Shown here piece by piece: positions 1-64,000 of a DNA stretch of 64,000 bases (position 1 is its first letter; the number at the start of each line of letters is the position of its first letter). Origin of the DNA: Robertkochia solimangrovi (lineage in GTDB: Bacteria; Bacteroidota; Bacteroidia; Flavobacteriales; Flavobacteriaceae); assembly GCF_007279655.1 (NCBI RefSeq), contig NZ_QKWN01000002.1:124001-188000 (forward strand), in the 5' to 3' direction. Below the pieces are notes generated by a model. The model did no database searches. It was not told the DNA's origin and saw only the letters and a list, made by a program, of their open reading frames with translations. The translations under genes and the position numbers were made by a program.

Positions 1-3000
1 TATTACACGATACCTTCAAAATTAGGCGATCTTAATAATGAGATTCGTTATCGATTTAATCGCGAAAATGAGAATGTTATTAAAAAGCTATATGAGCTTA
101 AATTACCCATCAATATTTTACGGTCAGACAGTTCAGATGTATTAGAGAACACCTTGTTTAATAAAATTGATTATCAAGGATTATACCTTCCCTTGCGACT
201 CGATAGTTTAAAAGTTGGTTACAATATGAAGTATTTAACCATAATTGACGATAGTGCCTGGGTAAAAAAAAGCTATAATGTTCTTCGAAAACCAATGGCC
301 AAGCCCTGGAAACTGAATAACCGTTCCTATTATCAGGATTTTGTATTATCCCCTAAGAAAAATGTATGGTTATTTAAGGATAAGTTACCTTATGTAATGC
401 GCACGGTAGTCTCTATGCAGGATAACAGGGAAGAGGCTGTATACATCATTCAGGAAGAACCTGAATATTTTGAATTAATGCAATCTGAGCCAGTTTATCG
501 TGTGGGAAGTATTCAGTTAGGATCCTTGCAAAATACCATTCTACCACAAGGTTACCAGTTCGCCGTGATCGATCCTACCGGTGAAGTTTGGTTTCATTCG
601 GAAAAGAACCGGTCTACCCTGGAGAACTTTTATGACACCAGTCTGAAAAATGACAATCTTAAGGCTGCCATAAACTCAAGAATAGATACAAGAGGTCGGA
701 TCTATTACAGAAATGGAAATTATTTCTATCATGTTTCGCCAATAATGGGAACCAACCTCTCTCTGATCACTTTGTATGATCAGAATCTATTACGATTTCA
801 ACTTACCGAATCCCTGTCCTTTTCATTTCTGATGATCCTGGTTATATTTTTATTTATTGCGATACTTTCCATGATAACCGTTCGCAATAAGAAGCGTAAA
901 TTAAAACTGAGTAAATTCACCGACTTCAGGTTTGAATTCCTTGTACCGAAAAAACCTGAAGAGGAAGATTATAAAGAAGTAAGAGAATTCAGTAATCCGA
1001 AATATTTAAAACTCGCTTTTTTCTTCTTTATAATAAGCCTGATAATTCTGCTTCTTAATTTCATGGCTCATTTTGAATTTGATACTACAGTTATTTCAAG
1101 TGTTTTAATAATTACCTGGTCCTATATAATCGTATATCATAGTATGCAGCAACAATCCAAAGGAGACAACTTTGTGCATATTATTTTTTTTCTTGTTGTA
1201 CTGTTTTTGAATGTTTTACTCTGTTCAACCATAGAAGGAGTTTTAGGTTATCTGGGCCTTATCCTGTTACAAATGGTCTTTGTTTTTTTTATTCTGGTCA
1301 ATGGCTTTAATGAAGAATTGCCATCAGAATCAGAGGAAGGTCATAGGCTTCAGCATAAGAAATGGTATGAAAAAGTGATCGATCATGTATGTTCTAATTA
1401 TACATTTCCAAGAGATTTCTGCAATCGATCTTGTGTTAAATTGATAAAAAGGTATGCAATTTCCTTACAGACAGCATACCAGCTTTTTCTGTTTTCATGG
1501 TTACTGATAGGAGTGATCGTACCTGCATTTGTCATTCATAGTAAGAATATGGAAACGAATAACAAAATCTGGATTAGGGCAAATCAATATTTCACTGCAG
1601 AAAACTATCTGGCCAAATATCAGGATTTTGCAACTAAGCTTCCTCAGAGAGTTTCAAATACTGACACCTATCAGAATGATTTGATTTTTTATAATGATTT
1701 CCGGGACTATCATATGCGAACCGGATTGTATCTGCCAGATAATTCAGAGATCATATATGACACGGTTATGGAGCGGCAGTATTTTACCAAGGAAATTATT
1801 CCTAACGTAAGCTCAGATGCAGGTATTACAGTTCATGACCTTTTCTGGCATTATAAACCCGTATTCAATAAGAAGGAATATCCTGTAAAACCCTTTGCGT
1901 ATGAAACAGCGGGAGATTCTATCTGGTTTTCTACGGCAAAGGGGAATAAAAGCGAAGTATACGTAAGAGTGCTCGAGGGCAAAGTGTTTGCAACAGCGGC
2001 TGATACGCGGCCAGGAATTAATTCGGTGGTCTTTATACTTTGGGAACTATTCATATTTGGCATGATGATGCTTGGAATCTACAACCTCATTGGATTTTAT
2101 GTGAACCGATTCTTTGGTATTCGTTTTATGTATCTGAAACCCGTCAGTATGATCCAGCATCTACCAGATTCATTGCAAAAGAAGCGCGGTGACCCTGCAG
2201 AGACTATGAACATAAAATCGAGAGAAAATGCCTTGGTATCTATCATCAAACAACCCTTTACCAAAAATGGAGGATCCATTATTGTAGGGCCTCCCTTTAC
2301 CGATAAAAATGAAGTTGCGCGAAAAGTATTGGCAGCAACTGGTTCTAATCCGGGGATTTACTCCTTCCTCAACCTTTATAAGGTATCGAATGAAGATTTG
2401 AAAGTACGAGATATCGATTCACTACTGGATCGTATAAAAACAGCAGATTGCCCTAAATTGGAAAAATCACAGGTTCATTTTGACTCGTATATTCTTCAAA
2501 ATCTGGAATATAATTCCTTTTCCTCGGAGATCAACCGGTTTAAACTCAAGGTTATTCTTCATCTTCTTTCTTTAAAAAGGAAGATCATAATTACCTCGGA
2601 GATGTATCCCAGTCAGCTTATGGATCTCTATGATGATGATGTGGTGGTAAAGGAAACCATTAAAAGCAATAACCTGTTTGACCAGGCGAGTGATTTCCAG
2701 ACCTGGAGAAATATTTTAGGTGCCTTTCCACAGTTTATCGCAGGAATTACGGAAAATAAGGCAGCGGATTTTCTTCCTGTGGATGAGTTTAAAGCTATAT
2801 CAGCTCTTAAATGGACTGAGCAGGGTCTGGATCTTAAGAATAAGCACTATGAAAGGGATATAAGTGAATGTCGCGAAACGATCAGAAAAGAACTGGATTA
2901 TGGAAATTTTCTTCCGGGACTCACAATATCAGTATTTGAGAAGACTTTTTATGTCAAGTTCGGACGACTCTATTTGAACGAAGAACGTATGATCTTACAT

Positions 3001-3444
3001 ACACAGAATCTTGCTCATGGATATTATACAGATATATGGAATTCCTTACCAACACGGGAACGCTATATGTTGTATGATCTGGCAAAGGATAATTTCTTAA
3101 ATACTAAGAACTCCCATTCTTTATTTTCCCTCATGAAAAAAGGGTTGATCGTCTGGAAGGATCGTCCGGTGATCTTTAACCGAAGCTTTAGAAATTTTGT
3201 AGCTACTTCGGTTTCGATCAATGAGGCGATGCGCTTACAATTTAAGAATAACAAGGGTAAAGACACCTGGAATACCATGCGCATAGTGATCTATCTGATC
3301 ATCATTGCGGTCTCGGTGTTCATATTACTGGGAGAACCTGATCTGATCAAAGATTTTGAGGCCTTAATCGGTACTTTGGGAGGACTGGGAGTGATCATAC
3401 CTTTTATAAGTTCGATGCTCTCCAGAGGGGGGCAACGAGCCTGA
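1..3444 (+). CDS. Large Cache-sensor multi-pass membrane protein, 5' partial
   Basis: The reading frame is open from base 1 with no stop, so the gene starts upstream; the in-frame TTG at 154 is not a convincing start. About 1,147 residues are visible. The N-terminal part looks like an extracytoplasmic Cache-type sensor (an RSYYQDF-like segment, then VIDPTGEVWFHS and a Tyr-rich end). A membrane helix follows near residues 273–295, then a block of several hydrophobic helices (about 335–430), a second probable extracytoplasmic region, and another helix near 675–700. A cytoplasmic region carries a degenerate P-loop-like GPPFTDKN (about residue 759). Two hydrophobic segments close the protein. It lies 40 nt before a lipoprotein gene and seems to head a four-gene operon ending in a patatin-like phospholipase. 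I do not recognise a named family for the whole protein. A stimulus-sensing or NTPase-like regulatory role is inference. Confidence 0.72.
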   Translation, partial: YYTIPSKLGDLNNEIRYRFNRENENVIKKLYELKLPINILRSDSSDVLENTLFNKIDYQGLYLPLRLDSLKVGYNMKYLTIIDDSAWVKKSYNVLRKPMAKPWKLNNRSYYQDFVLSPKKNVWLFKDKLPYVMRTVVSMQDNREEAVYIIQEEPEYFELMQSEPVYRVGSIQLGSLQNTILPQGYQFAVIDPTGEVWFHSEKNRSTLENFYDTSLKNDNLKAAINSRIDTRGRIYYRNGNYFYHVSPIMGTNLSLITLYDQNLLRFQLTESLSFSFLMILVIFLFIAILSMITVRNKKRKLKLSKFTDFRFEFLVPKKPEEEDYKEVREFSNPKYLKLAFFFFIISLIILLLNFMAHFEFDTTVISSVLIITWSYIIVYHSMQQQSKGDNFVHIIFFLVVLFLNVLLCSTIEGVLGYLGLILLQMVFVFFILVNGFNEELPSESEEGHRLQHKKWYEKVIDHVCSNYTFPRDFCNRSCVKLIKRYAISLQTAYQLFLFSWLLIGVIVPAFVIHSKNMETNNKIWIRANQYFTAENYLAKYQDFATKLPQRVSNTDTYQNDLIFYNDFRDYHMRTGLYLPDNSEIIYDTVMERQYFTKEIIPNVSSDAGITVHDLFWHYKPVFNKKEYPVKPFAYETAGDSIWFSTAKGNKSEVYVRVLEGKVFATAADTRPGINSVVFILWELFIFGMMMLGIYNLIGFYVNRFFGIRFMYLKPVSMIQHLPDSLQKKRGDPAETMNIKSRENALVSIIKQPFTKNGGSIIVGPPFTDKNEVARKVLAATGSNPGIYSFLNLYKVSNEDLKVRDIDSLLDRIKTADCPKLEKSQVHFDSYILQNLEYNSFSSEINRFKLKVILHLLSLKRKIIITSEMYPSQLMDLYDDDVVVKETIKSNNLFDQASDFQTWRNILGAFPQFIAGITENKAADFLPVDEFKAISALKWTEQGLDLKNKHYERDISECRETIRKELDYGNFLPGLTISVFEKTFYVKFGRLYLNEERMILHTQNLAHGYYTDIWNSLPTRERYMLYDLAKDNFLNTKNSHSLFSLMKKGLIVWKDRPVIFNRSFRNFVATSVSINEAMRLQFKNNKGKDTWNTMRIVIYLIIIAVSVFILLGEPDLIKDFEALIGTLGGLGVIIPFISSMLSRGGQRA

Positions 3445-3484
3445 GTTGGTAGTATAAAATGTTTAACCCATTAAATGCAGGAGT

Positions 3485-4159
3485 ATGAAAAGATTCGTGA
3501 CTTTAATTGTTTGTATCGCTTTTACCATGTTTTGGATTAGCTGTGCAAGTATACCGAAAGAGGCTCCACAGCTGTCTTCAGAAATAGGATATGAGATCCA
3601 GAAGCTGGAAAATGATCATCTGGCGCTGTTGGAAATATATTTTGAATTGAAACGAAAGGAGGTCAAACGATTTGTGAGGGAGATATGGTTGCCTGAATTT
3701 GCGACAAATTTCTTCTCTGATCCACAAATTCTGGAGGTTTGGAATCAAGTCGTGACTTCAGATTCGGAAGAGGATAAGGTTAATTTCATACTGTATTCAG
3801 CACCTCAGTTGCAAGTAAAGATCAATGAACAGTATGAGCGGCTTACCGCACCTTTGGACAAGATGGAGCTTGAACTGAAGACCTCCATTTCTCAGCGCTA
3901 TACGGAAATAAAAGGGGTGAATAATGCCTTAACCTCCTATTTGTATTCCGCTTCAAAAATCGATGAGAACAGGCAACGCTATCTCGATATGGCAGGAATA
4001 CAACAGGATGAGATCTACAGGATTATTTCCGAGACAGAGACGATCACGAATGATATTGCAAACCAGGCAGAGGGAGCACAAAACGGACTTGATGATATTG
4101 AAGGGCTGATAAAGTCGTATGAGAAAAAGATCAATGAACTTTTAAATGAATTGAAATGA
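3485..4159 (+). CDS. Coiled-coil lipoprotein of the Cache/patatin operon
   Basis: A 224-aa protein with a hydrophobic N-terminus ending in a lipobox-like ISCAS, so probably lipidated at Cys20. The rest is almost entirely helical, rich in Glu, Lys and Gln with heptad-like spacing, and ends in a basic/acidic helix, which suggests an extended coiled coil. It starts 40 nt after the large sensor protein. Its last codon overlaps the next gene in an ATGA junction, so translation is probably coupled. No enzymatic motif is visible. A scaffold or sensor-partner role in the envelope is inferred only from its lipobox, helical form and operon position. Confidence 0.7.
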   Translation: MKRFVTLIVCIAFTMFWISCASIPKEAPQLSSEIGYEIQKLENDHLALLEIYFELKRKEVKRFVREIWLPEFATNFFSDPQILEVWNQVVTSDSEEDKVNFILYSAPQLQVKINEQYERLTAPLDKMELELKTSISQRYTEIKGVNNALTSYLYSASKIDENRQRYLDMAGIQQDEIYRIISETETITNDIANQAEGAQNGLDDIEGLIKSYEKKINELLNELK

Positions 4160-4458
4160 GTGCAAAGAAAGCAGATAAGATAGATTGGACAGCATTTGAG
4201 AAGAAGGTAAAGGAAGCTGCAGAATCCGCATCAAATACAGCCAATGAAAATCTGGCAGGGGAAATGTCGACCATGATTCATCTCACACAGCAGGAGATTC
4301 AGGAAATATTTCCTGAGCCAGAAGATAAAAAGGATTTTGCTGCATTGATGAAGATCGTGAAATCGGCCACTTCGCATAACAATAAGATCAATAAGATCGT
4401 CGCAGATGGGGAGCGGTTTGCAGGCGTGGTGATTTCATTATTAAAGCGTATCATATGA
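4156..4458 (+). CDS. Small helical protein of the Cache/patatin operon
   Basis: A 100-aa, probably soluble, helical protein without signal peptide, rich in Lys, Glu and Asn. Its start overlaps the preceding lipoprotein gene (ATGA) and its own stop overlaps the start of the patatin gene (ATGA). It is therefore locked into the same translational unit, which supports it as a real gene despite its size. I recognise no family. A regulator, adaptor or immunity-type partner of the phospholipase is possible but only by position. Confidence 0.66.
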   Translation: MSAKKADKIDWTAFEKKVKEAAESASNTANENLAGEMSTMIHLTQQEIQEIFPEPEDKKDFAALMKIVKSATSHNNKINKIVADGERFAGVVISLLKRII

Positions 4459-5693
4459 AATCAGACTTTTTAAAAACAGCCGGTATGGATGAGTTGATAG
4501 CGGAAGCTGTCAGACTTAAAGAAAGTGGACGAATCGTTTCGGATATCTACGATGATGAAGGAAATCAATATGTCGATCTCGTTCAGGAAGGAGGAGGGAT
4601 GCTGGGTATTGCACTTACAGGTTATACCTACATTCTTGAACAGGCAGGAATAAGATTTTATAGCCTGGCAGGGACTTCGGCGGGTTCCATCAATACGCTT
4701 TTAATGGCAGCATTGGCGAAGCCCGGAGAAGTTTCGTCTCTGAAGATCCTGGATATTGTTTCCAATAAGAATTTCTTTGATTTTGTGGATGGCCCTTCCG
4801 GATTGAAGCGACTTATCCAGCGAAAGATCGAAAATAAAAAAGGAGTGTGGTGGTATTTATTAGTTAACCTGAAGATTCTTTACGATTCGATTCGATTAAA
4901 ACTGGGGATAAATCCCGGGAAACATTTTGAAGATTGGTTAAGCGATATTCTAAAGCAAAACAGCATAGAAAACTTACGGGATCTGAATACGCTTCGAAAA
5001 GATATACCCCGACTCTTTCATAGGCTGGATCCGGATTATCGTATAACACCCCCGAAAATGGCTATAATTACGTCTGAAATCACTACACATACCAAAGTTG
5101 ATTTTCCGGAGATGGCCCCGTTGTACTGGAGAGATCCTGAAAATATTTGTCCTTCCCGATTTATAAGGGCTTCCATGTCTATCCCTTTCTTTTTCTATCC
5201 GTATGAGGTTCAAAAAATGCCGAATGCAGGTAAACATGATGAACAATGGGAGAAGCTCGCCAGCTATACCGGTAAGGTGCCGGAAACCGTTCGTTTTGTG
5301 GATGGAGGAATGTTATCCAATTTTCCTATCAATACCTTTCATGTAAACAGAATCCCGACCCGGCCAACCTTTGGAGTACGTTTAAGTACCTATCGTGAGA
5401 ATTACAGTAATAATACCCATCGTCTGACTGGTTTTTGCGGGGCACTGATCAGCACGATGCGACAAATCCATGACTACGAGTTCATCCTAAAGAACACAGA
5501 TTACAAGCATTTGATCTGTTGTATCAATGCCGATGAAGAATTCAATTGGCTGAATTTCGGGATGAAGCCTGAACGTCAACAACAATTGTTCTTCCTTGGA
5601 GCAAAACGCGGATTGGATTTCATTAAGAATTTCGATTGGGAAGGCTATAAAAAGATCAGAGCCTCTATGGTAGAAGCAGAGAAAGTAACCTGA
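4455..5693 (+). CDS. Patatin-like phospholipase
   Basis: A 412-aa protein with the patatin hallmarks: a glycine-rich oxyanion loop (EGGGMLG, residues 45–51), the nucleophile elbow GTSAG with Ser75, and the catalytic Asp in VDGG (Asp283). Patatins hydrolyse acyl chains from phospholipids using this Ser–Asp dyad. There is no signal peptide, so it is probably cytoplasmic or attached to the inner face of the membrane. It is the last gene of a four-gene operon with overlapping starts. Association with a membrane sensor, a lipoprotein and a small protein suggests controlled lipase activity, but neither substrate nor trigger can be read from the sequence. No nucleotide cyclase is nearby, so it is not an evident CBASS effector. 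Confidence 0.9.
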   Translation: MKSDFLKTAGMDELIAEAVRLKESGRIVSDIYDDEGNQYVDLVQEGGGMLGIALTGYTYILEQAGIRFYSLAGTSAGSINTLLMAALAKPGEVSSLKILDIVSNKNFFDFVDGPSGLKRLIQRKIENKKGVWWYLLVNLKILYDSIRLKLGINPGKHFEDWLSDILKQNSIENLRDLNTLRKDIPRLFHRLDPDYRITPPKMAIITSEITTHTKVDFPEMAPLYWRDPENICPSRFIRASMSIPFFFYPYEVQKMPNAGKHDEQWEKLASYTGKVPETVRFVDGGMLSNFPINTFHVNRIPTRPTFGVRLSTYRENYSNNTHRLTGFCGALISTMRQIHDYEFILKNTDYKHLICCINADEEFNWLNFGMKPERQQQLFFLGAKRGLDFIKNFDWEGYKKIRASMVEAEKVT

Positions 5694-5760
5694 ATAACGA
5701 AAGGATCATCAATGTAAATAGCAATGGTCTATAAAAATATTGATGAATGTACACTGTATA

Positions 5761-6756
5761 TTATTCTTTTAAATGGATTCTTTTATCCCGATCACAGGTG
5801 ATGAACCCGGAATTCATATCCAGTTCGAGTTCGGCGACCTGAATACTGCTTCGACGTGTTTCTGGTATATCCAAACCTTCATTTTCTGGTATTCGTCCCG
5901 GATGTGTGAAGTAAAATACATAAGCTTTATTTGCTAATACCAACACATCCGGATGGCCACCTTTTACGCCATCATCGATACCTTTACCCGGTTCTTTCAG
6001 AATGTTATTTTCCTGTTTTGACCAGGTTGAAAGATCATCACTGCTGTACACTGATAATCCTCTCCAGCTGTCACAGATCATTCGGTATTTACCTTTCCAA
6101 TGAAAAACCACCGGACCTTCGCCTCGTTCGGCAACCGCTTTTTTACTTTTATTATTCCAAGTGTATAGGTCATTACTATCGGTATAATAGATCGATTTTC
6201 CATCATTCTCATTATTATAGAACATTCGCCACCCTCCCTCCGGTAAGGCAATTACATCGGCATCGATACATCGTTCAGAAGCCAGTTCCAGGGTACTTTG
6301 ATAAGTCCACTCAGTAAGATTGTCGCTGGTCAGATGAATAATCTGTCTGGGATGATACCAATCGGTGAAAATTCCAGGTACATAAGTGAGGTACATATGA
6401 AAGGTTCCATCATTTAAAATAACTTCCGGAGCCCAATACGTCGGCGATGTATCCGGTTTATAATCGATGTTGCAGATGCCTTGATAGGTCCAGTGATTTC
6501 CCCCGTCTTTTGAAACAGCGATACCGATATCCGTTCCATGCACCCAGCTCACCCCAGGAATGGAGTCCTGATTCGCTCGACGGTTGGTATAGAACATATA
6601 TAACAATTCATCATTAGGATTCCAAACAATACATGGATCTGCTGCGCCATCATAGACCGGGTCTCTGAATACAGGTTTATCAGCAAAATTGGTTTCATTC
6701 TGTGACCAGACCAGTTGAACGAATAAAAGAATGCAAAGACATCTGAATATTTTCAT
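5761..6756 (-). CDS. Secreted GH43-like glycoside hydrolase
   Basis: A 331-aa protein with a signal peptide (cleavage after about residue 18, ...VWSQ). It has repeated β-propeller blade motifs (FYTNR, YWAPEV, MYLTYVP, WRMFYN, KYRMICDSW). The GH43 triad is apparent: Asp40 in AADP, an Asp in CIDADV (165/167) and Glu213 in GEGPV. The family mostly removes α-L-arabinofuranose, β-xylose or galactose units. It directly abuts the 712-aa gene (no spacer) and closes the long rhamnose operon, so it probably trims side chains of the same rhamnose-containing polysaccharide. The exact linkage cannot be told, and an inactive or GH43-related propeller remains possible. Confidence 0.78.
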   Translation of the reverse strand: MKIFRCLCILLFVQLVWSQNETNFADKPVFRDPVYDGAADPCIVWNPNDELLYMFYTNRRANQDSIPGVSWVHGTDIGIAVSKDGGNHWTYQGICNIDYKPDTSPTYWAPEVILNDGTFHMYLTYVPGIFTDWYHPRQIIHLTSDNLTEWTYQSTLELASERCIDADVIALPEGGWRMFYNNENDGKSIYYTDSNDLYTWNNKSKKAVAERGEGPVVFHWKGKYRMICDSWRGLSVYSSDDLSTWSKQENNILKEPGKGIDDGVKGGHPDVLVLANKAYVFYFTHPGRIPENEGLDIPETRRSSIQVAELELDMNSGFITCDRDKRIHLKE

Positions 6757-8895
6757 TTAAAACATTTTTTGAAGGTTCTCCCATTTTACATTCCATGTAC
6801 CATCTTTTGGAAATCCCGGGTTTTCAATATCGTTGTCTTCCCACCCTGCACACATCAGGGCAATAGCGGTTAACAGGCCACCATTTCCGGGGAGATATAA
6901 GGTAAGACGCTCATCCTGAAAATTATGTCCGTTAGGAAGAAAAGTATTGGTTTGGATATCCATCAACAGCGCATCGATTGCTTTTTCAGGTTTACCTAAT
7001 CGGGTGGCGGTCATCGCCGTCATGGGAAAATCCCATCCCCAGGTTTCTTCCCAGGACCAGTTATTCCAAATCAATTCAAAAGTCTTAGCCATTAAAGTAT
7101 GATCGAGTTTTTGCGAATCCGGAAGCATTCCGAAGGCCCCTAAAACGGAAGGGTGATCAGTCATATATCGTGGATTTGTATACGAGTCCGGTGCGCTCTC
7201 AGCCGCTAAGTAAACACCATTCTGCTGAGGTAATGGGGCTAGTTTGTTGACTACTTCCTGCCATTGTTCCGGAACATGTTCACCGGATCTTTTTTTCCAT
7301 GCAATCGCGGTACGTAAAGCCCAATCCCAATATTGAAGTTCATAAGTTGGGTTGAAGGTTTCGATTGCCGGAAAGCGTTCCTGCGCTGGAATTAACCCCG
7401 GACCGAGATTGTAATATCCGGTCTTTTTATCATAAAAGGCATAGGATACCATAAAAGTTGCCGTTTGATAGACCAGGTCCCGAAACTGGTTTAGTATTTT
7501 CGGATCTTGATTCTTACGGTACATCAATTCTGCAAAGGTGATATAATGTGGTTGCTGCCAGATCAGAAAAGCTCCCACCGAAGAGGGGCTTTCATTTCCG
7601 AGGGGATCGGTCATCTTTTGCCATCGGACGCCTTCGTAACCTTGTCTCTGTGCAATTTTACGGGCATTTCCGGATACTTGTTCATACCATTTCAGGGAAG
7701 GTAGCAGAAGATTATGACGATTCCAGAGTGCGAAATGTACGCCATGCCACCAATGCATTTCCAAATGAGGTTTTCCAAACCAACTGTTAAAAGTGAGCCC
7801 GGTTTCCTGAGGGGGTTGCTTACCGGCACACTGAACGGAGGTCAGGTATTGAGACAAGACAACGCGTCTCTCCAGTTCTGCAGCTCTTGGATCTGTACAA
7901 TCGGAAAAATCGACTGCTCCACCATTCATCCAGAACTTTTCTTTTTCTCTTGCACTGTTCTCATGTAATTGTGTAAAGTCTGGAAGTGGCGCTTCCGTTT
8001 TGCGATCAGTAAACCTGCAGACCAATTCAAAATCCTTACTTTGAGGGATGATCTCAAAATAATGAGCTTCTTTTTCCCTTATTTTTGCAGTTCCCTTCCA
8101 TGCTACAGTCAGCTCATAGCTCAGGGAGTCCATGTGTCGTCTTATCCGGTATTTTTGAGAAGATATTTTTATCAGTTCTGAAGTATGATTTGCAGAACCG
8201 GTCCATTGAGTTCCCGTATCTTTCCAGGTTCCTGAAGGGAATGGAAATCTCAGGCGTAAACGAAGCTGATTCTTTGTGATCAACGGAGAAGAGATCTTAA
8301 TACCTATGATGTCCTCTTGCATACCGGCAATCGTTTCAACTGCCGTTGGGACCTCTTCAACACTAAATTGGCTCCGTATAGTACCCGTCCAGAGGTCTAA
8401 TGACTGATCGATGTGTTCCAGATCCTGTGGAGTGATAAGATCTCCATTCTCTTTATTGATTTCAAAACCTAGATTAGCAAGATGAACCCTATGTGGTTGT
8501 TCCCGATACCAATCGGAAGCTTCCCGTTTTCTTGGATCATCTTTAACCTGAACGGCGTAAGGAACGCTACGATCATGTTGGTCGTAATCCCTCAGAGTTT
8601 CATCGAATCTGTAATTGCTCGTATTGGGCTTTTGATCCCAACCCCAATCAGACTGTGTACCTAAAGGAATGCCTCCCTGATAATATTCGGGAAAGGTCTG
8701 CAAACCGGTAATATCGGTAGTAAATGCAAAATGGCCATTCCCCACGGTTAACGATGCCAGTGTGTCAGGAGAAGAAATATGAATTTGATGGCGGGTAACC
8801 AATGCTTTACGGTCGATCTCTTGAGCATGATTCATGAAAGGAATCAGAAATAAGTAAAGTATCGTATATTTTTTAATGCATGTAACGGTCTTCAT
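6757..8895 (-). CDS. Secreted (α/α)6-type putative glycosidase, family not recognised
   Basis: A 712-aa protein with a signal peptide ending near residue 24 (MNHAQ). The N-terminal third is β-rich with a motif resembling the entry of GH65/GH95-like proteins (VGNGHFAFTTDITGLQTFP). The C-terminal two thirds are Trp-rich and helical (HWWHGVHFALWNRH, GAFLIWQQPHYITFAELMYR, WDWALRTAIAWKK, ETWGWDFPMTAMTATRLG), as expected for a six-hairpin toroid. No certain catalytic pair was assigned, though Glu and Asp occur in the conserved-looking blocks. It sits 6 nt after the DUF4450-like gene and directly before the GH43-like gene in the rhamnose operon. A role in releasing rhamnose or a linked sugar is inferred from that position. 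Confidence 0.7.
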   Translation of the reverse strand: MKTVTCIKKYTILYLFLIPFMNHAQEIDRKALVTRHQIHISSPDTLASLTVGNGHFAFTTDITGLQTFPEYYQGGIPLGTQSDWGWDQKPNTSNYRFDETLRDYDQHDRSVPYAVQVKDDPRKREASDWYREQPHRVHLANLGFEINKENGDLITPQDLEHIDQSLDLWTGTIRSQFSVEEVPTAVETIAGMQEDIIGIKISSPLITKNQLRLRLRFPFPSGTWKDTGTQWTGSANHTSELIKISSQKYRIRRHMDSLSYELTVAWKGTAKIREKEAHYFEIIPQSKDFELVCRFTDRKTEAPLPDFTQLHENSAREKEKFWMNGGAVDFSDCTDPRAAELERRVVLSQYLTSVQCAGKQPPQETGLTFNSWFGKPHLEMHWWHGVHFALWNRHNLLLPSLKWYEQVSGNARKIAQRQGYEGVRWQKMTDPLGNESPSSVGAFLIWQQPHYITFAELMYRKNQDPKILNQFRDLVYQTATFMVSYAFYDKKTGYYNLGPGLIPAQERFPAIETFNPTYELQYWDWALRTAIAWKKRSGEHVPEQWQEVVNKLAPLPQQNGVYLAAESAPDSYTNPRYMTDHPSVLGAFGMLPDSQKLDHTLMAKTFELIWNNWSWEETWGWDFPMTAMTATRLGKPEKAIDALLMDIQTNTFLPNGHNFQDERLTLYLPGNGGLLTAIALMCAGWEDNDIENPGFPKDGTWNVKWENLQKMF

Positions 8896-8901
8896 AGAAA
8901 C

Positions 8902-11900
8902 TTATTTTAATAGTGTCAGACTCAGGAGTCCGATAATGACATCATTAGCCACCGGGGTGATCGTTAAATGTTCAAGGGTTTTATCAGGATGTAAGGGGAG
9001 GTCTAACAAGGTTGCTGCTCCCCCTTCAATAGCGTATTCCGTATATCCTTTGATGTAGGTATATTCCTGATCGGTTTGCAGCTCACCGGATGCCATTCGA
9101 ATCCTTACAGGCTTCTCTGCACCAGTCGTGAACGCAAAATCATCAATATAATAATCCTGTTCAATGGGCCACCAGTTCTCCGGGTTCTTCAAATCCAATA
9201 CTTCGGTGGAGCCATCGGTATAGGTAACTTTAATGATGCCGTTAACCATTCTGGTCTGCATGGGGTTTGTCGTACCTGTCATTAACAAGTAGATATGGCT
9301 GGCATTTCCGGATAAGGGTATTTGCAGGGAATCCGGAAAATTATTCCATAAAGAGGTGAGTGCAACGTTTTTGTCTGATTGAGAATTAAAATGAAACGGA
9401 ATCTTTTCTACATAGAAAGTATCTTCATTTAAAGAAGCTTTTTTCTTTAAACCGGAAATATCGATCTTCGGTTGGATCAACGGATAACACCAATTCCCAA
9501 TACCTTGCAGCGGTAACTGTAAGGTGGGAGATTCAGGTCGTGGTGCGAGATATTCCTGGTTGAAAATGTCTTCTAGATTTAAATTTAAGTAGCTATCTAA
9601 ATGAATACTCTTAAATATTTGATTATCAGTATTATAATCCTCTCGTGTTTTAAAGGTATATAATTGATTTTCGTGTCCGTTTATTTCAACTTCAAGGAGG
9701 TTGTTTCCGAAGGAAAGAGCCTGATCGTCATTTAATTTGAGGACTGACCTTCCAGGCGGAAAATCATGTTTAAACCGATATTTATGATTTAATACTACTG
9801 TTGCCTCAAGCGGCTCCGTTACATTATTTAATACCTGAATCCTGTTTTTTTCATTATCTGTAGCCGTGGAGAGAATTTCCAGCATCGGGGATATTTCCAG
9901 GTCTATAGGTTGCCACCAGCTGAAATTTCCTTGACTGACTTTCAGGAAAAAGGTTTTATGTCCGTTTACATTACGAAGCTTCCCTTCAAATTTTGAATGG
10001 TTCAGTTGAAAGTGGGCTAATACCTGTTGTGGATCGAAAACTTCAAGAAAAGATGTGTTTTCAGAAGGCAATGTGAAGACAGCACCCGGAAATAATTTCA
10101 GGTTTTGATCGTTATGGTTGAATCGATCACCTTTCCACTTGATGTTTATAGTATATTCTCTTTCATGGGGTATTGATAAGACTAGTTTTGGTTTTCCTAC
10201 GGCATCCTTTTCAATTTTCCAGGAGGTTATATATTTTTCATTAACCTTTATGAATTCAACTTCTGTGCGTTCTGGATTCAATTCGAGATTCAAATTCAAA
10301 GCTGACAAGAAATTATTTTTGATATAAAAGGAAGTGAGTTTTTCTTTTTTTTCGTACTTCACCGTAATATCAGGAATTGTGATTGCAGCATGATCCCAGG
10401 ATGAAGGGAAGCCTGGACTGATCGTCAGTGTCTGTGTAATCGCATCTGGCGTAATTCCGAATAAACCTTCCACTAAACTTCTTGCAGCCATACCGATTGG
10501 ATCTGCAAAATCCCGATAAAGTTCACCTCTCATGGCATCGTAAAAGGAAAGTTGCTGAAAGCCACCGGGAGAAGCTCCTAAATACATACTTTCGATAAGA
10601 CTGCTTTCCCAAAGTTGAAATGCTTTTTCAGGACGGTTTCCCTGCCAGTAGGCAAGAGCCATATGCAGGTTCTCCGCAAGAGCAACATTGTTCACCGACC
10701 AGGTATAGGGTTGCCAATTGGAAGTCGAAACCAAAAAGAGATCATTTCTTTTTAATCCGGTTGCCTGAATCGGAATATGGGGGATTTCATTATCAACATA
10801 GCGCAAAAGCTGGTATGCCTGAAAGTCATTCGGCAGTCCTTCATCAAGAGCATGATAGATGGTCCAGATACCCGGAGCGTTATGTAAGTTTTGGTGATTT
10901 AGAAGGTCTTTATACTCTGCATAGATCCCTTGCTCAGGAATCCAGAGCTCCTTTTCGATAGCCTTTTTTATACGTGAAGCTTCATTGGAAAATGCTGCTG
11001 CTCCGGGTAATCCTAGTTGATCTCCGATCGCAGCCATCATCGAATTCGCTGAATAATTGTATGCAGATGCATAGGTAACCGAACCTCCGGAATATTGTAA
11101 GGCATCGCTTGCCCAAATGGTTGCATAGGCGTCGTATAAAGCATTGTCATCTGAGTCAAAGTTTCGTTTCTCCCAATTGATATGACGTTTTATGTAGGGC
11201 CACATTATTTTGATAAAGGTGGTGTCTCCCGTCCATTTATAATGCCGTAACATTTGATTGAAGAACACCGAGTTCATATCATAATGATGGGCCACGGAGT
11301 TGTTGTTGGGACGACGACTTATATACCCGGAACTGAACATGGAATTTCCTATTTTCTCTTCCTGACGGGCAAAATTTTTAGCAGGATCGGGAACTACCGG
11401 GCCTGTCACAGGTTGTAGTACCTGAGAATTGGCATAACTGGTAAAATGGGTTTCTGCTCGTTCATGCCATCCTAAAGGATCAGCAACATAGGCTCCTCTC
11501 CAGGCATTCAGATGCATACGCCACGCTACAGATCCATGAAGATACGCAGGGTCTTCCCAAATCGCGTCTGCAGCAAGGGCAAGTGTACCTCCCAGGGTGT
11601 TCAAATAGTCATCCGGTGTATCCAGGATAACCCGATCTGAGATCTTCTGAATCTGGCCAACGGACTTTTGAAATGCGAATGCTATTTCTTCCTGGGATTT
11701 ATAAGTAACGGAATCTGTGGTGAATGCCCAATACATAGTATTTTTTGTAGTCTTAACGCTTCCGGTGATCACCGGAACAGTATCTTTGGAAGTCTTAAAA
11801 GCTATGATTGGATCTGTGATAGCATTTGCAGAGCCAATATGCGTGCTTCCCTCTGGAAAAGTCCCATAGATTTTTCGATTATTCCCGGTTTGCTTTTTAT

Positions 11901-12525
11901 TAGATTCAGATCCGTAATGAACTGTAAAATAATTTTTTTGGATTTCAAATTCATTGTTGATACAATATTCCGGTTGCAGATAGAAGACTGATTCCGGATC
12001 TGCACCGATATCTCCATCCCTGTGGAATTTTTTTCCGGAGGCTCCTCCATAGGTCCAGTAGATCTTTTCCTTTCCTGAAAGTCCGTTGCCTTCCAATTTG
12101 ACCAACAACCCTTCCTTTTCCGCAGAAGCGATAACTGTAAGAGACAGCATACCCTTGCCGAGGAGACTATCCGAAATTTTATAGGTCATCATACCCGGGG
12201 TATAAAGTGTGGCTACAGAATCACATGCAGTGATCCATTTTGATCGGTCGGCTATGGCTATTCCAAATTTTAAATTACCACCCATACCCGGCATATACAT
12301 AGCAAATTCCGGGAGGTCTCCGGCTTCCACGCGAAAGCCGGTATTTGTACCATACAGGGCACGATTAAATTTACGAGTGCCTTTAATCAGCTTAAAGCTT
12401 TTGCCTTGCGGAGCATAATGAAGCTCACGGATCGTATCATGCCATACGCTTTTTGATTGTCCTTTCACTGTAAAAGTGGTCAGGAAAAATGCGCTGAGAG
12501 TGATGATTGTAACGATCCTTTTCAA
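8902..12525 (-). CDS. DUF4450-like giant secreted glycosidase candidate
   Basis: A 1,207-aa protein with a signal peptide (residues 1–22, ending VKGQ). The N-terminal segment (RALYGTNTGFRVEAGDLPEF, then MYMPGMGGNLKFG) matches my recollection of the DUF4450 domain of Bacteroidota. Residues about 330–700 form a Trp-rich helical region (HLNAWRGAYVADPLGWHERA, WPYIKRHINWEKRNFDSDDN, NYSANSMMAAIGDQLG, SVNNVALAENLHMALAYWQG) typical of an (α/α)6 glycosidase barrel. The C-terminal 450 residues are β-rich accessory domains. It follows the permease gene by 70 nt within the rhamnose operon and probably acts on a rhamnose-containing oligosaccharide. Substrate and catalytic residues are unknown to me; the DUF4450 name is from memory and unchecked. 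Confidence 0.72.
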   Translation of the reverse strand: MKRIVTIITLSAFFLTTFTVKGQSKSVWHDTIRELHYAPQGKSFKLIKGTRKFNRALYGTNTGFRVEAGDLPEFAMYMPGMGGNLKFGIAIADRSKWITACDSVATLYTPGMMTYKISDSLLGKGMLSLTVIASAEKEGLLVKLEGNGLSGKEKIYWTYGGASGKKFHRDGDIGADPESVFYLQPEYCINNEFEIQKNYFTVHYGSESNKKQTGNNRKIYGTFPEGSTHIGSANAITDPIIAFKTSKDTVPVITGSVKTTKNTMYWAFTTDSVTYKSQEEIAFAFQKSVGQIQKISDRVILDTPDDYLNTLGGTLALAADAIWEDPAYLHGSVAWRMHLNAWRGAYVADPLGWHERAETHFTSYANSQVLQPVTGPVVPDPAKNFARQEEKIGNSMFSSGYISRRPNNNSVAHHYDMNSVFFNQMLRHYKWTGDTTFIKIMWPYIKRHINWEKRNFDSDDNALYDAYATIWASDALQYSGGSVTYASAYNYSANSMMAAIGDQLGLPGAAAFSNEASRIKKAIEKELWIPEQGIYAEYKDLLNHQNLHNAPGIWTIYHALDEGLPNDFQAYQLLRYVDNEIPHIPIQATGLKRNDLFLVSTSNWQPYTWSVNNVALAENLHMALAYWQGNRPEKAFQLWESSLIESMYLGASPGGFQQLSFYDAMRGELYRDFADPIGMAARSLVEGLFGITPDAITQTLTISPGFPSSWDHAAITIPDITVKYEKKEKLTSFYIKNNFLSALNLNLELNPERTEVEFIKVNEKYITSWKIEKDAVGKPKLVLSIPHEREYTINIKWKGDRFNHNDQNLKLFPGAVFTLPSENTSFLEVFDPQQVLAHFQLNHSKFEGKLRNVNGHKTFFLKVSQGNFSWWQPIDLEISPMLEILSTATDNEKNRIQVLNNVTEPLEATVVLNHKYRFKHDFPPGRSVLKLNDDQALSFGNNLLEVEINGHENQLYTFKTREDYNTDNQIFKSIHLDSYLNLNLEDIFNQEYLAPRPESPTLQLPLQGIGNWCYPLIQPKIDISGLKKKASLNEDTFYVEKIPFHFNSQSDKNVALTSLWNNFPDSLQIPLSGNASHIYLLMTGTTNPMQTRMVNGIIKVTYTDGSTEVLDLKNPENWWPIEQDYYIDDFAFTTGAEKPVRIRMASGELQTDQEYTYIKGYTEYAIEGGAATLLDLPLHPDKTLEHLTITPVANDVIIGLLSLTLLK

Positions 12526-12595
12526 AATGCGTGCTTAAGAATTGTAGTGTGTTTAATTATTGCATCCGTTAGAAGCTTTATTTGATTTTTAATAT

Positions 12596-14020
12596 TCAGG
12601 GATTAACCGAGATCAGTTTGCGTTGATAATAGCGGCTAAAGATGAGGTAAAGTGCCCCACAACATAGCCAGGTGGGCAAGGTGACGAACGAGAGAAAAAT
12701 ATCAAATTTAACAGAGATGAAATAGAATATTCCGAAACTCAAAGCCCAGGCACCTAATACTGCGAAATTGAAACTGAGCTGTGCCTTGTCTGCGTAGAAC
12801 GGATGGATTCCGGTCTTTTCGGCAAAATAATGATCGAATACGATAATTGCACCGATAGGAGAGAGGATGAATCCGTATAAGGCCACAAAATCTAAGAGTT
12901 TCATAGCAAATGCAGGGAATAAACCTGCGATAGTAGCCACCGTTCCGGCTAGGATAGTAACCCAGAAAGTTGAAGCCTTCGGAATAATTGCCTGAAATGC
13001 AAGTCCGGCTCTGTAAATAGTGGGATTAGCCGTTGTCCATCCGGCAAGGATCACCGCGATGATTCCAAAGACACCGATAGCATTATAGGCCAGTGGTCCG
13101 GGCGCAACGGTAGGTGCTTCTCCATTTGCCAGAAATTGCATGGCTTCCGGAGATTTCAAGTATACTGCGTAAAGCAATGCTGCAGCTATCCATGCCATAA
13201 AATGTCCCACATACATTCCGGCTGCAGAAGTCCATCCGATGGAAGCTTTCTTTGCAAATCGGAATACAGAGAGGTCAGACATACCAACATGCATGGCAGC
13301 ATTTGCAAACCAGGACCAGATAACCACATGCCAGAAGGTAAATTTTATCTGTCCGGGAAAGGGATCTGATCCTTCCCCCAGGATATTCCAGAAATCCGTA
13401 AAACTATGTACATCGAGTTGTTGTAAGGAAACGATTCCACAAACGAGAAATGCCAGTACGATCACGGGTGAAACCCAGTTTGCAACCTTTGATACGGTAT
13501 CATAACCCTTAGCTGCAACGATTGAGATGATCGCCCCAATAATAAGTACGATAATGATCCAGGTTAATCCATTTGGCATGGTATCGGTAAGTTTCGGCAT
13601 TTCCATATCAAAGGGTATACCTACAGCAGTTGCTGAAACGGTGATCATCGAACCCGCAAGGAAACAGAATAACACACCATTAGCGAGATTATAAACGGTC
13701 ACCAGTTTTTTACCACAGATCTTTTCCAGTTGGTAATACAAGGTTAAACGATATTTAACCGCGATCTCTGCCGTCAGGAATCTCCAGCTTAAGACTGCAA
13801 GAATGTTTCCAAGGAGGAGTCCGATTATGAGGTCGAAAGCACTCACTCCAGCCGTCAGAAATAAAGGGCCGATCACAAATTCTGTTCCTGCAGCATGTTC
13901 TCCGGCATACATACCCAGAAAGCTTTTCCATCCTTTAAGGTTGGAAGAGGGTACAGGTTCGCGTTCGAATTCTCCACCTGCGATGTGTTCTATATCTTCG
14001 TCAATGTTATATTGTGTCAT
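12596..14020 (-). CDS. NCS1-type (cytosine-permease-like) transporter in rhamnose operon
   Basis: A 474-aa integral membrane protein with about 12 hydrophobic helices. The N-terminal region before helix 1 and the first helix pair (FLGMYAGEHAAGTEFVIGPL, then LLLGNILAVLSWRFLTAEIA) resemble the nucleobase:cation symporter-1 fold. The helix motif AGWTTANPTIYRAGLAFQAI resembles the NCS1 signature around TM8. NCS1 members usually carry cytosine, uracil, allantoin or thiamine. Here the gene lies 28 nt after lldD and inside the rhamnose operon, and no FucP- or RhaT-like permease is seen in the locus. Transport of L-rhamnose or a related product is therefore inferred from context. There is no purine or pyrimidine gene nearby. 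Confidence 0.8.
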   Translation of the reverse strand: MTQYNIDEDIEHIAGGEFEREPVPSSNLKGWKSFLGMYAGEHAAGTEFVIGPLFLTAGVSAFDLIIGLLLGNILAVLSWRFLTAEIAVKYRLTLYYQLEKICGKKLVTVYNLANGVLFCFLAGSMITVSATAVGIPFDMEMPKLTDTMPNGLTWIIIVLIIGAIISIVAAKGYDTVSKVANWVSPVIVLAFLVCGIVSLQQLDVHSFTDFWNILGEGSDPFPGQIKFTFWHVVIWSWFANAAMHVGMSDLSVFRFAKKASIGWTSAAGMYVGHFMAWIAAALLYAVYLKSPEAMQFLANGEAPTVAPGPLAYNAIGVFGIIAVILAGWTTANPTIYRAGLAFQAIIPKASTFWVTILAGTVATIAGLFPAFAMKLLDFVALYGFILSPIGAIIVFDHYFAEKTGIHPFYADKAQLSFNFAVLGAWALSFGIFYFISVKFDIFLSFVTLPTWLCCGALYLIFSRYYQRKLISVNP

Positions 14021-14048
14021 AAGTCGTTCAGGGTGTTTAAAGTCTTGT

Positions 14049-15194
14049 TTATATCAAATGGGCCGGAAGATCTTCGGGCGATTCGCAGCACAGCTGGTCT
14101 AATACTTGTTTCAATTGCACCTTAAGCATGGAAATGGTATGGTCACCGCCCTGATTACCCATGGCAGCTACCCCGTACATAAAGGATCTTCCCATAAAGG
14201 TGAATTTGGCGCCTTTGGCTAATGCTCTTGCTATATCGGGACCGGAGCGTAAACCACTGTCCATCATTATTTCGAGTTGATTCTTATATTTTTCAGCGAT
14301 AGTGCTTAAAGAGGCGATGGAGGACTCTCCGGCATCCAACTGCCTGCCACCATGGTTCGATACGATAATACCGTCGAAACCGAGTTCTACAGCCATAGCG
14401 GCATCAGCTTCTGAGGCTACCCCTTTTAATACTAGTTTTCCTTTCCACTGATCCCGTATCGGTTTTATTCTTTCAGCATTCAATCGCCCGGAGAACGTCT
14501 GATCCATAAATTTACCAAGTTGCTGCAGGTCGAGACCTTCAGGCATATAGGGTACGAGATTCTCAAAGTTAGGTTGGCCGTGTTTCAGGGTTTCTATTGC
14601 CCATCCGGGCTTTCCAAGAATCTGAAGAATATTTCGTAGGGTCATTTTTGGTGGTAGCGCTAATCCGTTTCGGAAATCTCTGGGACGGTAGCCGAAAGTG
14701 GGTACATCACAAAGCAATACCAGTACAGGACAACCTGCTATGGCTGCGCGATTGATAATATCCTTTCGTATATGATCTTCTGACGGATTATATAGCTGAA
14801 ACCAGGCATTTCCTTCGGTAAGTTCACTTATGCGCTCAATATTACTTGTGGTTACGGTACTCAGAATGAATGGAATATTATGTTTAAATGCTGCCTTCGC
14901 CAGTATTTCCGGAGAATTGGGCCACATAAGTCCTTGAAGTCCAACCGGGGCGATACCAAAGGGAGCATCATAGGTCTTTCCGAATAGCGATACCTGAGTG
15001 GTTGAATCCTTATAGTTTTTCAGGTAACGCGGCTCCAATTGAATTTCTCTGATATCGGCGGTATTGCGGTAAAGATTGACATCTTCATTACATCCTCCGT
15101 CAAGGTATTCAAAGGCGAAGCGTGGTATTCTGGACTTGGCCCGAATACGCAGGTCATCGACAGAGGGATATTTATAATTGAATTGTAAAGCCAT
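14049..15194 (-). CDS. lldD: FMN-dependent L-lactate dehydrogenase / α-hydroxy-acid oxidase
   Basis: A 381-aa cytoplasmic or membrane-peripheral flavoenzyme of the α-hydroxy-acid oxidase family. The start region FAFEYLDGGCNED, the FMN-binding PFGIAPVGLQGL, the ISTVTTSNIE-type loop and the signature SNHGGRQLD with catalytic His281 are all present. The phosphate-binding segment MDSGLRSGPDIARALAKGA also fits. The reaction is oxidation of L-lactate to pyruvate. It lies 6 nt after the kinase gene, which makes sense because rhamnose breakdown by RhaEW yields L-lactate. Length matches the family (about 380 aa). Another 2-hydroxy acid could be the substrate, but the rhamnose context favours lactate. 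Confidence 0.88.
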   Translation of the reverse strand: MALQFNYKYPSVDDLRIRAKSRIPRFAFEYLDGGCNEDVNLYRNTADIREIQLEPRYLKNYKDSTTQVSLFGKTYDAPFGIAPVGLQGLMWPNSPEILAKAAFKHNIPFILSTVTTSNIERISELTEGNAWFQLYNPSEDHIRKDIINRAAIAGCPVLVLLCDVPTFGYRPRDFRNGLALPPKMTLRNILQILGKPGWAIETLKHGQPNFENLVPYMPEGLDLQQLGKFMDQTFSGRLNAERIKPIRDQWKGKLVLKGVASEADAAMAVELGFDGIIVSNHGGRQLDAGESSIASLSTIAEKYKNQLEIMMDSGLRSGPDIARALAKGAKFTFMGRSFMYGVAAMGNQGGDHTISMLKVQLKQVLDQLCCESPEDLPAHLI

Positions 15195-15200
15195 AGGTCA

Positions 15201-16574
15201 TCATTTAATGATAAGCGGTACATGTTTTTTTAATGCATAATTCTCTTTGAGAAATTTCGAATTCAGTTCCGTATCGGAAATACAGATGGCGGCACCCAGT
15301 GCCGAGCCAAGTGAAGCATCTGTAGTGCGAAGCTCCATATCTCTTAAATAGTGGGTAAGCAGATTGATATATACGTCGTTCTTTGTGAATCCGCCATCGA
15401 CATAAAGATTCTTAAAATGCATTCCTCCGCTGGCAATCGTAATACTCTTAACCTGAAGCAGCACCAGTTCGATCATCAGTTGATGGTAAGCTTCCTCATA
15501 GGTGGGAAAATTTATAGTGTGGTACGGCATTTCCGTTTGATTCTCCAGATATTCCCACCGGAACATCGGTTTAAGATCTTTACTCAACCTGTGAAATAAA
15601 TTTTCGTCGAAGAGAATCTGACGGTGATAATCTTCAGAAACATGGTATAATTGATCGAGTTTCCTGACTTGTAGTTGATATTCATTGCCTAGAAATAATC
15701 GTGAAGCTTTTACTGCTTTTCCATTGATTCGCATATAAAAGATACAATTACTTTTGATATCCTCCTCAGATAGGGGCGTAGTTGCAAATGGATTCAGAGA
15801 AATGCTCCATGTTCCCGTTGATACCAGAATAAAGGGTTCCTTTAAACTCCGTACATAGGGAAGTAAGGCAGAAGAACTGTCATGTATACCCACACCGATC
15901 TTGATCCTTTTTCCATTGTAGTTCATATTGATACTGGTTTCCGTAGAAACTATCGGGGGTAAAATCGTATGTAAGCCTTCCTGATAGACCCAGGAGTGGT
16001 AATCTTTTTTTTCATAATCCCATAGGGAGGTATGACATCCGATACTGGTGTATTCGCTGAGGGGTATACCTGTAAAGATAAAACTGAGATATTGTGGTAA
16101 ATGCAGTGAATAGCGTATCCTTTTAAAGACATCAGGTTGTGCGTATTTGAGCCAGAATAATTGTATTCCGGAATTGAGCATACCTTCATTTGATGAACCG
16201 GTACGTGCGCAAAAATCATCAACCGGACCATATTTTTCAAAGAACTTTTCAATTACCCATTTTGGAATTGGTTTCGTGTAATTATAAATGGGAGTAATTG
16301 CTTCTCCATTCTCATCCAGATGAACAAAACTGGCTCCGTAAGATGAAAAATTTATAGCTTTAATTTCATATTCTTTGGCTTCCAGGATTTCGTGAAACAG
16401 GTCCTTTAGCCATTGCTGAAGATTATCCAAATCCTCAGTGGGGTGGCCGTCTTCATCGACAATAGGATCGAATTTTGTATATTCTCTGTATACTTCCTGA
16501 AAATTACTGTCGAACAGAAAGAATTTTTTATTGGTTTTACCGATATCGAAAACTGCAGTAACTTCCTTTCTCAT
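15201..16574 (-). CDS. rhaB: FGGY-family carbohydrate kinase, probable L-rhamnulokinase
   Basis: A 457-aa FGGY kinase. The first phosphate loop AVFDIGKTNKKFFLFD, a substrate-site segment with RTGSSNEGMLNSGIQLFWLKY, the ATPase-fold segment FILVSTGTWSISLNPF and a C-terminal IASGGMHFKNLYVDGGFTKND are visible. It would phosphorylate L-rhamnulose to L-rhamnulose-1-phosphate in the cytoplasm. It starts 9 nt after rhaI and is followed 6 nt later by lldD, so it is co-transcribed. The sequence is not a close match to the enterobacterial RhaB pattern, and FGGY specificity (rhamnulose against fuculose or xylulose) is hard to read. The isomerase and aldolase neighbours decide the call. Confidence 0.85.
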   Translation of the reverse strand: MRKEVTAVFDIGKTNKKFFLFDSNFQEVYREYTKFDPIVDEDGHPTEDLDNLQQWLKDLFHEILEAKEYEIKAINFSSYGASFVHLDENGEAITPIYNYTKPIPKWVIEKFFEKYGPVDDFCARTGSSNEGMLNSGIQLFWLKYAQPDVFKRIRYSLHLPQYLSFIFTGIPLSEYTSIGCHTSLWDYEKKDYHSWVYQEGLHTILPPIVSTETSINMNYNGKRIKIGVGIHDSSSALLPYVRSLKEPFILVSTGTWSISLNPFATTPLSEEDIKSNCIFYMRINGKAVKASRLFLGNEYQLQVRKLDQLYHVSEDYHRQILFDENLFHRLSKDLKPMFRWEYLENQTEMPYHTINFPTYEEAYHQLMIELVLLQVKSITIASGGMHFKNLYVDGGFTKNDVYINLLTHYLRDMELRTTDASLGSALGAAICISDTELNSKFLKENYALKKHVPLIIK

Positions 16575-16583
16575 GCTTGTATC

Positions 16584-17864
16584 TTATAAGCCCGTAGCTA
16601 CTGTGTTTCTTCCTCTTTCACCGATGAGCTGTTCTCTGATCTTAAGTTCACGATAAGCAAATAACGGATTTAAAGCCCCGCCCATTCTACTTCTGGCTTC
16701 TTTTACCAAAGGCCTGACATCAGTGTTATAGGCATCCTGAAGAATTTCCTGGCATTTGACCACATCGTGGGCAAGTTGCGCTTCACGAAGCAAATGCTGA
16801 TCGATCAGTAGCGCCTTGGCATAGGTACTGATAATGGCTTCCAGAGATTGTATCAGGTCTTCAAGCGGATCTTTAAGATTATGGCTGGCATCGATCATCC
16901 AGGACAATTCCGGATTTTGAGGATTATGCTCCATTCCATAGACCAGTTCATTGAAAATCAGGAACAATGCATACGGTTTGATGGAGCCAACGGTAAGATC
17001 GTCATCTCCGTATTTGCTGTCATTAAAATGAAAGCCACCGAGTTTGCCTTTCCACATTAAAGTTGATACGATCTGTTCGATATTGGTGTTAGGCAAATGA
17101 TGTCCGAGATCAACCAGTGTATAGGCCTTTTCACCACAGGCATTAGCCAGCATGAATGAGGTGCCCCAGTCCTGAATCACAGTACTATAGAATGAGGGTT
17201 CATAGGGTTTGTATTCAATGAACATCTTCCAATCATCGGGTAAAACACTGTATATGGATTTAAGACTATCCTCTGTATGCTGCAGTGAACGCTGGAAATT
17301 GGATTGCCCTGGAAACGAAGCTCCGTCTGCTAACCAGACGGTGATACTCTTAGAACCCAGTTGTTCTCCGATGCTGATCACTTCTTTATTGTGCGCAATT
17401 GCCTGCTCACGAACCTCTTTGTCTGAATTACAAAGGGATCCATATTTATAGGTATGATTAGCTCCGGGCTGATCCTGAAAAGTGTTTGAATTTACAGCAT
17501 CAAATTTGATATCAAGACTAGCGGCCAATTCACGGATCGCTTTATAATCTTCCGGTATATCCCAGGGAATATGAAGTGAAACTGCACCGGCACTTTTGGT
17601 AAGACCATGAATAAGCCCTACATCTTCGATCTTTTCCGTTAAGGATGAGGGTTCTCCAAAGAATGAGAAACGTCCGAAACGCGTTCCCCCGGCACCCAGG
17701 GCCCAACTCGGAATCGCAACCTGAAAATCGGATAGCTTTTTGATAATTTCATTCGAATCGACCCCTTTTTTGTTCAGGGCAGATGCCAGGAAATTATACT
17801 GATCCTGATGGGTATCTCTATCGATTGCGTTAATTTGTTGTAGTTTTTCAGTAGTGATCTTCAT
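16584..17864 (-). CDS. rhaI: L-rhamnose isomerase, RhaI (Pseudomonas-type) family
   Basis: A 426-aa TIM-barrel sugar isomerase. Its metal and substrate segments resemble the Pseudomonas stutzeri-type L-rhamnose isomerase rather than enterobacterial RhaA: WALGAGGTRFGRF, SLHIPWD, TVWLADGASFPGQSNF, MFIEYKPYEPSFYSTVIQDW, LVDLGHHLPNTNIEQ and GGFHFNDSKYGDDDL. It converts L-rhamnose to L-rhamnulose in the cytoplasm with divalent metal. It lies 111 nt downstream of rhaEW with a strong hairpin in the gap, and 9 nt upstream of the kinase gene. Length is normal for the family (about 420–430 aa). Confidence 0.92.
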   Translation of the reverse strand: MKITTEKLQQINAIDRDTHQDQYNFLASALNKKGVDSNEIIKKLSDFQVAIPSWALGAGGTRFGRFSFFGEPSSLTEKIEDVGLIHGLTKSAGAVSLHIPWDIPEDYKAIRELAASLDIKFDAVNSNTFQDQPGANHTYKYGSLCNSDKEVREQAIAHNKEVISIGEQLGSKSITVWLADGASFPGQSNFQRSLQHTEDSLKSIYSVLPDDWKMFIEYKPYEPSFYSTVIQDWGTSFMLANACGEKAYTLVDLGHHLPNTNIEQIVSTLMWKGKLGGFHFNDSKYGDDDLTVGSIKPYALFLIFNELVYGMEHNPQNPELSWMIDASHNLKDPLEDLIQSLEAIISTYAKALLIDQHLLREAQLAHDVVKCQEILQDAYNTDVRPLVKEARSRMGGALNPLFAYRELKIREQLIGERGRNTVATGL

Positions 17865-17914
17865 AGTTATTTTTTGGTTGGTAAAGGCGAGAGGTGGTCA
17901 AATATACTTAAAAC

Positions 17915-17950
17915 AAATCTCCATAGGTTGAGACAACCTATGGAAGATTT
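17915..17950 (-). promoter_or_regulatory. Strong hairpin between rhaEW and rhaI
   Basis: A perfect 10-bp inverted repeat, CCATAGGTTG at 17921–17930 and CAACCTATGG at 17934–17943 with a 3-nt loop. Outer arms AAATCT/AGATTT (17915–17920 and 17945–17950) extend it with one bulged base at 17944. On the minus strand it follows the rhaEW stop and is followed by a short U-rich run. It could be a leaky terminator, an RNA-processing or stability hairpin that sets rhaEW:rhaI ratios, or an operator palindrome. No promoter element was found after it. Confidence 0.6.
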
Positions 17951-17975
17951 AACTTAACTACCTAACAACATTACA

Positions 17976-20072
17976 CTATCTTACAAATGCATTTGCCATT
18001 CCTCCGTCAACATTGATAATGTTACCGGTGGATTTGTCCAGGATCGCAACCAGTGCAAAGACACCATTAGCGATATCATCCGGATATATTATTTCATTCA
18101 GGAGGTTTCTTTTGGCATAATGTGCTGGTAATTCTTCCACACTGATTCCATAGGCTTTGGCTCTGCCTTCTGCCCATTCGCCTTCCCAAATCTTACTTCC
18201 TATAATAACCCCGTCAGGGTTTACGGTATTTACTCGGATCTTAGCATCCGCAAGCTCCGCTGCCAGTAACCTTGACATATGTTGCTGGGCTGCCTTCGCA
18301 GTTCCATATCCAACATTGTTCGGACCGGAAACGAGTCCGTTCTTACTGGCGATGTTTACGATATTTCCTCCAAGTCCTTGTTTTTTCATAATCGAAACAC
18401 CGTGTTGCGCCATCAGAAACTGTCCTTTCACCAATACATCCTGTAAAAGGTTCCAATCGGCAAGAGTAGTATCTTCCAATGATTTTGAAATGGCGAGTCC
18501 GGCGGAATGGATCACGATATCAACGCCTCCAAAATTCATCACGGCTTCTGCATAGGCCTTCACTATCGATTCTTCTTTAGTGACATCGCAGATAGCGCCA
18601 GCGACCTGGTCGGCCTTATAGGTCTTAAGCGCGTCGTTTAACGCATTTTCACTTATATCCGTAAGGAGTACATTAGCTCCTTCAGCTACGAGTTTATCAG
18701 CGATCGCCTTTCCGATCCCACCGGCAGCTCCGGTAACGACAGCCACTTTTCGTGATAACGGTTGTTCTGCGGGCATGCGCTGAAGTTTTGCCTCTTCCAG
18801 TAACCAGTATTCAATATCGAAGGCTTCCTGTCTAGGAAGTGAGGTGTACTCGGTTATGGCTTCCGCTCCACGCATTACATTGATCGCATTCACGTAGAAC
18901 TCACTGGCAACTCTGGCGGTCTGTTTATTTTTTGCAAAGGAGAACATTCCGATTCCGGGAAAGATGATGATTACCGGATTAGGATCCCTTATTGCTGGGC
19001 TGTTGTCATGTTTGCAGCTTTCATAATAATCTGCATATTCTTTGCGGTATTGCAGAAAGGCAGGTTCCAGTTTCTTTAATACTGTATCTGCATCACTCAA
19101 ATCTTCTGATTTATCAAGTTCCAGAACTAAAGGCTGGATCTTTGTACGCAGAAAGTGATCCGGACAGGAAGTTCCCATCGGGGCCAGCTTTATAAGATCA
19201 TAGCTGTTGATATATTCAAGTACGGTTTCACTATCGGTAAAATGTCCTATCATTGGCTTTTCCGAAGAACAGAGTCCGCGTAACAGCGGCATAATCTGAG
19301 CGGCTTTTTCAATGCGTTGGGCAGGGGCTAAACTACTAACTTTTTTACCGCCAAATACCTGTCCGTTTGCTTTGATTTTCTTCTCGATATATGCTGAGGC
19401 CATTTCGATTACCTCAAGACTATTCATATAGCACTCATAGGAGGTGTCCCCCCAGGTAAAGAGACCATGACTTCCCAGAACGATTCCGCGTATCCCGGGA
19501 TTTTCAAGTAAGCATTTTTCCAATTGGAGTCCGAGATCAAATCCCGGTCTTTGCCAGGGTACCCAGCCCATGGTGTCACCCCAGATCTCCTTGGTTATCT
19601 TTTCACTGTCCTCAGCTGCAGCTACAGCGATAAGTGCATCGGGATGAAGGTGATCAATATGTTTGAAGGGGAGTAAACCGTGAAGTGGTGTATCGATCGA
19701 TGGAGCCCGGCTGTCAAGATCATAGATACAATGATTAAATAAACCAACCATACGATCTTCGTCATGAAGTCCTTTATATACGTTCTTAAGATTTCTCAAA
19801 CGCTCCGTATATAATCCTGCAATGCCTGCTCTGGTAAGTGTACCGATATCACCACCTGAACCTTTAATCCACATAACTTCCACATCTTCATTGGTCAAAG
19901 GATCGGCTTCAATGGTTTTACAGCTGGTGTTACCACCCCCGTAATTGGTGATTCTCAAGTCTGCTCCCAGTATATTGGAACGATATAAAAATAAGGCCAC
20001 TTCATCGTTCGCCAAATCCGCAGCTTTTTTCTCATCCCAAAGGTAATTTACGTACTTAAAGGTTTTATCCAT
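17976..20072 (-). CDS. rhaEW: Bifunctional rhamnulose-1-phosphate aldolase / lactaldehyde dehydrogenase
   Basis: A 698-aa fusion. The N-terminal class II aldolase domain has NYGGGNTSCK (residues 43–52), IKGSGGDIGTL and a zinc-site cluster FKHIDHLHPD with His138, His141 and His143. A linker follows, then a C-terminal short-chain dehydrogenase from residue 443 with TGAAGGIG (447–454), Ser576, Tyr589 and Lys593. The architecture and length are those of RhaEW/YuxG proteins. These split L-rhamnulose-1-phosphate into DHAP and L-lactaldehyde and oxidise the latter to L-lactate, which the downstream LldD can use. It is the first gene of the long minus-strand operon, preceded by a strong promoter/operator at 20098–20142. 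The ATG at 20072 lies 26 nt after the −7 box. Confidence 0.93.
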   Translation of the reverse strand: MDKTFKYVNYLWDEKKAADLANDEVALFLYRSNILGADLRITNYGGGNTSCKTIEADPLTNEDVEVMWIKGSGGDIGTLTRAGIAGLYTERLRNLKNVYKGLHDEDRMVGLFNHCIYDLDSRAPSIDTPLHGLLPFKHIDHLHPDALIAVAAAEDSEKITKEIWGDTMGWVPWQRPGFDLGLQLEKCLLENPGIRGIVLGSHGLFTWGDTSYECYMNSLEVIEMASAYIEKKIKANGQVFGGKKVSSLAPAQRIEKAAQIMPLLRGLCSSEKPMIGHFTDSETVLEYINSYDLIKLAPMGTSCPDHFLRTKIQPLVLELDKSEDLSDADTVLKKLEPAFLQYRKEYADYYESCKHDNSPAIRDPNPVIIIFPGIGMFSFAKNKQTARVASEFYVNAINVMRGAEAITEYTSLPRQEAFDIEYWLLEEAKLQRMPAEQPLSRKVAVVTGAAGGIGKAIADKLVAEGANVLLTDISENALNDALKTYKADQVAGAICDVTKEESIVKAYAEAVMNFGGVDIVIHSAGLAISKSLEDTTLADWNLLQDVLVKGQFLMAQHGVSIMKKQGLGGNIVNIASKNGLVSGPNNVGYGTAKAAQQHMSRLLAAELADAKIRVNTVNPDGVIIGSKIWEGEWAEGRAKAYGISVEELPAHYAKRNLLNEIIYPDDIANGVFALVAILDKSTGNIINVDGGMANAFVR

Positions 20073-20097
20073 TTTTGGTTTTGTTGAATTTCTGAAT

Positions 20098-20142
20098 CAA
20101 ATGTATATGTTAAAAAAAACCATTCTATCCTGTAGTGTGCTG
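20098..20142 (-). promoter_or_regulatory. Promoter with direct-repeat operator of the rhaEW operon
   Basis: On the minus strand the −7 box TACATTTG (20105 to 20098) matches the Bacteroidota TAnnTTTG consensus. Exactly 19 nt upstream ends the 18-nt element CAGCACACTACAGGATAG (20142 to 20125), a direct repeat of CAGCACAC and CAGGATAG with a 10-bp period. The same arrangement recurs before four other units of this locus. It lies in the gap shared with the divergent GntR gene. Confidence 0.78.
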
Positions 20143-20242
20143 TAAAATAAAAAAGAGTTTCTTGTGAAATTAGTAATTTGATAATAATTCTATATTTTTA
20201 TCGCACTACTTAATACTTAAAATGATGAAAATTTGTTAAATA

Positions 20243-21304
20243 ATGAATTATGCTTTGAAACAACCTGAAATTACAATTCAGATTAATGAGAATTCGAGGG
20301 TGCCGAAATATAAGCAGATTGTCGATTCGATCATAGGTGATATTAGCAATGGAACACTACAAATAGGACAGAAGATACCATCGATCAATGAATTGAGTGA
20401 AACTTGTTACTTGTCCCGGGATACCGTTGAAAAGGCTTATAAGCATCTCAAGGAAAAAAAGGTAATCGTTTCCGTTAAGGGTAAGGGATATTATACGGCC
20501 AAGACCGACCTGATCTCTAAGCTGAATATTTTTTTCCTGGTAAATAAACCCAGTTCCTACAAAATGATGATCTACAATTCCTTTGTGAATGCCCTTGGGG
20601 TGAATGCACATGTAAATATGTTCATCTATCATTGTGATGAGTCACTCTTCATAAGAACCCTGGAGAAGAATCTTGGTGCTTATGATAATTATGTGATCAT
20701 GCCGCATTTCAGAACGGAAGAGCAGGGCCATGCGAGTTATACCGATGCGGTATTGAAGGTAATCTCAAAGATACCAAAGGATAAACTGATCGTTCTTGAT
20801 AATGCCAAACCTTTTGTGGATGGGAATTACAGTTCAATCTATCAGGATTTCCAGGAAGATATCTATAACGCCCTCAAGGAGGGTCTTGACCGGCTTCAGA
20901 AGTATGATAAGATCATATTGGTTTATCCCGATAAATCGGCGCATCCATATCCAAAACGAATTTTACATGGCTTCAGACAATTTTGTGTTGAATTCGAATT
21001 TGATTTTGAAGTGCTTGATGAAATCTATGATGATATGGAATTTCAGAGTCGTGATATCTATATCACCATTGAGGAAATGGATCTGGTAAATCTGGTCCGA
21101 CAGGTACGCAAAAAAAATTTGGTACTGGGGCAGGACGTAGGAATTATATCTTATAATGACACACCCTTAAAGGAACTTCTCGGGATTACCGTAATCAGTA
21201 CCGACTTTAAGGCAATGGGTGAACTAGCTGCCTATATGTTGTTGAAAAACAAGAAAGAAAGAATAAGAAATAATTTCAGATATATCGAGCGTAACTCGCT
21301 CTGA
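20243..21304 (+). CDS. GntR-family regulator with periplasmic-binding-protein-like effector domain
   Basis: A 353-aa regulator. Residues about 17–88 form a GntR winged helix (RVPKYKQIVDSIIGDI, GQKIPSINELSE, SRDTVEKAYKHLKEK, then a wing VSVKGKGYY). Residues about 95–345 form a LacI/PBP1-like sugar-binding domain (FFLVNKP, IVLDNAKPF, IILVYPDKSAHPYP, GQDVGIISYNDTPLKELLGI, TDFKAMGELAAYMLL). The overall plan is that of AraR-type GntR regulators. It is divergent from the rhaEW operon with a 170-nt shared gap, and the next gene downstream starts the CE12–GH2 operon, which has its own promoter. It is the best local candidate for reading rhamnose and controlling the five-promoter regulon, but the direct-repeat form of the element is unusual for GntR proteins, so this is inference. 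Confidence 0.85.
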   Translation: MNYALKQPEITIQINENSRVPKYKQIVDSIIGDISNGTLQIGQKIPSINELSETCYLSRDTVEKAYKHLKEKKVIVSVKGKGYYTAKTDLISKLNIFFLVNKPSSYKMMIYNSFVNALGVNAHVNMFIYHCDESLFIRTLEKNLGAYDNYVIMPHFRTEEQGHASYTDAVLKVISKIPKDKLIVLDNAKPFVDGNYSSIYQDFQEDIYNALKEGLDRLQKYDKIILVYPDKSAHPYPKRILHGFRQFCVEFEFDFEVLDEIYDDMEFQSRDIYITIEEMDLVNLVRQVRKKNLVLGQDVGIISYNDTPLKELLGITVISTDFKAMGELAAYMLLKNKKERIRNNFRYIERNSL

Positions 21305-21313
21305 CATCGTTAT

Positions 21314-21358
21314 CATCATAGTACAGGATGGTATATACTTTCGGGTTCGATAATTTAG
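21314..21358 (+). promoter_or_regulatory. Promoter with direct-repeat operator of the CE12–GH2–CE12–GH115 operon
   Basis: The 18-nt element CATCATAGTACAGGATGG (21314–21331) is followed after exactly 19 nt by TAATTTAG (21351–21358), one mismatch from TAnnTTTG. The box ends 27 nt before the ATG at 21385. Spacing agrees with the rhaEW and susC promoters, which supports both the promoter and this start codon. Confidence 0.72.
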
Positions 21359-21384
21359 TTGACCTTAAATGTATATACTATCTG

Positions 21385-22713
21385 ATGATTCGAACTTTCA
21401 ATTATAATTTAGCACTTTTATTTATGATCATGCTGTTCTCAGGTTGTTCTGAACCTGTAGCTCAGTACAAGGAAGGTGCCATGGTTTTCGATTTTGGTAC
21501 AACAGCCCAAGAAAGAACTAAGGAAACTAAAGTTCATCATATCGATACATCCACTGAATATTCTCCAGGTAAATTTGGTTTTGATTTCAATACAGGAGCT
21601 TCAGTTATGTTGGAAAAGAAAGGAGCACTTTCAAGTGATCCTTTCTATTTTTCTGTAGCACTTCCGGAAGGAAATTATCGGATTACCGCTGATATAATTC
21701 ATACGGATCACAATTCACCAACGGTTATTAAAGCGGAATCCAAGCGGATCATGATTAACGAAACTGCTTTGAAGACCGGCACGGTGCAATCCTTTACTTT
21801 CACGGTTAATGTTCACGGAACCAAAATCAACGATTCGGTAATCGTAAATCTCAAAGAGCGTGAGTTGTCAGCTCTTAATTATGATGAGAAACTGACACTG
21901 GAATTTTCAAAAGGTACACTTTTAAATAAATTGGTGATAGAGCCGGCTGAATCATCGGTTACGTTATTCCTTGCAGGAGACTCTACCGTGACCGATCAGG
22001 ATCTGGAACCCTGGGCATCCTGGGGACAATTTATCACCAGCTATCTGAATCCGAATATTGCCGTGGCTAATTATGCAGCTTCCGGAGCTTCGCTAAGTTC
22101 CTTTAAAGCAAGGAGAAGGTGGGCAAAGATCATTTCAACGCTTAATGCAGGAGATTATGTGATGATTGAATTTGGTCATAATGATGAAAAACAAAAAGGA
22201 CCTGATGCCGGTCCCTGGAAAAATTATTCGGACTTGCTGATTGAATTCGTAGCCCAGGTTAAAGAAAAAGGTGGAAATCCTATATTGATCACTCCGACAC
22301 AAAGACGCTTTTTTAATGAAGATGGAACCTTAAAGGATACTCATGGGGAATATCCGGATGCCATGCGTAAAGTTGCGAAGGATGCCGGTGTTCCTTTGGT
22401 GGATCTGACAGCTATCACAACGGTAGTATATCAAGCCTGGGGGGATGATGCATCCCGAAAAGCCTTTGTTCAGTATCCGGCAGGAACATTTCCGGGACAA
22501 ACTGAGACGCTTGAAGACAACACGCATTTCAACAATTTTGGCGCCAATGAAATAGCCTTATGTATCTTAAATGATTTGCAGGAGGAGGAAAGTTCTTTGG
22601 TTACCTATTACAGAGAACCCATAAAATTTAATCCAGAATCCCCTAACCGTTTTGAAAATTGGACCTTACCTTTAAGTCTTCGTTTCGAACAACAAAAACC
22701 CGAAGGAAACTAA
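21385..22713 (+). CDS. CE12-like rhamnogalacturonan acetylesterase lipoprotein
   Basis: A 442-aa SGNH/GDSL hydrolase. I start it at the ATG at 21385 rather than the upstream 21328, because the promoter lies at 21314–21358 and this start gives a clean lipoprotein signal with the lipobox FSGCS. Residues about 30–195 are a β-rich, galactose-binding-like domain. The esterase domain then shows block I LAGDSTVTD, the block II Gly, FGHND (block III Asn) and DNTHFNNFGAN carrying the catalytic Asp/His. CE12 enzymes remove acetyl groups from galacturonate in rhamnogalacturonan. Its stop overlaps the GH2 start (TAATG), so the two are translationally coupled. Confidence 0.86.
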   Translation: MIRTFNYNLALLFMIMLFSGCSEPVAQYKEGAMVFDFGTTAQERTKETKVHHIDTSTEYSPGKFGFDFNTGASVMLEKKGALSSDPFYFSVALPEGNYRITADIIHTDHNSPTVIKAESKRIMINETALKTGTVQSFTFTVNVHGTKINDSVIVNLKERELSALNYDEKLTLEFSKGTLLNKLVIEPAESSVTLFLAGDSTVTDQDLEPWASWGQFITSYLNPNIAVANYAASGASLSSFKARRRWAKIISTLNAGDYVMIEFGHNDEKQKGPDAGPWKNYSDLLIEFVAQVKEKGGNPILITPTQRRFFNEDGTLKDTHGEYPDAMRKVAKDAGVPLVDLTAITTVVYQAWGDDASRKAFVQYPAGTFPGQTETLEDNTHFNNFGANEIALCILNDLQEEESSLVTYYREPIKFNPESPNRFENWTLPLSLRFEQQKPEGN

Positions 22714-25559
22714 TGAAACTCTATTTCAGGATCTTACCATTACTATTGATAATTATCGTCGCTAGTTCTACGATCGTAAAGGCTCAGGAAACCCAAATAA
22801 TTTACTTATCCGGAAAGGATTTTAAACAACCGGTCTCCTGGAATTTTATGGTTACGGATGGAAATAACAGTGGTGAATGGACCACAATCGATGTGCCTTC
22901 TCAATGGGAATTACAGGGGTTCGGTACCTATACGTACGGGCGATGGTACAAGGAGCTCAATCAGGAAGAACCCAGTAAGGAAGAAGGTTTTTATAAGTAT
23001 GAATTTGAAGTTCCGGAAGTATATAGCCGACAACAGGTTTCTATCGTATTTGGAGGTGCCATGACTGATACAGAAGTAAAGATCAACGGACGATCTGCAG
23101 GCCCTGTACATCAGGGAGGTTTTTATCAGTTTGAATATGAAGTTGGTGATCTGTTGAAATATGGTCAGAAGAACCTGCTTGAAGTTCATGTAAAGAAGCA
23201 TTCTGACAACGCAGATGTGAACAATGCAGAACGAAAAGCAGACTGGTGGTTGTTTGGCGGGATTTATCGACCGGTATGGTTAGCGATAAAACCGAAATAT
23301 AATCTGGGAAAGATTCTGGTGGATGCCGGGATGGATGGAAATATGAAGGTAAGGCTTATGGAGAGCAATCTACCTTCTAAGGCAGTTGTCTATGCGTCTA
23401 TTAAAAAGATAGAACCGGGGTCCCGACCTTCGGAAAATAAACGTATCGAACTTGCCAAAGGACAAAATGAATTCACCTTATCCTGGGATGATATCGCACT
23501 TTGGAATCCGGAGGATCCCAATCGTTATGTTTTGGAGTTACAGTTAAAAAAGAATGACGAGGTATTGCATGAGCAGGGAGTAAAATTCGGATTCAGAACG
23601 GTGGAGGCGATTCGCAAAGATGGTATCTATGTCAACGGGAAAAAAATCATCATGAAAGGTATCAACCGTCATACCATTTGGCCGGAATCAGGAAGAAGTA
23701 CAAACAGGGAGATCAGTGATCTGGATGTGAACCTGATGAAGGACATGAATATGAATGCTGTTCGTATGCATTATCCACCGGATTCTCATTTTCTGGAAGC
23801 CTGTGATTCGCTCGGGCTTTTCGTACTTGATGAGTTGGCTGGATGGCAGAATCCTTATGACGTGGAAACCGGTAAGAAACTGATTCGTGAAATGGTGCTC
23901 AGAGATGCCAATCATCCTTCAGTGATAATTTGGGATCAGGGGAATGAAGGCGGATGGAGAGATGAACTCGATGCGGTTTTTGCGCAATATGATATTCAAA
24001 ACAGAATCGTGATCCACCCCTGGGCAGATCATGACGGTTGGGATACGCATCATTATCCTACATACCTGACGGGAGTTCACCGTTTTGTCGGGGGCGAAAA
24101 TGTATTCTTTCCAACGGAATTCATGCATGGGACCTATGATAACGGACATGGTTCCGGATTAGAAGATTTCTGGAATCGGTTTAAGGAAAGTCCCCTTTTT
24201 GCCGGTGGATTCATGTGGGCATTTTCAGATGAAGCGGTATTACGAACCGATTGGACCGGGCCCCGAAAGTTCGATTCTAAAGGTTCACTGGCACCGGATG
24301 GAATACTCGGACCTCACCGAGAGAAGGAGGGAAGTTTCTATGCGGTAAAAGATATTTGGTCGCCGATCCAGATAGACCCTATTCGTATAACTCCAAAGTA
24401 TGACGGAGCACTTTTTATAAAGAATGATTATATCTATTCTGATATTTCTACTTGTAATTTGGAATACAAAGTGGTTAAACTCCCTGAGAATGCATTGTAT
24501 TCGCAGGTGGATGTGTCTGTCCTAAAAGTTGGGAATATCGATCTTCCTTCCATTGCGCCGGGTGAAACCAAAAAGGTCACGCTGGAGCTTCCACAAAATT
24601 TCTTTGAAGGTGACTGGCTTGAAATCACTGCCTTTGACCATTCGGGAAGATTGATAAACACCTGGACCTGGCCGATCCATTCACCTGAGGTATTTACAGA
24701 AAAGCTCTTGCTGAAAGATAAGGCTTCAGGTGCTGAGGTTGCAGAAACCTTGAATCAGGTTGTGCTTAAAGGAGGAGCTATTGTACTGAGTCTGGATAAA
24801 ACCACCGGTATGATCACAGCTATCAAAAGAAATGGAGACCTGGTGCCTTTTAACGAGGGGCCTAAGCCTGTGGGTATGAAGGCAGCGGTCAAATCAGTGG
24901 AGACGGGTAAAAAAGGAGAGGCTGTCTATTGCCTGGTGCACTATAGTGGAGGAATTGATACAATACTATGGACGATGTATCCGGACGGAAGGTTGAAAAT
25001 GGAATTAACCGCACTAAAGAATGCCGGGAGAAACAGCGGATTTGACGGAGCTTTTTTTGAAGGGGAGATCGATAAGTTCGGTATCACATTTAGCTATCCT
25101 GAAGATGGTGTAACCGGAATGAAATGGTTCGGTAAAGGTCCTTATCGGGTATGGAAAAACCGACTCCGGGGAACCGATTACGGACTGTGGTATAAAGATT
25201 ATAACAATACTATTACGGGGGAAAGTTTCGAGAATCTGATCTATCCGGAGTTTAAGGGGTATCATGCCGATCTTATTGGCGCAAGTATTGAAGCGGGTAC
25301 TCATAGTTTTAAAGTATTCAGTGAATCAGAAAAAGTATTTCTGAGGTTGCTTACTCCGGATGAACCAAAATATGCTCTTAAAGGTGCAGATGCGTATCCG
25401 GATTTTCCGGAAGGGGATATATCCTTTATGTATGAAATACCGGCTATGAAATCTTTTAAACCGGTATCGCAACATGGTCCGCATAGTCAGCCTTCTAATA
25501 TTCGAATTAAAAGTGGAGATGATGGTATAACCATGAAACTATGGTTCGATTTCCGATAA
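22713..25559 (+). CDS. Secreted GH2 glycoside hydrolase (β-galactosidase/β-glucuronidase type)
   Basis: A 948-aa protein, started at the ATG at 22713, which overlaps the previous stop and yields a signal peptide ending IVKAQ. It has the GH2 order: jelly-roll sugar-binding domain (DVPSQWELQGFGTYTYGRWYK-like), immunoglobulin-like domain, then a TIM barrel (KGINRHTIWPESGRS, MNAVRMHYPPDSHFLEACD). The acid/base Glu412 lies in QGNEGG and the nucleophile Glu469 in PTEFMHG. A C-terminal β-sandwich (GMKWFGKGPYRVWKNRLRG) resembles the Bgal small-chain domain. It probably removes β-linked galactose or a uronic acid from pectin side chains outside the cytoplasm. Specificity cannot be read from the sequence. 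Confidence 0.88.
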   Translation: MKLYFRILPLLLIIIVASSTIVKAQETQIIYLSGKDFKQPVSWNFMVTDGNNSGEWTTIDVPSQWELQGFGTYTYGRWYKELNQEEPSKEEGFYKYEFEVPEVYSRQQVSIVFGGAMTDTEVKINGRSAGPVHQGGFYQFEYEVGDLLKYGQKNLLEVHVKKHSDNADVNNAERKADWWLFGGIYRPVWLAIKPKYNLGKILVDAGMDGNMKVRLMESNLPSKAVVYASIKKIEPGSRPSENKRIELAKGQNEFTLSWDDIALWNPEDPNRYVLELQLKKNDEVLHEQGVKFGFRTVEAIRKDGIYVNGKKIIMKGINRHTIWPESGRSTNREISDLDVNLMKDMNMNAVRMHYPPDSHFLEACDSLGLFVLDELAGWQNPYDVETGKKLIREMVLRDANHPSVIIWDQGNEGGWRDELDAVFAQYDIQNRIVIHPWADHDGWDTHHYPTYLTGVHRFVGGENVFFPTEFMHGTYDNGHGSGLEDFWNRFKESPLFAGGFMWAFSDEAVLRTDWTGPRKFDSKGSLAPDGILGPHREKEGSFYAVKDIWSPIQIDPIRITPKYDGALFIKNDYIYSDISTCNLEYKVVKLPENALYSQVDVSVLKVGNIDLPSIAPGETKKVTLELPQNFFEGDWLEITAFDHSGRLINTWTWPIHSPEVFTEKLLLKDKASGAEVAETLNQVVLKGGAIVLSLDKTTGMITAIKRNGDLVPFNEGPKPVGMKAAVKSVETGKKGEAVYCLVHYSGGIDTILWTMYPDGRLKMELTALKNAGRNSGFDGAFFEGEIDKFGITFSYPEDGVTGMKWFGKGPYRVWKNRLRGTDYGLWYKDYNNTITGESFENLIYPEFKGYHADLIGASIEAGTHSFKVFSESEKVFLRLLTPDEPKYALKGADAYPDFPEGDISFMYEIPAMKSFKPVSQHGPHSQPSNIRIKSGDDGITMKLWFDFR

Positions 25560-25573
25560 TTAAAATAAATGAT

Positions 25574-27118
25574 ATGAAACGTACGGTTGCGTTAGTTGTA
25601 GTTATAAGTGTGTTTTTTATACAATGCAGAAACAGTGAAGAGGTTAAGTTACTTCCTACGGTCTATACCGTAGGTGATTCCACCGTTAAGAACGGTCACG
25701 GTGACGGGGCCGGAGGATTATGGGGATGGGGTGACTTTATCGGACAGTTTCTTGATACCACAAAAGTTCATGTTGAAAATCATGCGCTGGGAGGTACCAG
25801 CAGCCGTACTTTTATTCAAAAAGGATTATGGAACCCGGTTCGTGACAGTCTTAAACCCGGTGATTATGTATTGATACAATTCGGACATAATGATGACGGT
25901 CCGATCAATGATGATTTCAGAGCCAGGGGTACTATTAAAGGTATTGGCGAGGAATCGGAAGAGATTGATAATATGCTTACCGGGGAACATGAAATAGTAC
26001 ACACCTACGGATGGTATATTCGTAAGATCATCAGGGAAACATTGGATAATGGTGGTATACCTATCGTCATGTCACCCATTCCAAGGAATAAATGGGAAAA
26101 TGGTAAAGTGCCCAGGAATAATGAGTCTTATGGACTCTGGGCGAAGAAAATAGCCGAACAGGAAGGGGCTTTGTTTATCGACCTTAATGATAAAATGGCA
26201 AACAGGATGGAAGCCATTGGTGAAAAGGATATCTATGGAAAACTTTTCTACCATAAAGATCATACACATACCAGTGCCGGAGGTGCGATAGTAGCGGCTA
26301 CCATTATTGCTGAATCTGTTAAGCAGTCCGATAGTTCACTTAAGAAATACCTGTTGGAAGAACCTGAGATCGTTTATCCAAAAAAGACCCGGATATTTCT
26401 TACGGGTGATTCTACAGTCGCCCGCAATGGAGATTCACTGGCTGTGGGTTGGGGCGTGGCTTTGCCAAAGTATGTGGATACCTTTCGGTTACAGGTCATC
26501 AATCGTGCCCGGGGAGGGAGGAGTACCCGTACGTATTTTAATGAAGGTTTATGGAAAGGGGTTGCTGATTCGTTAAAGAAAGGAGATTATGTTTTTATAC
26601 AATTCGGTCATAATGATGGTGGCTATATCGATAAACCCAAATACAGAGGCTCCATCCAGGGCGTAAGCGATTCAACGATCGTGGTTACAAAGGAAGATGG
26701 AACTGAAGAGGAGGTTCATTCTTACGGATGGTATATGAAAACTTTTATTCGGGAGGCCAAAGACAAGGGAGCTATTCCTGTTGTTTTTAGTCATATTCCA
26801 AGAAATGAATGGGAGAACGGTCATGTGGAAAGGGCAGATCAATCTTATGGTAAATGGGCAAAGCTAGCTGCTGAGGAAGCAGGTGCCTGTTTCATCGATC
26901 TGAATGACAGTATAGCTGTGGCCTATGAAAAGATCGGACCTGAGAAGATCGCAAATTTCTTTCCAAAAGACCATACACATACCGATGGGATGGGAGCCAT
27001 CTTTAATGCGGGTATCGTTGCAGCATGTATCAAGCAGGATACAGAACTCGAGCTGGCAAAATTTGTGACCAGTGATAACCAGATCAGGAAAATTCAGGAA
27101 TCTACATTAGAAAATTAA
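25574..27118 (+). CDS. Tandem two-domain CE12-like acetylesterase
   Basis: A 514-aa protein, started at the ATG at 25574 so that it begins with a lipoprotein signal (MKRTVALVV, lipobox-like FIQC). It holds two complete SGNH domains. Domain 1 has TVGDSTVKNG, IQFGHND and a DHTHTSAGG Asp/His block. Domain 2 has LTGDSTVARNG, IQFGHND and DHTHTDGMG. Both therefore keep Ser, Asn, Asp and His. Most CE12 proteins have one catalytic domain, so this is an internal duplication. It sits 14 nt after the GH2 gene and 20 nt before the GH115 gene. It probably deacetylates galacturonate at more than one position or works processively. Confidence 0.86.
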   Translation: MKRTVALVVVISVFFIQCRNSEEVKLLPTVYTVGDSTVKNGHGDGAGGLWGWGDFIGQFLDTTKVHVENHALGGTSSRTFIQKGLWNPVRDSLKPGDYVLIQFGHNDDGPINDDFRARGTIKGIGEESEEIDNMLTGEHEIVHTYGWYIRKIIRETLDNGGIPIVMSPIPRNKWENGKVPRNNESYGLWAKKIAEQEGALFIDLNDKMANRMEAIGEKDIYGKLFYHKDHTHTSAGGAIVAATIIAESVKQSDSSLKKYLLEEPEIVYPKKTRIFLTGDSTVARNGDSLAVGWGVALPKYVDTFRLQVINRARGGRSTRTYFNEGLWKGVADSLKKGDYVFIQFGHNDGGYIDKPKYRGSIQGVSDSTIVVTKEDGTEEEVHSYGWYMKTFIREAKDKGAIPVVFSHIPRNEWENGHVERADQSYGKWAKLAAEEAGACFIDLNDSIAVAYEKIGPEKIANFFPKDHTHTDGMGAIFNAGIVAACIKQDTELELAKFVTSDNQIRKIQESTLEN

Positions 27119-27138
27119 GCTTAACAATAACAGGTAAT

Positions 27139-29991
27139 ATGGTGAAAACGGAAATTGGGTGGCTGTTGATCTTTCTTGCCGGGATGTTATACGCTACCGG
27201 ACAAGAGCAGAAGGATGCCTTCTTTTCGTTGGATCGAGCAGATCAGGATGTAGCGATCATATATGATGCTTACGGTCCACGATCAGATTCAGTAGCAGCC
27301 CAGTTATTATCAAGGGATATCGAGAAGGTTTTAGGGGGTAGTATTCGTGTTTCGCCATCAAACCGCTCTTATGGGAAGGGAAAACAGATTCTTATCGGAG
27401 GTATTTCTTCAGGTTTGATCCGTAAATTTCTGGATCAGGATTTACCACAAAACTTCACTTCACAATGGGAAAGTTATTACCGGAAAGCTGTTTCTGATTC
27501 ACTTTTGATTATTGGAGGAACGGATGCAAGAGGTACTACCTATGGTGTTGCAGATCTTGCCGCTTACACCGGAGTTTCTCCCTGGTACTGGTGGGCTGAC
27601 GTTCCTGTGGCTCCCCGAAATGAGATTAGAATACCCTCAGCTGAATTTTTCAGCGAATCTCCGGGAATCAAATACAGAGGAATATTCATCAATGATGAAG
27701 ACTGGGGCTTACAGCCCTGGGCAGCAAAGAATTTCGAAAAGGAAGTTGGGGATATCGGACCCAAAACCTATGAAAAGGTATTTGAATTGCTATTACGTTT
27801 AAAGGCAAATACCATCTGGCCTGCCATGCATCCTGTTACCCGTGCATTTTTTCATTATCCCGGAAATGCTGAAATGGCTAAAGCCTATGGTATTGTCGTG
27901 GGGACTTCTCACGCAGAACCTATGTTGCGAAATAATGTGGACGAATGGAAAAAGGAGTTCGGTAAGTTCGATTATGTTGGAAATTCAGAGCGTGTTTACC
28001 GGTACTGGGAAGAGCGAGTAAAGGAAACGGTATCACTGGATGCCATTTATACTGTGGGTATGCGTGGTGTACACGATAGCGGTATGGAAGGAGTGAATTC
28101 AGTAGCCGAAGCTGCAGGCGTATTGAATAAGGTGATCGATGATCAACGTTCATTATTAAGCAGATATTCAGACAAAGCGGTTACCGAAATGCCACAGGCA
28201 TTTACCATTTATAAAGAAGTCTTATCACTTTATGATCACGGACTTGAAATTCCTGAAGATATCACGCTGGTATGGACTGATGATAATTATGGTTATATAC
28301 GTAGGTTGAGCAATTCGAAGGAACGGATGCGGTCTGGAGGAGCAGGGGTGTATTACCATGCTTCCTATTGGGGGCGTCCTCATGATTATTTATGGCTGAG
28401 TACGACACATCCCTCGCTGATCAGGGAAGAGATGATGAAGGCATATTCTCTGGAAGCCCGTAATCTTTGGATCCTGAATGTTGGGGATATTAAACCTGCA
28501 GAATATAATATGCAATTGTTCATGGATATGGCCTTCAATCCTGAGAAATTTACGGCTCCTGAGGTACTTAGAAAACACGGCAAAAAGTTTTATACGGAAA
28601 TTTTCGGAGCGGCAGGAAATACTATAGCTGAATTGAGGAAAGAGTATTTCGACCTTGCCTTCGAACGTAAACCCGAGTTTATGGGTTGGAGTCAAACTGA
28701 GCCAACGACTAAAACAAAGGAATCAGATTATCAGGTTTCTGAATTTGGAGATGAGATCGCCAGGCGTATGGTACGATATACGCATCTGGGAAGAAAAACG
28801 GACAGTATCGGGAGGTTACTTTCCAGGGATCTCAGGGATGCATATTTTCAACTTGTGGCTTATCCGGTCAAGGGCGCTATGTTCATGAATCAAAAACAAT
28901 TACATCGTAACTATGCGATCAAATACAGCAGACAGGGAAGATTATCTGTTCAGGATCATAGGGATCGGTCAATGGCTTATCATGACAGTATACTAAAAAT
29001 CACAACACAGTATAACAATAGTATCTCCGATGGGAAATGGAATTATATAATGGATTATTCCCCCAGAAATTTGCCGGTCTATGGGCAACCTCAGTTTGAG
29101 GAAGTGATGGAGAAAAGCGAGTCTTCATACGGATTTAAAATTGAAGGGGAGGAAGATTCAAAACTACCAACATTTTATATAGGTTATGGAGACAGGAGTT
29201 TTATCGATCTGTATTTGGTAAAACCTGACCTGGTAAAGTGGAAGGTCAAAGGATTGCCGGAATGGGTGAAATTGTCTTCCGACTCAGGAACCTTGAAACC
29301 GGAAAAGGATCAAAAGGAGTACCGTATCCTTGTTACGATCGATGAGGACAAATGGAAACAATCTGGAAAGCCGGAAGCCACTTCGTTTAAATTGGTCTTG
29401 GGGAAATCCTCCACTATGATCGAATTGGAAGTTAGCGATTTTTACGAATCCACTGATCGGGTTTTTCTGGAAAAAAATCATTGGGTTTCGATTCACGCAA
29501 CAAATTTTACCGGTAATACACAAAAAGGAGAAAGATACTGGAAACGTATCGATGACCTTGGTTATAGCGGTTCTGTAATACAGGCGTTTCCCTTGGCTTG
29601 GGCCGAAGTTGATACTTTAAATGTTGAAGAACAACCGACACTTCTATATGATGTTCAGTTAGAATCGGCTTACCAGAAGGGAAATCTACATTTGTTTAGC
29701 TTGCCGACGCATCCGGTAACGAACAAGAATAAAGTAAGGATAGCAGTACAATGGGATAACGGGCCCATACAGATTGTGAATTTTGAAACACAGGGGAGAA
29801 GTGAAACATGGAAACAGAATGTATTGCGAAATAGTGCTTCGGTAACCTTGGAAGTTGATCTGTCAAAGAAATTGAGACATCGGTTAAAAATCTATATGGT
29901 CGATCCGGGTGTTGCTCTGGATTATATCTATATTCAGACTGACGAAGGGGCTGTACCGTACTCCTTAGTGCCGGAAACAAATCATAAATAA
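27139..29991 (+). CDS. GH115 family α-glucuronidase-like hydrolase
   Basis: A 950-aa protein with a signal peptide (ending YATGQ). GH115 features are clear: an N-terminal domain with GGTDARGTTYGVADL, then PWYWWADVPV, YRGIFINDEDWGLQPWA, LKANTIWPAMHPVTRAF, GTSHAEPMLRNN, IYTVGMRGVHDSGM, WTDDNYGYIRRL and GAGVYYHASYWGRPHDYLW. A C-terminal β-rich region follows. GH115 removes 4-O-methyl-glucuronic or glucuronic acid from xylan or arabinogalactan. Here it is the last gene of an operon driven by the rhamnose-regulon promoter, which suggests a glucuronate-substituted pectin or Rha–GlcA–Gal side chains rather than xylan. It is convergent with rhaM, 21 nt away. Confidence 0.92.
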   Translation: MVKTEIGWLLIFLAGMLYATGQEQKDAFFSLDRADQDVAIIYDAYGPRSDSVAAQLLSRDIEKVLGGSIRVSPSNRSYGKGKQILIGGISSGLIRKFLDQDLPQNFTSQWESYYRKAVSDSLLIIGGTDARGTTYGVADLAAYTGVSPWYWWADVPVAPRNEIRIPSAEFFSESPGIKYRGIFINDEDWGLQPWAAKNFEKEVGDIGPKTYEKVFELLLRLKANTIWPAMHPVTRAFFHYPGNAEMAKAYGIVVGTSHAEPMLRNNVDEWKKEFGKFDYVGNSERVYRYWEERVKETVSLDAIYTVGMRGVHDSGMEGVNSVAEAAGVLNKVIDDQRSLLSRYSDKAVTEMPQAFTIYKEVLSLYDHGLEIPEDITLVWTDDNYGYIRRLSNSKERMRSGGAGVYYHASYWGRPHDYLWLSTTHPSLIREEMMKAYSLEARNLWILNVGDIKPAEYNMQLFMDMAFNPEKFTAPEVLRKHGKKFYTEIFGAAGNTIAELRKEYFDLAFERKPEFMGWSQTEPTTKTKESDYQVSEFGDEIARRMVRYTHLGRKTDSIGRLLSRDLRDAYFQLVAYPVKGAMFMNQKQLHRNYAIKYSRQGRLSVQDHRDRSMAYHDSILKITTQYNNSISDGKWNYIMDYSPRNLPVYGQPQFEEVMEKSESSYGFKIEGEEDSKLPTFYIGYGDRSFIDLYLVKPDLVKWKVKGLPEWVKLSSDSGTLKPEKDQKEYRILVTIDEDKWKQSGKPEATSFKLVLGKSSTMIELEVSDFYESTDRVFLEKNHWVSIHATNFTGNTQKGERYWKRIDDLGYSGSVIQAFPLAWAEVDTLNVEEQPTLLYDVQLESAYQKGNLHLFSLPTHPVTNKNKVRIAVQWDNGPIQIVNFETQGRSETWKQNVLRNSASVTLEVDLSKKLRHRLKIYMVDPGVALDYIYIQTDEGAVPYSLVPETNHK

Positions 29992-30012
29992 GCATAGGAT
30001 TGCTGGATCAGA

Positions 30013-30327
30013 TCAATCCATATGAAACACCTCGATTAGCGGTTTTTCGATGGGAGAATGATCAGGATTCGTTTCCATGATATCCGCCATATAAGCCCAC
30101 CATTTTTTCACCAGTGGATGATCGGGTATTGCAGCCGGATCGAAGTCCGATGATAGTTTTTGTACCGCAAATAGTATAAGAGTCTCCGGGTCGAGATAGA
30201 TCGTATAATCAGAAATACCATGTTCTGAAAGTAACGCACTGAGTTCGGGCCATATTTGATCATGTCTTCTTTTGTATTCTTCCTCAAATCCAGCCTTGAG
30301 TTTCATGGTGAATGCGTGCTTTGTCAT
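30013..30327 (-). CDS. rhaM: L-rhamnose mutarotase
   Basis: A 104-aa protein of the RhaM family (α/β-barrel, usual length about 104). Visible family features are AFTMKLKAGFEEEYKRRHD with the conserved His, the WPEL segment, GISDYTIYLDPETLILFAV and the C-terminal WWAYMADIMETNPD. It interconverts α- and β-L-rhamnopyranose, feeding the correct anomer to RhaI. It lies 23 nt downstream of a GH28 gene and probably shares its promoter at 31742–31786. It thereby links extracellular hydrolysis with cytoplasmic rhamnose use. Confidence 0.93.
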   Translation of the reverse strand: MTKHAFTMKLKAGFEEEYKRRHDQIWPELSALLSEHGISDYTIYLDPETLILFAVQKLSSDFDPAAIPDHPLVKKWWAYMADIMETNPDHSPIEKPLIEVFHMD

Positions 30328-30350
30328 AATTGTACCAGTTATTTGTATCG

Positions 30351-31718
30351 TTATTCAGTCTTAAAATTTTCAAGAGCTTCATGTATGTTCGGTGTTTCAC
30401 TTCTAACGGTATCAGTAGAAATACGGACCATTTGGATATCTTTAACCGGAAGATCCTCTTGTCCTAATACCCTGGAGATAAAATCTACGTTTGTAGCCTT
30501 AATATCTTTCATGGTGACATTGCTGATTGGTGTTAGTCGACGTTCGTAGGTTGGTACAAGATCACGCCATTGATACAAAACATCGGTTTCAATACCCAGA
30601 ATTCCGGCTGCGATCGATCCGGCCTTTATATTGTTCATAAATATATGCTTTACATAACCTCCGCGTCGTTCATTGGTCTTGATAAAAAGCAGGTGATTGA
30701 GTTTTGCGTTCGGAGCGACTTCACAGTCTGATATGGAGATATTTTCAATTCCACCGGATAATTCACTTCCAATTGCCAGAAGCTGATGTCCGTTCAAGAC
30801 TTTACAATTACGAATAACGATGTTTTTAGCAGGCGTGTTCAATCTCCAGGCATCCTGATTTCTTCCGGATTTAACGGCAATCGCATCATCGCCCTGATCG
30901 AACAGACAGTCTTCTATCAATACCTGCTGGCTCATTTCGGGATCTACCCCGTCGTTATTATGACCATGTGCCTGCACATTCACGTTACGTATGGTTACAT
31001 CTTTGGAAAGGTAAGGATGGATCACCCAAAACGGACTATTTCGAATGGTGATGTCTTCCAGTAACACATTCTCACAGCGATTAAATTGTATGAATTGTGG
31101 ACGAAAATGAGCGGAGTCATTCACCATTTGACGATGTTCAACCAGGCTATCCTTTACTGCCAGCTCATAGAGTCGTTTTAAACTGTTCATATGCCCCGGA
31201 GGCCTGCCAAACCACGTCTTCCAATGATCCATCTTAGCGTAAAGTTCCCCCGCACCCGTAATAGCTACGTTTTGACAATTATAGGCATAGATCAGTGGCG
31301 AATAGTTATAACATTCGAGTCCTTCCCAGGTCGTGTGAACAGGAGGGAGATAATCTTCCGGGTTATCGGAGAAAATAAGTTTTGCTCCACGCTCCAGATG
31401 AAGGTCAACATTGCTCTTTAAGTGAATCTTCCCGGTAAGCCATTCTCCTTCAGGGATGATTACTTTTCCGCCACCTGCTGCTGCTGCCTTTTCAATAGAA
31501 AGTGCTATGGCTTCTGTAGTGGCCAATTGATCATCTTTCAGGGCACCGAATTCGGTAATGTTAAAAGAAGAAACGTCGCTAAAATCAGGAGTTTTGACAA
31601 CGAAATTCCCGAAAGGTGATTCCACATCATACTCGTATATATGCACCTTTGAAGGTTGTTCATTACAGGAGAAAAGGAGTAAGGCAGGAAGTGTGAAACT
31701 GACAATGAATCTAAGCAT
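30351..31718 (-). CDS. GH28 lipoprotein (polygalacturonase / rhamnogalacturonase type)
   Basis: A 455-aa protein with a lipoprotein signal (LLLFSCNE, Cys18). It is a right-handed β-helix with the GH28 active-site set: NNDGVD (Asn255, Asp256, Asp259), GDD (Asp277 and Asp278), GH (Gly310–His311) and a downstream KTNERRG. GH28 enzymes hydrolyse α-galacturonosidic bonds of homogalacturonan or rhamnogalacturonan by inversion. It is first in a two-gene operon with rhaM, between the susCD terminator and rhaM, and has its own regulon-type operator. Endo against exo action and the exact substrate are undecided. Confidence 0.9.
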   Translation of the reverse strand: MLRFIVSFTLPALLLFSCNEQPSKVHIYEYDVESPFGNFVVKTPDFSDVSSFNITEFGALKDDQLATTEAIALSIEKAAAAGGGKVIIPEGEWLTGKIHLKSNVDLHLERGAKLIFSDNPEDYLPPVHTTWEGLECYNYSPLIYAYNCQNVAITGAGELYAKMDHWKTWFGRPPGHMNSLKRLYELAVKDSLVEHRQMVNDSAHFRPQFIQFNRCENVLLEDITIRNSPFWVIHPYLSKDVTIRNVNVQAHGHNNDGVDPEMSQQVLIEDCLFDQGDDAIAVKSGRNQDAWRLNTPAKNIVIRNCKVLNGHQLLAIGSELSGGIENISISDCEVAPNAKLNHLLFIKTNERRGGYVKHIFMNNIKAGSIAAGILGIETDVLYQWRDLVPTYERRLTPISNVTMKDIKATNVDFISRVLGQEDLPVKDIQMVRISTDTVRSETPNIHEALENFKTE

Positions 31719-31741
31719 TAATGATATGTTTTAAAGATGTT

Positions 31742-31786
31742 TAATAGTACTAAGAATATTCAGGCTCCATATCCTGTACTTACCTG
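31742..31786 (-). promoter_or_regulatory. Probable direct-repeat operator and promoter of the GH28–rhaM operon
   Basis: Minus-strand element CAGGTAAGTACAGGATAT (31786 to 31769), 12 of 18 matches to the consensus and strongest in TACAGGATA. At the usual 19-nt spacing stands TACTATTA (31749 to 31742), a weak −7 box. The element ends 51 nt before the ATG at 31718, compared with 53, 53 and 54 nt at three other sites. It is the weakest promoter of the set but is positioned correctly. Confidence 0.55.
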
Positions 31787-31791
31787 ATACA

Positions 31792-31882
31792 AGTGACAAT
31801 AGTGACACTGGTGATATGGGTGACATTAAGGATACAAAGGGTATAGAGGTGACACCGATGATATGAGTGGCACTGGTGCTGC
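31792..31882 (-). repeat. Degenerate 9-nt tandem repeat upstream of the GH28 operator
   Basis: About ten imperfect 9-nt units of the type (A/G)GTGAYAYT, beginning AGTGACAAT, AGTGACACT, GGTGATATG, GGTGACATT from 31792, then decaying with units such as AGGTGACAC and GAGTGGCAC. It lies between the susCD terminator and the GH28 operator. It has no spacer/repeat structure like CRISPR and no sensible coding frame. It may be a slipped-strand array or an upstream activating element. Confidence 0.5.
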
Positions 31883-31892
31883 TAATGAATGT

Positions 31893-31929
31893 AAAAAACG
31901 CCCCGCCTAATCAGGACGGAGCGTTTTTT
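31893..31929 (-). terminator. Rho-independent terminator after susD
   Basis: Arms AAAAAACGCCCCGCCT (from 31893) and the complementary AGGACGGAGCGTTTTTT (to 31929) pair over about 15 bp with two mismatches around a short loop. Read on the minus strand it follows the susD stop by about 55 nt and ends in a U-run; A/T flanks on both sides make it potentially bidirectional. It separates the susCD unit from the GH28–rhaM unit. Confidence 0.82.
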
Positions 31930-31983
31930 GAGTATGAAGAACTATAAAGTTCTGTGGATCAAATTAACTAAAGATATTCAGTT

Positions 31984-34083
31984 TTAATATCCCGGATTTT
32001 GCCAGGCTGACTTTTGTGAATCAGAGAGGTTGGAACCATCTTCATTCAGTAATCCATCGATAAAGGATTGTGGAATTGGACGAAGTTCGTGTTTGTTCTC
32101 GGTGATTCCCGGAGCAGCTTCTGGGTTAAAGGCTCGGGCTCTGGATACCAGGGTTCCGGTACGTGAGAGTGTTTCCCAACGTTGCCATTCACCCAGTAGT
32201 TCACGGGTGCGTTCATTCAGGATAAAGTTCAATGCCCGATCGTATTCACTGCTTGCACCGATCTTCGCAAGAACCGCCTCGTCTTCTGCCGGAAGGTTAT
32301 TCGGGAAGGAGGTAAGTTCCAGGTTGGATTCATCGGTCGTTACTTCAACATCAGGGTTTGAAAGGTAATACGTATTCATATTCAGATTGCAGTAGATATA
32401 ATTATCAGCTGCAGAATCAATATTCAGCGGATTGTTTTCAAATGCCATGGACCCATCGGTATAATAGGATCGGTTCTCACCCGCTTTCCATTGTGCTCTT
32501 CTTCTTACTACATTGATATCGGTCATGGCGTTACCATATTGGTTTAATCGCACATAACATTCAGCTCTCAGCAGGTAAGTTTCCGCAAGTCGAGCCATGG
32601 TTACATCACGATGTGCATCACCGCGTTCACCATTACGTGAACCGTCCATGGTTTTATTGATTCCGGCAAAGAAATTACAGATAGGCTGGCTCTTGAACTG
32701 GGGTGCCACATATTCACCATTCTGATATAATACCAGAGAATTCGGAATCCATTGTCCGGCTTCACTTGTCAGACTACCGGCGTTAGGAGTCTGGCGATTA
32801 CCATAGTTCCATTCAGGAAGGCGTCCTTCGATATCGGTGAAATCCGGATTCTGAACAAAGGCTCCGAAAGTAAAGCTATCATAGGTATGATCATTCTGAG
32901 TGTTCAGGATCATCACGATCGATGGATCCCCGAGAACGATTCCGGTGTCTTCAGCAGGGATATTATTGGTTCCGTAAACAGTTCTGAAAGTTTTCCACAT
33001 GCGGGCGTCATTCACGTGGTCGAAAACCGCATAACTGTATTCCGTAGGACGACATCTTTGAAAGTCAAGTCCGCCAATCCATGCACCTCTTCGAACCCAG
33101 CCTCCGGAGAAATTCGAAAACTGTGGGTTAAAGTAGCTGGAGGTACGGTTACCGAAGCGTCCGGTGGTAGAGGCATCCAGGTTATGACCTGCGGCCATCA
33201 GAATCTCATCCAGTTGTTCGTTCGCATTATCAACCCCTGTCCAGTTCGCATAAAGATCACTGTAGTTATCGGTAAGTCCTCCACGGGCATTTATCGCATA
33301 GGTACAAGCTTCTATGGCTTCTTCGAGGTCACCCTGTACATAGGAACTGTTCCAGTCGTCATTTCTTTCAGAGGAGCGGAATAACAATGCTTTTGCCAGA
33401 AAGTGTGCAGCGGTAGCCTTGGTCCAGGTAATTCCTTTTCCATAGGTATATACTTCACCTTCAAAGTGCTCATAGGCATTTCTCAGGTCTGAGATCACTT
33501 GTTCCCAGCATTCTTCTTCAGTGGATCTCTCAAAATTTCTTACGATACCAACTGCAGGTTCTGTTTGCAGTACCACACCGCCGTATTGAGCGGTAAGACG
33601 ATAGTAATTGTATCCGCGAAGGAAATAGGCATGCGCCAGAATTCGGTTTCGGGTGCTTACATCTTCGATAACTTCCTCTGCTTTCGAAATAATAATGTTT
33701 GCGGAAGAGATTCCGTAATACATCTCATCCCAAAGGGCAGCAGGGGAGGTTGCGTTATTATTGGCAGCACCTGTGGAAGGTGTTGCTCCGATCGGACCCA
33801 GACGGTTGTCATAGGTGTTCCACATCTCGTTGGTGAGGTCGTTTGCATTAGTGAACTCGTCAGTTCCATACAGTGTGGTTCCGTAGGCCCATTCATATCC
33901 GAAATGCCAGCGAATGTTCCCATATAGGGAAATGGCCAGGTCTTCAAGTCCTTCAGGAGTATCAAAATATTCGGTTGAATACTGATTGCTTAATTCTTCG
34001 TTGAGAAAATCCTTGTTACATGAGGTAATCGACATACCTGTAATGAGTGCAAGTGAAATTCCTATATGTTTTATATACTTCAT
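31984..34083 (-). CDS. susD: SusD/RagB-family outer-membrane glycan-binding lipoprotein
   Basis: A 699-aa protein with lipoprotein signal (ITSCNKDFL). I start it at the ATG at 34083; the upstream TTG at 34089 is unlikely. SusD features are the post-Cys DFLNEELSNQYSTEYFDTPEGLEDL segment, helical TPR-like repeats with RNRILAHAYFLRGYNYYRL and LAKALLFRSSERND, MARLAETYLLRAECYVRLNQYG, and the C-terminal LNERTRELLGEWQRWETLSRTG. It forms the surface lid of the TonB-dependent importer encoded 47 nt upstream. At about 700 aa it is longer than many SusDs (500–600). The ligand is probably a rhamnogalacturonan oligosaccharide. Confidence 0.93.
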   Translation of the reverse strand: MKYIKHIGISLALITGMSITSCNKDFLNEELSNQYSTEYFDTPEGLEDLAISLYGNIRWHFGYEWAYGTTLYGTDEFTNANDLTNEMWNTYDNRLGPIGATPSTGAANNNATSPAALWDEMYYGISSANIIISKAEEVIEDVSTRNRILAHAYFLRGYNYYRLTAQYGGVVLQTEPAVGIVRNFERSTEEECWEQVISDLRNAYEHFEGEVYTYGKGITWTKATAAHFLAKALLFRSSERNDDWNSSYVQGDLEEAIEACTYAINARGGLTDNYSDLYANWTGVDNANEQLDEILMAAGHNLDASTTGRFGNRTSSYFNPQFSNFSGGWVRRGAWIGGLDFQRCRPTEYSYAVFDHVNDARMWKTFRTVYGTNNIPAEDTGIVLGDPSIVMILNTQNDHTYDSFTFGAFVQNPDFTDIEGRLPEWNYGNRQTPNAGSLTSEAGQWIPNSLVLYQNGEYVAPQFKSQPICNFFAGINKTMDGSRNGERGDAHRDVTMARLAETYLLRAECYVRLNQYGNAMTDINVVRRRAQWKAGENRSYYTDGSMAFENNPLNIDSAADNYIYCNLNMNTYYLSNPDVEVTTDESNLELTSFPNNLPAEDEAVLAKIGASSEYDRALNFILNERTRELLGEWQRWETLSRTGTLVSRARAFNPEAAPGITENKHELRPIPQSFIDGLLNEDGSNLSDSQKSAWQNPGY

Positions 34084-34130
34084 ATTCAATGAGTTTAAAG
34101 TGTATCTTTTATTTTCGATGAAACTTTCAT

Positions 34131-37100
34131 TTATATTCCGATATCGATTCCAAGTGAAAAGCTTCGGTTGAATATCGTGTTACTCACGTCGAGATCATAC
34201 CAGTCGATCGACTGATAGATACTACCGGGATTCACAGCCTGAACATAAACTTTAACATTACTCATTCCGTATTTGCTGCAAAGGTCATCTGGGAGGTTGT
34301 ATCCGAGTGAGATATTTCTGATCTTAACAAAAGAGGCATCTCTGAATCCGAGAATACCGGAAAACTCATCCTGAGAACCTGATGTTGCCTGTCCGAGAAT
34401 TGGTTTCTGGAATTCAGCATCTGTATTCTCCGGGGTCCAGTAATCCACATCGATCTGATTGGCATGCGCCGTCATGGCCTGTCCACCCAGATTCACCATA
34501 TAACCCAGTCTTGAGTACGTGTTGATCGAAAGTTCAAGTCCTTTAAAAGTAAAAGTGTTGTTCCATCCAAGGGTCCATCTCGGGTTACTGTTTCCGAGAA
34601 CTACACGGTCATCCGCATTCATAACATAATCTCCATTCTGGTCTTTAGGTCGCACATTACCAGGAGTAAAGGAATAACCGTTGGCGTTCCAAAGTGCCAT
34701 TTCAGCCTGGTCTTCCGGAGTATCCTGCCATAATCCTTCATTGTCATAGCCATATTGAACCGCGATCGATTGACCGATAAACCAGGCGTTATCGACCATA
34801 TCGTTTTCACCATAAGCGAGTTTATCGATCTCGTCTTTCTGCCATGCCACGTTGATATTGGAGTCCCAGGCGAATCCACCTGCGGTTTCGATAGGGGTAA
34901 CATTTAAGGTTAATTCCACCCCACGGTTATTGGTTTCTCCAATGTTCGCATAGGTATTCGGGAAACCGGTCAGCGTTGGAATATTAACCAGCATTAGCAG
35001 GTCTTTTGTATAGGATTTATACATATCCAGGCTACCATTGATTCGGTTATTGAAGAATCCAAAATCAATTCCCAGGTTGTACTGGGTCGTTTTCTCCCAT
35101 CCCAGGTTAGGATTTGCCATAGTGAGCTGATCTCTTGAGTAATAGGGTTCATTCGTGGTATATCCAACCTGATTGCTGATCCCGTTGAACGGAAGGAAAA
35201 TCTGAGCGATATCTCCTTTTGTCGCATAGGGAGATACGGCAGAATTACCAGTTGTTCCTACACCGAAACGTACTTTTAGATCGGTCAGCCAGTCTACATC
35301 GGTCATAAAGGCTTCCTGCTTCACTCTCCAGGCAAGTGCTGCTGATGGAAAGAAATCCCATTTTCTTCCTTCTCCTAACTGAGAAGCTCCATCCCAGCGT
35401 CCTGAAAAGGTTAGCAGGTATCTGTTATCAAAACCATAGTTCATACGTACCATATAGGAACTCAATTGACGTTCATTGATCCCTGAACTCATGGATGCAT
35501 TGTTGGAAGGTTCTGATATATCTATCGATCCGAAGTTATTCCAAAGGAAGGATTCTTTCGGGATATTATTGGCACTCATCGCAGATTCTTCAATATTCCA
35601 GGAAGAAGCGGTTTGTAAAAGAGTTACGCCAACATTATGTTTTTCGGCGAAGGTGTGATTATAATTGATGATATTGTCAAGGGTCCATGAAAGGTCACGA
35701 CGGTTTCGCAATCTTGCATAATTCACTCCTGGCGATCCGTCTGAATTGATTCTGTGGGAAGAGAGGCCGTCGATATAAACCCCTTCTCTCCAATGTCTGA
35801 AATCCGGACCGAAGCTGAATTTATAAGTAAGTCCGTCCAGCACATCTACCATTTCTCCAAAATCAAAAGTAGCAGAGAAACTTCCCATTGCACGCATGGT
35901 TTCTGAAAGTTGTGTACTTTTTTCCCATTCGTTCATGATGGTGTACACACCGTTTTCACCCCCTGGATTGATCACAAGATTTCCGTTCGCATCATAAGGA
36001 ACGGCCATATTATAGATCGACTTGGCAGTTCCGTAGATCGCATCCGGTACCGAACCACTTCGTCCACCCAACGTAGACATTCCATAATCCTGTTCACTCC
36101 AGGTGATATTCATATTAGCATTAAGCGTGAACCAGTCCGTAGGACGAATTTCAGTGCTTAATTTAGCGGTATATCTTTCGTAATACTGACCTTTTTGAGT
36201 TCCTTCATTATCGAGATATCCAAACGATGCATAAGCATTCATTCGATCGGTACCACCGCTTGCACTGATGTTGTGCTCAGTGGTGACAGAGGTCTGAGTA
36301 ACGAAATCGGTCCAGTCGGTGTTCACCACTCTTGAAGGATCCCAGCTACCACCTTCCCATCCGCTGAGGACATTGTCACGGGAAGTCTGACCATCCAGTG
36401 CGCTGTCAAAAATGATAAAGTCATTGTCATAAGTCGGTGAATCCGGGTGCGCATAGGTATTTGGATCCAGATTATAAGCGGCCCATCTACGGAATTCGAT
36501 AAATTCTGAAGCACTCATGGAAGGAGCCCTGTCAACGATATCAGAAGTGGTTACCACTCCGGAGTAGTTAAGGGTGAATCTTCCCGGTCTTCCCTGCTTG
36601 GTTGAAACAATGATCACCCCGTTTGCCCCTCTGGAACCATAAATGGCTGTGGCCGACGCATCTTTCAATACTTCGATGGAAGCGATATCTCTTGGGTTAA
36701 GTGTTTCAATAGCATTTGGTGACATCAATGGCACACCGTCTACAACATATAAAGGCGAGTTACTTGCCGTTAATGATCGGTTACCGCGAATTCTGATGGA
36801 ACCAACAGTACCCGGACGCTGGCTACTTGTGATATCCACACCGGCTGCCTTACCTTGTAATGCTTCAAAAGCATTGTTTACCGGTTGGGTCATCAGTTCT
36901 TCAGCACCGACACTCACCAAAGAGCCGGTAACATCAGATTTTTTCTGGGTTCCATATCCGATAACAACGACCTCATCCAATTCGTTGCTGTCAGGTTCCA
37001 TTATGACATCATAGACAGCTGCCTGTCCAATAGTTTTCTCAATCGTTTGAGAACCTACATACGTAAAAACTAACACTTCACCTGGTGAAACGTTAATGCT

Positions 37101-37286
37101 GTATTGGCCGTCAAAGTCGGTACTTGTACCTCTTTGTGTTCCTTTTACCAGAACATTTACCCCCGGCATCGGAACACCGTCAGCGTCAGTTACAGTACCC
37201 GTTACGCTCTTATTTTGCGCATACAGAATACCTGATGAAAAGATTAAAAGTAGTGTACCTAGCCAAAGAATGAATTTGATTTTCAT
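34131..37286 (-). CDS. susC: SusC/RagA-family TonB-dependent transporter
   Basis: A 1,051-aa outer-membrane β-barrel. It starts with a signal peptide (ILYAQ), then a carboxypeptidase-regulatory-like domain (TGTVTDADGVPMPGVNVLVKG), a TonB-box-like EVVVIGYGTQKKSD, and a plug with the RagA-type signature around DVTGSLVSV and IEVLKDASATAIYGSRGANGVI. The barrel ends in FNRSFSLGIDIGI. It has no STN domain, so it is not wired to FecR-type signalling, unlike the second SusC in this window. It is transcribed with susD from the regulon promoter 53 nt upstream of its start. It imports oligosaccharides made by surface enzymes of the locus. Confidence 0.95.
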   Translation of the reverse strand: MKIKFILWLGTLLLIFSSGILYAQNKSVTGTVTDADGVPMPGVNVLVKGTQRGTSTDFDGQYSINVSPGEVLVFTYVGSQTIEKTIGQAAVYDVIMEPDSNELDEVVVIGYGTQKKSDVTGSLVSVGAEELMTQPVNNAFEALQGKAAGVDITSSQRPGTVGSIRIRGNRSLTASNSPLYVVDGVPLMSPNAIETLNPRDIASIEVLKDASATAIYGSRGANGVIIVSTKQGRPGRFTLNYSGVVTTSDIVDRAPSMSASEFIEFRRWAAYNLDPNTYAHPDSPTYDNDFIIFDSALDGQTSRDNVLSGWEGGSWDPSRVVNTDWTDFVTQTSVTTEHNISASGGTDRMNAYASFGYLDNEGTQKGQYYERYTAKLSTEIRPTDWFTLNANMNITWSEQDYGMSTLGGRSGSVPDAIYGTAKSIYNMAVPYDANGNLVINPGGENGVYTIMNEWEKSTQLSETMRAMGSFSATFDFGEMVDVLDGLTYKFSFGPDFRHWREGVYIDGLSSHRINSDGSPGVNYARLRNRRDLSWTLDNIINYNHTFAEKHNVGVTLLQTASSWNIEESAMSANNIPKESFLWNNFGSIDISEPSNNASMSSGINERQLSSYMVRMNYGFDNRYLLTFSGRWDGASQLGEGRKWDFFPSAALAWRVKQEAFMTDVDWLTDLKVRFGVGTTGNSAVSPYATKGDIAQIFLPFNGISNQVGYTTNEPYYSRDQLTMANPNLGWEKTTQYNLGIDFGFFNNRINGSLDMYKSYTKDLLMLVNIPTLTGFPNTYANIGETNNRGVELTLNVTPIETAGGFAWDSNINVAWQKDEIDKLAYGENDMVDNAWFIGQSIAVQYGYDNEGLWQDTPEDQAEMALWNANGYSFTPGNVRPKDQNGDYVMNADDRVVLGNSNPRWTLGWNNTFTFKGLELSINTYSRLGYMVNLGGQAMTAHANQIDVDYWTPENTDAEFQKPILGQATSGSQDEFSGILGFRDASFVKIRNISLGYNLPDDLCSKYGMSNVKVYVQAVNPGSIYQSIDWYDLDVSNTIFNRSFSLGIDIGI

Positions 37287-37311
37287 AAAAGTTAGTTTGG
37301 TTAATCTTTTC

Positions 37312-37356
37312 CAAAAATATTTATATCACCTTGCGATACTATCCTGTGCTATGCTG
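37312..37356 (-). promoter_or_regulatory. Promoter with direct-repeat operator of susCD
   Basis: Minus-strand −7 box TATTTTTG (37319 to 37312) fits TAnnTTTG perfectly. Exactly 19 nt upstream ends CAGCATAGCACAGGATAG (37356 to 37339), the clearest copy of the repeat (CAGCATAG, 2 nt, CAGGATAG). The distance from the −7 box to the ATG is 26 nt, identical to the rhaEW promoter. Confidence 0.8.
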
Positions 37357-37615
37357 CTAACAAGTTGTTTTATAGTGATTTGTACGCTTTTGTTTGCCCG
37401 AAAAGTACCATCTAATACTTTGTTTATCAAGATTTTATTAGGGTTGACAGCGATTTTGGATGGAATTTAAATTCGATAATTTCAAAGGGGTTTTTCTGAT
37501 GAAAATATTTTTTGGAGAGGCATATTTGATTATTTAATAAATTAAAGAGTCTTATTTTATAAGAATCATATCACGCTCACCGGAGTCGTTAAATTTCAGC
37601 GCGAATTGGATTTAA

Positions 37616-37660
37616 CAGGATGGAACAGGATGAACACCATGTATTGAGAAAATATCTTTA
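37616..37660 (+). promoter_or_regulatory. Promoter with direct-repeat operator of the GH28–PL22–GH106–GH105 operon
   Basis: CAGGATGGAACAGGATGA (37616–37633), two near-identical CAGGATGR half-sites with 10-bp period, followed after exactly 19 nt by TATCTTTA (37653–37660), one mismatch from TAnnTTTG. The transcript would start near 37667, so the in-frame ATG at 37620 cannot be the start and 37692 is chosen. Confidence 0.68.
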
Positions 37661-37691
37661 CTTTTTACCAACCGAATTAATACAAACTTTA

Positions 37692-39020
37692 ATGAGAAAG
37701 ATGATAGGAGTGAAAACCTCAGGAATACTATTGTTAATGCTTTTAATCTTTGGGGGTAATATTCTGGCACAGGATACATTTCCGGATGGACAGAAGATTC
37801 CTGATTGGTTCAGGGATATTTCTAAACCGAATCTTTCCACCCTTGGTAAACAATACCGACTGACTGATTATGAAATAGTGGAAGACAGTACGTTGGTTCA
37901 GACCGAAAAGATTCAGAGCGTGATCGATAAAGCCAGTGCTTCCGGTGGAGGTGTTATCGTGGTACCTCCAGGAGTTTATATGACAGGAGCTTTATTCTTT
38001 AAACAAAATACGCATCTCTGGCTGGAGGAGGGAGCAGTACTGAAAGGGAGTGATGACATCAGTGACTTTCCCGTATTGATGACCCGTATTGAAGGACAAT
38101 CCCTAAAATATTTTCCAGCGGTGATCAATGCTGACGGACTCGATGGATTTACCATTTCCGGTAAAGGTACGATCAATGGTAACGGACTTCGTTACTGGAA
38201 GGCCTTCTGGTTGCGCAGACAGTGGAATCCGGAATGTACCAATAAAGATGAAATGAGACCTCGGCTGGTATTTGTTTCGAATAGTAAGAATATCATGATT
38301 TCTGATGTTCATTTAAAGGACTCTCCCTTTTGGACCACACATTTCTATAAATGTGAAAATGTTAAATTGCTGGATCTGACGATTACCTCACCATCGGAAC
38401 CTGTAAAGGCTCCCAGTACCGATGCAGTGGATATCGATGTCTGCACCAACTTCCTGATCAAAGGCTGTTATATGTCTGTGAATGATGATGCGGTATCTTT
38501 AAAAGGTGGTAAAGGACCATTTGCCCATGAGGATCCGACGAATGGGGAGAACAGAAATATTCTCATTGAAGACAATACCTATGGTTTTTGCCATAGTGCA
38601 CTTACCTGCGGAAGCGAATCTATCCATAATTATAATGTACTCTTCAGAAGGTCTGAAGTAAAGAATGCAACCCGCGTACTTTGGTTAAAAATGCGTCCGG
38701 ATACCACTCAGAAATATGAATACATCACCGTGGAGAATATTACCGGTAATGCGGGGAGTATGATCTTTATAAAACCGTGGACTCAGTTTTTCGATCTTAA
38801 AGGAGAAAAGGATATACGAAAATCGGAAGCCGCTCATATCACTATGAAGAATCTTGAGCTTAGCTGCGATATTGTATTCAATATTGTAGATTCCGATCAA
38901 TATGGACTTTCCGGTTTTAACTTCGAGGATCTTTCACTGAAATCGGATAAGGGTGCAGAAGAAAATACAAAAGCGATTAAGGGAGTTACCCTTAAAAAGG
39001 TGAATATACGAGCGGAATAG
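37692..39020 (+). CDS. Secreted GH28 family pectin hydrolase
   Basis: A 442-aa protein. The start at 37692 (or 37701) gives a normal signal peptide ending in NILAQ, whereas the longer frame from 37620 would begin inside the promoter. It has a β-helix with GH28 active-site blocks STDAVDID, VNDDAVSLKGG, FCHSALTCGSES and RVLWLKMRPD. The canonical Gly-His of block III is replaced by Cys-His, seen in some exo-acting members. It is first in an operon with PL22-like, GH106 and GH105 genes, all aimed at rhamnogalacturonan oligosaccharides. It differs clearly from the other GH28 of this locus, so the two are probably specialised rather than duplicates. Confidence 0.88.
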   Translation: MRKMIGVKTSGILLLMLLIFGGNILAQDTFPDGQKIPDWFRDISKPNLSTLGKQYRLTDYEIVEDSTLVQTEKIQSVIDKASASGGGVIVVPPGVYMTGALFFKQNTHLWLEEGAVLKGSDDISDFPVLMTRIEGQSLKYFPAVINADGLDGFTISGKGTINGNGLRYWKAFWLRRQWNPECTNKDEMRPRLVFVSNSKNIMISDVHLKDSPFWTTHFYKCENVKLLDLTITSPSEPVKAPSTDAVDIDVCTNFLIKGCYMSVNDDAVSLKGGKGPFAHEDPTNGENRNILIEDNTYGFCHSALTCGSESIHNYNVLFRRSEVKNATRVLWLKMRPDTTQKYEYITVENITGNAGSMIFIKPWTQFFDLKGEKDIRKSEAAHITMKNLELSCDIVFNIVDSDQYGLSGFNFEDLSLKSDKGAEENTKAIKGVTLKKVNIRAE

Positions 39021-39049
39021 TCCAACCCTGTGAGCGTTAATACCGATAA

Positions 39050-40306
39050 ATGATGGTACTATTAAAATTCAGGAAATTTTTTGAAAATGTATTGGGTTTA
39101 TTCCTGATCGGTTGTCTGTTTTCCTGTAAAACGGAAATTAAAAATGAGTTACCGGTCTTGAAAACAGGCTTTCCCGGGGTTGAAATGCCCGAAATATGGA
39201 TCGATGCCGATACCGGTCATGAGATTAGAAAAGTAACAAACCGGCAAGGTGACAACCGTAGTTTTTATTTTCATAATTATCCTTTCTATTTTGATAAAAT
39301 CAAAGGGGATACCCTGATGGTCTTCTATGGAGATACCGCTGATGGACGACAGTTATTCAGTGTGAATCTTACCAATGGTGATACCCGTAAAATTACCGGA
39401 TCACCAGGTGAAATACGCGGAGAGATTCTTGGAAAGAAGACGCATAAAATTTATTTTCATAAAGGAAATAAGTTGTTTTCCAGTTCGGTAGATACGGGTG
39501 AAGAAAAATTAGTCTATACGTTCCCGGATAGCACCTATGCCAGTGTTGCTGCCTTAAATGCTACCGAAAATCTTTTGGCTGGAGTAATGGCCTTAAAAGC
39601 AGATCATAAGGTACTGGATACCATGAAAGGAGGAAGAAACTTTGATAACATTTATGAGGCAAAGATTCTCCGACATATTTTTACGCTGGACCCGGAATCC
39701 GGTACACTCAGGATTGTGTATACAGAGAATGCCTGGCTGAACCATTTACAATTTTCTCCTTCGGATCCTAATCTGCTGATGTATTGTCATGAAGGCCCTT
39801 GGCATAAGGTTGACCGAATCTGGACATTGGACCTGAATTCCGGTAAATCGAAACTTATGCATAAACGATCGGTCTACAGGGAGATTGCCGGTCATGAATT
39901 CTTCAGTCCGGATGGTGAACACATCTGGTTCGATCTGCAGATTCCCAGAGGAGAAACCTTTTATCTGGCAGGTCGTCAATTAACGGACTCTACGGAAACC
40001 CGCTACGAACTCAAAAGAAATGAATGGTCAATTCACTATGCCATGGCTCCTGATAGGCAAAGTTTTGCAGGAGATGGAGGCGATAGTACTCAGGTGGCTC
40101 ATGCGAAGGATGGGATGTGGTTGTATCATTTTGTTCCTGATGGGAACAGTTTCCGCTCCGAAAAACTGGTGAATATGAAATATCACAATTACGATCTGGA
40201 ACCCAATGTTCATTTTACACCAGACGGTAAAGCAATTATATTTAGGGCAAATTTTGAAGGTAAATCCCAAATCTATGAGGTTAAACTCCGGAAAACGATC
40301 GATTAA
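39050..40306 (+). CDS. PL22-like oligogalacturonate lyase family lipoprotein
   Basis: A 418-aa protein with lipoprotein signal (CLFSCKTE). It is a seven-bladed WD40-like β-propeller with segments like those of oligogalacturonate lyases: DADTGHEIRKVTN, RSFYFHNYPFYFD, NHLQFSPSDPNLLMYCHEGPWHKVDRIW, GHEFFSPDGEHIWFD and NVHFTPDGKAIIFRANF. His residues in the Y-C-H-E-G-P-W block and the GHEF segment would bind Mn2+. Such lyases cleave short galacturonides by β-elimination, giving unsaturated ends that GH105 (two genes downstream) hydrolyses. Cytoplasmic PL22 members lack the lipid anchor seen here, so this one probably acts in the periplasm or at the outer membrane. Confidence 0.8.
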   Translation: MMVLLKFRKFFENVLGLFLIGCLFSCKTEIKNELPVLKTGFPGVEMPEIWIDADTGHEIRKVTNRQGDNRSFYFHNYPFYFDKIKGDTLMVFYGDTADGRQLFSVNLTNGDTRKITGSPGEIRGEILGKKTHKIYFHKGNKLFSSSVDTGEEKLVYTFPDSTYASVAALNATENLLAGVMALKADHKVLDTMKGGRNFDNIYEAKILRHIFTLDPESGTLRIVYTENAWLNHLQFSPSDPNLLMYCHEGPWHKVDRIWTLDLNSGKSKLMHKRSVYREIAGHEFFSPDGEHIWFDLQIPRGETFYLAGRQLTDSTETRYELKRNEWSIHYAMAPDRQSFAGDGGDSTQVAHAKDGMWLYHFVPDGNSFRSEKLVNMKYHNYDLEPNVHFTPDGKAIIFRANFEGKSQIYEVKLRKTID

Positions 40307-43004
40307 TACCATAACAGTAATCTTTTTAATACTGATGATGTGTGTACCTTTAAGTGGTATCCGTGCACAGCATTCAGTGGAAAATGAATCAAATAGCAGG
40401 AAACCCTGGACACGATGGTGGTGGATGGGCAATGCAGTTGATTCCATCGGCATTCGGTATAACCTGGAGATGCTTGCAAAAGCAGGGATAGGCGGAGTGG
40501 AGATCACTCCCATTTATGGAGTTAAAGGGCAGGAAGGGAATACCATACCTTATTTATCTGATGAATGGATCGCCATGCTAAATTTCACGCTAAAAATAGC
40601 CGATAGTCTTCATATGGGTGTTGATATGACGCTGGGAACCGGCTGGCCTTATGGTGGTCCGCAGGTGGAACCGGAATTCGCAGCCCGAAAGCTGATCGGT
40701 GTCAAAACCATACTGGATAAAGGACAAAGCTTTAAAGCAGCTGTTGGTGATTCGGTGGAAAAGGGGAGGCCTATGAAATTATTGGGAATCTATGCTTATG
40801 GAAAATCAGGATCGTATATCGATCTGACATCCGAGATCAAAAACAGTAAACTAAAGTTCAAAGCAAAAAAGGAAGCTTATGTGCTGTATAAGGTATATGA
40901 AGCCCTGACAGGGCAGCAGGTTAAACGTGCGGCCCCGGGAAGTGAGGGTTACACTGTCGATCACTATTCAAAAGCTGCTTTGGAAGATTATGTAGAACCT
41001 TTTGATGAAGCGTTCAGTAAACTGGACGGTAGCCTGCGTAGTGTTTTTAATGATAGCTATGAAGTCTATGGAACTGATTTTACACCGCTTTTCCTGACTG
41101 AATTTGAAAAACGTCGGGGTTATGATCTGAAACCTCACCTAAACATCATATTTGAAAAAAGGGATGATCCTGAAAGTAATAGGATTCTTGGGGATTACCG
41201 GGAAACCATATCCGATCTCCTTTTAGAGGAATTCGATCGTCCCTGGACCGCCTGGGCAAACGAACATCAATTGAAATCGAGGCTTCAGGCGCATGGATCA
41301 CCAGGAAATCTAATCGACCTCTATGCCGCAGCAGATATCCCGGAGTGTGAAACCTTTGGATCTATGCCTTATGATATCCCCGGGTTAAGACGCGAAGCAG
41401 CGAATATCAGACCGGGAGATGCAGATCCTGCTATGTTGAAATTCTCATCCTCTGCAGCACATATTTCAGGAAAGCCTTTGGTTTCCTCAGAAACATTTAC
41501 CTGGTTACGAGAGCACTTCATGACTGCTCTTTCTCAATGTAAACCTGAAGTCGAGGATCTTTTTCTCAACGGGATAAATCATGTTTTTCTACACGGATCC
41601 ACTTATTCACCGCCTTCTGCTCAATGGCCGGGTTGGAAGTTCTATGCTTCGGTGAATTTCAATTATAATAATTCGATATGGGAACATGCTGACGGACTCT
41701 TTTCCTATATCGAGAATTGCCAGCAATATTTGCAGCAGGGAACACCTGACAATGAAGTATTGTTATATTATCCGGTATATGATACCTGGAACTCATTCTT
41801 AAAGGGAAATACCTTCTTTCAATTTAAGATCCATTCGCTGGATGAATGGTTGTTGGATACTTCTTTCTATACGATCAATAGAGCTTTAATGGATGAAGGT
41901 TATGGAGTCGATTTTATCTCCGACAGATTTACGCAAACGTTGAGATTTGAGAATGATCGTATCCTAACACCAGGAGGTGAATATCAGGCTATGGTGATAC
42001 CGGCGTGTCAATACATTCCTTTGGAAACCTTACAGAAATTACTGGAACTTAAGTCACAGGGAGCGCGCATAATTTTTAAAGATTATCCCGGATCTGTACC
42101 CGGATTTCATGATTACAAGGTCAGAGAAGGAAAGTTGAAAGAACTGTTGAAGGATCTTAAAGTTAGTGGTGATCCTATTGCGAGTTTAAAGAACAATGCT
42201 ATTTACGGAGAACCGATGGTGCAGTCAGGATTGAAATTCATACGCAGGGATCTCGATGGTGAAAAAATATACTTTATCGTTAATCACACAGGAATCAATG
42301 TCGAGGAGGTCACTTTAAAAGAGAAGGTATCCTATGTTTCGATCTATGATCCTTTAACCGGAAAAGAAGGACAAGCCATGGTCATTGAAAATGGGGGAGG
42401 AACTACTTTGAAATTGAATATTGCACCCGGAGAGAGTTATTTTCTGAAAACTTCAGAAAGACCGGTCGCAGCGACCTGGGCCTATGCGGAAGCGAATGAT
42501 TATGATTTTTATAGTCTGGATGGTCCCTGGAAGCTTCAATTCAGAACAGGCGGACCTGATTTACCGCCGAATGCTGAATTAGACACATTAAAAACATGGA
42601 CTTTGGTTAATAAAGAGGCTGAATCTTTTTCGGGTATGGTGGAATATACCACAACGATAGACTTACCGGAATCAGCCCCATTATGGGAACTTGATCTTGG
42701 AATAGTTCGGGAAAGTGCAAAGGTCTGGATCAATGGTAAATATGCGGGTATGCTTTGGTCTGTACCCTTCCGATTGAAGACCGATCTCTTTAAAAAGGGG
42801 GTGAATGAAGTAAAGATTCAGATAGTTAACCTTCCTGCGAATCGTATCAGAGCACTGGAATTGAGGGGTGAGGAATGGAAGATCTTCCATGAGATCAATA
42901 TGGTCAATAAAGATTATCAGAAGTTCGATGCGGCTCCCTGGGATTTAACCCCGTCGGGCTTACTGGGACCTGTGGTGGTAAAGCCATTAAAGCGCTCTTA
43001 TTGA
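40275..43004 (+). CDS. GH106 α-L-rhamnosidase
   Basis: A 909-aa protein. The ATG at 40275 gives a signal peptide ending SGIRAQ and makes the gene overlap the preceding lyase by 32 nt in another frame; the ATG at 40206 would add an implausible leader. Family features are PWTRWWWMGNAVD at the mature N-terminus, GGVEITPIYGVKGQE, DMTLGTGWPYGGPQV, a long barrel with SSETFTWLREHFM and NHVFLHGSTYSPPSAQWPGW, and C-terminal β-domains (DLGIVRESAKVWINGKYAGM). It releases terminal α-L-rhamnose from rhamnogalacturonan, which RhaM, RhaI and the kinase can then use. Confidence 0.9.
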   Translation: MRLNSGKRSINTITVIFLILMMCVPLSGIRAQHSVENESNSRKPWTRWWWMGNAVDSIGIRYNLEMLAKAGIGGVEITPIYGVKGQEGNTIPYLSDEWIAMLNFTLKIADSLHMGVDMTLGTGWPYGGPQVEPEFAARKLIGVKTILDKGQSFKAAVGDSVEKGRPMKLLGIYAYGKSGSYIDLTSEIKNSKLKFKAKKEAYVLYKVYEALTGQQVKRAAPGSEGYTVDHYSKAALEDYVEPFDEAFSKLDGSLRSVFNDSYEVYGTDFTPLFLTEFEKRRGYDLKPHLNIIFEKRDDPESNRILGDYRETISDLLLEEFDRPWTAWANEHQLKSRLQAHGSPGNLIDLYAAADIPECETFGSMPYDIPGLRREAANIRPGDADPAMLKFSSSAAHISGKPLVSSETFTWLREHFMTALSQCKPEVEDLFLNGINHVFLHGSTYSPPSAQWPGWKFYASVNFNYNNSIWEHADGLFSYIENCQQYLQQGTPDNEVLLYYPVYDTWNSFLKGNTFFQFKIHSLDEWLLDTSFYTINRALMDEGYGVDFISDRFTQTLRFENDRILTPGGEYQAMVIPACQYIPLETLQKLLELKSQGARIIFKDYPGSVPGFHDYKVREGKLKELLKDLKVSGDPIASLKNNAIYGEPMVQSGLKFIRRDLDGEKIYFIVNHTGINVEEVTLKEKVSYVSIYDPLTGKEGQAMVIENGGGTTLKLNIAPGESYFLKTSERPVAATWAYAEANDYDFYSLDGPWKLQFRTGGPDLPPNAELDTLKTWTLVNKEAESFSGMVEYTTTIDLPESAPLWELDLGIVRESAKVWINGKYAGMLWSVPFRLKTDLFKKGVNEVKIQIVNLPANRIRALELRGEEWKIFHEINMVNKDYQKFDAAPWDLTPSGLLGPVVVKPLKRSY

Positions 43005-43033
43005 TTTAAATACTGCCAACTTAAATAAATAAC

Positions 43034-44158
43034 ATGAAGAAACTCTTTTTATTAGGGATTATAATGATGCTGAGCCAGGTAAATGCTCAGGATATTTATG
43101 ACAGAGATAAAATTTTAAAGGATATGGTCCTCGCTAATGGATATTTTATGAAAAAATGGCCGGATGTAGGTAAGACGATCATAACCAATAAGGAACGCCC
43201 CAGTAATATATGGACTCGAGGTGTGTATTATGAAGGGTTAATGGCACTGCATGAGATCTACCCAAAGGAAAGCTATTATAAATATGTAGAAGACTGGGCA
43301 ATTTTTCACCAGTGGGGATTTCGGGATGGTAATACGACCAGAAATGCTGATAACTATTGTGCTGCTCAGACTTATATCGATCTATATAATCTCGATCCTT
43401 CATCGGAAAAACTAAAGAATACGAGAGCGAACATGAATATGTTGTTGGCAACCCCGCAAAATAACGACTGGGACTGGATCGATGCCATCCAGATGGGGAT
43501 GCCTGTATTTGCCAAAATGGGTGTCCTGACCGGTGATGACCGTTATTTTGAGAAGATGTATGAAATGTATATGTTTACCCGAAATAAGGAGGGTGAAAAT
43601 GGACTTTTCAATCCCGAAGACGGGTTATGGTGGAGAGATGCAGATTTTGATCCTCCTTATAAAGAACCCAATGGGGAGGATAGTTACTGGAGCAGAGGAA
43701 ATGGATGGGTGATCGCAGCTCTGGCAAGAGTACTGGCAATTATACCTCATGATGCTCCGCATAGAGATCAATATGTTTCTGACCTGGAAACCATGGCTAA
43801 AGCTCTGGTGCCGATTCAGCGAAAGGATGGATTTTGGAATGTCAGCCTTCATGATCCGAAGCATTTTGGAGGAAAGGAAACCACGGGAACCGTTTTGTTC
43901 ATCTATGGAATGGCCTATGGGGTGAATCAGGGAATACTGGATAGAGAAACTTTTATTCCGGTCATTAAAAAAGCATGGAATGCAGTTATTGAAGATAGCC
44001 TTCACGAAAGTGGATTTCTCGGTTGGGTTCAATCGACCGGAAAAGAACCTAAGGACGGACAACCATTATCTTATGACAAGATTCCGGACTTTGAAGATTA
44101 CGGTTTAGGCTGCTTCTTATTGGCGGGAACGGAATTGTATCGATTGGAAGTTGAATGA
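43034..44158 (+). CDS. GH105 unsaturated rhamnogalacturonyl/glucuronyl hydrolase
   Basis: A 374-aa protein with signal peptide (cleavage after QVNAQ). It has an (α/α)6 barrel with WTRGVYYEGLMALHE, RNADNYCAAQTYIDLY (Asp106), DWIDAIQMGMPVFAKMG (Asp150, the YteR-type catalytic position), DSYWSRGNGWVIAALARVL and a C-terminal FEDYGLGCFLLAGTELY. GH105 enzymes hydrate and remove the 4,5-unsaturated uronic acid left by lyases. It ends the four-gene operon, 29 nt after GH106. Its signal peptide places it in the periplasm. Confidence 0.93.
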   Translation: MKKLFLLGIIMMLSQVNAQDIYDRDKILKDMVLANGYFMKKWPDVGKTIITNKERPSNIWTRGVYYEGLMALHEIYPKESYYKYVEDWAIFHQWGFRDGNTTRNADNYCAAQTYIDLYNLDPSSEKLKNTRANMNMLLATPQNNDWDWIDAIQMGMPVFAKMGVLTGDDRYFEKMYEMYMFTRNKEGENGLFNPEDGLWWRDADFDPPYKEPNGEDSYWSRGNGWVIAALARVLAIIPHDAPHRDQYVSDLETMAKALVPIQRKDGFWNVSLHDPKHFGGKETTGTVLFIYGMAYGVNQGILDRETFIPVIKKAWNAVIEDSLHESGFLGWVQSTGKEPKDGQPLSYDKIPDFEDYGLGCFLLAGTELYRLEVE

Positions 44159-44419
44159 TTATTCGCGATGATAAATTTTAAGTTATCGGTCCTGGTTTCA
44201 TTTCAAAGGAGATTTATAGGTGCCGAAAGCTACATCAAAGTGGATGGTAAATTGTAATTGATAAATGAACAGATTATAGAAATTGCAGAACAGTATACTG
44301 CATTACAACTAACTGTGTTACTACTTTCTGCCACATGTAACAACGTAACAAATAACTTCGTACCATTTAGTTTATAAAAGAGTCTATAATTCCTCTATAA
44401 TCTATTAATAATAATAAAC
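44159..44419 (+). other. Intergenic region with inverted repeats before the esterase–GH43 gene
   Basis: 261 nt without a convincing gene; a 30-codon frame at 44168–44257 lacks support. It holds a 10-bp palindrome CAGTATACTG (44291–44300) and an inverted pair TGTTAC/GTAACA about 15 nt apart around 44316–44342, which may be operator sites. The ACAGGAT element of the other five units is absent, so the next gene is probably under different control. No clear terminator follows the GH105 gene. Confidence 0.45.
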
Positions 44420-46222
44420 ATGAAATATATAACAGGATTGTTCATGATCGCAGTAATCAGTTTCACTAATGCTCAGGAAACGCTGGAGTTACCACTTTGG
44501 GAAGAGGTTCCGGGGTTTCAATATTCTGATACTTATTCAGAAAAAGTGGAATTGAATGAAGCGGGTATCCCCACTAAAGTTTCTAAGATCACGGAACCGA
44601 CACTGACCGTATTCTTACCGGATTCTGAATATGTTACCGGTAAAATTCCGGCAGCTGTTATATGCCCTGGTGGAGGTTATAGTTATCTGTCCATCGACAA
44701 AGAAGGGTATATGGTGGCGGAATGGTTGAACTCAATCGGGATGGCTGCTTTTGTACTCAAGAATCGGTTGCCTAATGATGAAACCATGAAGGATAAACGA
44801 ATTGGTCCGCTTCAGGATGCCCAAAGAGCGATCAGGTTGGTCAGAGATAATGCTGAGGAATGGAATATCGATGTAGAAAAGGTTGGTGTCGTTGGTTTTT
44901 CTGCCGGCGGACACTTGGCATCTACATTAACGGTACAATACGATGAACCGGTTTATCCATTGAAGTCAGCAAATAGTGCAAGACCTGATTTTTCCGTTTT
45001 GATCTATCCGGTGATCTCCATGGAGAATACCTATACTCATAAGGGTTCACAGGTAAATCTATTGGGTAAATCTGCATCAAAAAGCGATATGAAAAAATAT
45101 TCTGCAAACTATCATATCGATGAAAATACGCCACCGGTATTTTTAGTACATGCAACCGATGATGGAGCTGTTCCTGTTGAGAATAGCATCGAACTTTACG
45201 GGGAGGTGAAAAAAAAGACCGGCAAGGTGGAGATGCATATTTATCAGGAAGGAGGGCATGGTTTCGGACTGGGAAGAGATCCTATGACGGAACAATGGCC
45301 GGATGCTTGTGAAAAATGGTTCTATAAAAATGGTATTTTAAAAGAGAAGGAAGTTTACCTGTTTTCTTATTTCAAAGGTAACGGGGAGGACGGATTGCAT
45401 TTTGCCTGGAGTGAAGATGGACTTTCCTGGGAAGCTTTAAAGAATGATGAATCTTTTCTGACTCCTGCGATCGGGCAACACAGGCTAATGCGAGATCCTT
45501 GTATTATCAGAGGTGGTGATGGCAAATTTCATATGGTTTGGACCACAGGGTGGACAGACAAAGGGATTGGTTATGCGAGTTCAGAAGACCTGATCCATTG
45601 GAGTTATCAGAAATTCATTCCGGTGATGGAGCATGAAGAGGGAGCCAGAAATTCCTGGGCACCTGAGATAACCTATGATCCGGCGAAAAAAGAGTATATG
45701 ATCTATTGGGCAACGACGATAACCGGTAAGTTTCCGGAAACACAATCGGAGCAGGAAGCAGGATATAACCACAGGATGTACTATACCACCACAAAGGATT
45801 TTAAAGAATTTTCTCCGACAGCGCTATTGTATGAGCCTGGTTTCAATGTGATCGATGCGAGTATTATAAAGGATAAAGATCGCTATGTGATGTTTCTGAA
45901 AGATGAAACCCGAGACCCCGTAGCTAAAAAAAATCTGAGGGTTGCCTTTGCTGAAAAATTAACAGGTCCTTATTCAGATGCTGGGAATCCGATCACCGGT
46001 AATTACTGGGCTGAAGGTCCAACAACATTACGAACCAAAAATGGTTCCTGGGTTGTATACTTTGATAAGTACATCGATAAAAAGTATGGTGCCGTAACTT
46101 CTGATGATCTAAAAACCTGGAAGGATATTTCTGATGAAGTATTTTTTCCAAAAGGGATTCGGCATGGAACTGTTTTCAAAATCAGTAATGCTGAATTTCG
46201 AAGACTCATCAGGCAAATGTAA
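44420..46222 (+). CDS. Secreted esterase–GH43-like fusion enzyme
   Basis: A 600-aa protein with signal peptide (SFTNAQ). Residues about 20–310 form an α/β-hydrolase of the acetyl-esterase type: oxyanion loop CPGGGY, nucleophile Ser161 in GFSAGG, Asp247/248 in ATDDGAVP and His280 in EGGHGFG. Residues about 312–600 are a five-bladed propeller of GH43 type: Asp359 in MRDP, Asp479 in VIDAS and Glu532 in AEGPT. Both halves keep their catalytic residues, so one polypeptide could deacetylate and de-branch the same glycan. The gene follows the GH105 operon by 261 nt and lacks the regulon element. Confidence 0.86.
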   Translation: MKYITGLFMIAVISFTNAQETLELPLWEEVPGFQYSDTYSEKVELNEAGIPTKVSKITEPTLTVFLPDSEYVTGKIPAAVICPGGGYSYLSIDKEGYMVAEWLNSIGMAAFVLKNRLPNDETMKDKRIGPLQDAQRAIRLVRDNAEEWNIDVEKVGVVGFSAGGHLASTLTVQYDEPVYPLKSANSARPDFSVLIYPVISMENTYTHKGSQVNLLGKSASKSDMKKYSANYHIDENTPPVFLVHATDDGAVPVENSIELYGEVKKKTGKVEMHIYQEGGHGFGLGRDPMTEQWPDACEKWFYKNGILKEKEVYLFSYFKGNGEDGLHFAWSEDGLSWEALKNDESFLTPAIGQHRLMRDPCIIRGGDGKFHMVWTTGWTDKGIGYASSEDLIHWSYQKFIPVMEHEEGARNSWAPEITYDPAKKEYMIYWATTITGKFPETQSEQEAGYNHRMYYTTTKDFKEFSPTALLYEPGFNVIDASIIKDKDRYVMFLKDETRDPVAKKNLRVAFAEKLTGPYSDAGNPITGNYWAEGPTTLRTKNGSWVVYFDKYIDKKYGAVTSDDLKTWKDISDEVFFPKGIRHGTVFKISNAEFRRLIRQM

Positions 46223-46378
46223 CCTTATAATACCGATTGATTCAGGCAATTTGACTTTGGAAGGCATATCGTAGAAAGTCGTTTATTTTTATGCGTTAAG
46301 CATTACAAGAATTGTAATGGGTATCTTAATTAGTATATCCGATTTATTTTGATTATCATTGATTCACAATAGGAACCT

Positions 46379-46909
46379 ATGGATCAGGCAGAACTTGCAG
46401 CTAAATTTCGAAATAAGGATATCAAAGCCTTTGAAAGAATTTACAGTGACTACAGCGATAGTTTGTTCGGTGTGATCTTTGGTATTGTGAGGGATAGAGA
46501 AATAGCGGAAGAAGTACTTCAGGATGTGTTTTTTAAGGCCTGGGATAAGGCTGAAACCTATTCCGCTGAAAAAGGCAGGTTGTTTACATGGCTTTTGAAT
46601 ATTTCCCGAAATAGCGCAATTGACAAGACGCGATCAAAGGGATTTAAAAATAAAAATAAAAACTCTGACAGTTCTTTTTACGTAGATATATTAGAAACCA
46701 GGGATAAAACAGAAATCGATATCGATGTTAATTATATAAGATCGATGTTGGGAAGGCTTAAAGAAAGATGTGTAAAGTTGATCGAATTACTGTATTTTAA
46801 GGGTTTTACACAAAAGGAAGTATCAGAAGAACTGGATATTCCCCTGGGGACTGTGAAAACCAACAATCGAAATTGTATCTCTGAACTTAGAAAACTAATA
46901 CAAACGTGA
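46379..46909 (+). CDS. ECF RNA polymerase sigma factor
   Basis: A 176-aa σ70 ECF protein. Region 2 has YSDSLFGVIFGIVRDREIAEEVLQDVFFKAW and the core-binding LFTWLLNISRNSAIDKTRSK. Region 4 has LIELLYFKGFTQKEVSEELDIPLGTVKT as a helix-turn-helix. Its stop overlaps the start of an RskA-like anti-sigma gene (TGATG), a standard σ/anti-σ pair. It faces a divergently placed DUF4331/TPR cluster that may be its regulon. The 156 nt upstream hold no clear housekeeping promoter. Confidence 0.92.
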   Translation: MDQAELAAKFRNKDIKAFERIYSDYSDSLFGVIFGIVRDREIAEEVLQDVFFKAWDKAETYSAEKGRLFTWLLNISRNSAIDKTRSKGFKNKNKNSDSSFYVDILETRDKTEIDIDVNYIRSMLGRLKERCVKLIELLYFKGFTQKEVSEELDIPLGTVKTNNRNCISELRKLIQT

Positions 46910-47706
46910 TGAATGTTGAAGAGTACATAGCATCCGGAATACTGGAATTATACGTTGCGGGAGTTCTTTCTGAAGAAGAGAACCGTGATGTTCATGCTAT
47001 GATCCTGAAGCATCCGGAGGTCAGAGAAGAAATTGAACAAATCGAAAAAGCGATAGTACGACATACTGCGGCTTTGGCTCCGGGAACTGTGCCTTCATTT
47101 GAGTTCATTAAAACTCATACAGCAGGAAAGCAAGTTCCGGTACGTTCACTGCAAAGTAAAAAGACTTATTCATGGATCACCTATACCGGCTGGGCCGCTA
47201 CCATTGTACTGGCTTCAGGTATGTTCTTTATGTATTATCGTATCAACAATTTACAACAGGACATCAAGAGAGCAGGAGATCAGAATATACAATTGGAACA
47301 ACAGATCTCTGATGTTAGGAAAGATGCGGAGGCAACAGAGGAATTGATAGAAATTTTAAGACAAAAGGATATCGTTACCATAACATTAGGAGGTCAGGCT
47401 ATTGCTCCGGAGTCTTTTGCAAGAGTCTTCTGGAATAAAAAGGACGAGATCGCCTATGTGGATGTTTCAGGTTTACCGGAGCCACCGGAAGGAAAGGTCT
47501 ATCAGGTATGGTCTTTAAAACTCGATCCATTAACACCAACAAGTATGGGAATACTGGATCAATATGATAGCGATAACAATAAAATTTTCGCTCTTGCCAA
47601 TCCAAACCAGTCACAAGCATTCGGAATTACACTGGAACCGGAAGGTGGAAGTGCTACTCCTACGATGGATCAACTCTATGCTCTTGGAGTTGTGAGTGCA
47701 AGCTAA
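46909..47706 (+). CDS. RskA-like anti-sigma factor
   Basis: A 265-aa membrane protein. The ATG at 46909 is preferred over the GTG three bases earlier. An N-terminal helical sigma-binding domain (EEYIASGILELYVAGVLSEEE) is followed by one membrane helix (about residues 90–107, WAATIVLASGMFFMYY), a coiled coil, and an extracytoplasmic RskA C-terminal domain (ARVFWNKKDEIAYVDVSGLP, GKVYQVWSLKLDPLTPTSMG, FGITLEPEGGSATPT). It is expected to hold the upstream ECF sigma factor at the membrane until an envelope signal arrives. Confidence 0.9.
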   Translation: MNVEEYIASGILELYVAGVLSEEENRDVHAMILKHPEVREEIEQIEKAIVRHTAALAPGTVPSFEFIKTHTAGKQVPVRSLQSKKTYSWITYTGWAATIVLASGMFFMYYRINNLQQDIKRAGDQNIQLEQQISDVRKDAEATEELIEILRQKDIVTITLGGQAIAPESFARVFWNKKDEIAYVDVSGLPEPPEGKVYQVWSLKLDPLTPTSMGILDQYDSDNNKIFALANPNQSQAFGITLEPEGGSATPTMDQLYALGVVSAS

Positions 47707-47880
47707 TCTTTAAAAAAAGGTTAATCCGTAGTATATACTAAAACGGTTCCTGCCTTATTTCCGGTGCATATTTTTCACAGATTCATTCAAAATTTAGGGA
47801 ATAAGCCCTGACAAATTCTATGGTTGTAGAATCTTTTAATTTCAGCTGTAATCGTGTGCATATTCATAACGTAAAATGAA

Positions 47881-47904
47881 AAAGCCCGAAATTAATCGGG
47901 CTTT
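47881..47904. terminator. Bidirectional terminator between rskA-like and TPR genes
   Basis: Perfect 9-bp stem AAAGCCCGA (47881–47889) and TCGGGCTTT (47896–47904) around the loop AATTAA, A-rich before and T-rich after. It lies between convergent genes and probably serves both. The rest of the 274-nt gap holds nothing recognised. Confidence 0.88.
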
Positions 47905-47980
47905 CCGTTTTGAACCAGATCTGATTAAAGTATTTTATCAGCAACCGGATCTTTCAGAAGAAATCTAAACAACCAAAAAC

Positions 47981-49264
47981 CTAAAACATCATGATTTTTC
48001 GAGAGATCACGGGTCCGAGTTCAAAACTACTTTCTGCCAACTGCTCTTTTAATGAACTTACCTCTTTCGATAAGCCCATCGCATTATATATTTCTGCCAT
48101 ATGGTAAAGAATATGAGGCTCAGAAGTCTTACCATGCAGTTCGTTTTTTACGATTTCATAAGCTTTCTTAAATCGATTTTGCCTGAAATAAGTCCACGCA
48201 AGAAGATCGTATGACTGAGCGGTAGGGCGTTCTTCAATTTCTTTTCGGGCAATTTCCAGTGCCTGATCCAATGAATCTTTCTCTGAAGTATAAAGCTCGA
48301 CACTGTATTTGTTGTACATGTTCCCATAGTCTTTCGATCGGATAAAGTGAGCATAGGTGCGTTTGTAGATGTTGGATAATTCCTGCTGCCCGTTGTAGGA
48401 TGCGATCTCGGCTTTCAAAAGAAAGAATTCAGGATTGGGTACTTTTTCGGTAATCTTATCCAAAACGGATAATGCCAATTTGGGGTTGTTTTCATATGAA
48501 TAGGTTATCCATGCGATACCTTTCTTTGAATGTGTATCTCCAGGATTTAATTCCAGTGCCTTTAAATAACAGTGGTAGGAATCTTTAATTCTATTGTCAT
48601 GGCCATAATAATCGGCCAGATTGGAATAGGTCCATTGAATGAGGGATTCATTTTTTGAAGCTTTTGCCTTTACCAGGGCCTTTTCCATATATTTTATAGC
48701 ACTGTTTAGTTTCCCCTGATGATCACTCCATTTAGCAAGTCGAATGAGATAATCGAACTTTCGAAAATCCTTTATTTTTTCTAAGTATATTTCTGCCAAT
48801 TTATCCTTTCCTAATTCCAGGTATACATCGAACAACATCTTTTCGGTATCATACAGATGTTCGCCATTTATTTCTGCAATTTTTAATAGTTCAAGAGCAT
48901 CTCTGAATCGATGTTGGGAAATATAATTCCGTGCAAGTCCGCGTAAGAATCCGGGGTTTTCATAACACGTTTGCTCATTTGCTTTTTCCAGTAACATTGT
49001 TGCTTTATGCAGGTGATCGATCTTTCCCGAAGCCTCGAACATAGCAGTTTCTGCACCGGCTAGTTTACTGATGTAAGGATGTTGGGATGGTGATTCTTTT
49101 AATTTGGAAGACCAGAATTCAATTTCCTCCTGGAGGAACGAAGTCTTTTTATGGTCTGTTTTTTCGAGAAATTGTGAGTATTCCTTAGGATCTGTAATAC
49201 TTTCCTTTTCGGTGCAGGAAACAAAGAGGAATATAAACGATACGATTAAAAGAAGATTTTTCAT
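47981..49264 (-). CDS. TPR-repeat lipoprotein
   Basis: A 427-aa protein with lipoprotein signal (FLFVSCTEK). It contains helical TPR-type repeats throughout, for example GKLNSAIKYMEKALVKA, IKDSYHCYLKALELNPGD, NPKLALSVLDKI and RFKKAYEIVKNELHG. It is the last gene of a unit with two DUF4331-like genes (63-nt gap). No catalytic motif is seen; a scaffold for envelope protein interaction is the usual role of such repeats. Context with the ECF/RskA pair suggests an envelope-response function, which is inference. Confidence 0.82.
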   Translation of the reverse strand: MKNLLLIVSFIFLFVSCTEKESITDPKEYSQFLEKTDHKKTSFLQEEIEFWSSKLKESPSQHPYISKLAGAETAMFEASGKIDHLHKATMLLEKANEQTCYENPGFLRGLARNYISQHRFRDALELLKIAEINGEHLYDTEKMLFDVYLELGKDKLAEIYLEKIKDFRKFDYLIRLAKWSDHQGKLNSAIKYMEKALVKAKASKNESLIQWTYSNLADYYGHDNRIKDSYHCYLKALELNPGDTHSKKGIAWITYSYENNPKLALSVLDKITEKVPNPEFFLLKAEIASYNGQQELSNIYKRTYAHFIRSKDYGNMYNKYSVELYTSEKDSLDQALEIARKEIEERPTAQSYDLLAWTYFRQNRFKKAYEIVKNELHGKTSEPHILYHMAEIYNAMGLSKEVSSLKEQLAESSFELGPVISRKIMMF

Positions 49265-49327
49265 AATGAAGTTTTATTAGTGAAAGAGAGCACAACCCGT
49301 AAGGCTGTGCTCGTTTGTAGGCTTAGT

Positions 49328-49900
49328 TTACCAGGGAGCTGCCAAATAGGGGAACGAGGTAAGGAAATCCTTGTCATTTGCATCAACGTGATCATCCGAT
49401 AATGACGGATTTTCAGTAAAATCCTCTCCACCAAAAATCAGTAATAGTTCAACGGTGATGACATCATCCGAAAGGTTCCTTCCAGTAAGTATATTAGTAC
49501 CATCATAGAAAGTTGTTGTACCCTCCAGAGAAACGTTCAACACATCAGTCGCCAGTAAACCTGTAAATGCAGCAGCATCTTGTCCGAGCGCATTCATATC
49601 ACCGGGGTTTGCATATGCCGGACTAAGAGCTGTCAGATTTGATTCGAACATAGACTGAAATTCAGATTGCTGGTCTGAAGGTGTTGTAACGTTAAACATA
49701 TCTTTTGCGTCTGAACTTACGAATACGGTATTAACGGCCGGACGACCCATTTGATCCATCTGGGTATATGAACCGGAAAAATCGGGTTCAGCAGGCATCA
49801 TATAATCGTTATTGTCATCATCATTACTACAAGAAGTAAGTAGTATCGAAAGGCATAATAAAAGTGTGAATATTGAAAATAAATTATTTTTCATGATCAT
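49328..49900 (-). CDS. DUF4331-like lipoprotein (C-terminal-half type)
   Basis: A 190-aa protein with lipoprotein signal (LLTSCSNDDDNND). The segment MGRPAVNTVFVSSDAKDMFN and the final ENPSLSDDHVDANDKDFLTSFPYL look like the C-terminal half of DUF4331 proteins. It starts 11 nt after the preceding DUF4331 gene (ATG at 49900, or 49894). Low basic content and many Asp suggest an extracytoplasmic, possibly metal-binding protein. Function unknown. Confidence 0.7.
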   Translation of the reverse strand: MIMKNNLFSIFTLLLCLSILLTSCSNDDDNNDYMMPAEPDFSGSYTQMDQMGRPAVNTVFVSSDAKDMFNVTTPSDQQSEFQSMFESNLTALSPAYANPGDMNALGQDAAAFTGLLATDVLNVSLEGTTTFYDGTNILTGRNLSDDVITVELLLIFGGEDFTENPSLSDDHVDANDKDFLTSFPYLAAPW

Positions 49901-49911
49901 AAATTTTAAGA

Positions 49912-50562
49912 TTATTGTTTGGTTTTAGATTCAACCCAGGTATTTATAGATCCGCTTTCTCCTAACATTGATTTTGGAACTTCAACTACCACGGACATAA
50001 CATTCGTTCCAGCAAAGGTGTCGGTTCCCGGGTTATCAAATCCAGTGGCATTCCCCATGATGATATCGGAGTATTTGGCAAAATCCATAAAGAATGGATC
50101 ATCTCTGGGGCCTGCGAAGAAACTCATCCCATCGTTTGAAGCTGTGATAGCGCTCGATCCGTATGGAGTGATCGTAACAGCGCCGGAAGCAGCCTCGGTC
50201 ATGATGGTGCTGTTCAATCCGGTTTCCATTGGGGATATCGGACCGAAAAAGTACATGGTTCCATCTCGTGGAATTGCCTGAATCACCAGGTCTTCAACAT
50301 TATCACCGTTATTGTCAATGTTGAATTCAATTAACGTCTGTTCATCGAAAGTTGCCATGCCGGTAGCAGTAGGACTCAAAAGTCCCTGTACATTGACAGT
50401 GAAGACTAGATTATCCGGATCAGCCGCCTGAAATACATAGAAATCGGTAATGTCGCTAGATCCTCCTTCCACGGCAGGAGCGTCGATATGATCGGCTGCG
50501 ATCAACAATCCTGCAAGTAGTAAGGGAGCGATTAACCAGAGTGATTTTTTGGTGTTTTTCAT
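49912..50562 (-). CDS. DUF4331 family secreted protein (N-terminal-half type)
   Basis: A 216-aa protein with a signal peptide (LLAGLLIAADH). The start of the mature protein, ADHIDAPAVEGGSSDITDFYVFQ, is the typical opening of DUF4331 proteins, followed by NLVFTVNVQGLLSP and GTMYFFGPISP. Full-length family members combine this part with the type of sequence encoded next, so the domain appears split into two adjacent genes. Three genes (this one, the lipoprotein and the TPR protein) form a unit facing the ECF/RskA pair. Function unknown. Confidence 0.8.
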   Translation of the reverse strand: MKNTKKSLWLIAPLLLAGLLIAADHIDAPAVEGGSSDITDFYVFQAADPDNLVFTVNVQGLLSPTATGMATFDEQTLIEFNIDNNGDNVEDLVIQAIPRDGTMYFFGPISPMETGLNSTIMTEAASGAVTITPYGSSAITASNDGMSFFAGPRDDPFFMDFAKYSDIIMGNATGFDNPGTDTFAGTNVMSVVVEVPKSMLGESGSINTWVESKTKQ

Positions 50563-50749
50563 AATTCATGTTTTAAATTAAACGTCTTACACGGACATTT
50601 ACGTAAAAACATAAATCAGGGTTTTAAAAAATTGAGATAAATTGAAAAAACCAGGTTGAAGCTATGTTAGATGTAAAAATAAAATACTGATTAACAGTTG
50701 TTTGGTTGTATCTTTACAAAGAATAAAGACTAAAAAAAAGGTGGTGAAA

Positions 50750-50869
50750 ATGAATCTTTTTAAAAAATCAAGAGAAGATAATCATGGAAGATTCCGTAAA
50801 AAAACGTTTTATATCCTGCATTCAACAATGTTTAAAGGGCTCCAGATTTTGAATAGAATTCCTTATTGA
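50750..50869 (+). CDS. Possible small basic protein, 39 aa
   Basis: An ATG at 50750 is preceded at proper distance by a purine-rich AAGGTGG, unusual in this AT-rich phylum. It opens a 39-codon frame encoding a Lys/Arg-rich peptide (MNLFKKSREDNHGRFRKK...). Its 3' end overlaps the tail of the convergent dehydrogenase gene by 38 nt. No homologue is known to me. The rest of the 269-nt gap around it holds nothing else recognised. Confidence 0.3.
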   Translation: MNLFKKSREDNHGRFRKKTFYILHSTMFKGLQILNRIPY

Positions 50870-51863
50870 TGATCTGCGGCATCTGTTCATTTTTACTCAC
50901 AGCTATTAAGTTTCTTACTGCCATTTCAGCCATGGCGGTTCTGGTTTCAAGAGTCGCCGATCCGATATGCGGTAACACACATACATTAGACATCTGTAAT
51001 AGCGGGTTGTCCGGAAGCATTGGTTCCGGATCGGTAACATCCAGTCCGGCACCCCATATCTCCTTATCGATCAAGGCTTTGGTCAGATCGGTTTCGTTAT
51101 GTATTTTTCCACGTGCTGTATTGATAAAGATGGCATTCTTCTTCATTTTGCTGAAAGCTACTTTGTCAAATCGATATTGCGTGTCCGGAGTAAGATTGGT
51201 ATGTACCGATATCACATCACTTCGTTTTAATAATTCTTCAAAGCTCACATATTCAGCTTCCAATTTATCTTCTGCTTCCGGATTACGACTTCTGTTATGA
51301 TAGATAATTCGCATCCCGTAGGCAGCCCTTGCCATTTTCGCCATTTCGAATCCGATTCTTCCCAGTCCGAAGATTCCAAGGGTATCACCTTGAATATCTC
51401 TGCCGAGTTGGTGCATATATTCAAAATTCTTCCATTCTCCGCGTTCGATCTCACGACTTCGGAAATACGATTTTCTGGAAACGGATAGTAACAAAAGGAA
51501 AGCTGTATCAGCGGTTGCTTTACTAAGAACATCCGGTGTATTCGAAACCGGAATATTATATTGACTGGCTGTTTCCAGATCGATATGATCAAAACCTACA
51601 CTGCACAGCGCAATACCTTTCAGGTGTTTACAGGCTTGCAGAAATTCTTTATCCAATGCCGACATACCCACATTCAACAGATAATCTGCTTGTTGACAGG
51701 CATCGATAAGCGCTGACTTTGAAAGTTTATGAGAAGTATTGTTCACCTTAACCTCGAAGCCATGCTCTTTTAGTAATGAAACTATTACTTCCGGTATTGG
51801 TTTACTGATGAAAACAGAGGGGTTTTTCAAGGTACGGTTACGATTTCCAGACATATCAGACAT
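50832..51863 (-). CDS. D-isomer 2-hydroxyacid dehydrogenase (glyoxylate/hydroxypyruvate reductase type)
   Basis: A 343-aa NAD(P)-dependent enzyme. A substrate domain with ALCSVGFDHIDLETASQYNIPVSNTPDV is followed by the Rossmann domain GIFGLGRIGFEMAKMA, HTNLTPDTQYRFD, FINTARGKIHNETDL, GAGLDVTDPEPM with the catalytic Arg (TARG), Glu and the His of LPHIGSAT. It would reduce glyoxylate, hydroxypyruvate or a 2-keto sugar acid in the cytoplasm. It stands alone on its strand, 131 nt from the next gene. A link to uronate metabolism is possible but not shown. Confidence 0.88.
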   Translation of the reverse strand: MSDMSGNRNRTLKNPSVFISKPIPEVIVSLLKEHGFEVKVNNTSHKLSKSALIDACQQADYLLNVGMSALDKEFLQACKHLKGIALCSVGFDHIDLETASQYNIPVSNTPDVLSKATADTAFLLLLSVSRKSYFRSREIERGEWKNFEYMHQLGRDIQGDTLGIFGLGRIGFEMAKMARAAYGMRIIYHNRSRNPEAEDKLEAEYVSFEELLKRSDVISVHTNLTPDTQYRFDKVAFSKMKKNAIFINTARGKIHNETDLTKALIDKEIWGAGLDVTDPEPMLPDNPLLQMSNVCVLPHIGSATLETRTAMAEMAVRNLIAVSKNEQMPQIINKEFYSKSGAL

Positions 51864-51994
51864 AGATGATGGTGTTGTATACGTAAAAATAAAACATTAA
51901 AATTTTAATGCCTGTTGCCGTTAGTCTAAATAATTTGGTGCCGGAAAAAATCGTCGGTTTAGTTTCTGCTATAGATTCGTGAAAAGCTGCGGAA

Positions 51995-52459
51995 TCAGTT
52001 AATTCCGTGATAGGTAGCCATAGTCATACCCCAGACCATAATACAGGAAAAGAAGATCCCGATACTATTGGCCAGAAAAGCTTTGTTGTAAGGCATACCA
52101 AATAGATAAGAAGCAATGGTACCTGCGTAAACCCCGGTACCCGGCACCGGTAGCATAACAAAGATCAGAATTCCCCAAAAACCAAATCTGCTAATATTGG
52201 ATCCTGCTCCTGTTTTCACTCTTCTGGCAACTTTTATGGCTCCTTTCTTATAGAAACGCCATTTTAAAAAATGCTGATTCAGGTAGTCCAGAAAAAAAAT
52301 CATGATGGGATAGACCAGTACATTCGCCAGAAAACAAACCAGAAATGTTATATACACATTGGCTTCGTTGAATATAGCATAGGGAATCCCCACCTTGGCT
52401 TCACCAAATGGAGAGATACTCCAGAGTACGGCAATTAAAAGTTCGTCTGGCACAAGCAA
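51995..52459 (-). CDS. Small multidrug-export family membrane protein
   Basis: A 154-aa protein with about four hydrophobic helices. The opening LWSISPFGEAKVGIPYAI and the loop VMLPVPGTGVYAGTIASYLFGM are those of the family annotated as putative small multi-drug export protein. No ATG fits; the frame begins with TTG (52459) or GTG (52453), so the start is non-ATG or uncertain. It is divergent from an aquaporin gene. Despite the family name, its substrate is not established. Confidence 0.78.
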   Translation of the reverse strand: MLVPDELLIAVLWSISPFGEAKVGIPYAIFNEANVYITFLVCFLANVLVYPIMIFFLDYLNQHFLKWRFYKKGAIKVARRVKTGAGSNISRFGFWGILIFVMLPVPGTGVYAGTIASYLFGMPYNKAFLANSIGIFFSCIMVWGMTMATYHGIN

Positions 52460-52715
52460 TTTTTTTTCAAAAATAGAAATAATGTAGACCGGATCGACAC
52501 TTAATTTTCTTTTATAATCTCTTTAACATTTCAAATGGATCACTTATATCATTTTCGTGATTTTAATGGGTTAATTTTGATAATTCCGAAATTTAAATCT
52601 TTAATAATTTTCTTAGTGTATTGTGTAAAGTATTGAAAAAGTGTAAATTAACCGTAGTAAATTTTCTGAATTATTTTTTCGAATGTTCTTTTTCTAATCA
52701 ATCACACATTTTAAA

Positions 52716-53402
52716 ATGAAAAAACTTATCGCTGAATTTATCGGCACCGCCTGGTTGGTACTGGGAGGGTGCGGAAGTGCAGTATTAGCCGCCGGGTATC
52801 CCGAACTTGGAATTGGATTTGCAGGTGTAGCTCTTGCATTTGGATTAACGGTTCTGACCATGGTCTATGCAATCGGACACATTTCCGGGTGTCATTTAAA
52901 TCCTGCTGTTTCCGTGGGGTTATGGGTAGGAGGAAGGTTTGATTTTAAAGATCTTATCCCGTACATCATTGCTCAAGTACTTGGCGGAATAACCGGAGCA
53001 GGTATCTTATACCTGATCGCCAGTGGTAAACCAGGGTTCGAGATCGGAACTTTTGCTGCAAATGGTTACGGAGAACATTCTCCGGACGGTTATGCCATGG
53101 TATCGGCATTGGTATGTGAGATCGTAATGACCTTTATGTTTCTGATGATCATTTTAGGCGCAACTCATGGAAAAGCTCCTGCCGGATTTGCTGGTTTAGC
53201 TATCGGGCTCGGACTAACCCTGATACATCTGATTAGTATACCGGTAACCAATACCTCGGTGAATCCTGCGCGCAGTACAAGTCAGGCCTTGTTTGTAGGT
53301 GACTGGGCGATTGGCCAGTTATGGTTATTCTGGTTGGCACCGGTCATTGGTGCTGTATTGGCTGGTTTGGTCTATAAATTTATTCAGGTGGAAAAGGAAT
53401 GA
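52716..53402 (+). CDS. aqpZ: Aquaporin Z
   Basis: A 228-aa six-helix channel with both NPA motifs (residues 62–64 in HLNPAVS and 183–185 in SVNPARS). The selectivity Arg186 follows the second NPA, and the small residue set fits the narrow water-selective AqpZ type rather than GlpF. It mediates water flow across the inner membrane. It stands alone with 256 nt upstream (divergent gene) and 331 nt downstream without other genes. Confidence 0.95.
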
Positions 53403-53733
53403 ATTTCATTTTAGATTCAATGGTCTTTCAAATGATTTTAATTACACAGATCGTTGGGGTTACCCGGTTTAAAAACAGAATAAAGATCACGTTAAGTAAT
53501 TGACATACAATAATTTATATTTTTATTTTATAAAAAAAATTTTTAATTTAAACTTTTCAATAGAAGAGGGCATTCCAACTATTGCCTGTATACCTAACCC
53601 GAGATACCTTAAGACTGAATTAAAATTTCATAAACCGTTGTTTATGAGCTTTGCTGTATATCAAATTTTGGAGTAAATCCAGATGATTATTGGCAGAACA
53701 GACCTTTGAACAATCAATTTAATTATATATCAA
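53403..53733 (+). other. Intergenic, AT-rich
   Basis: 331 nt between aqpZ and the sulfatase gene. It has a long A/T block around 53510–53560 and no open frame with a credible start, no RNA gene and no clear terminator. It presumably carries the sulfatase promoter, but no confident −33/−7 pair was assigned. Confidence 0.5.
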
Positions 53734-55320
53734 ATGCAAAATAATCAAATGTTTAACAAGTTAATAGTACTTGTATTACTCGTGCCGGTTTTAAGTTTGG
53801 CACAAACGAAAAAGCCCAATATTCTGGTAATATGGGGGGATGATATAGGATGGCAGAATGTCAGTGCCTATGGAATGGGGACAATGGGATATACGACTCC
53901 CAATATAGACCGGATTGGTCTGGAAGGTATCCGATTTACGGATCATTATGCGCAACCCAGTTGTACTGCGGGAAGAGCTAGTTTTATTACCGGACAATAT
54001 CCGATAAGAAGTGGCATGACAACTGTGGGACAGCCGGGAGATGCGCTTGGACTTCAGGCAGCTTCGCCTTGTCTGGCAGAAGTTATGAAAGCACAGGGAT
54101 ACGCAACCGGACATTTTGGGAAAAATCACCTAGGGGACCGCAATGAACATTTACCAACGGCACATGGATTTGACGAATTTTATGGAAATCTCTATCACCT
54201 GAATACTCAGGAAGAATCTGAACAGAGAGATTATCAGAACTTTGCCAGACAATATACAGGGGGTGATTATGAAGCTTATGAAGAGAAATTCGGAACGAGA
54301 GGAGTGATTCATTCCTTCGCTACAAATAAAGAAGATACTACGGAAGACCCAAGGTTTGGTAAGGTAGGCAAACAAAGGATCGAAGATACCGGGCCTTTAA
54401 CGCAGGAAAGAATGAAAAACTTCGATGGCGGAGAAGTAATTCCTATGGCAGAAGATTTCATGAAAAGAGCGAAAGATGATGGTAAGCCTTTCTTTGTTTG
54501 GCTAAACACCAGTAGAATGCACTTATATACCCGACTCAATGATGAATGGCGGTATGCTGCTGAAAAGTACAGCTCTGAAGCCGATATTCATGGGAGTGGA
54601 ATGATGCAACATGATCACGATGTCGGAGTGGTTCTGCAATTCTTAAAGGATAACGGACTTGATGAGAATACGGTGATCTGGTATAGTACCGATAACGGAC
54701 CGGAGCATGCTTCCTGGCCCCATGGTGGTACTACACCCTTTAGAGGAGAAAAAATGGGGACAACCGAAGGTGGGGTACGAGTAGTAAGTATGCTGAAATA
54801 TCCGGGGGTAATTAAACCCGGACAGATCCTAAACGGGATACAAGCACATATGGATATGTTCACCTCTCTGGCTGCCATTGCCGGGGTTCCTGATGTCGCC
54901 GATAAAATGATGAAAGAGAAGAAGCAGTATATCGATGGTTTGAACAATGTACCTTATTGGACAGGTCAAACGGAGGAGTCGGCTCGTAATTTACTCTTTT
55001 ATTATTATGAAAGTAAATTGAATGCCGTAAGAATGGGACCCTGGAAGTTTCATTTCATTTGGAAAGAAACCTATTATTCCAATGCTATCCCCAGAACAGC
55101 ACCTTATATTTTCAACCTAAGGATGGATCCTTTTGAAAGTTACACCTCTGAAGATGCTTACGGTCATTTAATGCAAAAAGTATCCTGGCTTATGGCTCCA
55201 ATGGGTGAGCAAATGCAAATTCACCTCAAAACGCTTATGGATTACCCGCCTGTTCAGGGTGGTAAATCTTTTGATATGTCGAATGTCATCGAGCAGGTGA
55301 TGAGCAAAGGTCATCAATAG
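53734..55320 (+). CDS. S1-family sulfatase (arylsulfatase-like)
   Basis: A 528-aa protein with signal peptide (LSLAQ). The metal site GDDIGW (Asp36, Asp37) and the formylglycine motif CTAGR (Cys77, Arg81, form C-x-A-x-R) are intact, so it needs a formylglycine-generating enzyme, not seen here. Further family features are [39 protein letters not shown] and [19 protein letters not shown]. It would remove sulfate esters from a substrate in the periplasm. It is a single-gene unit with a strong terminator and does not carry the regulon element, so it is not clearly part of the pectin locus. Marine Bacteroidota commonly carry such sulfatases. Confidence 0.92.
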
Positions 55321-55361
55321 GATTTTAGATTCTGGCATACGGAGATCGAATAGTAAGTATT

Positions 55362-55404
55362 AAATAACCGGAGATATTGGTGGTACTAATATCTCCGGTT
55401 ATTT
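55362..55404 (+). terminator. Strong terminator after the sulfatase gene
   Basis: A perfect 17-bp inverted repeat, AAATAACCGGAGATATT (55362–55378) and its complement (55388–55404), with a 9-nt loop and T-rich flank. It begins about 40 nt after the sulfatase stop. Confidence 0.92.
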
Positions 55405-55439
55405 ATTATCGTTGCTTTGCTATTCAAAATAGTTGCCAT

Positions 55440-55790
55440 TGTGTTACGAACATTGGGGTCTGCCAGCACACTGAGAAGTGATGATCCAGCTCCCGATTTT
55501 TCGGGACAACCTCGGCGATGGAGGAGTGTCGATCCTGTCTACCGCAGGCAGGCTCAGGGTGTCTTTAGCCTCCGACTATAAGTCTTAGTCAGCATGTCCC
55601 AACCCATATAAATTTAAAAACAAAAAACGTCACTCAAGCATCATCGTGCGTCAGCACTATGATCGCGGCGACATTTCTCGCAGGCGAAGTAAAGGAGGTC
55701 GTCACTGGGTTAGTAGTGAGCTGATTCTGTGCGACGGTAACATTGTGACCCAAGTGATCGGTGGGGAGTGATCTCACAGGGGGATAATTA
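55440..55790. other. GC-rich, hairpin-bearing patch of unknown origin
   Basis: A stretch compositionally unlike its AT-rich surroundings: the 60 bases from 55501 contain 38 G/C. It holds a perfect hairpin TCCCGA-TTTT-TCGGGA (55491–55506) and a second one, CCTGTCT/AGGCAGG (55534–55552), with one wobble pair. These resemble dispersed palindromic repeats of Bacteroidota genomes. From about 55629 to 55770 the + strand is open in two frames without a credible start. No transposase, integrase or tRNA is recognised. Possibly a repeat element or the remnant of an insertion. Confidence 0.45.
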
Positions 55791-56315
55791 TGAAGCGTCT
55801 CAATTTACCATGCTGCATCCTCAAATATAACTTCTTAACTCCATACATAGTTCTCATGAACGTTACTGTCTTTAAACCGAATTTTCTGTAAAGAGTTAGG
55901 ATGGTATTATATAGAAAATACGCACAGAACTCTTTAAATATGTTATAATAGTTGAGTGGACTTTTTGGGTTTGGTGTCCCTCCTAATTCATTGATTATGA
56001 ATCTTACAATGAAGGGGTTACCTCTCAATCTAGACCATAGGTGTTAAAATCCCAAGTCGCTAGAAATGAATGGCTTCTAATTCAGTAAAACTTCTTAGTT
56101 AAAGAATATCAGCAGGTTATATATTTAAGGGGTGGTCCGGCAGTATAAATTCTATATTATCAGTTATTTCAGTGCTGTTTTTAATAGCAAAATCATTAAA
56201 CTTGCATCGCATTATAATTGGCAATCTCTATATAATACCGTGCGAAACACGCGGATCATCTATTTTTAATCGGGTGAATTCAAAAAGTGTTTGTAAGTAA
56301 ATTTGTATTGATTTA
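55791..56315. other. Gene-poor region before the second ECF sigma gene
   Basis: About 525 nt, AT-rich. An 84-codon frame on the minus strand (55774–56028) lacks a ribosome-binding context, recognisable domains and neighbours, and is not accepted. The last 100 nt must contain the promoter for the ECF gene at 56316; no confident boxes were assigned. Confidence 0.4.
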
Positions 56316-56873
56316 ATGAAAGTATCGGGTAAGGATATACAATTCAAAAGTCAGGAATTCAAGGGTCTTTTTGAGCGCTTGTTTCCCTCTTTATGTATGC
56401 TTGCCACGAGGATACTGGATGATGATGAAAAGGGAAAAGATATCGCCCAGGAAGCATTTGTAAAACTGTGGGAAAAGGATAACCAGGATTTCACCGATGA
56501 AAATGCATTAAGAGCCTATATGTATGTGTTGGTTAAAAACGCATGTATAAGTCAGCTAAGAAAAGATAAGCGTATTAATAATACCGCTTTACATGATAAT
56601 CTTCACATTACCGACCAGGAATATTTAAATCAGATATTAAGGGAAGAGACTTACCGTTTATTACATCAGGCGATCAGCGAGCTTTCACCACAGGCAGAAC
56701 AGGTCGTTACCTTAACTTTAAAAGGGTACTCCAACGAATTGATCGGAGCTGAACTTGGAATATCGGTTAATACAGTCAAGACAGTAAAAAAAAGAGCCTA
56801 TAAAGCCTTGAAACAAAAGCTTGGAAATCACTTCGTTGAGATTCTATTGACGGTTTTTATCCAGTTTTTTTAA
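56316..56873 (+). CDS. FecI-like ECF sigma factor
   Basis: A 185-aa ECF sigma factor. Region 2 has LFERLFPSLCMLATRILDDDEKGKDIAQEAFVKLWE. Region 4 has LSPQAEQVVTLTLKGYSNELIGAELGISVNTVKTVKKRAYKALKQKL. It is followed 88 nt later by a FecR-like anti-sigma gene and then by an STN-type SusC, which is the standard order of a cell-surface signalling cascade in Bacteroidota. It would direct RNA polymerase to the susC promoter of this second locus when the transporter is loaded. Confidence 0.93.
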   Translation: MKVSGKDIQFKSQEFKGLFERLFPSLCMLATRILDDDEKGKDIAQEAFVKLWEKDNQDFTDENALRAYMYVLVKNACISQLRKDKRINNTALHDNLHITDQEYLNQILREETYRLLHQAISELSPQAEQVVTLTLKGYSNELIGAELGISVNTVKTVKKRAYKALKQKLGNHFVEILLTVFIQFF

Positions 56874-56961
56874 TTTTTTTTAACACTCCTGTCACCCTTA
56901 CTCCGAAAACTTGCGTCCTATTAATAAATCACCTCATAAAAGGTGTAATTGATTAATTAGA

Positions 56962-58152
56962 ATGAAACAAATTAGGAAGCAGTTTCAGAAAGCACGAATT
57001 CTGGCATTAAAAGCCATGGATGCTTTGAATACCGAAGATAAAGAATTCCTTTCCGAATTGGAGAAGGAGGAGCGTGATCGCATCCTGTATCAGGATATTC
57101 TTGATCCTGAAAATTTCAATGCCTGGAAAAATAAAAGAGATGCTATTGACATGCATCAGCAATGGCAATTATTTCTTGACAATATGAACAAACAGGGGCG
57201 TCAGGCAAAAGTGAGAAGATTGAGGAGGTATTATATTCCTTCAGCCGCCGCCGCCATTTTGGCATTATTCCTTACCTATAATTACAGATCAGAAGAAGCA
57301 GACAATATGCGTTCTGTTTCTGAGATTTCGATTTCTTCAGGAACCTCTGAAGCAGAACTTGTACTTTCTTCGGGAGAAGTGGTGCATCTGGGTAAATCGG
57401 AAGAAATGAATCTTGAAGAAAGTACCGCTGCAATTACCAATGCGGAAGGAATTCTGGCTTATCAGCAAAAAAATCAGGAAAGTACTGCAAAGACCGATCA
57501 AAATTCATTGCGAATTCCAAGAGGTGGTGAGTATCAGATCGTACTGTCTGATAGTTCACGAGTATGGTTGAACTCTGAGACTGAACTGGTCTATCCTGTG
57601 GCCTTTAACGGAGATGAGCGCAGAGTATATCTTAAAGGAGAAGCCTATTTTGAGGTCTCTAAAAATAAAGCTAAGCCTTTTATAGTGGTGTCCAGTGGTC
57701 AGGAAGTTCAGGTATTGGGAACTAAATTCAATATCTCCGCATATCCTTCCGATAAAACAACCGTAACGACCCTGGCGGAAGGAAAGGTTAAAGTAAAAAG
57801 TGAAGCCGGGACTAAAAATGAACATGAGTCCTATTTATTCCCGGATGAACAGCTTTTGCTGGATAATGCCAGTGGAAACGTTCAAAAAAATAAAGTACAA
57901 TCCTATTTATATACGTCATGGAAAAACGGCAGATTCATTTTTAAGAATGAAAAACTGGAATCATTCTTTACAAAACTGTCCAGATGGTATGACGTAGACG
58001 TGGTAATTAAAGATGACGATCTTAAAAATATTCGCTTTACCGGCGACTTACCACGTTATAAAGATATGACCAGCATATTGAGAGTCATTGAGGCTGATAT
58101 GTCTGTGCATATTCAAATGGGAGAGGACGGAATACTCTATATATCCAAGTAA
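56962..58152 (+). CDS. FecR-family anti-sigma factor
   Basis: A 396-aa inner-membrane protein. The N-terminal cytoplasmic helical part (to about residue 90) is followed by one membrane helix (about 92–110), and then a periplasmic FecR domain with RIPRGGEYQIVLSDSSRVWLNSETELVYPVAF, KGEAYFEVSKNKAKPFIV and VLGTKFNISAYPSDKTTVTTLAEGKVKV. The C-terminal DUF4974-like part has FTKLSRWYDVDVVIKDDDLKNIRFTGDL. It relays substrate binding by the STN-domain transporter to the sigma factor upstream. Confidence 0.94.
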   Translation: MKQIRKQFQKARILALKAMDALNTEDKEFLSELEKEERDRILYQDILDPENFNAWKNKRDAIDMHQQWQLFLDNMNKQGRQAKVRRLRRYYIPSAAAAILALFLTYNYRSEEADNMRSVSEISISSGTSEAELVLSSGEVVHLGKSEEMNLEESTAAITNAEGILAYQQKNQESTAKTDQNSLRIPRGGEYQIVLSDSSRVWLNSETELVYPVAFNGDERRVYLKGEAYFEVSKNKAKPFIVVSSGQEVQVLGTKFNISAYPSDKTTVTTLAEGKVKVKSEAGTKNEHESYLFPDEQLLLDNASGNVQKNKVQSYLYTSWKNGRFIFKNEKLESFFTKLSRWYDVDVVIKDDDLKNIRFTGDLPRYKDMTSILRVIEADMSVHIQMGEDGILYISK

Positions 58153-58232
58153 ACAGACACCGGTGTAAAATGGATATTAAGTGTATTGTATTTCAAACGA
58201 TGTTCAAGAGAACACTAACCAATTAACCAATT

Positions 58233-58298
58233 ATGAGAATAAAACTATTAACCACCCCTGATCTAATAGGGACGAAAAATCTATTGTGTAAAATATGA
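58233..58298 (+). pseudogene. Out-of-frame N-terminal leader of the second susC
   Basis: From ATG 58233, preceded by CTAACCAATTAACCA typical of starts in this locus, a 21-codon frame reads MRIKLLTTPDLIGTKNLLCK and ends in a TGA that overlaps the susC start (ATGA at 58295–58298). Long basic leaders ending in a similar NLLxK segment are common in STN-type SusC proteins, fused in frame to the hydrophobic signal. This looks like that leader, separated by a one- or two-base shift, or alternatively a translationally coupled leader peptide. Confidence 0.45.
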
Positions 58299-61200
58299 GG
58301 ATATTATTTGTTCTGTTGTTTTGTTCGGTATTCACCGTAAAAGCAGCGAAATTTTCACAGTCTGATCGTATCAATCTGAATCTGACCGATGTGAGTGTAC
58401 CTGAATTGTTCGAAGAAATTCGTAAACAGACAGATTACAGTTTTTTCTTTAACAACGAAAAAATGGCTTCACTGGATCGTATTACCATAAAGATGGATAA
58501 TGCATTAGTGTCGGAAATTCTCGATAAAGTACTCAAGGGTACAAAGATGACCTATACTATAGTAGACGGGGTTATTGTTATCGTGGAAGAAGGAGAACAG
58601 AAAAGTAATGAACAGGCTTTAATCGAAGGTACCGTACTGGATGCGGCTACAGAATCACCGATTCCCGGTGTAACAGTAATGTTAAAAGGCAGTCGCTTAG
58701 GTACTTCTACTGATTTTAACGGGCATTTTGAAATAAGAGTGCCTGATAGCAGAAGAACTCTGGTCTTTTCATATATAGGTTATGAAACCAAAGAAGTTAC
58801 TGTTGATGCGAATAAAGAAATTAAAATATTGCTTGAGGAAGCAGTGCTTGACCTTGGCGATGTTGTGGTTACCGGTTATCAGGTGATCGATAAAAGGGAA
58901 CTTACCAGCTCGATCGCTTCTGTAGAGGCGAAAGACCTTGATATCGTAAGTGCAATCAGCGTAGACCGTATGCTTGAAGGTAAGGCAACAGGACTTATGA
59001 TTTCGAATGTAAGTGCGACACCGGGTGCTGCTGCCAAGGTGAGAATTCGTGGGGGGAGTACCTTTACCGGAAATCAGAGCCCGTTATGGGTTGTTGATGG
59101 GGTGATCTATGAAGATCCCGTTCCACTTAGTGCAGATGAGATCAATAGTTTTGATAATGTGAATATTATCGGAAATGCCATCTCGGGTATCAATCCGTCT
59201 GATATTGCTAAGATCGATATCTTAAAGGATGCTTCGGCTACCGCTATCTATGGTACCCGTGCTGCGAATGGTGTGATTGTGATTACTACCAAGCGAGGAG
59301 AGGTTGGGAAACCAAGACTTACTTATTCCGGAGCTTTCAGTTTTGTTCGTGCTCCAAGGTATTCGGATTTTAATTTGATGAATTCTAAGGAAAGGATTGA
59401 TGTTTCTCGTGAAATGTATGAAAAGAACCTGGGGTATACGACTAATTATGACAATGTTGATCGACTAGGTTATGAAGGTGCTTTGATGAACCTTTGGGAT
59501 GGCACCTATACTTTTAATCAGTTTCAGGATCAGGTTGGTTCTTTGGAATCGATGAATTCAGACTGGTTTGATGCATTGTATCGTGATTCGTTCAGTCAGC
59601 TTCATTCGATCAGTGCATCCGGAGGAGGAGAGAATTCAAAATATTACTTCTCAATGGGGTATGATAATCAGATCGGAGCAGAGAATAATGTTGATCTTAA
59701 CCGTATTACAGCAAGGTCGAATCTCGATCTTGATCTTAGAGACAACCTTAAACTATCATTTAAGTTGAATGGATCCGTTCAGAAAGGTACTTATAACCAC
59801 AGTTCCGTGAATCCGTTTGATGTGGCATACTATACCAGTAGAACCGTACCGATCTATCAAGATAATGGTGATTACTTTAAGCAAAGTCAGCTGATCTTAT
59901 CCGAGAGTGGTGTTAACTACTATGCGGGGTACAATGCACTGCAGGAAATGGATAATTCAGAAAATAATATTACCAATAAAGATTTTACTATCGTAGCGAA
60001 CCTCAGATGGGATTTTCTTAAGAATTTCAGATTTACAAGTCAGGCTAGTTACAGAAATACCACAAACCTGACAGAAGAGTGGATAACAGAAGATACTTAT
60101 TATGCCGCTAAACTCAGAACTTATGACGCTTTCGAAGATCTTGTAGAAAGCAATGTAGATAAGAGTTCAATGTTGCCTTTCGGAGGTGTATATAGTGGAG
60201 GGATGGTAAGTCAGGACACGTATGATGTCATCAACCAGTTAAACTTTAATAAGGTATTCGGTGCAAAACATGTGCTCAACCTAAACCTGGGTCAGGAGGC
60301 GCGTTCTGCTAAATATTGGGGAGCGACTGGTTTTACGGTACCAGGATACAATCACTATCAGGGAAGAGGATTTATAGCATTACCTTCTCCGTCTTACGCG
60401 GTTGGGGACATCGAAGGAGGTTTGAATTATGACTATGAAGCCATGTTTGATTGGCTTACTTCTGACGGAGGTATGTCGGTATATCCAAATGTCACCGATA
60501 GAGTTCAGAATACCATGTCATGGTTTGGAATCTTTAATTATGTTTATGATAGTCGTTATGTATTGAACTTTAATATGCGTAGTGATGGTTCAAACACTTT
60601 CGGTCAGTATGAGCGCTATAAGTTTAAACCGGCATGGTCTGCTTCGGCAAGGTGGAATATTCATAATGAAAGCTTCCTTAGAAATTCGCAATCCATCGAT
60701 GAATTAGCCTTAAGAGCTTCTTACGGTATAAGAGGAACGATGCCAAATGCTAGTCCGTATCTGATCCTTTCTAATTACGGAAGAAATCAGGCGATTTATT
60801 ATCCGGAAAACACGGCGAGTCTTTCGCAATTTCCGAATGCGAATCTGAGATGGGAAAAGACAGAGACGATGAACTTTGGATTGAACTATAGCTTTTTTGG
60901 TGGAAAAGTTAGTGGGGCATTAGACTATGCCTATTCAAAGAGTACCGATTTGCTACAGGAACGCCCTGTGTCATTGGTAAATGGTACCGCAGTACAGTTA
61001 TATAATTCTGGTAGCAAGGATGTAAGCAGCTATGAATTTGCAATAAGAACCATCAATGTACAGAATAAGGACTTTGCCTGGAGCACACATTTAAATTTTT
61101 CCTATGACAAAGACAGAGTTCTGGAGGGATTTGAGGATGGAGCTTCACAGAACCTTACCATTTATGATTATCTGGCAGGGAGTATTTACAGAGAAGGTTT

Positions 61201-61915
61201 CCCGACAAACGGATTCTTCTCCTATAAGTTCGATGGTCTGACTGAACAAGGGTTACCAAACTTTGAGAATCTTGTTATGGAAGATGCATCAGCTGAAGAA
61301 CAGTTGAAGGCGATGTTGGTTTATGAAGGAAGCAGAGTGCCTATGTACTACGGAGGTTTCGGTACACAGATAAAAGCCGGTAATTTCAATTTCTCAGCAA
61401 ACTTCACCTATAAACTTGGGTATAAAACCAGATTATTAAAACTGTATAACGGGACGCAGAACCTTCCATTGCCTTATGAGAACATGCATGGAGATTTTAA
61501 CGATCGATGGAGAGTTGCAGGAGATGAAGACAATACAAACATACCTGCCATCTCAAATAATAAACTTGCGTTAACCAGTAGTACTGAGGCTGATGGAATA
61601 GATCGAATCTATATGACTAATTATGGAACGGTAGCTCCTATAGGTAGTACTTTATGGTGGATGTATGACAATAGTGATACCCGTGTAGTAAGTGCAGATC
61701 ATATCAGACTTCAGACACTATCGCTTTCATATAATCTTCCGGAAAAGATCATAAACCCATTAGGGATTCAGCGATTGAATATTGGTATTCAGGGGAGTAA
61801 CCTTTCTTACTGGGCGTTTGATAAGGATCTGAAAGGACAGGATCCTGATCAGGTTTCCGGAATCGGAATGCCGAGTTTACCAACGTATAGTTTGAACTTA
61901 AACATGAACTTCTAA
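58295..61915 (+). CDS. STN-domain SusC/RagA TonB-dependent transporter
   Basis: A 1,206-aa protein with a signal peptide, then an STN domain (about residues 25–100: LNLTDVSVPELFEEIRKQTD, SFFFNNEKM, ALVSEILDKVLKGTKMTY), a carboxypeptidase-regulatory-like domain (GTVLDAATESPIPGVTVMLK), a TonB-box region DLGDVVVTGYQVIDKRELTSS, a plug with DILKDASATAIYGTRAANGV, and the barrel ending SLNLNMNF. The STN domain contacts FecR, so import and gene activation are linked. The signal sequence starting at 58295 is short; see the leader at 58233. The substrate is unknown, and no glycosidase is present in the visible part of this locus. Confidence 0.93.
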   Translation: MRILFVLLFCSVFTVKAAKFSQSDRINLNLTDVSVPELFEEIRKQTDYSFFFNNEKMASLDRITIKMDNALVSEILDKVLKGTKMTYTIVDGVIVIVEEGEQKSNEQALIEGTVLDAATESPIPGVTVMLKGSRLGTSTDFNGHFEIRVPDSRRTLVFSYIGYETKEVTVDANKEIKILLEEAVLDLGDVVVTGYQVIDKRELTSSIASVEAKDLDIVSAISVDRMLEGKATGLMISNVSATPGAAAKVRIRGGSTFTGNQSPLWVVDGVIYEDPVPLSADEINSFDNVNIIGNAISGINPSDIAKIDILKDASATAIYGTRAANGVIVITTKRGEVGKPRLTYSGAFSFVRAPRYSDFNLMNSKERIDVSREMYEKNLGYTTNYDNVDRLGYEGALMNLWDGTYTFNQFQDQVGSLESMNSDWFDALYRDSFSQLHSISASGGGENSKYYFSMGYDNQIGAENNVDLNRITARSNLDLDLRDNLKLSFKLNGSVQKGTYNHSSVNPFDVAYYTSRTVPIYQDNGDYFKQSQLILSESGVNYYAGYNALQEMDNSENNITNKDFTIVANLRWDFLKNFRFTSQASYRNTTNLTEEWITEDTYYAAKLRTYDAFEDLVESNVDKSSMLPFGGVYSGGMVSQDTYDVINQLNFNKVFGAKHVLNLNLGQEARSAKYWGATGFTVPGYNHYQGRGFIALPSPSYAVGDIEGGLNYDYEAMFDWLTSDGGMSVYPNVTDRVQNTMSWFGIFNYVYDSRYVLNFNMRSDGSNTFGQYERYKFKPAWSASARWNIHNESFLRNSQSIDELALRASYGIRGTMPNASPYLILSNYGRNQAIYYPENTASLSQFPNANLRWEKTETMNFGLNYSFFGGKVSGALDYAYSKSTDLLQERPVSLVNGTAVQLYNSGSKDVSSYEFAIRTINVQNKDFAWSTHLNFSYDKDRVLEGFEDGASQNLTIYDYLAGSIYREGFPTNGFFSYKFDGLTEQGLPNFENLVMEDASAEEQLKAMLVYEGSRVPMYYGGFGTQIKAGNFNFSANFTYKLGYKTRLLKLYNGTQNLPLPYENMHGDFNDRWRVAGDEDNTNIPAISNNKLALTSSTEADGIDRIYMTNYGTVAPIGSTLWWMYDNSDTRVVSADHIRLQTLSLSYNLPEKIINPLGIQRLNIGIQGSNLSYWAFDKDLKGQDPDQVSGIGMPSLPTYSLNLNMNF

Positions 61916-61925
61916 AAGTATAACC

Positions 61926-63395
61926 ATGAAGAAATTAATACTGATATTGACAGTTGCAACGCTGTTTAGTTGTAATAACTTCCTGGATGAAGTTGATCAG
62001 GATAAACTTATACCTGAAAAGACAGATCATTATTCGGCCTTATTGTTGAATGAATTCAACTATAATTATCCGTTGTTTAAGACAGTTGATTATATGACTG
62101 ATAATGTAACCGAGGATCCGGCAGGGTTGGATTCGAGAAAATTAAGTAATAAGACTACGTATACCTGGCAGCGTGAGATCGAGATCGATGAAAATGGTAA
62201 AAATATCAGCTCGATAAATAATTCCTGGGAATATATGTATGAAGATATTGCCGTTGCTAATTATGTGATAGAGCTGGTGGATGATGCTCTGGGAGAAGAG
62301 CAGGATAATAATTATGTAAAAGGTGAAGCATATTTTATTCGGGCCTTTTCCTATTTTAATCTACTTAATCTTTATGGTCAACCTTATGACGTAACTACTG
62401 CTAATGTTGATCTGGGGGTTCCATTAAGAGAGGATATAGGAGTTGAAATTACCTATAATCGCAATACTGTTGCAGAATGTTATGCCGCGATCGAAAGTGA
62501 CCTTTTAGCAGCTATTGAATTAATAGACAACAGTTCAGGTCCGCTAAGTGTGTGGCACCCAGACCTCGAAACATGTTACTTGTTGATGTCAAGAGTTAAA
62601 CTGTATCAGGAACAATGGGATGAAGTGATCACCTATGCAGATATGGTTATCAATAAGGCTCCGCTTTCGCGTATTTCTGAGAGCACTCCTTTTGTTACTG
62701 AAGATAATCCTGAAATCCTGTTTTCGTTCTATGCTACGAGTCCGGCTTTCAATCTTATTAATTATGGTACAACACTTACAGAGGCATCCTATCGCGTAGA
62801 TAATAAACTCATAGCATTATATGACGCTAAAGATCGCAGAAAAGATGCCTTCTTTTTAGGGATCGATGACGGTACCGGGAAAAAGTATTATCGAACCAAA
62901 AAATACGAGCGTGATCTGTATACATCTCTGGGATTTGCAAATTTCAGAGTTGGAGAAGCGTATCTGAATCGGGCTGAGGCATATGTGCAAAAAGGTGATG
63001 TTACCAATGGAATCAATGACATTAAGTCTTTGCATTCTTATCGGTTATCCGATACTTCATCTCAGACATACCCAACATCGCAGGAAGATGCTTTGGCGTT
63101 TGTCTTAGAAGAAAGAAGAAGGGAATTGTGTTTTGAAGATCATCATCGTTGGTTTGATTTAAGAAGGATGAAGAATCGTCCGGAGATCAAACATGTATAT
63201 ACGCTGGTGGAAGAGAACGGTACTAAATTAGGAACCGAAACCTATACCTTATTCCCGGATGATCTTAATTATACGTTACCTATTCCTATTAAGGAAAGAC
63301 AAAACAATCCTTTGATCAGGAACAATGAAAGATATGAAAAGATTCCTGAAGTGAATGAGGAGATCATTCTGGATAAATCAAGTTCAACCAATTAA
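61926..63395 (+). CDS. SusD/RagB-family lipoprotein of the second locus
   Basis: A 489-aa protein with lipoprotein signal (TLFSCNNFLDE). SusD features are NNFLDEVDQDKLIPEKTDHYSALL, YVKGEAYFIRAFSYFNLLNLYGQPYD, LGVPLREDIGVEITYNRNTVAECYAAIESDL, GEAYLNRAEAYVQKGD and FVLEERRRELCFEDHHRWFDLRRM. It begins 10 nt after the susC stop and forms the import complex with it. Its length is at the low end of the family, and sequence similarity to the first SusD is only general. Confidence 0.94.
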   Translation: MKKLILILTVATLFSCNNFLDEVDQDKLIPEKTDHYSALLLNEFNYNYPLFKTVDYMTDNVTEDPAGLDSRKLSNKTTYTWQREIEIDENGKNISSINNSWEYMYEDIAVANYVIELVDDALGEEQDNNYVKGEAYFIRAFSYFNLLNLYGQPYDVTTANVDLGVPLREDIGVEITYNRNTVAECYAAIESDLLAAIELIDNSSGPLSVWHPDLETCYLLMSRVKLYQEQWDEVITYADMVINKAPLSRISESTPFVTEDNPEILFSFYATSPAFNLINYGTTLTEASYRVDNKLIALYDAKDRRKDAFFLGIDDGTGKKYYRTKKYERDLYTSLGFANFRVGEAYLNRAEAYVQKGDVTNGINDIKSLHSYRLSDTSSQTYPTSQEDALAFVLEERRRELCFEDHHRWFDLRRMKNRPEIKHVYTLVEENGTKLGTETYTLFPDDLNYTLPIPIKERQNNPLIRNNERYEKIPEVNEEIILDKSSSTN

Positions 63396-63402
63396 CCAAA
63401 AA

Positions 63403-64000
63403 ATGACCATGAAAAATATACTTTTTAAAGTACTGGGTCTGATGTTCGTATTGCTGGTTTCCTGTGAAAAGGAAGACTTTCTGGAACCTTCGAATGCTGA
63501 TACGGATCGTGTGGCCGGTCAGATAGATCTTTCTATACCCGAAATAAAGAAATGGTATAATGAATTTAATATGGGTGTATTATACGAATACCATGATACA
63601 CTTGATTTCGCTTATGCGGCGAGCACCGATGATGCCTCCAGAATCTGGGAAACCGTAGAGATTCCCATGATGCGTACCATTTTTGAAGATACGCTGGGAA
63701 ATATGATTCCCGGAAATGAAACCCTGTATGAGGATTATCTGCTGGAAGCGGTTAAATTCTACGATACTACACTTTTTAAATATTTTGACCCGAATGGGAA
63801 GATAGCAGAATATATGCCTTATAAGGTATTGATCAGTGAATCGATCTTCAGTCCATCCTATGTTCCCGGTGGTGCCGGAACTATTCTTACTGAAAGTGAG
63901 GAACGCTATAGTTCTACTTCAAAGAATGGATTACGTGTGGTTTATAATCCACATTCGATCGTTATGACTTTCAATAAAGACAATGTGGAAGGAGATATCG
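63403..64000 (+). CDS. SusCD-associated lipoprotein, possible zinc metallohydrolase, 3' partial
   Basis: The frame starts at ATG 63403 (or 63409), 7 nt after the SusD stop, and runs off the window; 199 codons are visible. A lipoprotein signal (VLLVSCEKEDFLEPS) is followed by EIKKWYNEFNMGVLYEYHDTLDF. This arrangement after SusC and SusD resembles the substrate import-associated zinc metallohydrolase lipoproteins, whose HExxH motif would lie beyond the end of the window. The family call is from memory and the key motif is not visible. Confidence 0.6.
   Translation, partial: MTMKNILFKVLGLMFVLLVSCEKEDFLEPSNADTDRVAGQIDLSIPEIKKWYNEFNMGVLYEYHDTLDFAYAASTDDASRIWETVEIPMMRTIFEDTLGNMIPGNETLYEDYLLEAVKFYDTTLFKYFDPNGKIAEYMPYKVLISESIFSPSYVPGGAGTILTESEERYSSTSKNGLRVVYNPHSIVMTFNKDNVEGDI

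Follow-up and report, generated by a model that had tools for sequence, protein, structure and literature searches.

The window, as we call the whole 64,000-nucleotide stretch of Robertkochia solimangrovi DNA analysed here, carries two adjacent genes for large proteins between its rhamnose catabolism genes and a set of pectin genes (Table 1). The coordinates, as well as the 6 and 0 nt spacers given in an earlier note on this DNA, were reproduced from the ORF list: 70 nt separate the permease gene from the gene of the DUF4450 protein, 6 nt separate the latter from the gene of the 712-residue protein, termed F712, and the GH43-like gene follows F712 with 0 nt. By reading the sequence, no strong ribosome site was seen before the TTG start of the 1207-residue ORF, and tRNA genes are absent from the 64-kb window. 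Hydrophobic stretches, as judged by eye, are found at the N-terminus of both proteins, which are probably secreted. The neighbouring gene described earlier as rhamnose permease-type is NCS1-like instead, with 55.5 bits against TIGR00800, far under the cut-off of 353.1, and RhaT was ruled out as its identity because the whole genome contains no RhaT match. A clear PL11 is likewise missing from this genome, where the PL11-domain match of 25.1 bits stays below the cut-off.

Table 1. Genes, domains and residues of the locus, in window positions.
Feature	Positions	Strand	Basis
GH43-like gene, 3' of F712	5761-6756	-	PF04616, 40.2 bits
F712, 712 aa, ATG start	6757-8895	-	ORF list
F712 N-terminal β-sandwich, residues 38-296	8008-8784	-	model
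F712 (α/α)6 barrel, residues 337-683	6847-7887	-	model
E364, alternative candidate base	7804-7806	-	72/72; putative role
E379, alternative candidate base	7759-7761	-	72/72; putative role
K427, at place of GH65 +1 Trp	7615-7617	-	72/72
E506, proposed general acid	7378-7380	-	E in 72/72; aligns with GH65 acid (6/6)
W621-D622, proposed -1 Trp and candidate base or base activator	7030-7035	-	both 72/72; putative role
DUF4450 protein, 1207 aa, TTG start	8902-12525	-	ORF list
PF14614 (DUF4450) domain, residues 78-270	11716-12294	-	profile match
DUF4450 protein (α/α)6 barrel, residues 278-688	10462-11694	-	model (numbering plus 22)
D474, invariant in the DUF4450 alignment (there D452)	11104-11106	-	aligns with a GH116 Asp
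DUF4450 protein C-terminal β domains, residues 691-1207	8905-10455	-	model
NCS1-like permease, candidate rhamnose importer	12596-14020	-	TIGR00800; no RhaT in genome; putative role
Rhamnose catabolism: FMN-dependent dehydrogenase, rhamnulokinase-like kinase, RhaI, RhaD-dehydrogenase	14049-20072	-	profile matches
Pectin region, part 1: GntR, two SGNH, GH2 (BT4156-like), GH115, two GH28	20243-46222		
Pectin region, part 2: SusD, SusC, PL22, GH106, GH88/105, esterase-GH43	20243-46222		

Sequence searches assigned F712 to no family, neither in Pfam (E 0.001) nor in NCBIfam (E 0.01), the single sequence found no solved structure up to E 1, and no match was detected in viral contigs. Against PF03632 (GH65; cut-off 27 bits), the protein of the window gave no match at E 0.1, while 19 of 65 relatives matched weakly (best E 8.2e-6) and two F712 places scored 20.8 and 22.1 bits, under the cut-off. 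The AlphaFold2 model (pLDDT 92.6) comprises a β-sandwich, a linker and an (α/α)6 barrel as in the GH65/GH95-type fold. Fold comparison ranks GH65 nearest (7fe3, Z 34.9, rmsd 2.8, 582 residues aligned), followed by GH95 (7kmq, Z 28.9) and GH139 (9hmb, Z 27.5; 9hyq, Z 26.0), with sequence identities of only about 15 %. GH65 chains are also the best match of the F712 family profile (E 2.5e-5), GH65 phosphorylases reaching only E 0.0035. Models and fold comparison thereby bore out the (α/α)6-like architecture formerly ascribed to both proteins, and HMM and structure comparison placed F712 clearly in no characterised family. GH142, a family named in the earlier note, appeared in none of the match lists examined. 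A relationship between F712 and the DUF4450 protein themselves was ruled out (hhalign E 0.37).

Conservation was assessed in 72 F712 sequences, namely those of the window and 64 of 80 loci, with 16 near copies left out by eye, plus seven from plasmid records. The α-1,2-glucosidase FjGH65A (7fe3) uses Glu616 as base, Asp344 at subsite -1 and Trp391/Glu392 at +1 (PMC8626586). F712 shares its domain order, its (α/α)6 fold and its general acid (Glu472), retained as E506 throughout; the GH65 hydrolase set for this comparison held six sequences after the short L127 was dropped. At 15 % identity, however, Glu616, Asp344 and Trp391/Glu392 are not retained. The base position is Q in 68, K in three and D in one of the 72 sequences, the -1 Asp (of Trp343-Asp344) is His and the +1 Trp is Lys in every one of them, and the -1 Gln (of Lys538-Gln539) is T in 54, in a gapped part of the alignment. 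Judging from its position, the lysine, K427, could possibly contact an acid sugar at +1.

Similarity to the GH95 α-L-fucosidases and galactosidases (7kmq, 2eac) extends to the fold, the -1 Trp, one His and a GNGG-type motif. W621 falls on the TGW-motif Trp of GH95 (W in 19 of 23 GH95 sequences), which its spacing suggests to be the -1 stacking Trp, and all 72 F712 sequences also keep H581 and the motif TWGWD. The base-activating Asp of GH95 (D766 of AfcA), in contrast, is D in 21 of 23 GH95 sequences and Pro in all 72 of F712, and the acid Glu566 of AfcA aligns with A504, two residues before E506. GH95 and GH139 use an Asn base together with a -1 Trp, and the GH139 2-O-methyl-fucosidase BT0984 (9hyq), which acts on a pectin, does so without the GH95 Asp (PMC12282258). 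BT0984 (acid Glu561, base Asn412, Asp723) is likened to F712 by fold alone, and its target is RG-II, which differs from the context of F712. Since F712 has other residues in place of the GH65 base and of the Asp that activates the GH95 base, we place it beside GH65, GH95 and GH139 and inside none of them. Invariant acids exist as candidates for the acidic pair that the earlier note looks for in the modelled pocket.

The DUF4450 label of the larger protein proved correct, as PF14614 matches with 186.1 bits at a cut-off of 27. A single-sequence search with residues 23-292 gave 0 matches up to E 10, while the family profile finds 4e0e_A, a 178-residue 'putative uncharacterized protein' (E 4.5e-6), which is presumably a DUF4450 protein of B. 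thetaiotaomicron. The fold comparison, mostly covering the model up to about residue 775, yielded Z scores of 25.7 for GH78, 24.8 for GH94 and 24.5 for GH116; the modelled barrel is thus equally near to all three, the lead of GH78 by about one Z unit being a tie. Family profiles gave E values of 5.9e-7 for GH116, 3.3e-6 for GH94 and 2.7e-5 for GH78 in hhalign. PF04685 (GH116) exceeds its cut-off of 26.3 with 32.9 bits over a stretch of only 133 of 361 profile positions, and matches 37 of 39 relatives at E 0.1. PF17389 (GH78; cut-off 24.5) scored 31.4 bits in the genome search, is absent from the hmmscan matches of the window's protein at E 0.001 or 0.1, and matches 23 of the 39 relatives at E 0.1. 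The protein differs from GH116, GH94 and GH78 in having no single nearest family, an N-terminal DUF4450 domain and about 500 extra C-terminal residues. D474 is invariant in an alignment of the window's protein with 38 of 47 DUF4450 ORFs of at least 1000 aa, and aligns with an Asp that we take to be the acid of GH116; it may serve as acid here, too.

Both genes adjoin on one strand in 39 of the 80 loci, which represent nearest relatives only and, as genomes, are not independent by descent. Among 296 genomes including that of the window, DUF4450 was detected in 10, all of which also contain F712 (Fisher 7.6e-14); F712 occurs in 19, and DUF4450 is missing from nine of these. A pectin gene lies within 10 kb of F712 in 50 of 57 full loci (the 80 minus 23 shorter than 22 kb) whereas only two of the 40 stretches used as background have one (p 2e-17). 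One of these background matches, L262, ends about 12.6 kb from F712 in its own genome and may belong to that region. For F712 genomes devoid of DUF4450, five of eight stretches examined showed no pectin bait match near F712, and no pectin genes were found near actinobacterial F712 relatives in two annotated records. Of the 20 stretches covered, four are companions without F712, so that no rate was drawn from the set. The neighbours, namely PL11, GH105, GH28, GH106 and a BT4156-like exo-galactosidase, point to RG-I rather than RG-II. With pairing and pectin context holding far beyond this genome, the earlier view of two candidate glycosidases without a named activity, tied to rhamnose and rhamnogalacturonan, was strengthened. 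Its suggestion that they release rhamnose fared worse, as the window has its own GH106, and GH106 is present in 10 of 10 DUF4450 and 16 of 19 F712 genomes. The pair therefore probably adds to GH106 and is unlikely to replace it.

The degradation of RG-I has been described in one gut Bacteroides. The loci resemble that B. thetaiotaomicron pathway (BT4145-BT4183) in GH106, GH28, GH105 and the BT4156-type galactosidase, with PL11 in many relatives, and the available part of its account mentions no enzyme resembling F712 or the DUF4450 protein (PMC8002723). The term DUF4450 was not met in the literature searched, and among the matches listed, judged by titles and beginnings of abstracts, none on a new family that acts on rhamnogalacturonan or lies close to GH65/GH95 corresponded to these proteins, for which a CAZy assignment may nevertheless exist.

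Considering the computed folds, invariant residues, conserved pairing and RG-I context, we infer activity, substrate and secretion as follows and lean, with little more than even confidence, towards two exo-acting glycoside hydrolases from families without assigned activity. They would act in the periplasm, trimming RG-I oligosaccharides ahead of sugar uptake into the cell. F712 would be an inverting α-glycosidase in which E506 serves as general acid and the -1 pocket is built around W621, in the manner of GH95 and GH139. Its base would differ from both the Glu of GH65 and the Asn-Asp pair of GH95, leaving D622, E364 and E379 as candidates, and its substrate might be an RG-I residue left behind by GH106, GH28, GH105 and galactosidases, most likely an α-linked L-sugar or another stub. 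The DUF4450 protein would act as a second glycosidase of GH116/GH94/GH78 type on the same material. More tentatively, and in our view rather doubtful, F712 might found a new GH family whose base has moved to the Asp beside the -1 Trp (TWGWD) and which, together with the DUF4450 family, cleaves an RG-I linkage without known enzyme, so that the accepted RG-I pathway would be incomplete outside the gut.

Two linked enzymes would also match the two alternating linkages of the RG-I backbone, with the DUF4450 protein as α-L-rhamnosidase and F712 as α-1,2-galacturonidase, removing the alternating residues as GH106 and GH28 do. The best Z score of the DUF4450 barrel belongs to a GH78 rhamnosidase, GH78 is otherwise absent from the genome, where only the DUF4450 gene itself gives a weak match, and K427 could bind a uronate. 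We nevertheless consider this unlikely, given the tied Z scores, the GH106 counts above (10 of 10 DUF4450 and 16 of 19 F712 genomes), and the GH28 bait matches in 30 of the 57 full loci. Removal of arabinan or galactan stubs from RG-I by F712 and its GH43-like neighbours seems improbable as well. A second GH43-like family adjoins in eight of 80 loci and lies within the available flank in 16, F712 follows araB, araD and araA in genome G273, and the gene next to F712 in Paenarthrobacter has an α-L-arabinopyranosidase as best model, albeit with 848.7 bits at a cut-off of 1300. Arabinose genes are rare near F712, though, with AraB in one of 80 loci and AraA or AraD in none, by which a general location of F712 in arabinose operons was ruled out.

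A role of F712 as GH65-type α-glucosidase or phosphorylase, acting on a substrate that has nothing to do with RG-I, would agree with its closest fold and best profile match, but the exchanged base, -1 Asp and +1 Trp, the poor E value against the phosphorylases and the pectin context of the loci make this very unlikely. One or both proteins might instead bind glycans on a glycosidase scaffold without catalysis, as F712 does not retain the known base positions and a GH139 homolog without the acid was inactive towards the substrates assayed (PMC12282258). The invariance of E506 and TWGWD goes beyond what one would expect for binding only, and we regard such a role as highly improbable.

In dozens of Bacteroidota loci, two more enzyme-like families thus keep company with RG-I genes, so that the means by which many bacteria feed on pectin do not yet seem fully explained. 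Naming the activity of F712 and the DUF4450 protein could supply a missing RG-I step, and F712 could serve to test whether the catalytic base shifts within the GH65/GH95/GH139 superfamily. An activity, once found, could assign a role to several hundred genes or more, as at least 594 relatives were confirmed. F712 itself extends to Alphaproteobacteria and Actinomycetota and is named 'hypothetical protein' where annotated.

The DUF4450 protein (1207 aa, PF14614) and its 712-residue partner F712 are encoded within a rhamnose operon, in which the permease gene is followed by the DUF4450, F712 and GH43-like genes with gaps of 70, 6 and 0 nt. On the far side of a divergent GntR gene lie genes for two SGNH proteins, GH2, GH115, two GH28 enzymes, SusD, SusC, PL22, GH106, GH88/105 and an esterase-GH43 protein. 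The GH2 protein is closest to the BT4156 exo-beta-1,4-galactosidase model (1258.4 bits, under the cut-off of 1700), and the rhamnogalacturonan I (RG-I) pathway of B. thetaiotaomicron, as described in excerpts of PMC8002723, includes BT4156, the GH106 enzyme BT4145 and several GH28 enzymes. The setting is rhamnose catabolism coupled to RG-I use.

Features of the window discussed in the text
Feature	Position	Strand	Remark
RhaD-dehydrogenase gene	17976-20072	-	rhamnose use
RhaI gene	16584-17864	-	rhamnose use
Rhamnulokinase-like gene	15201-16574	-	rhamnose use
FMN-dependent dehydrogenase gene	14049-15194	-	rhamnose use
NCS1-like permease gene	12596-14020	-	in rhamnose operon; perhaps the rhamnose importer
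DUF4450 gene	8902-12525	-	
F712 gene	6757-8895	-	
Esterase-propeller fusion	44420-46222	+	
1096-aa ORF	154-3444	+	

The NCS1-like permease family is known for nucleobases. As the window genome has no RhaT match, whereas ten of the relative loci (best 80 of 594) contain a RhaT-type gene, this permease is perhaps the rhamnose importer. It is also found, 83% identical, in Galbibacter orientalis (locus L011), which retains the window's gene order across the stretch bounded by RhaI and the GH43-like gene, apart from an inserted GH28-like gene, and has PL11 nearby.

A scan of named genomes yielded at least 594 confirmed F712 relatives, of which the best 80 were kept, all from Bacteroidota by their record titles. 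In 39 of these 80 loci DUF4450 is a same-strand neighbour of F712 (34 in window order, 5 reversed), and in 48 it lies within the flanking sequence; PL11 comes directly downstream in 17 and GH105 in 11. Where both 10-kb flanks were available, a PL11, GH28, GH105, GH106 or PL22 match was found in 50 of 57 loci and a rhamnose gene in 18, compared with 2 and 0 of 40 evenly spaced 20-kb stretches from four F712-bearing genomes (p 2e-17 for pectin, the 57 being near relatives of the window protein). Among 296 genomes of the phylum, DUF4450 was present in 10 and F712 in 19, and F712 accompanied DUF4450 in all 10 (Fisher 7.6e-14, optimistic because the genomes share descent). PL11 exceeded its cut-off in 7 of the 10 DUF4450 genomes, and 10 of the 14 genomes with such a PL11 carry F712. 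GH106 occurs in 16 of the 19 F712 genomes and in all ten with DUF4450, which suggests that the pair does a job other than that of GH106.

Evidence against the pairing and the link to RG-I comes from the nine of 19 F712 genomes that are devoid of DUF4450. In F712 stretches from eight of them, no pectin bait was detected in five (G204, G273, G274, G304, G312), and three contained one. In G273, araB, araD, araA, epimerase-like and symporter-like genes precede F712, an SGNH gene lying in between (Pfam identified the first and third; the remainder were read by eye). Two annotated actinobacterial records likewise show no pectin gene near F712, so its substrate may also occur beyond RG-I; the Paenarthrobacter relative has no visible signal sequence at its start. 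Nine plasmid-collection records carry relatives at 35-40% identity. A pectate lyase adjoins F712 in the three of four Asticcacaulis records examined, and two of these three have a DUF4450 gene in the stretch. In the window's own genome, the PL11-domain match stays sub-threshold at 25.1 bits, which also counts against the RG-I link.

Other neighbours of F712 were observed as well. A 3-keto-disaccharide hydrolase (PF06439) adjoins it in G273, and the stretch from G204 contains a relative. A family of about 420 aa occurs in nine loci (e.g. L040:8699-9961), without a Pfam match and, for one member, without any even at E 1. A sulfatase family lies nearby in L020, L021, L024, L057 and L089 (PF00884 in one member scanned), which is odd for plant pectin and perhaps indicates a sulfated rhamnose-rich glycan.

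F712 had no match in Pfam at E 0.001 or in NCBIfam at 0.01, and a single-sequence search found no solved relative. A profile of 65 sequences reached GH65 chains, namely kojibiose phosphorylase (E 2.5e-5), glucosylglycerol phosphorylase (2.5e-4) and human PGGHG (3.4e-3). The AlphaFold2 model (mean pLDDT 92.6) superimposed in VIA-align 2 on the GH65 structure 7fe3 with Z 34.9 and rmsd 2.8 over 582 aligned residues, followed by PGGHG (32.3), kojibiose phosphorylase (29.3), GH95 7kmq (28.9) and GH139 (27.5 and 26.0), at 12-16% identity in the rows listed. Profile-profile comparisons, scored one pair at a time, gave E values of 1.8e-9 for hydrolase-type GH65, 1.6e-9 for GH95 and only 0.0035 for GH65 phosphorylases, whereas GH65 hydrolases matched the phosphorylases at 1.1e-43 and GH95 at 3e-21. 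By these profiles, F712 is about equally distant from GH65 and GH95 and outside both, more remote than the two are from each other.

For the GH65 alpha-1,2-glucosidase FjGH65A (7fe3), excerpts of PMC8626586 name Glu472 as acid and Glu616 as base, with Trp343, Asp344, Lys538 and Gln539 at -1 and Trp391, Glu392 and Thr407 at +1; matching motifs in the GH65 representative L122 lie at an offset of 22 or 20 residues, supporting the mapping. Across 72 F712 sequences, the acid position is an invariant glutamate (E506), whereas the base position is Gln in 68, and His and Lys (K427) replace Asp344 and Trp391 in all 72. The GH95 Asp that activates the base is Pro in all 72, but W621, the Trp of the TGW motif, and H581 are kept in all 72. 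The GH95 acid aligns on A504, two residues off E506, which may reflect a local shift in the alignment. According to PMC12282258, a Trp of this kind stacks on the sugar at -1 in GH95 and GH139, where Asn is the proposed base, and GH139 lacks the GH95 Asp, with another Asp proposed in its place. D622, invariant like E364 and E379, immediately follows W621 and is a candidate catalytic base or activator thereof.

The DUF4450 model (residues 23-1207, mean pLDDT 84.0) begins with a beta-sandwich at the N-terminus, continues into an (alpha/alpha)6 barrel and ends in long beta domains. Fold Z values for GH78 (25.7), GH94 (24.8) and GH116 (24.5) spread over about one unit, and Foldseek ranked GH94 top. 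Of 39 relatives, 37 matched PF04685 (GH116), 31 a mannosylglycerate-hydrolase-like model and 23 the GH78 barrel at E 0.1 or better, while hhalign gave 5.9e-7 for GH116, 3.3e-6 for GH94, 2.7e-5 for GH78 and 0.37 for F712, so the two partners are not close kin. Model and profiles point to a glycosidase-type barrel with no one family nearest.

The pair is real, conserved and without assignment in the libraries searched; both proteins are of a known enzyme kind whose families are nameless there. RG-I would be cut by a lyase or hydrolase, and its oligosaccharides would enter the periplasm through SusC/SusD and be cleaned by esterases and galactosidases. F712 and the DUF4450 protein would then remove residues blocking GH105, GH106 and GH28. 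Free rhamnose would pass through a permease, perhaps the NCS1-like protein, and be used by RhaI, the kinase and RhaD-dehydrogenase. The finding is useful and testable, and would be surprising in principle only if the catalytic base turned out to have shifted or the enzymes to act on a new RG-I linkage.

Elsewhere in the window, the 1096-aa ORF has no convincing Pfam match (best, fatty acid desaturase at E 0.024), and another gene fuses a pectin-acetylesterase-like domain to a GH43-like propeller.
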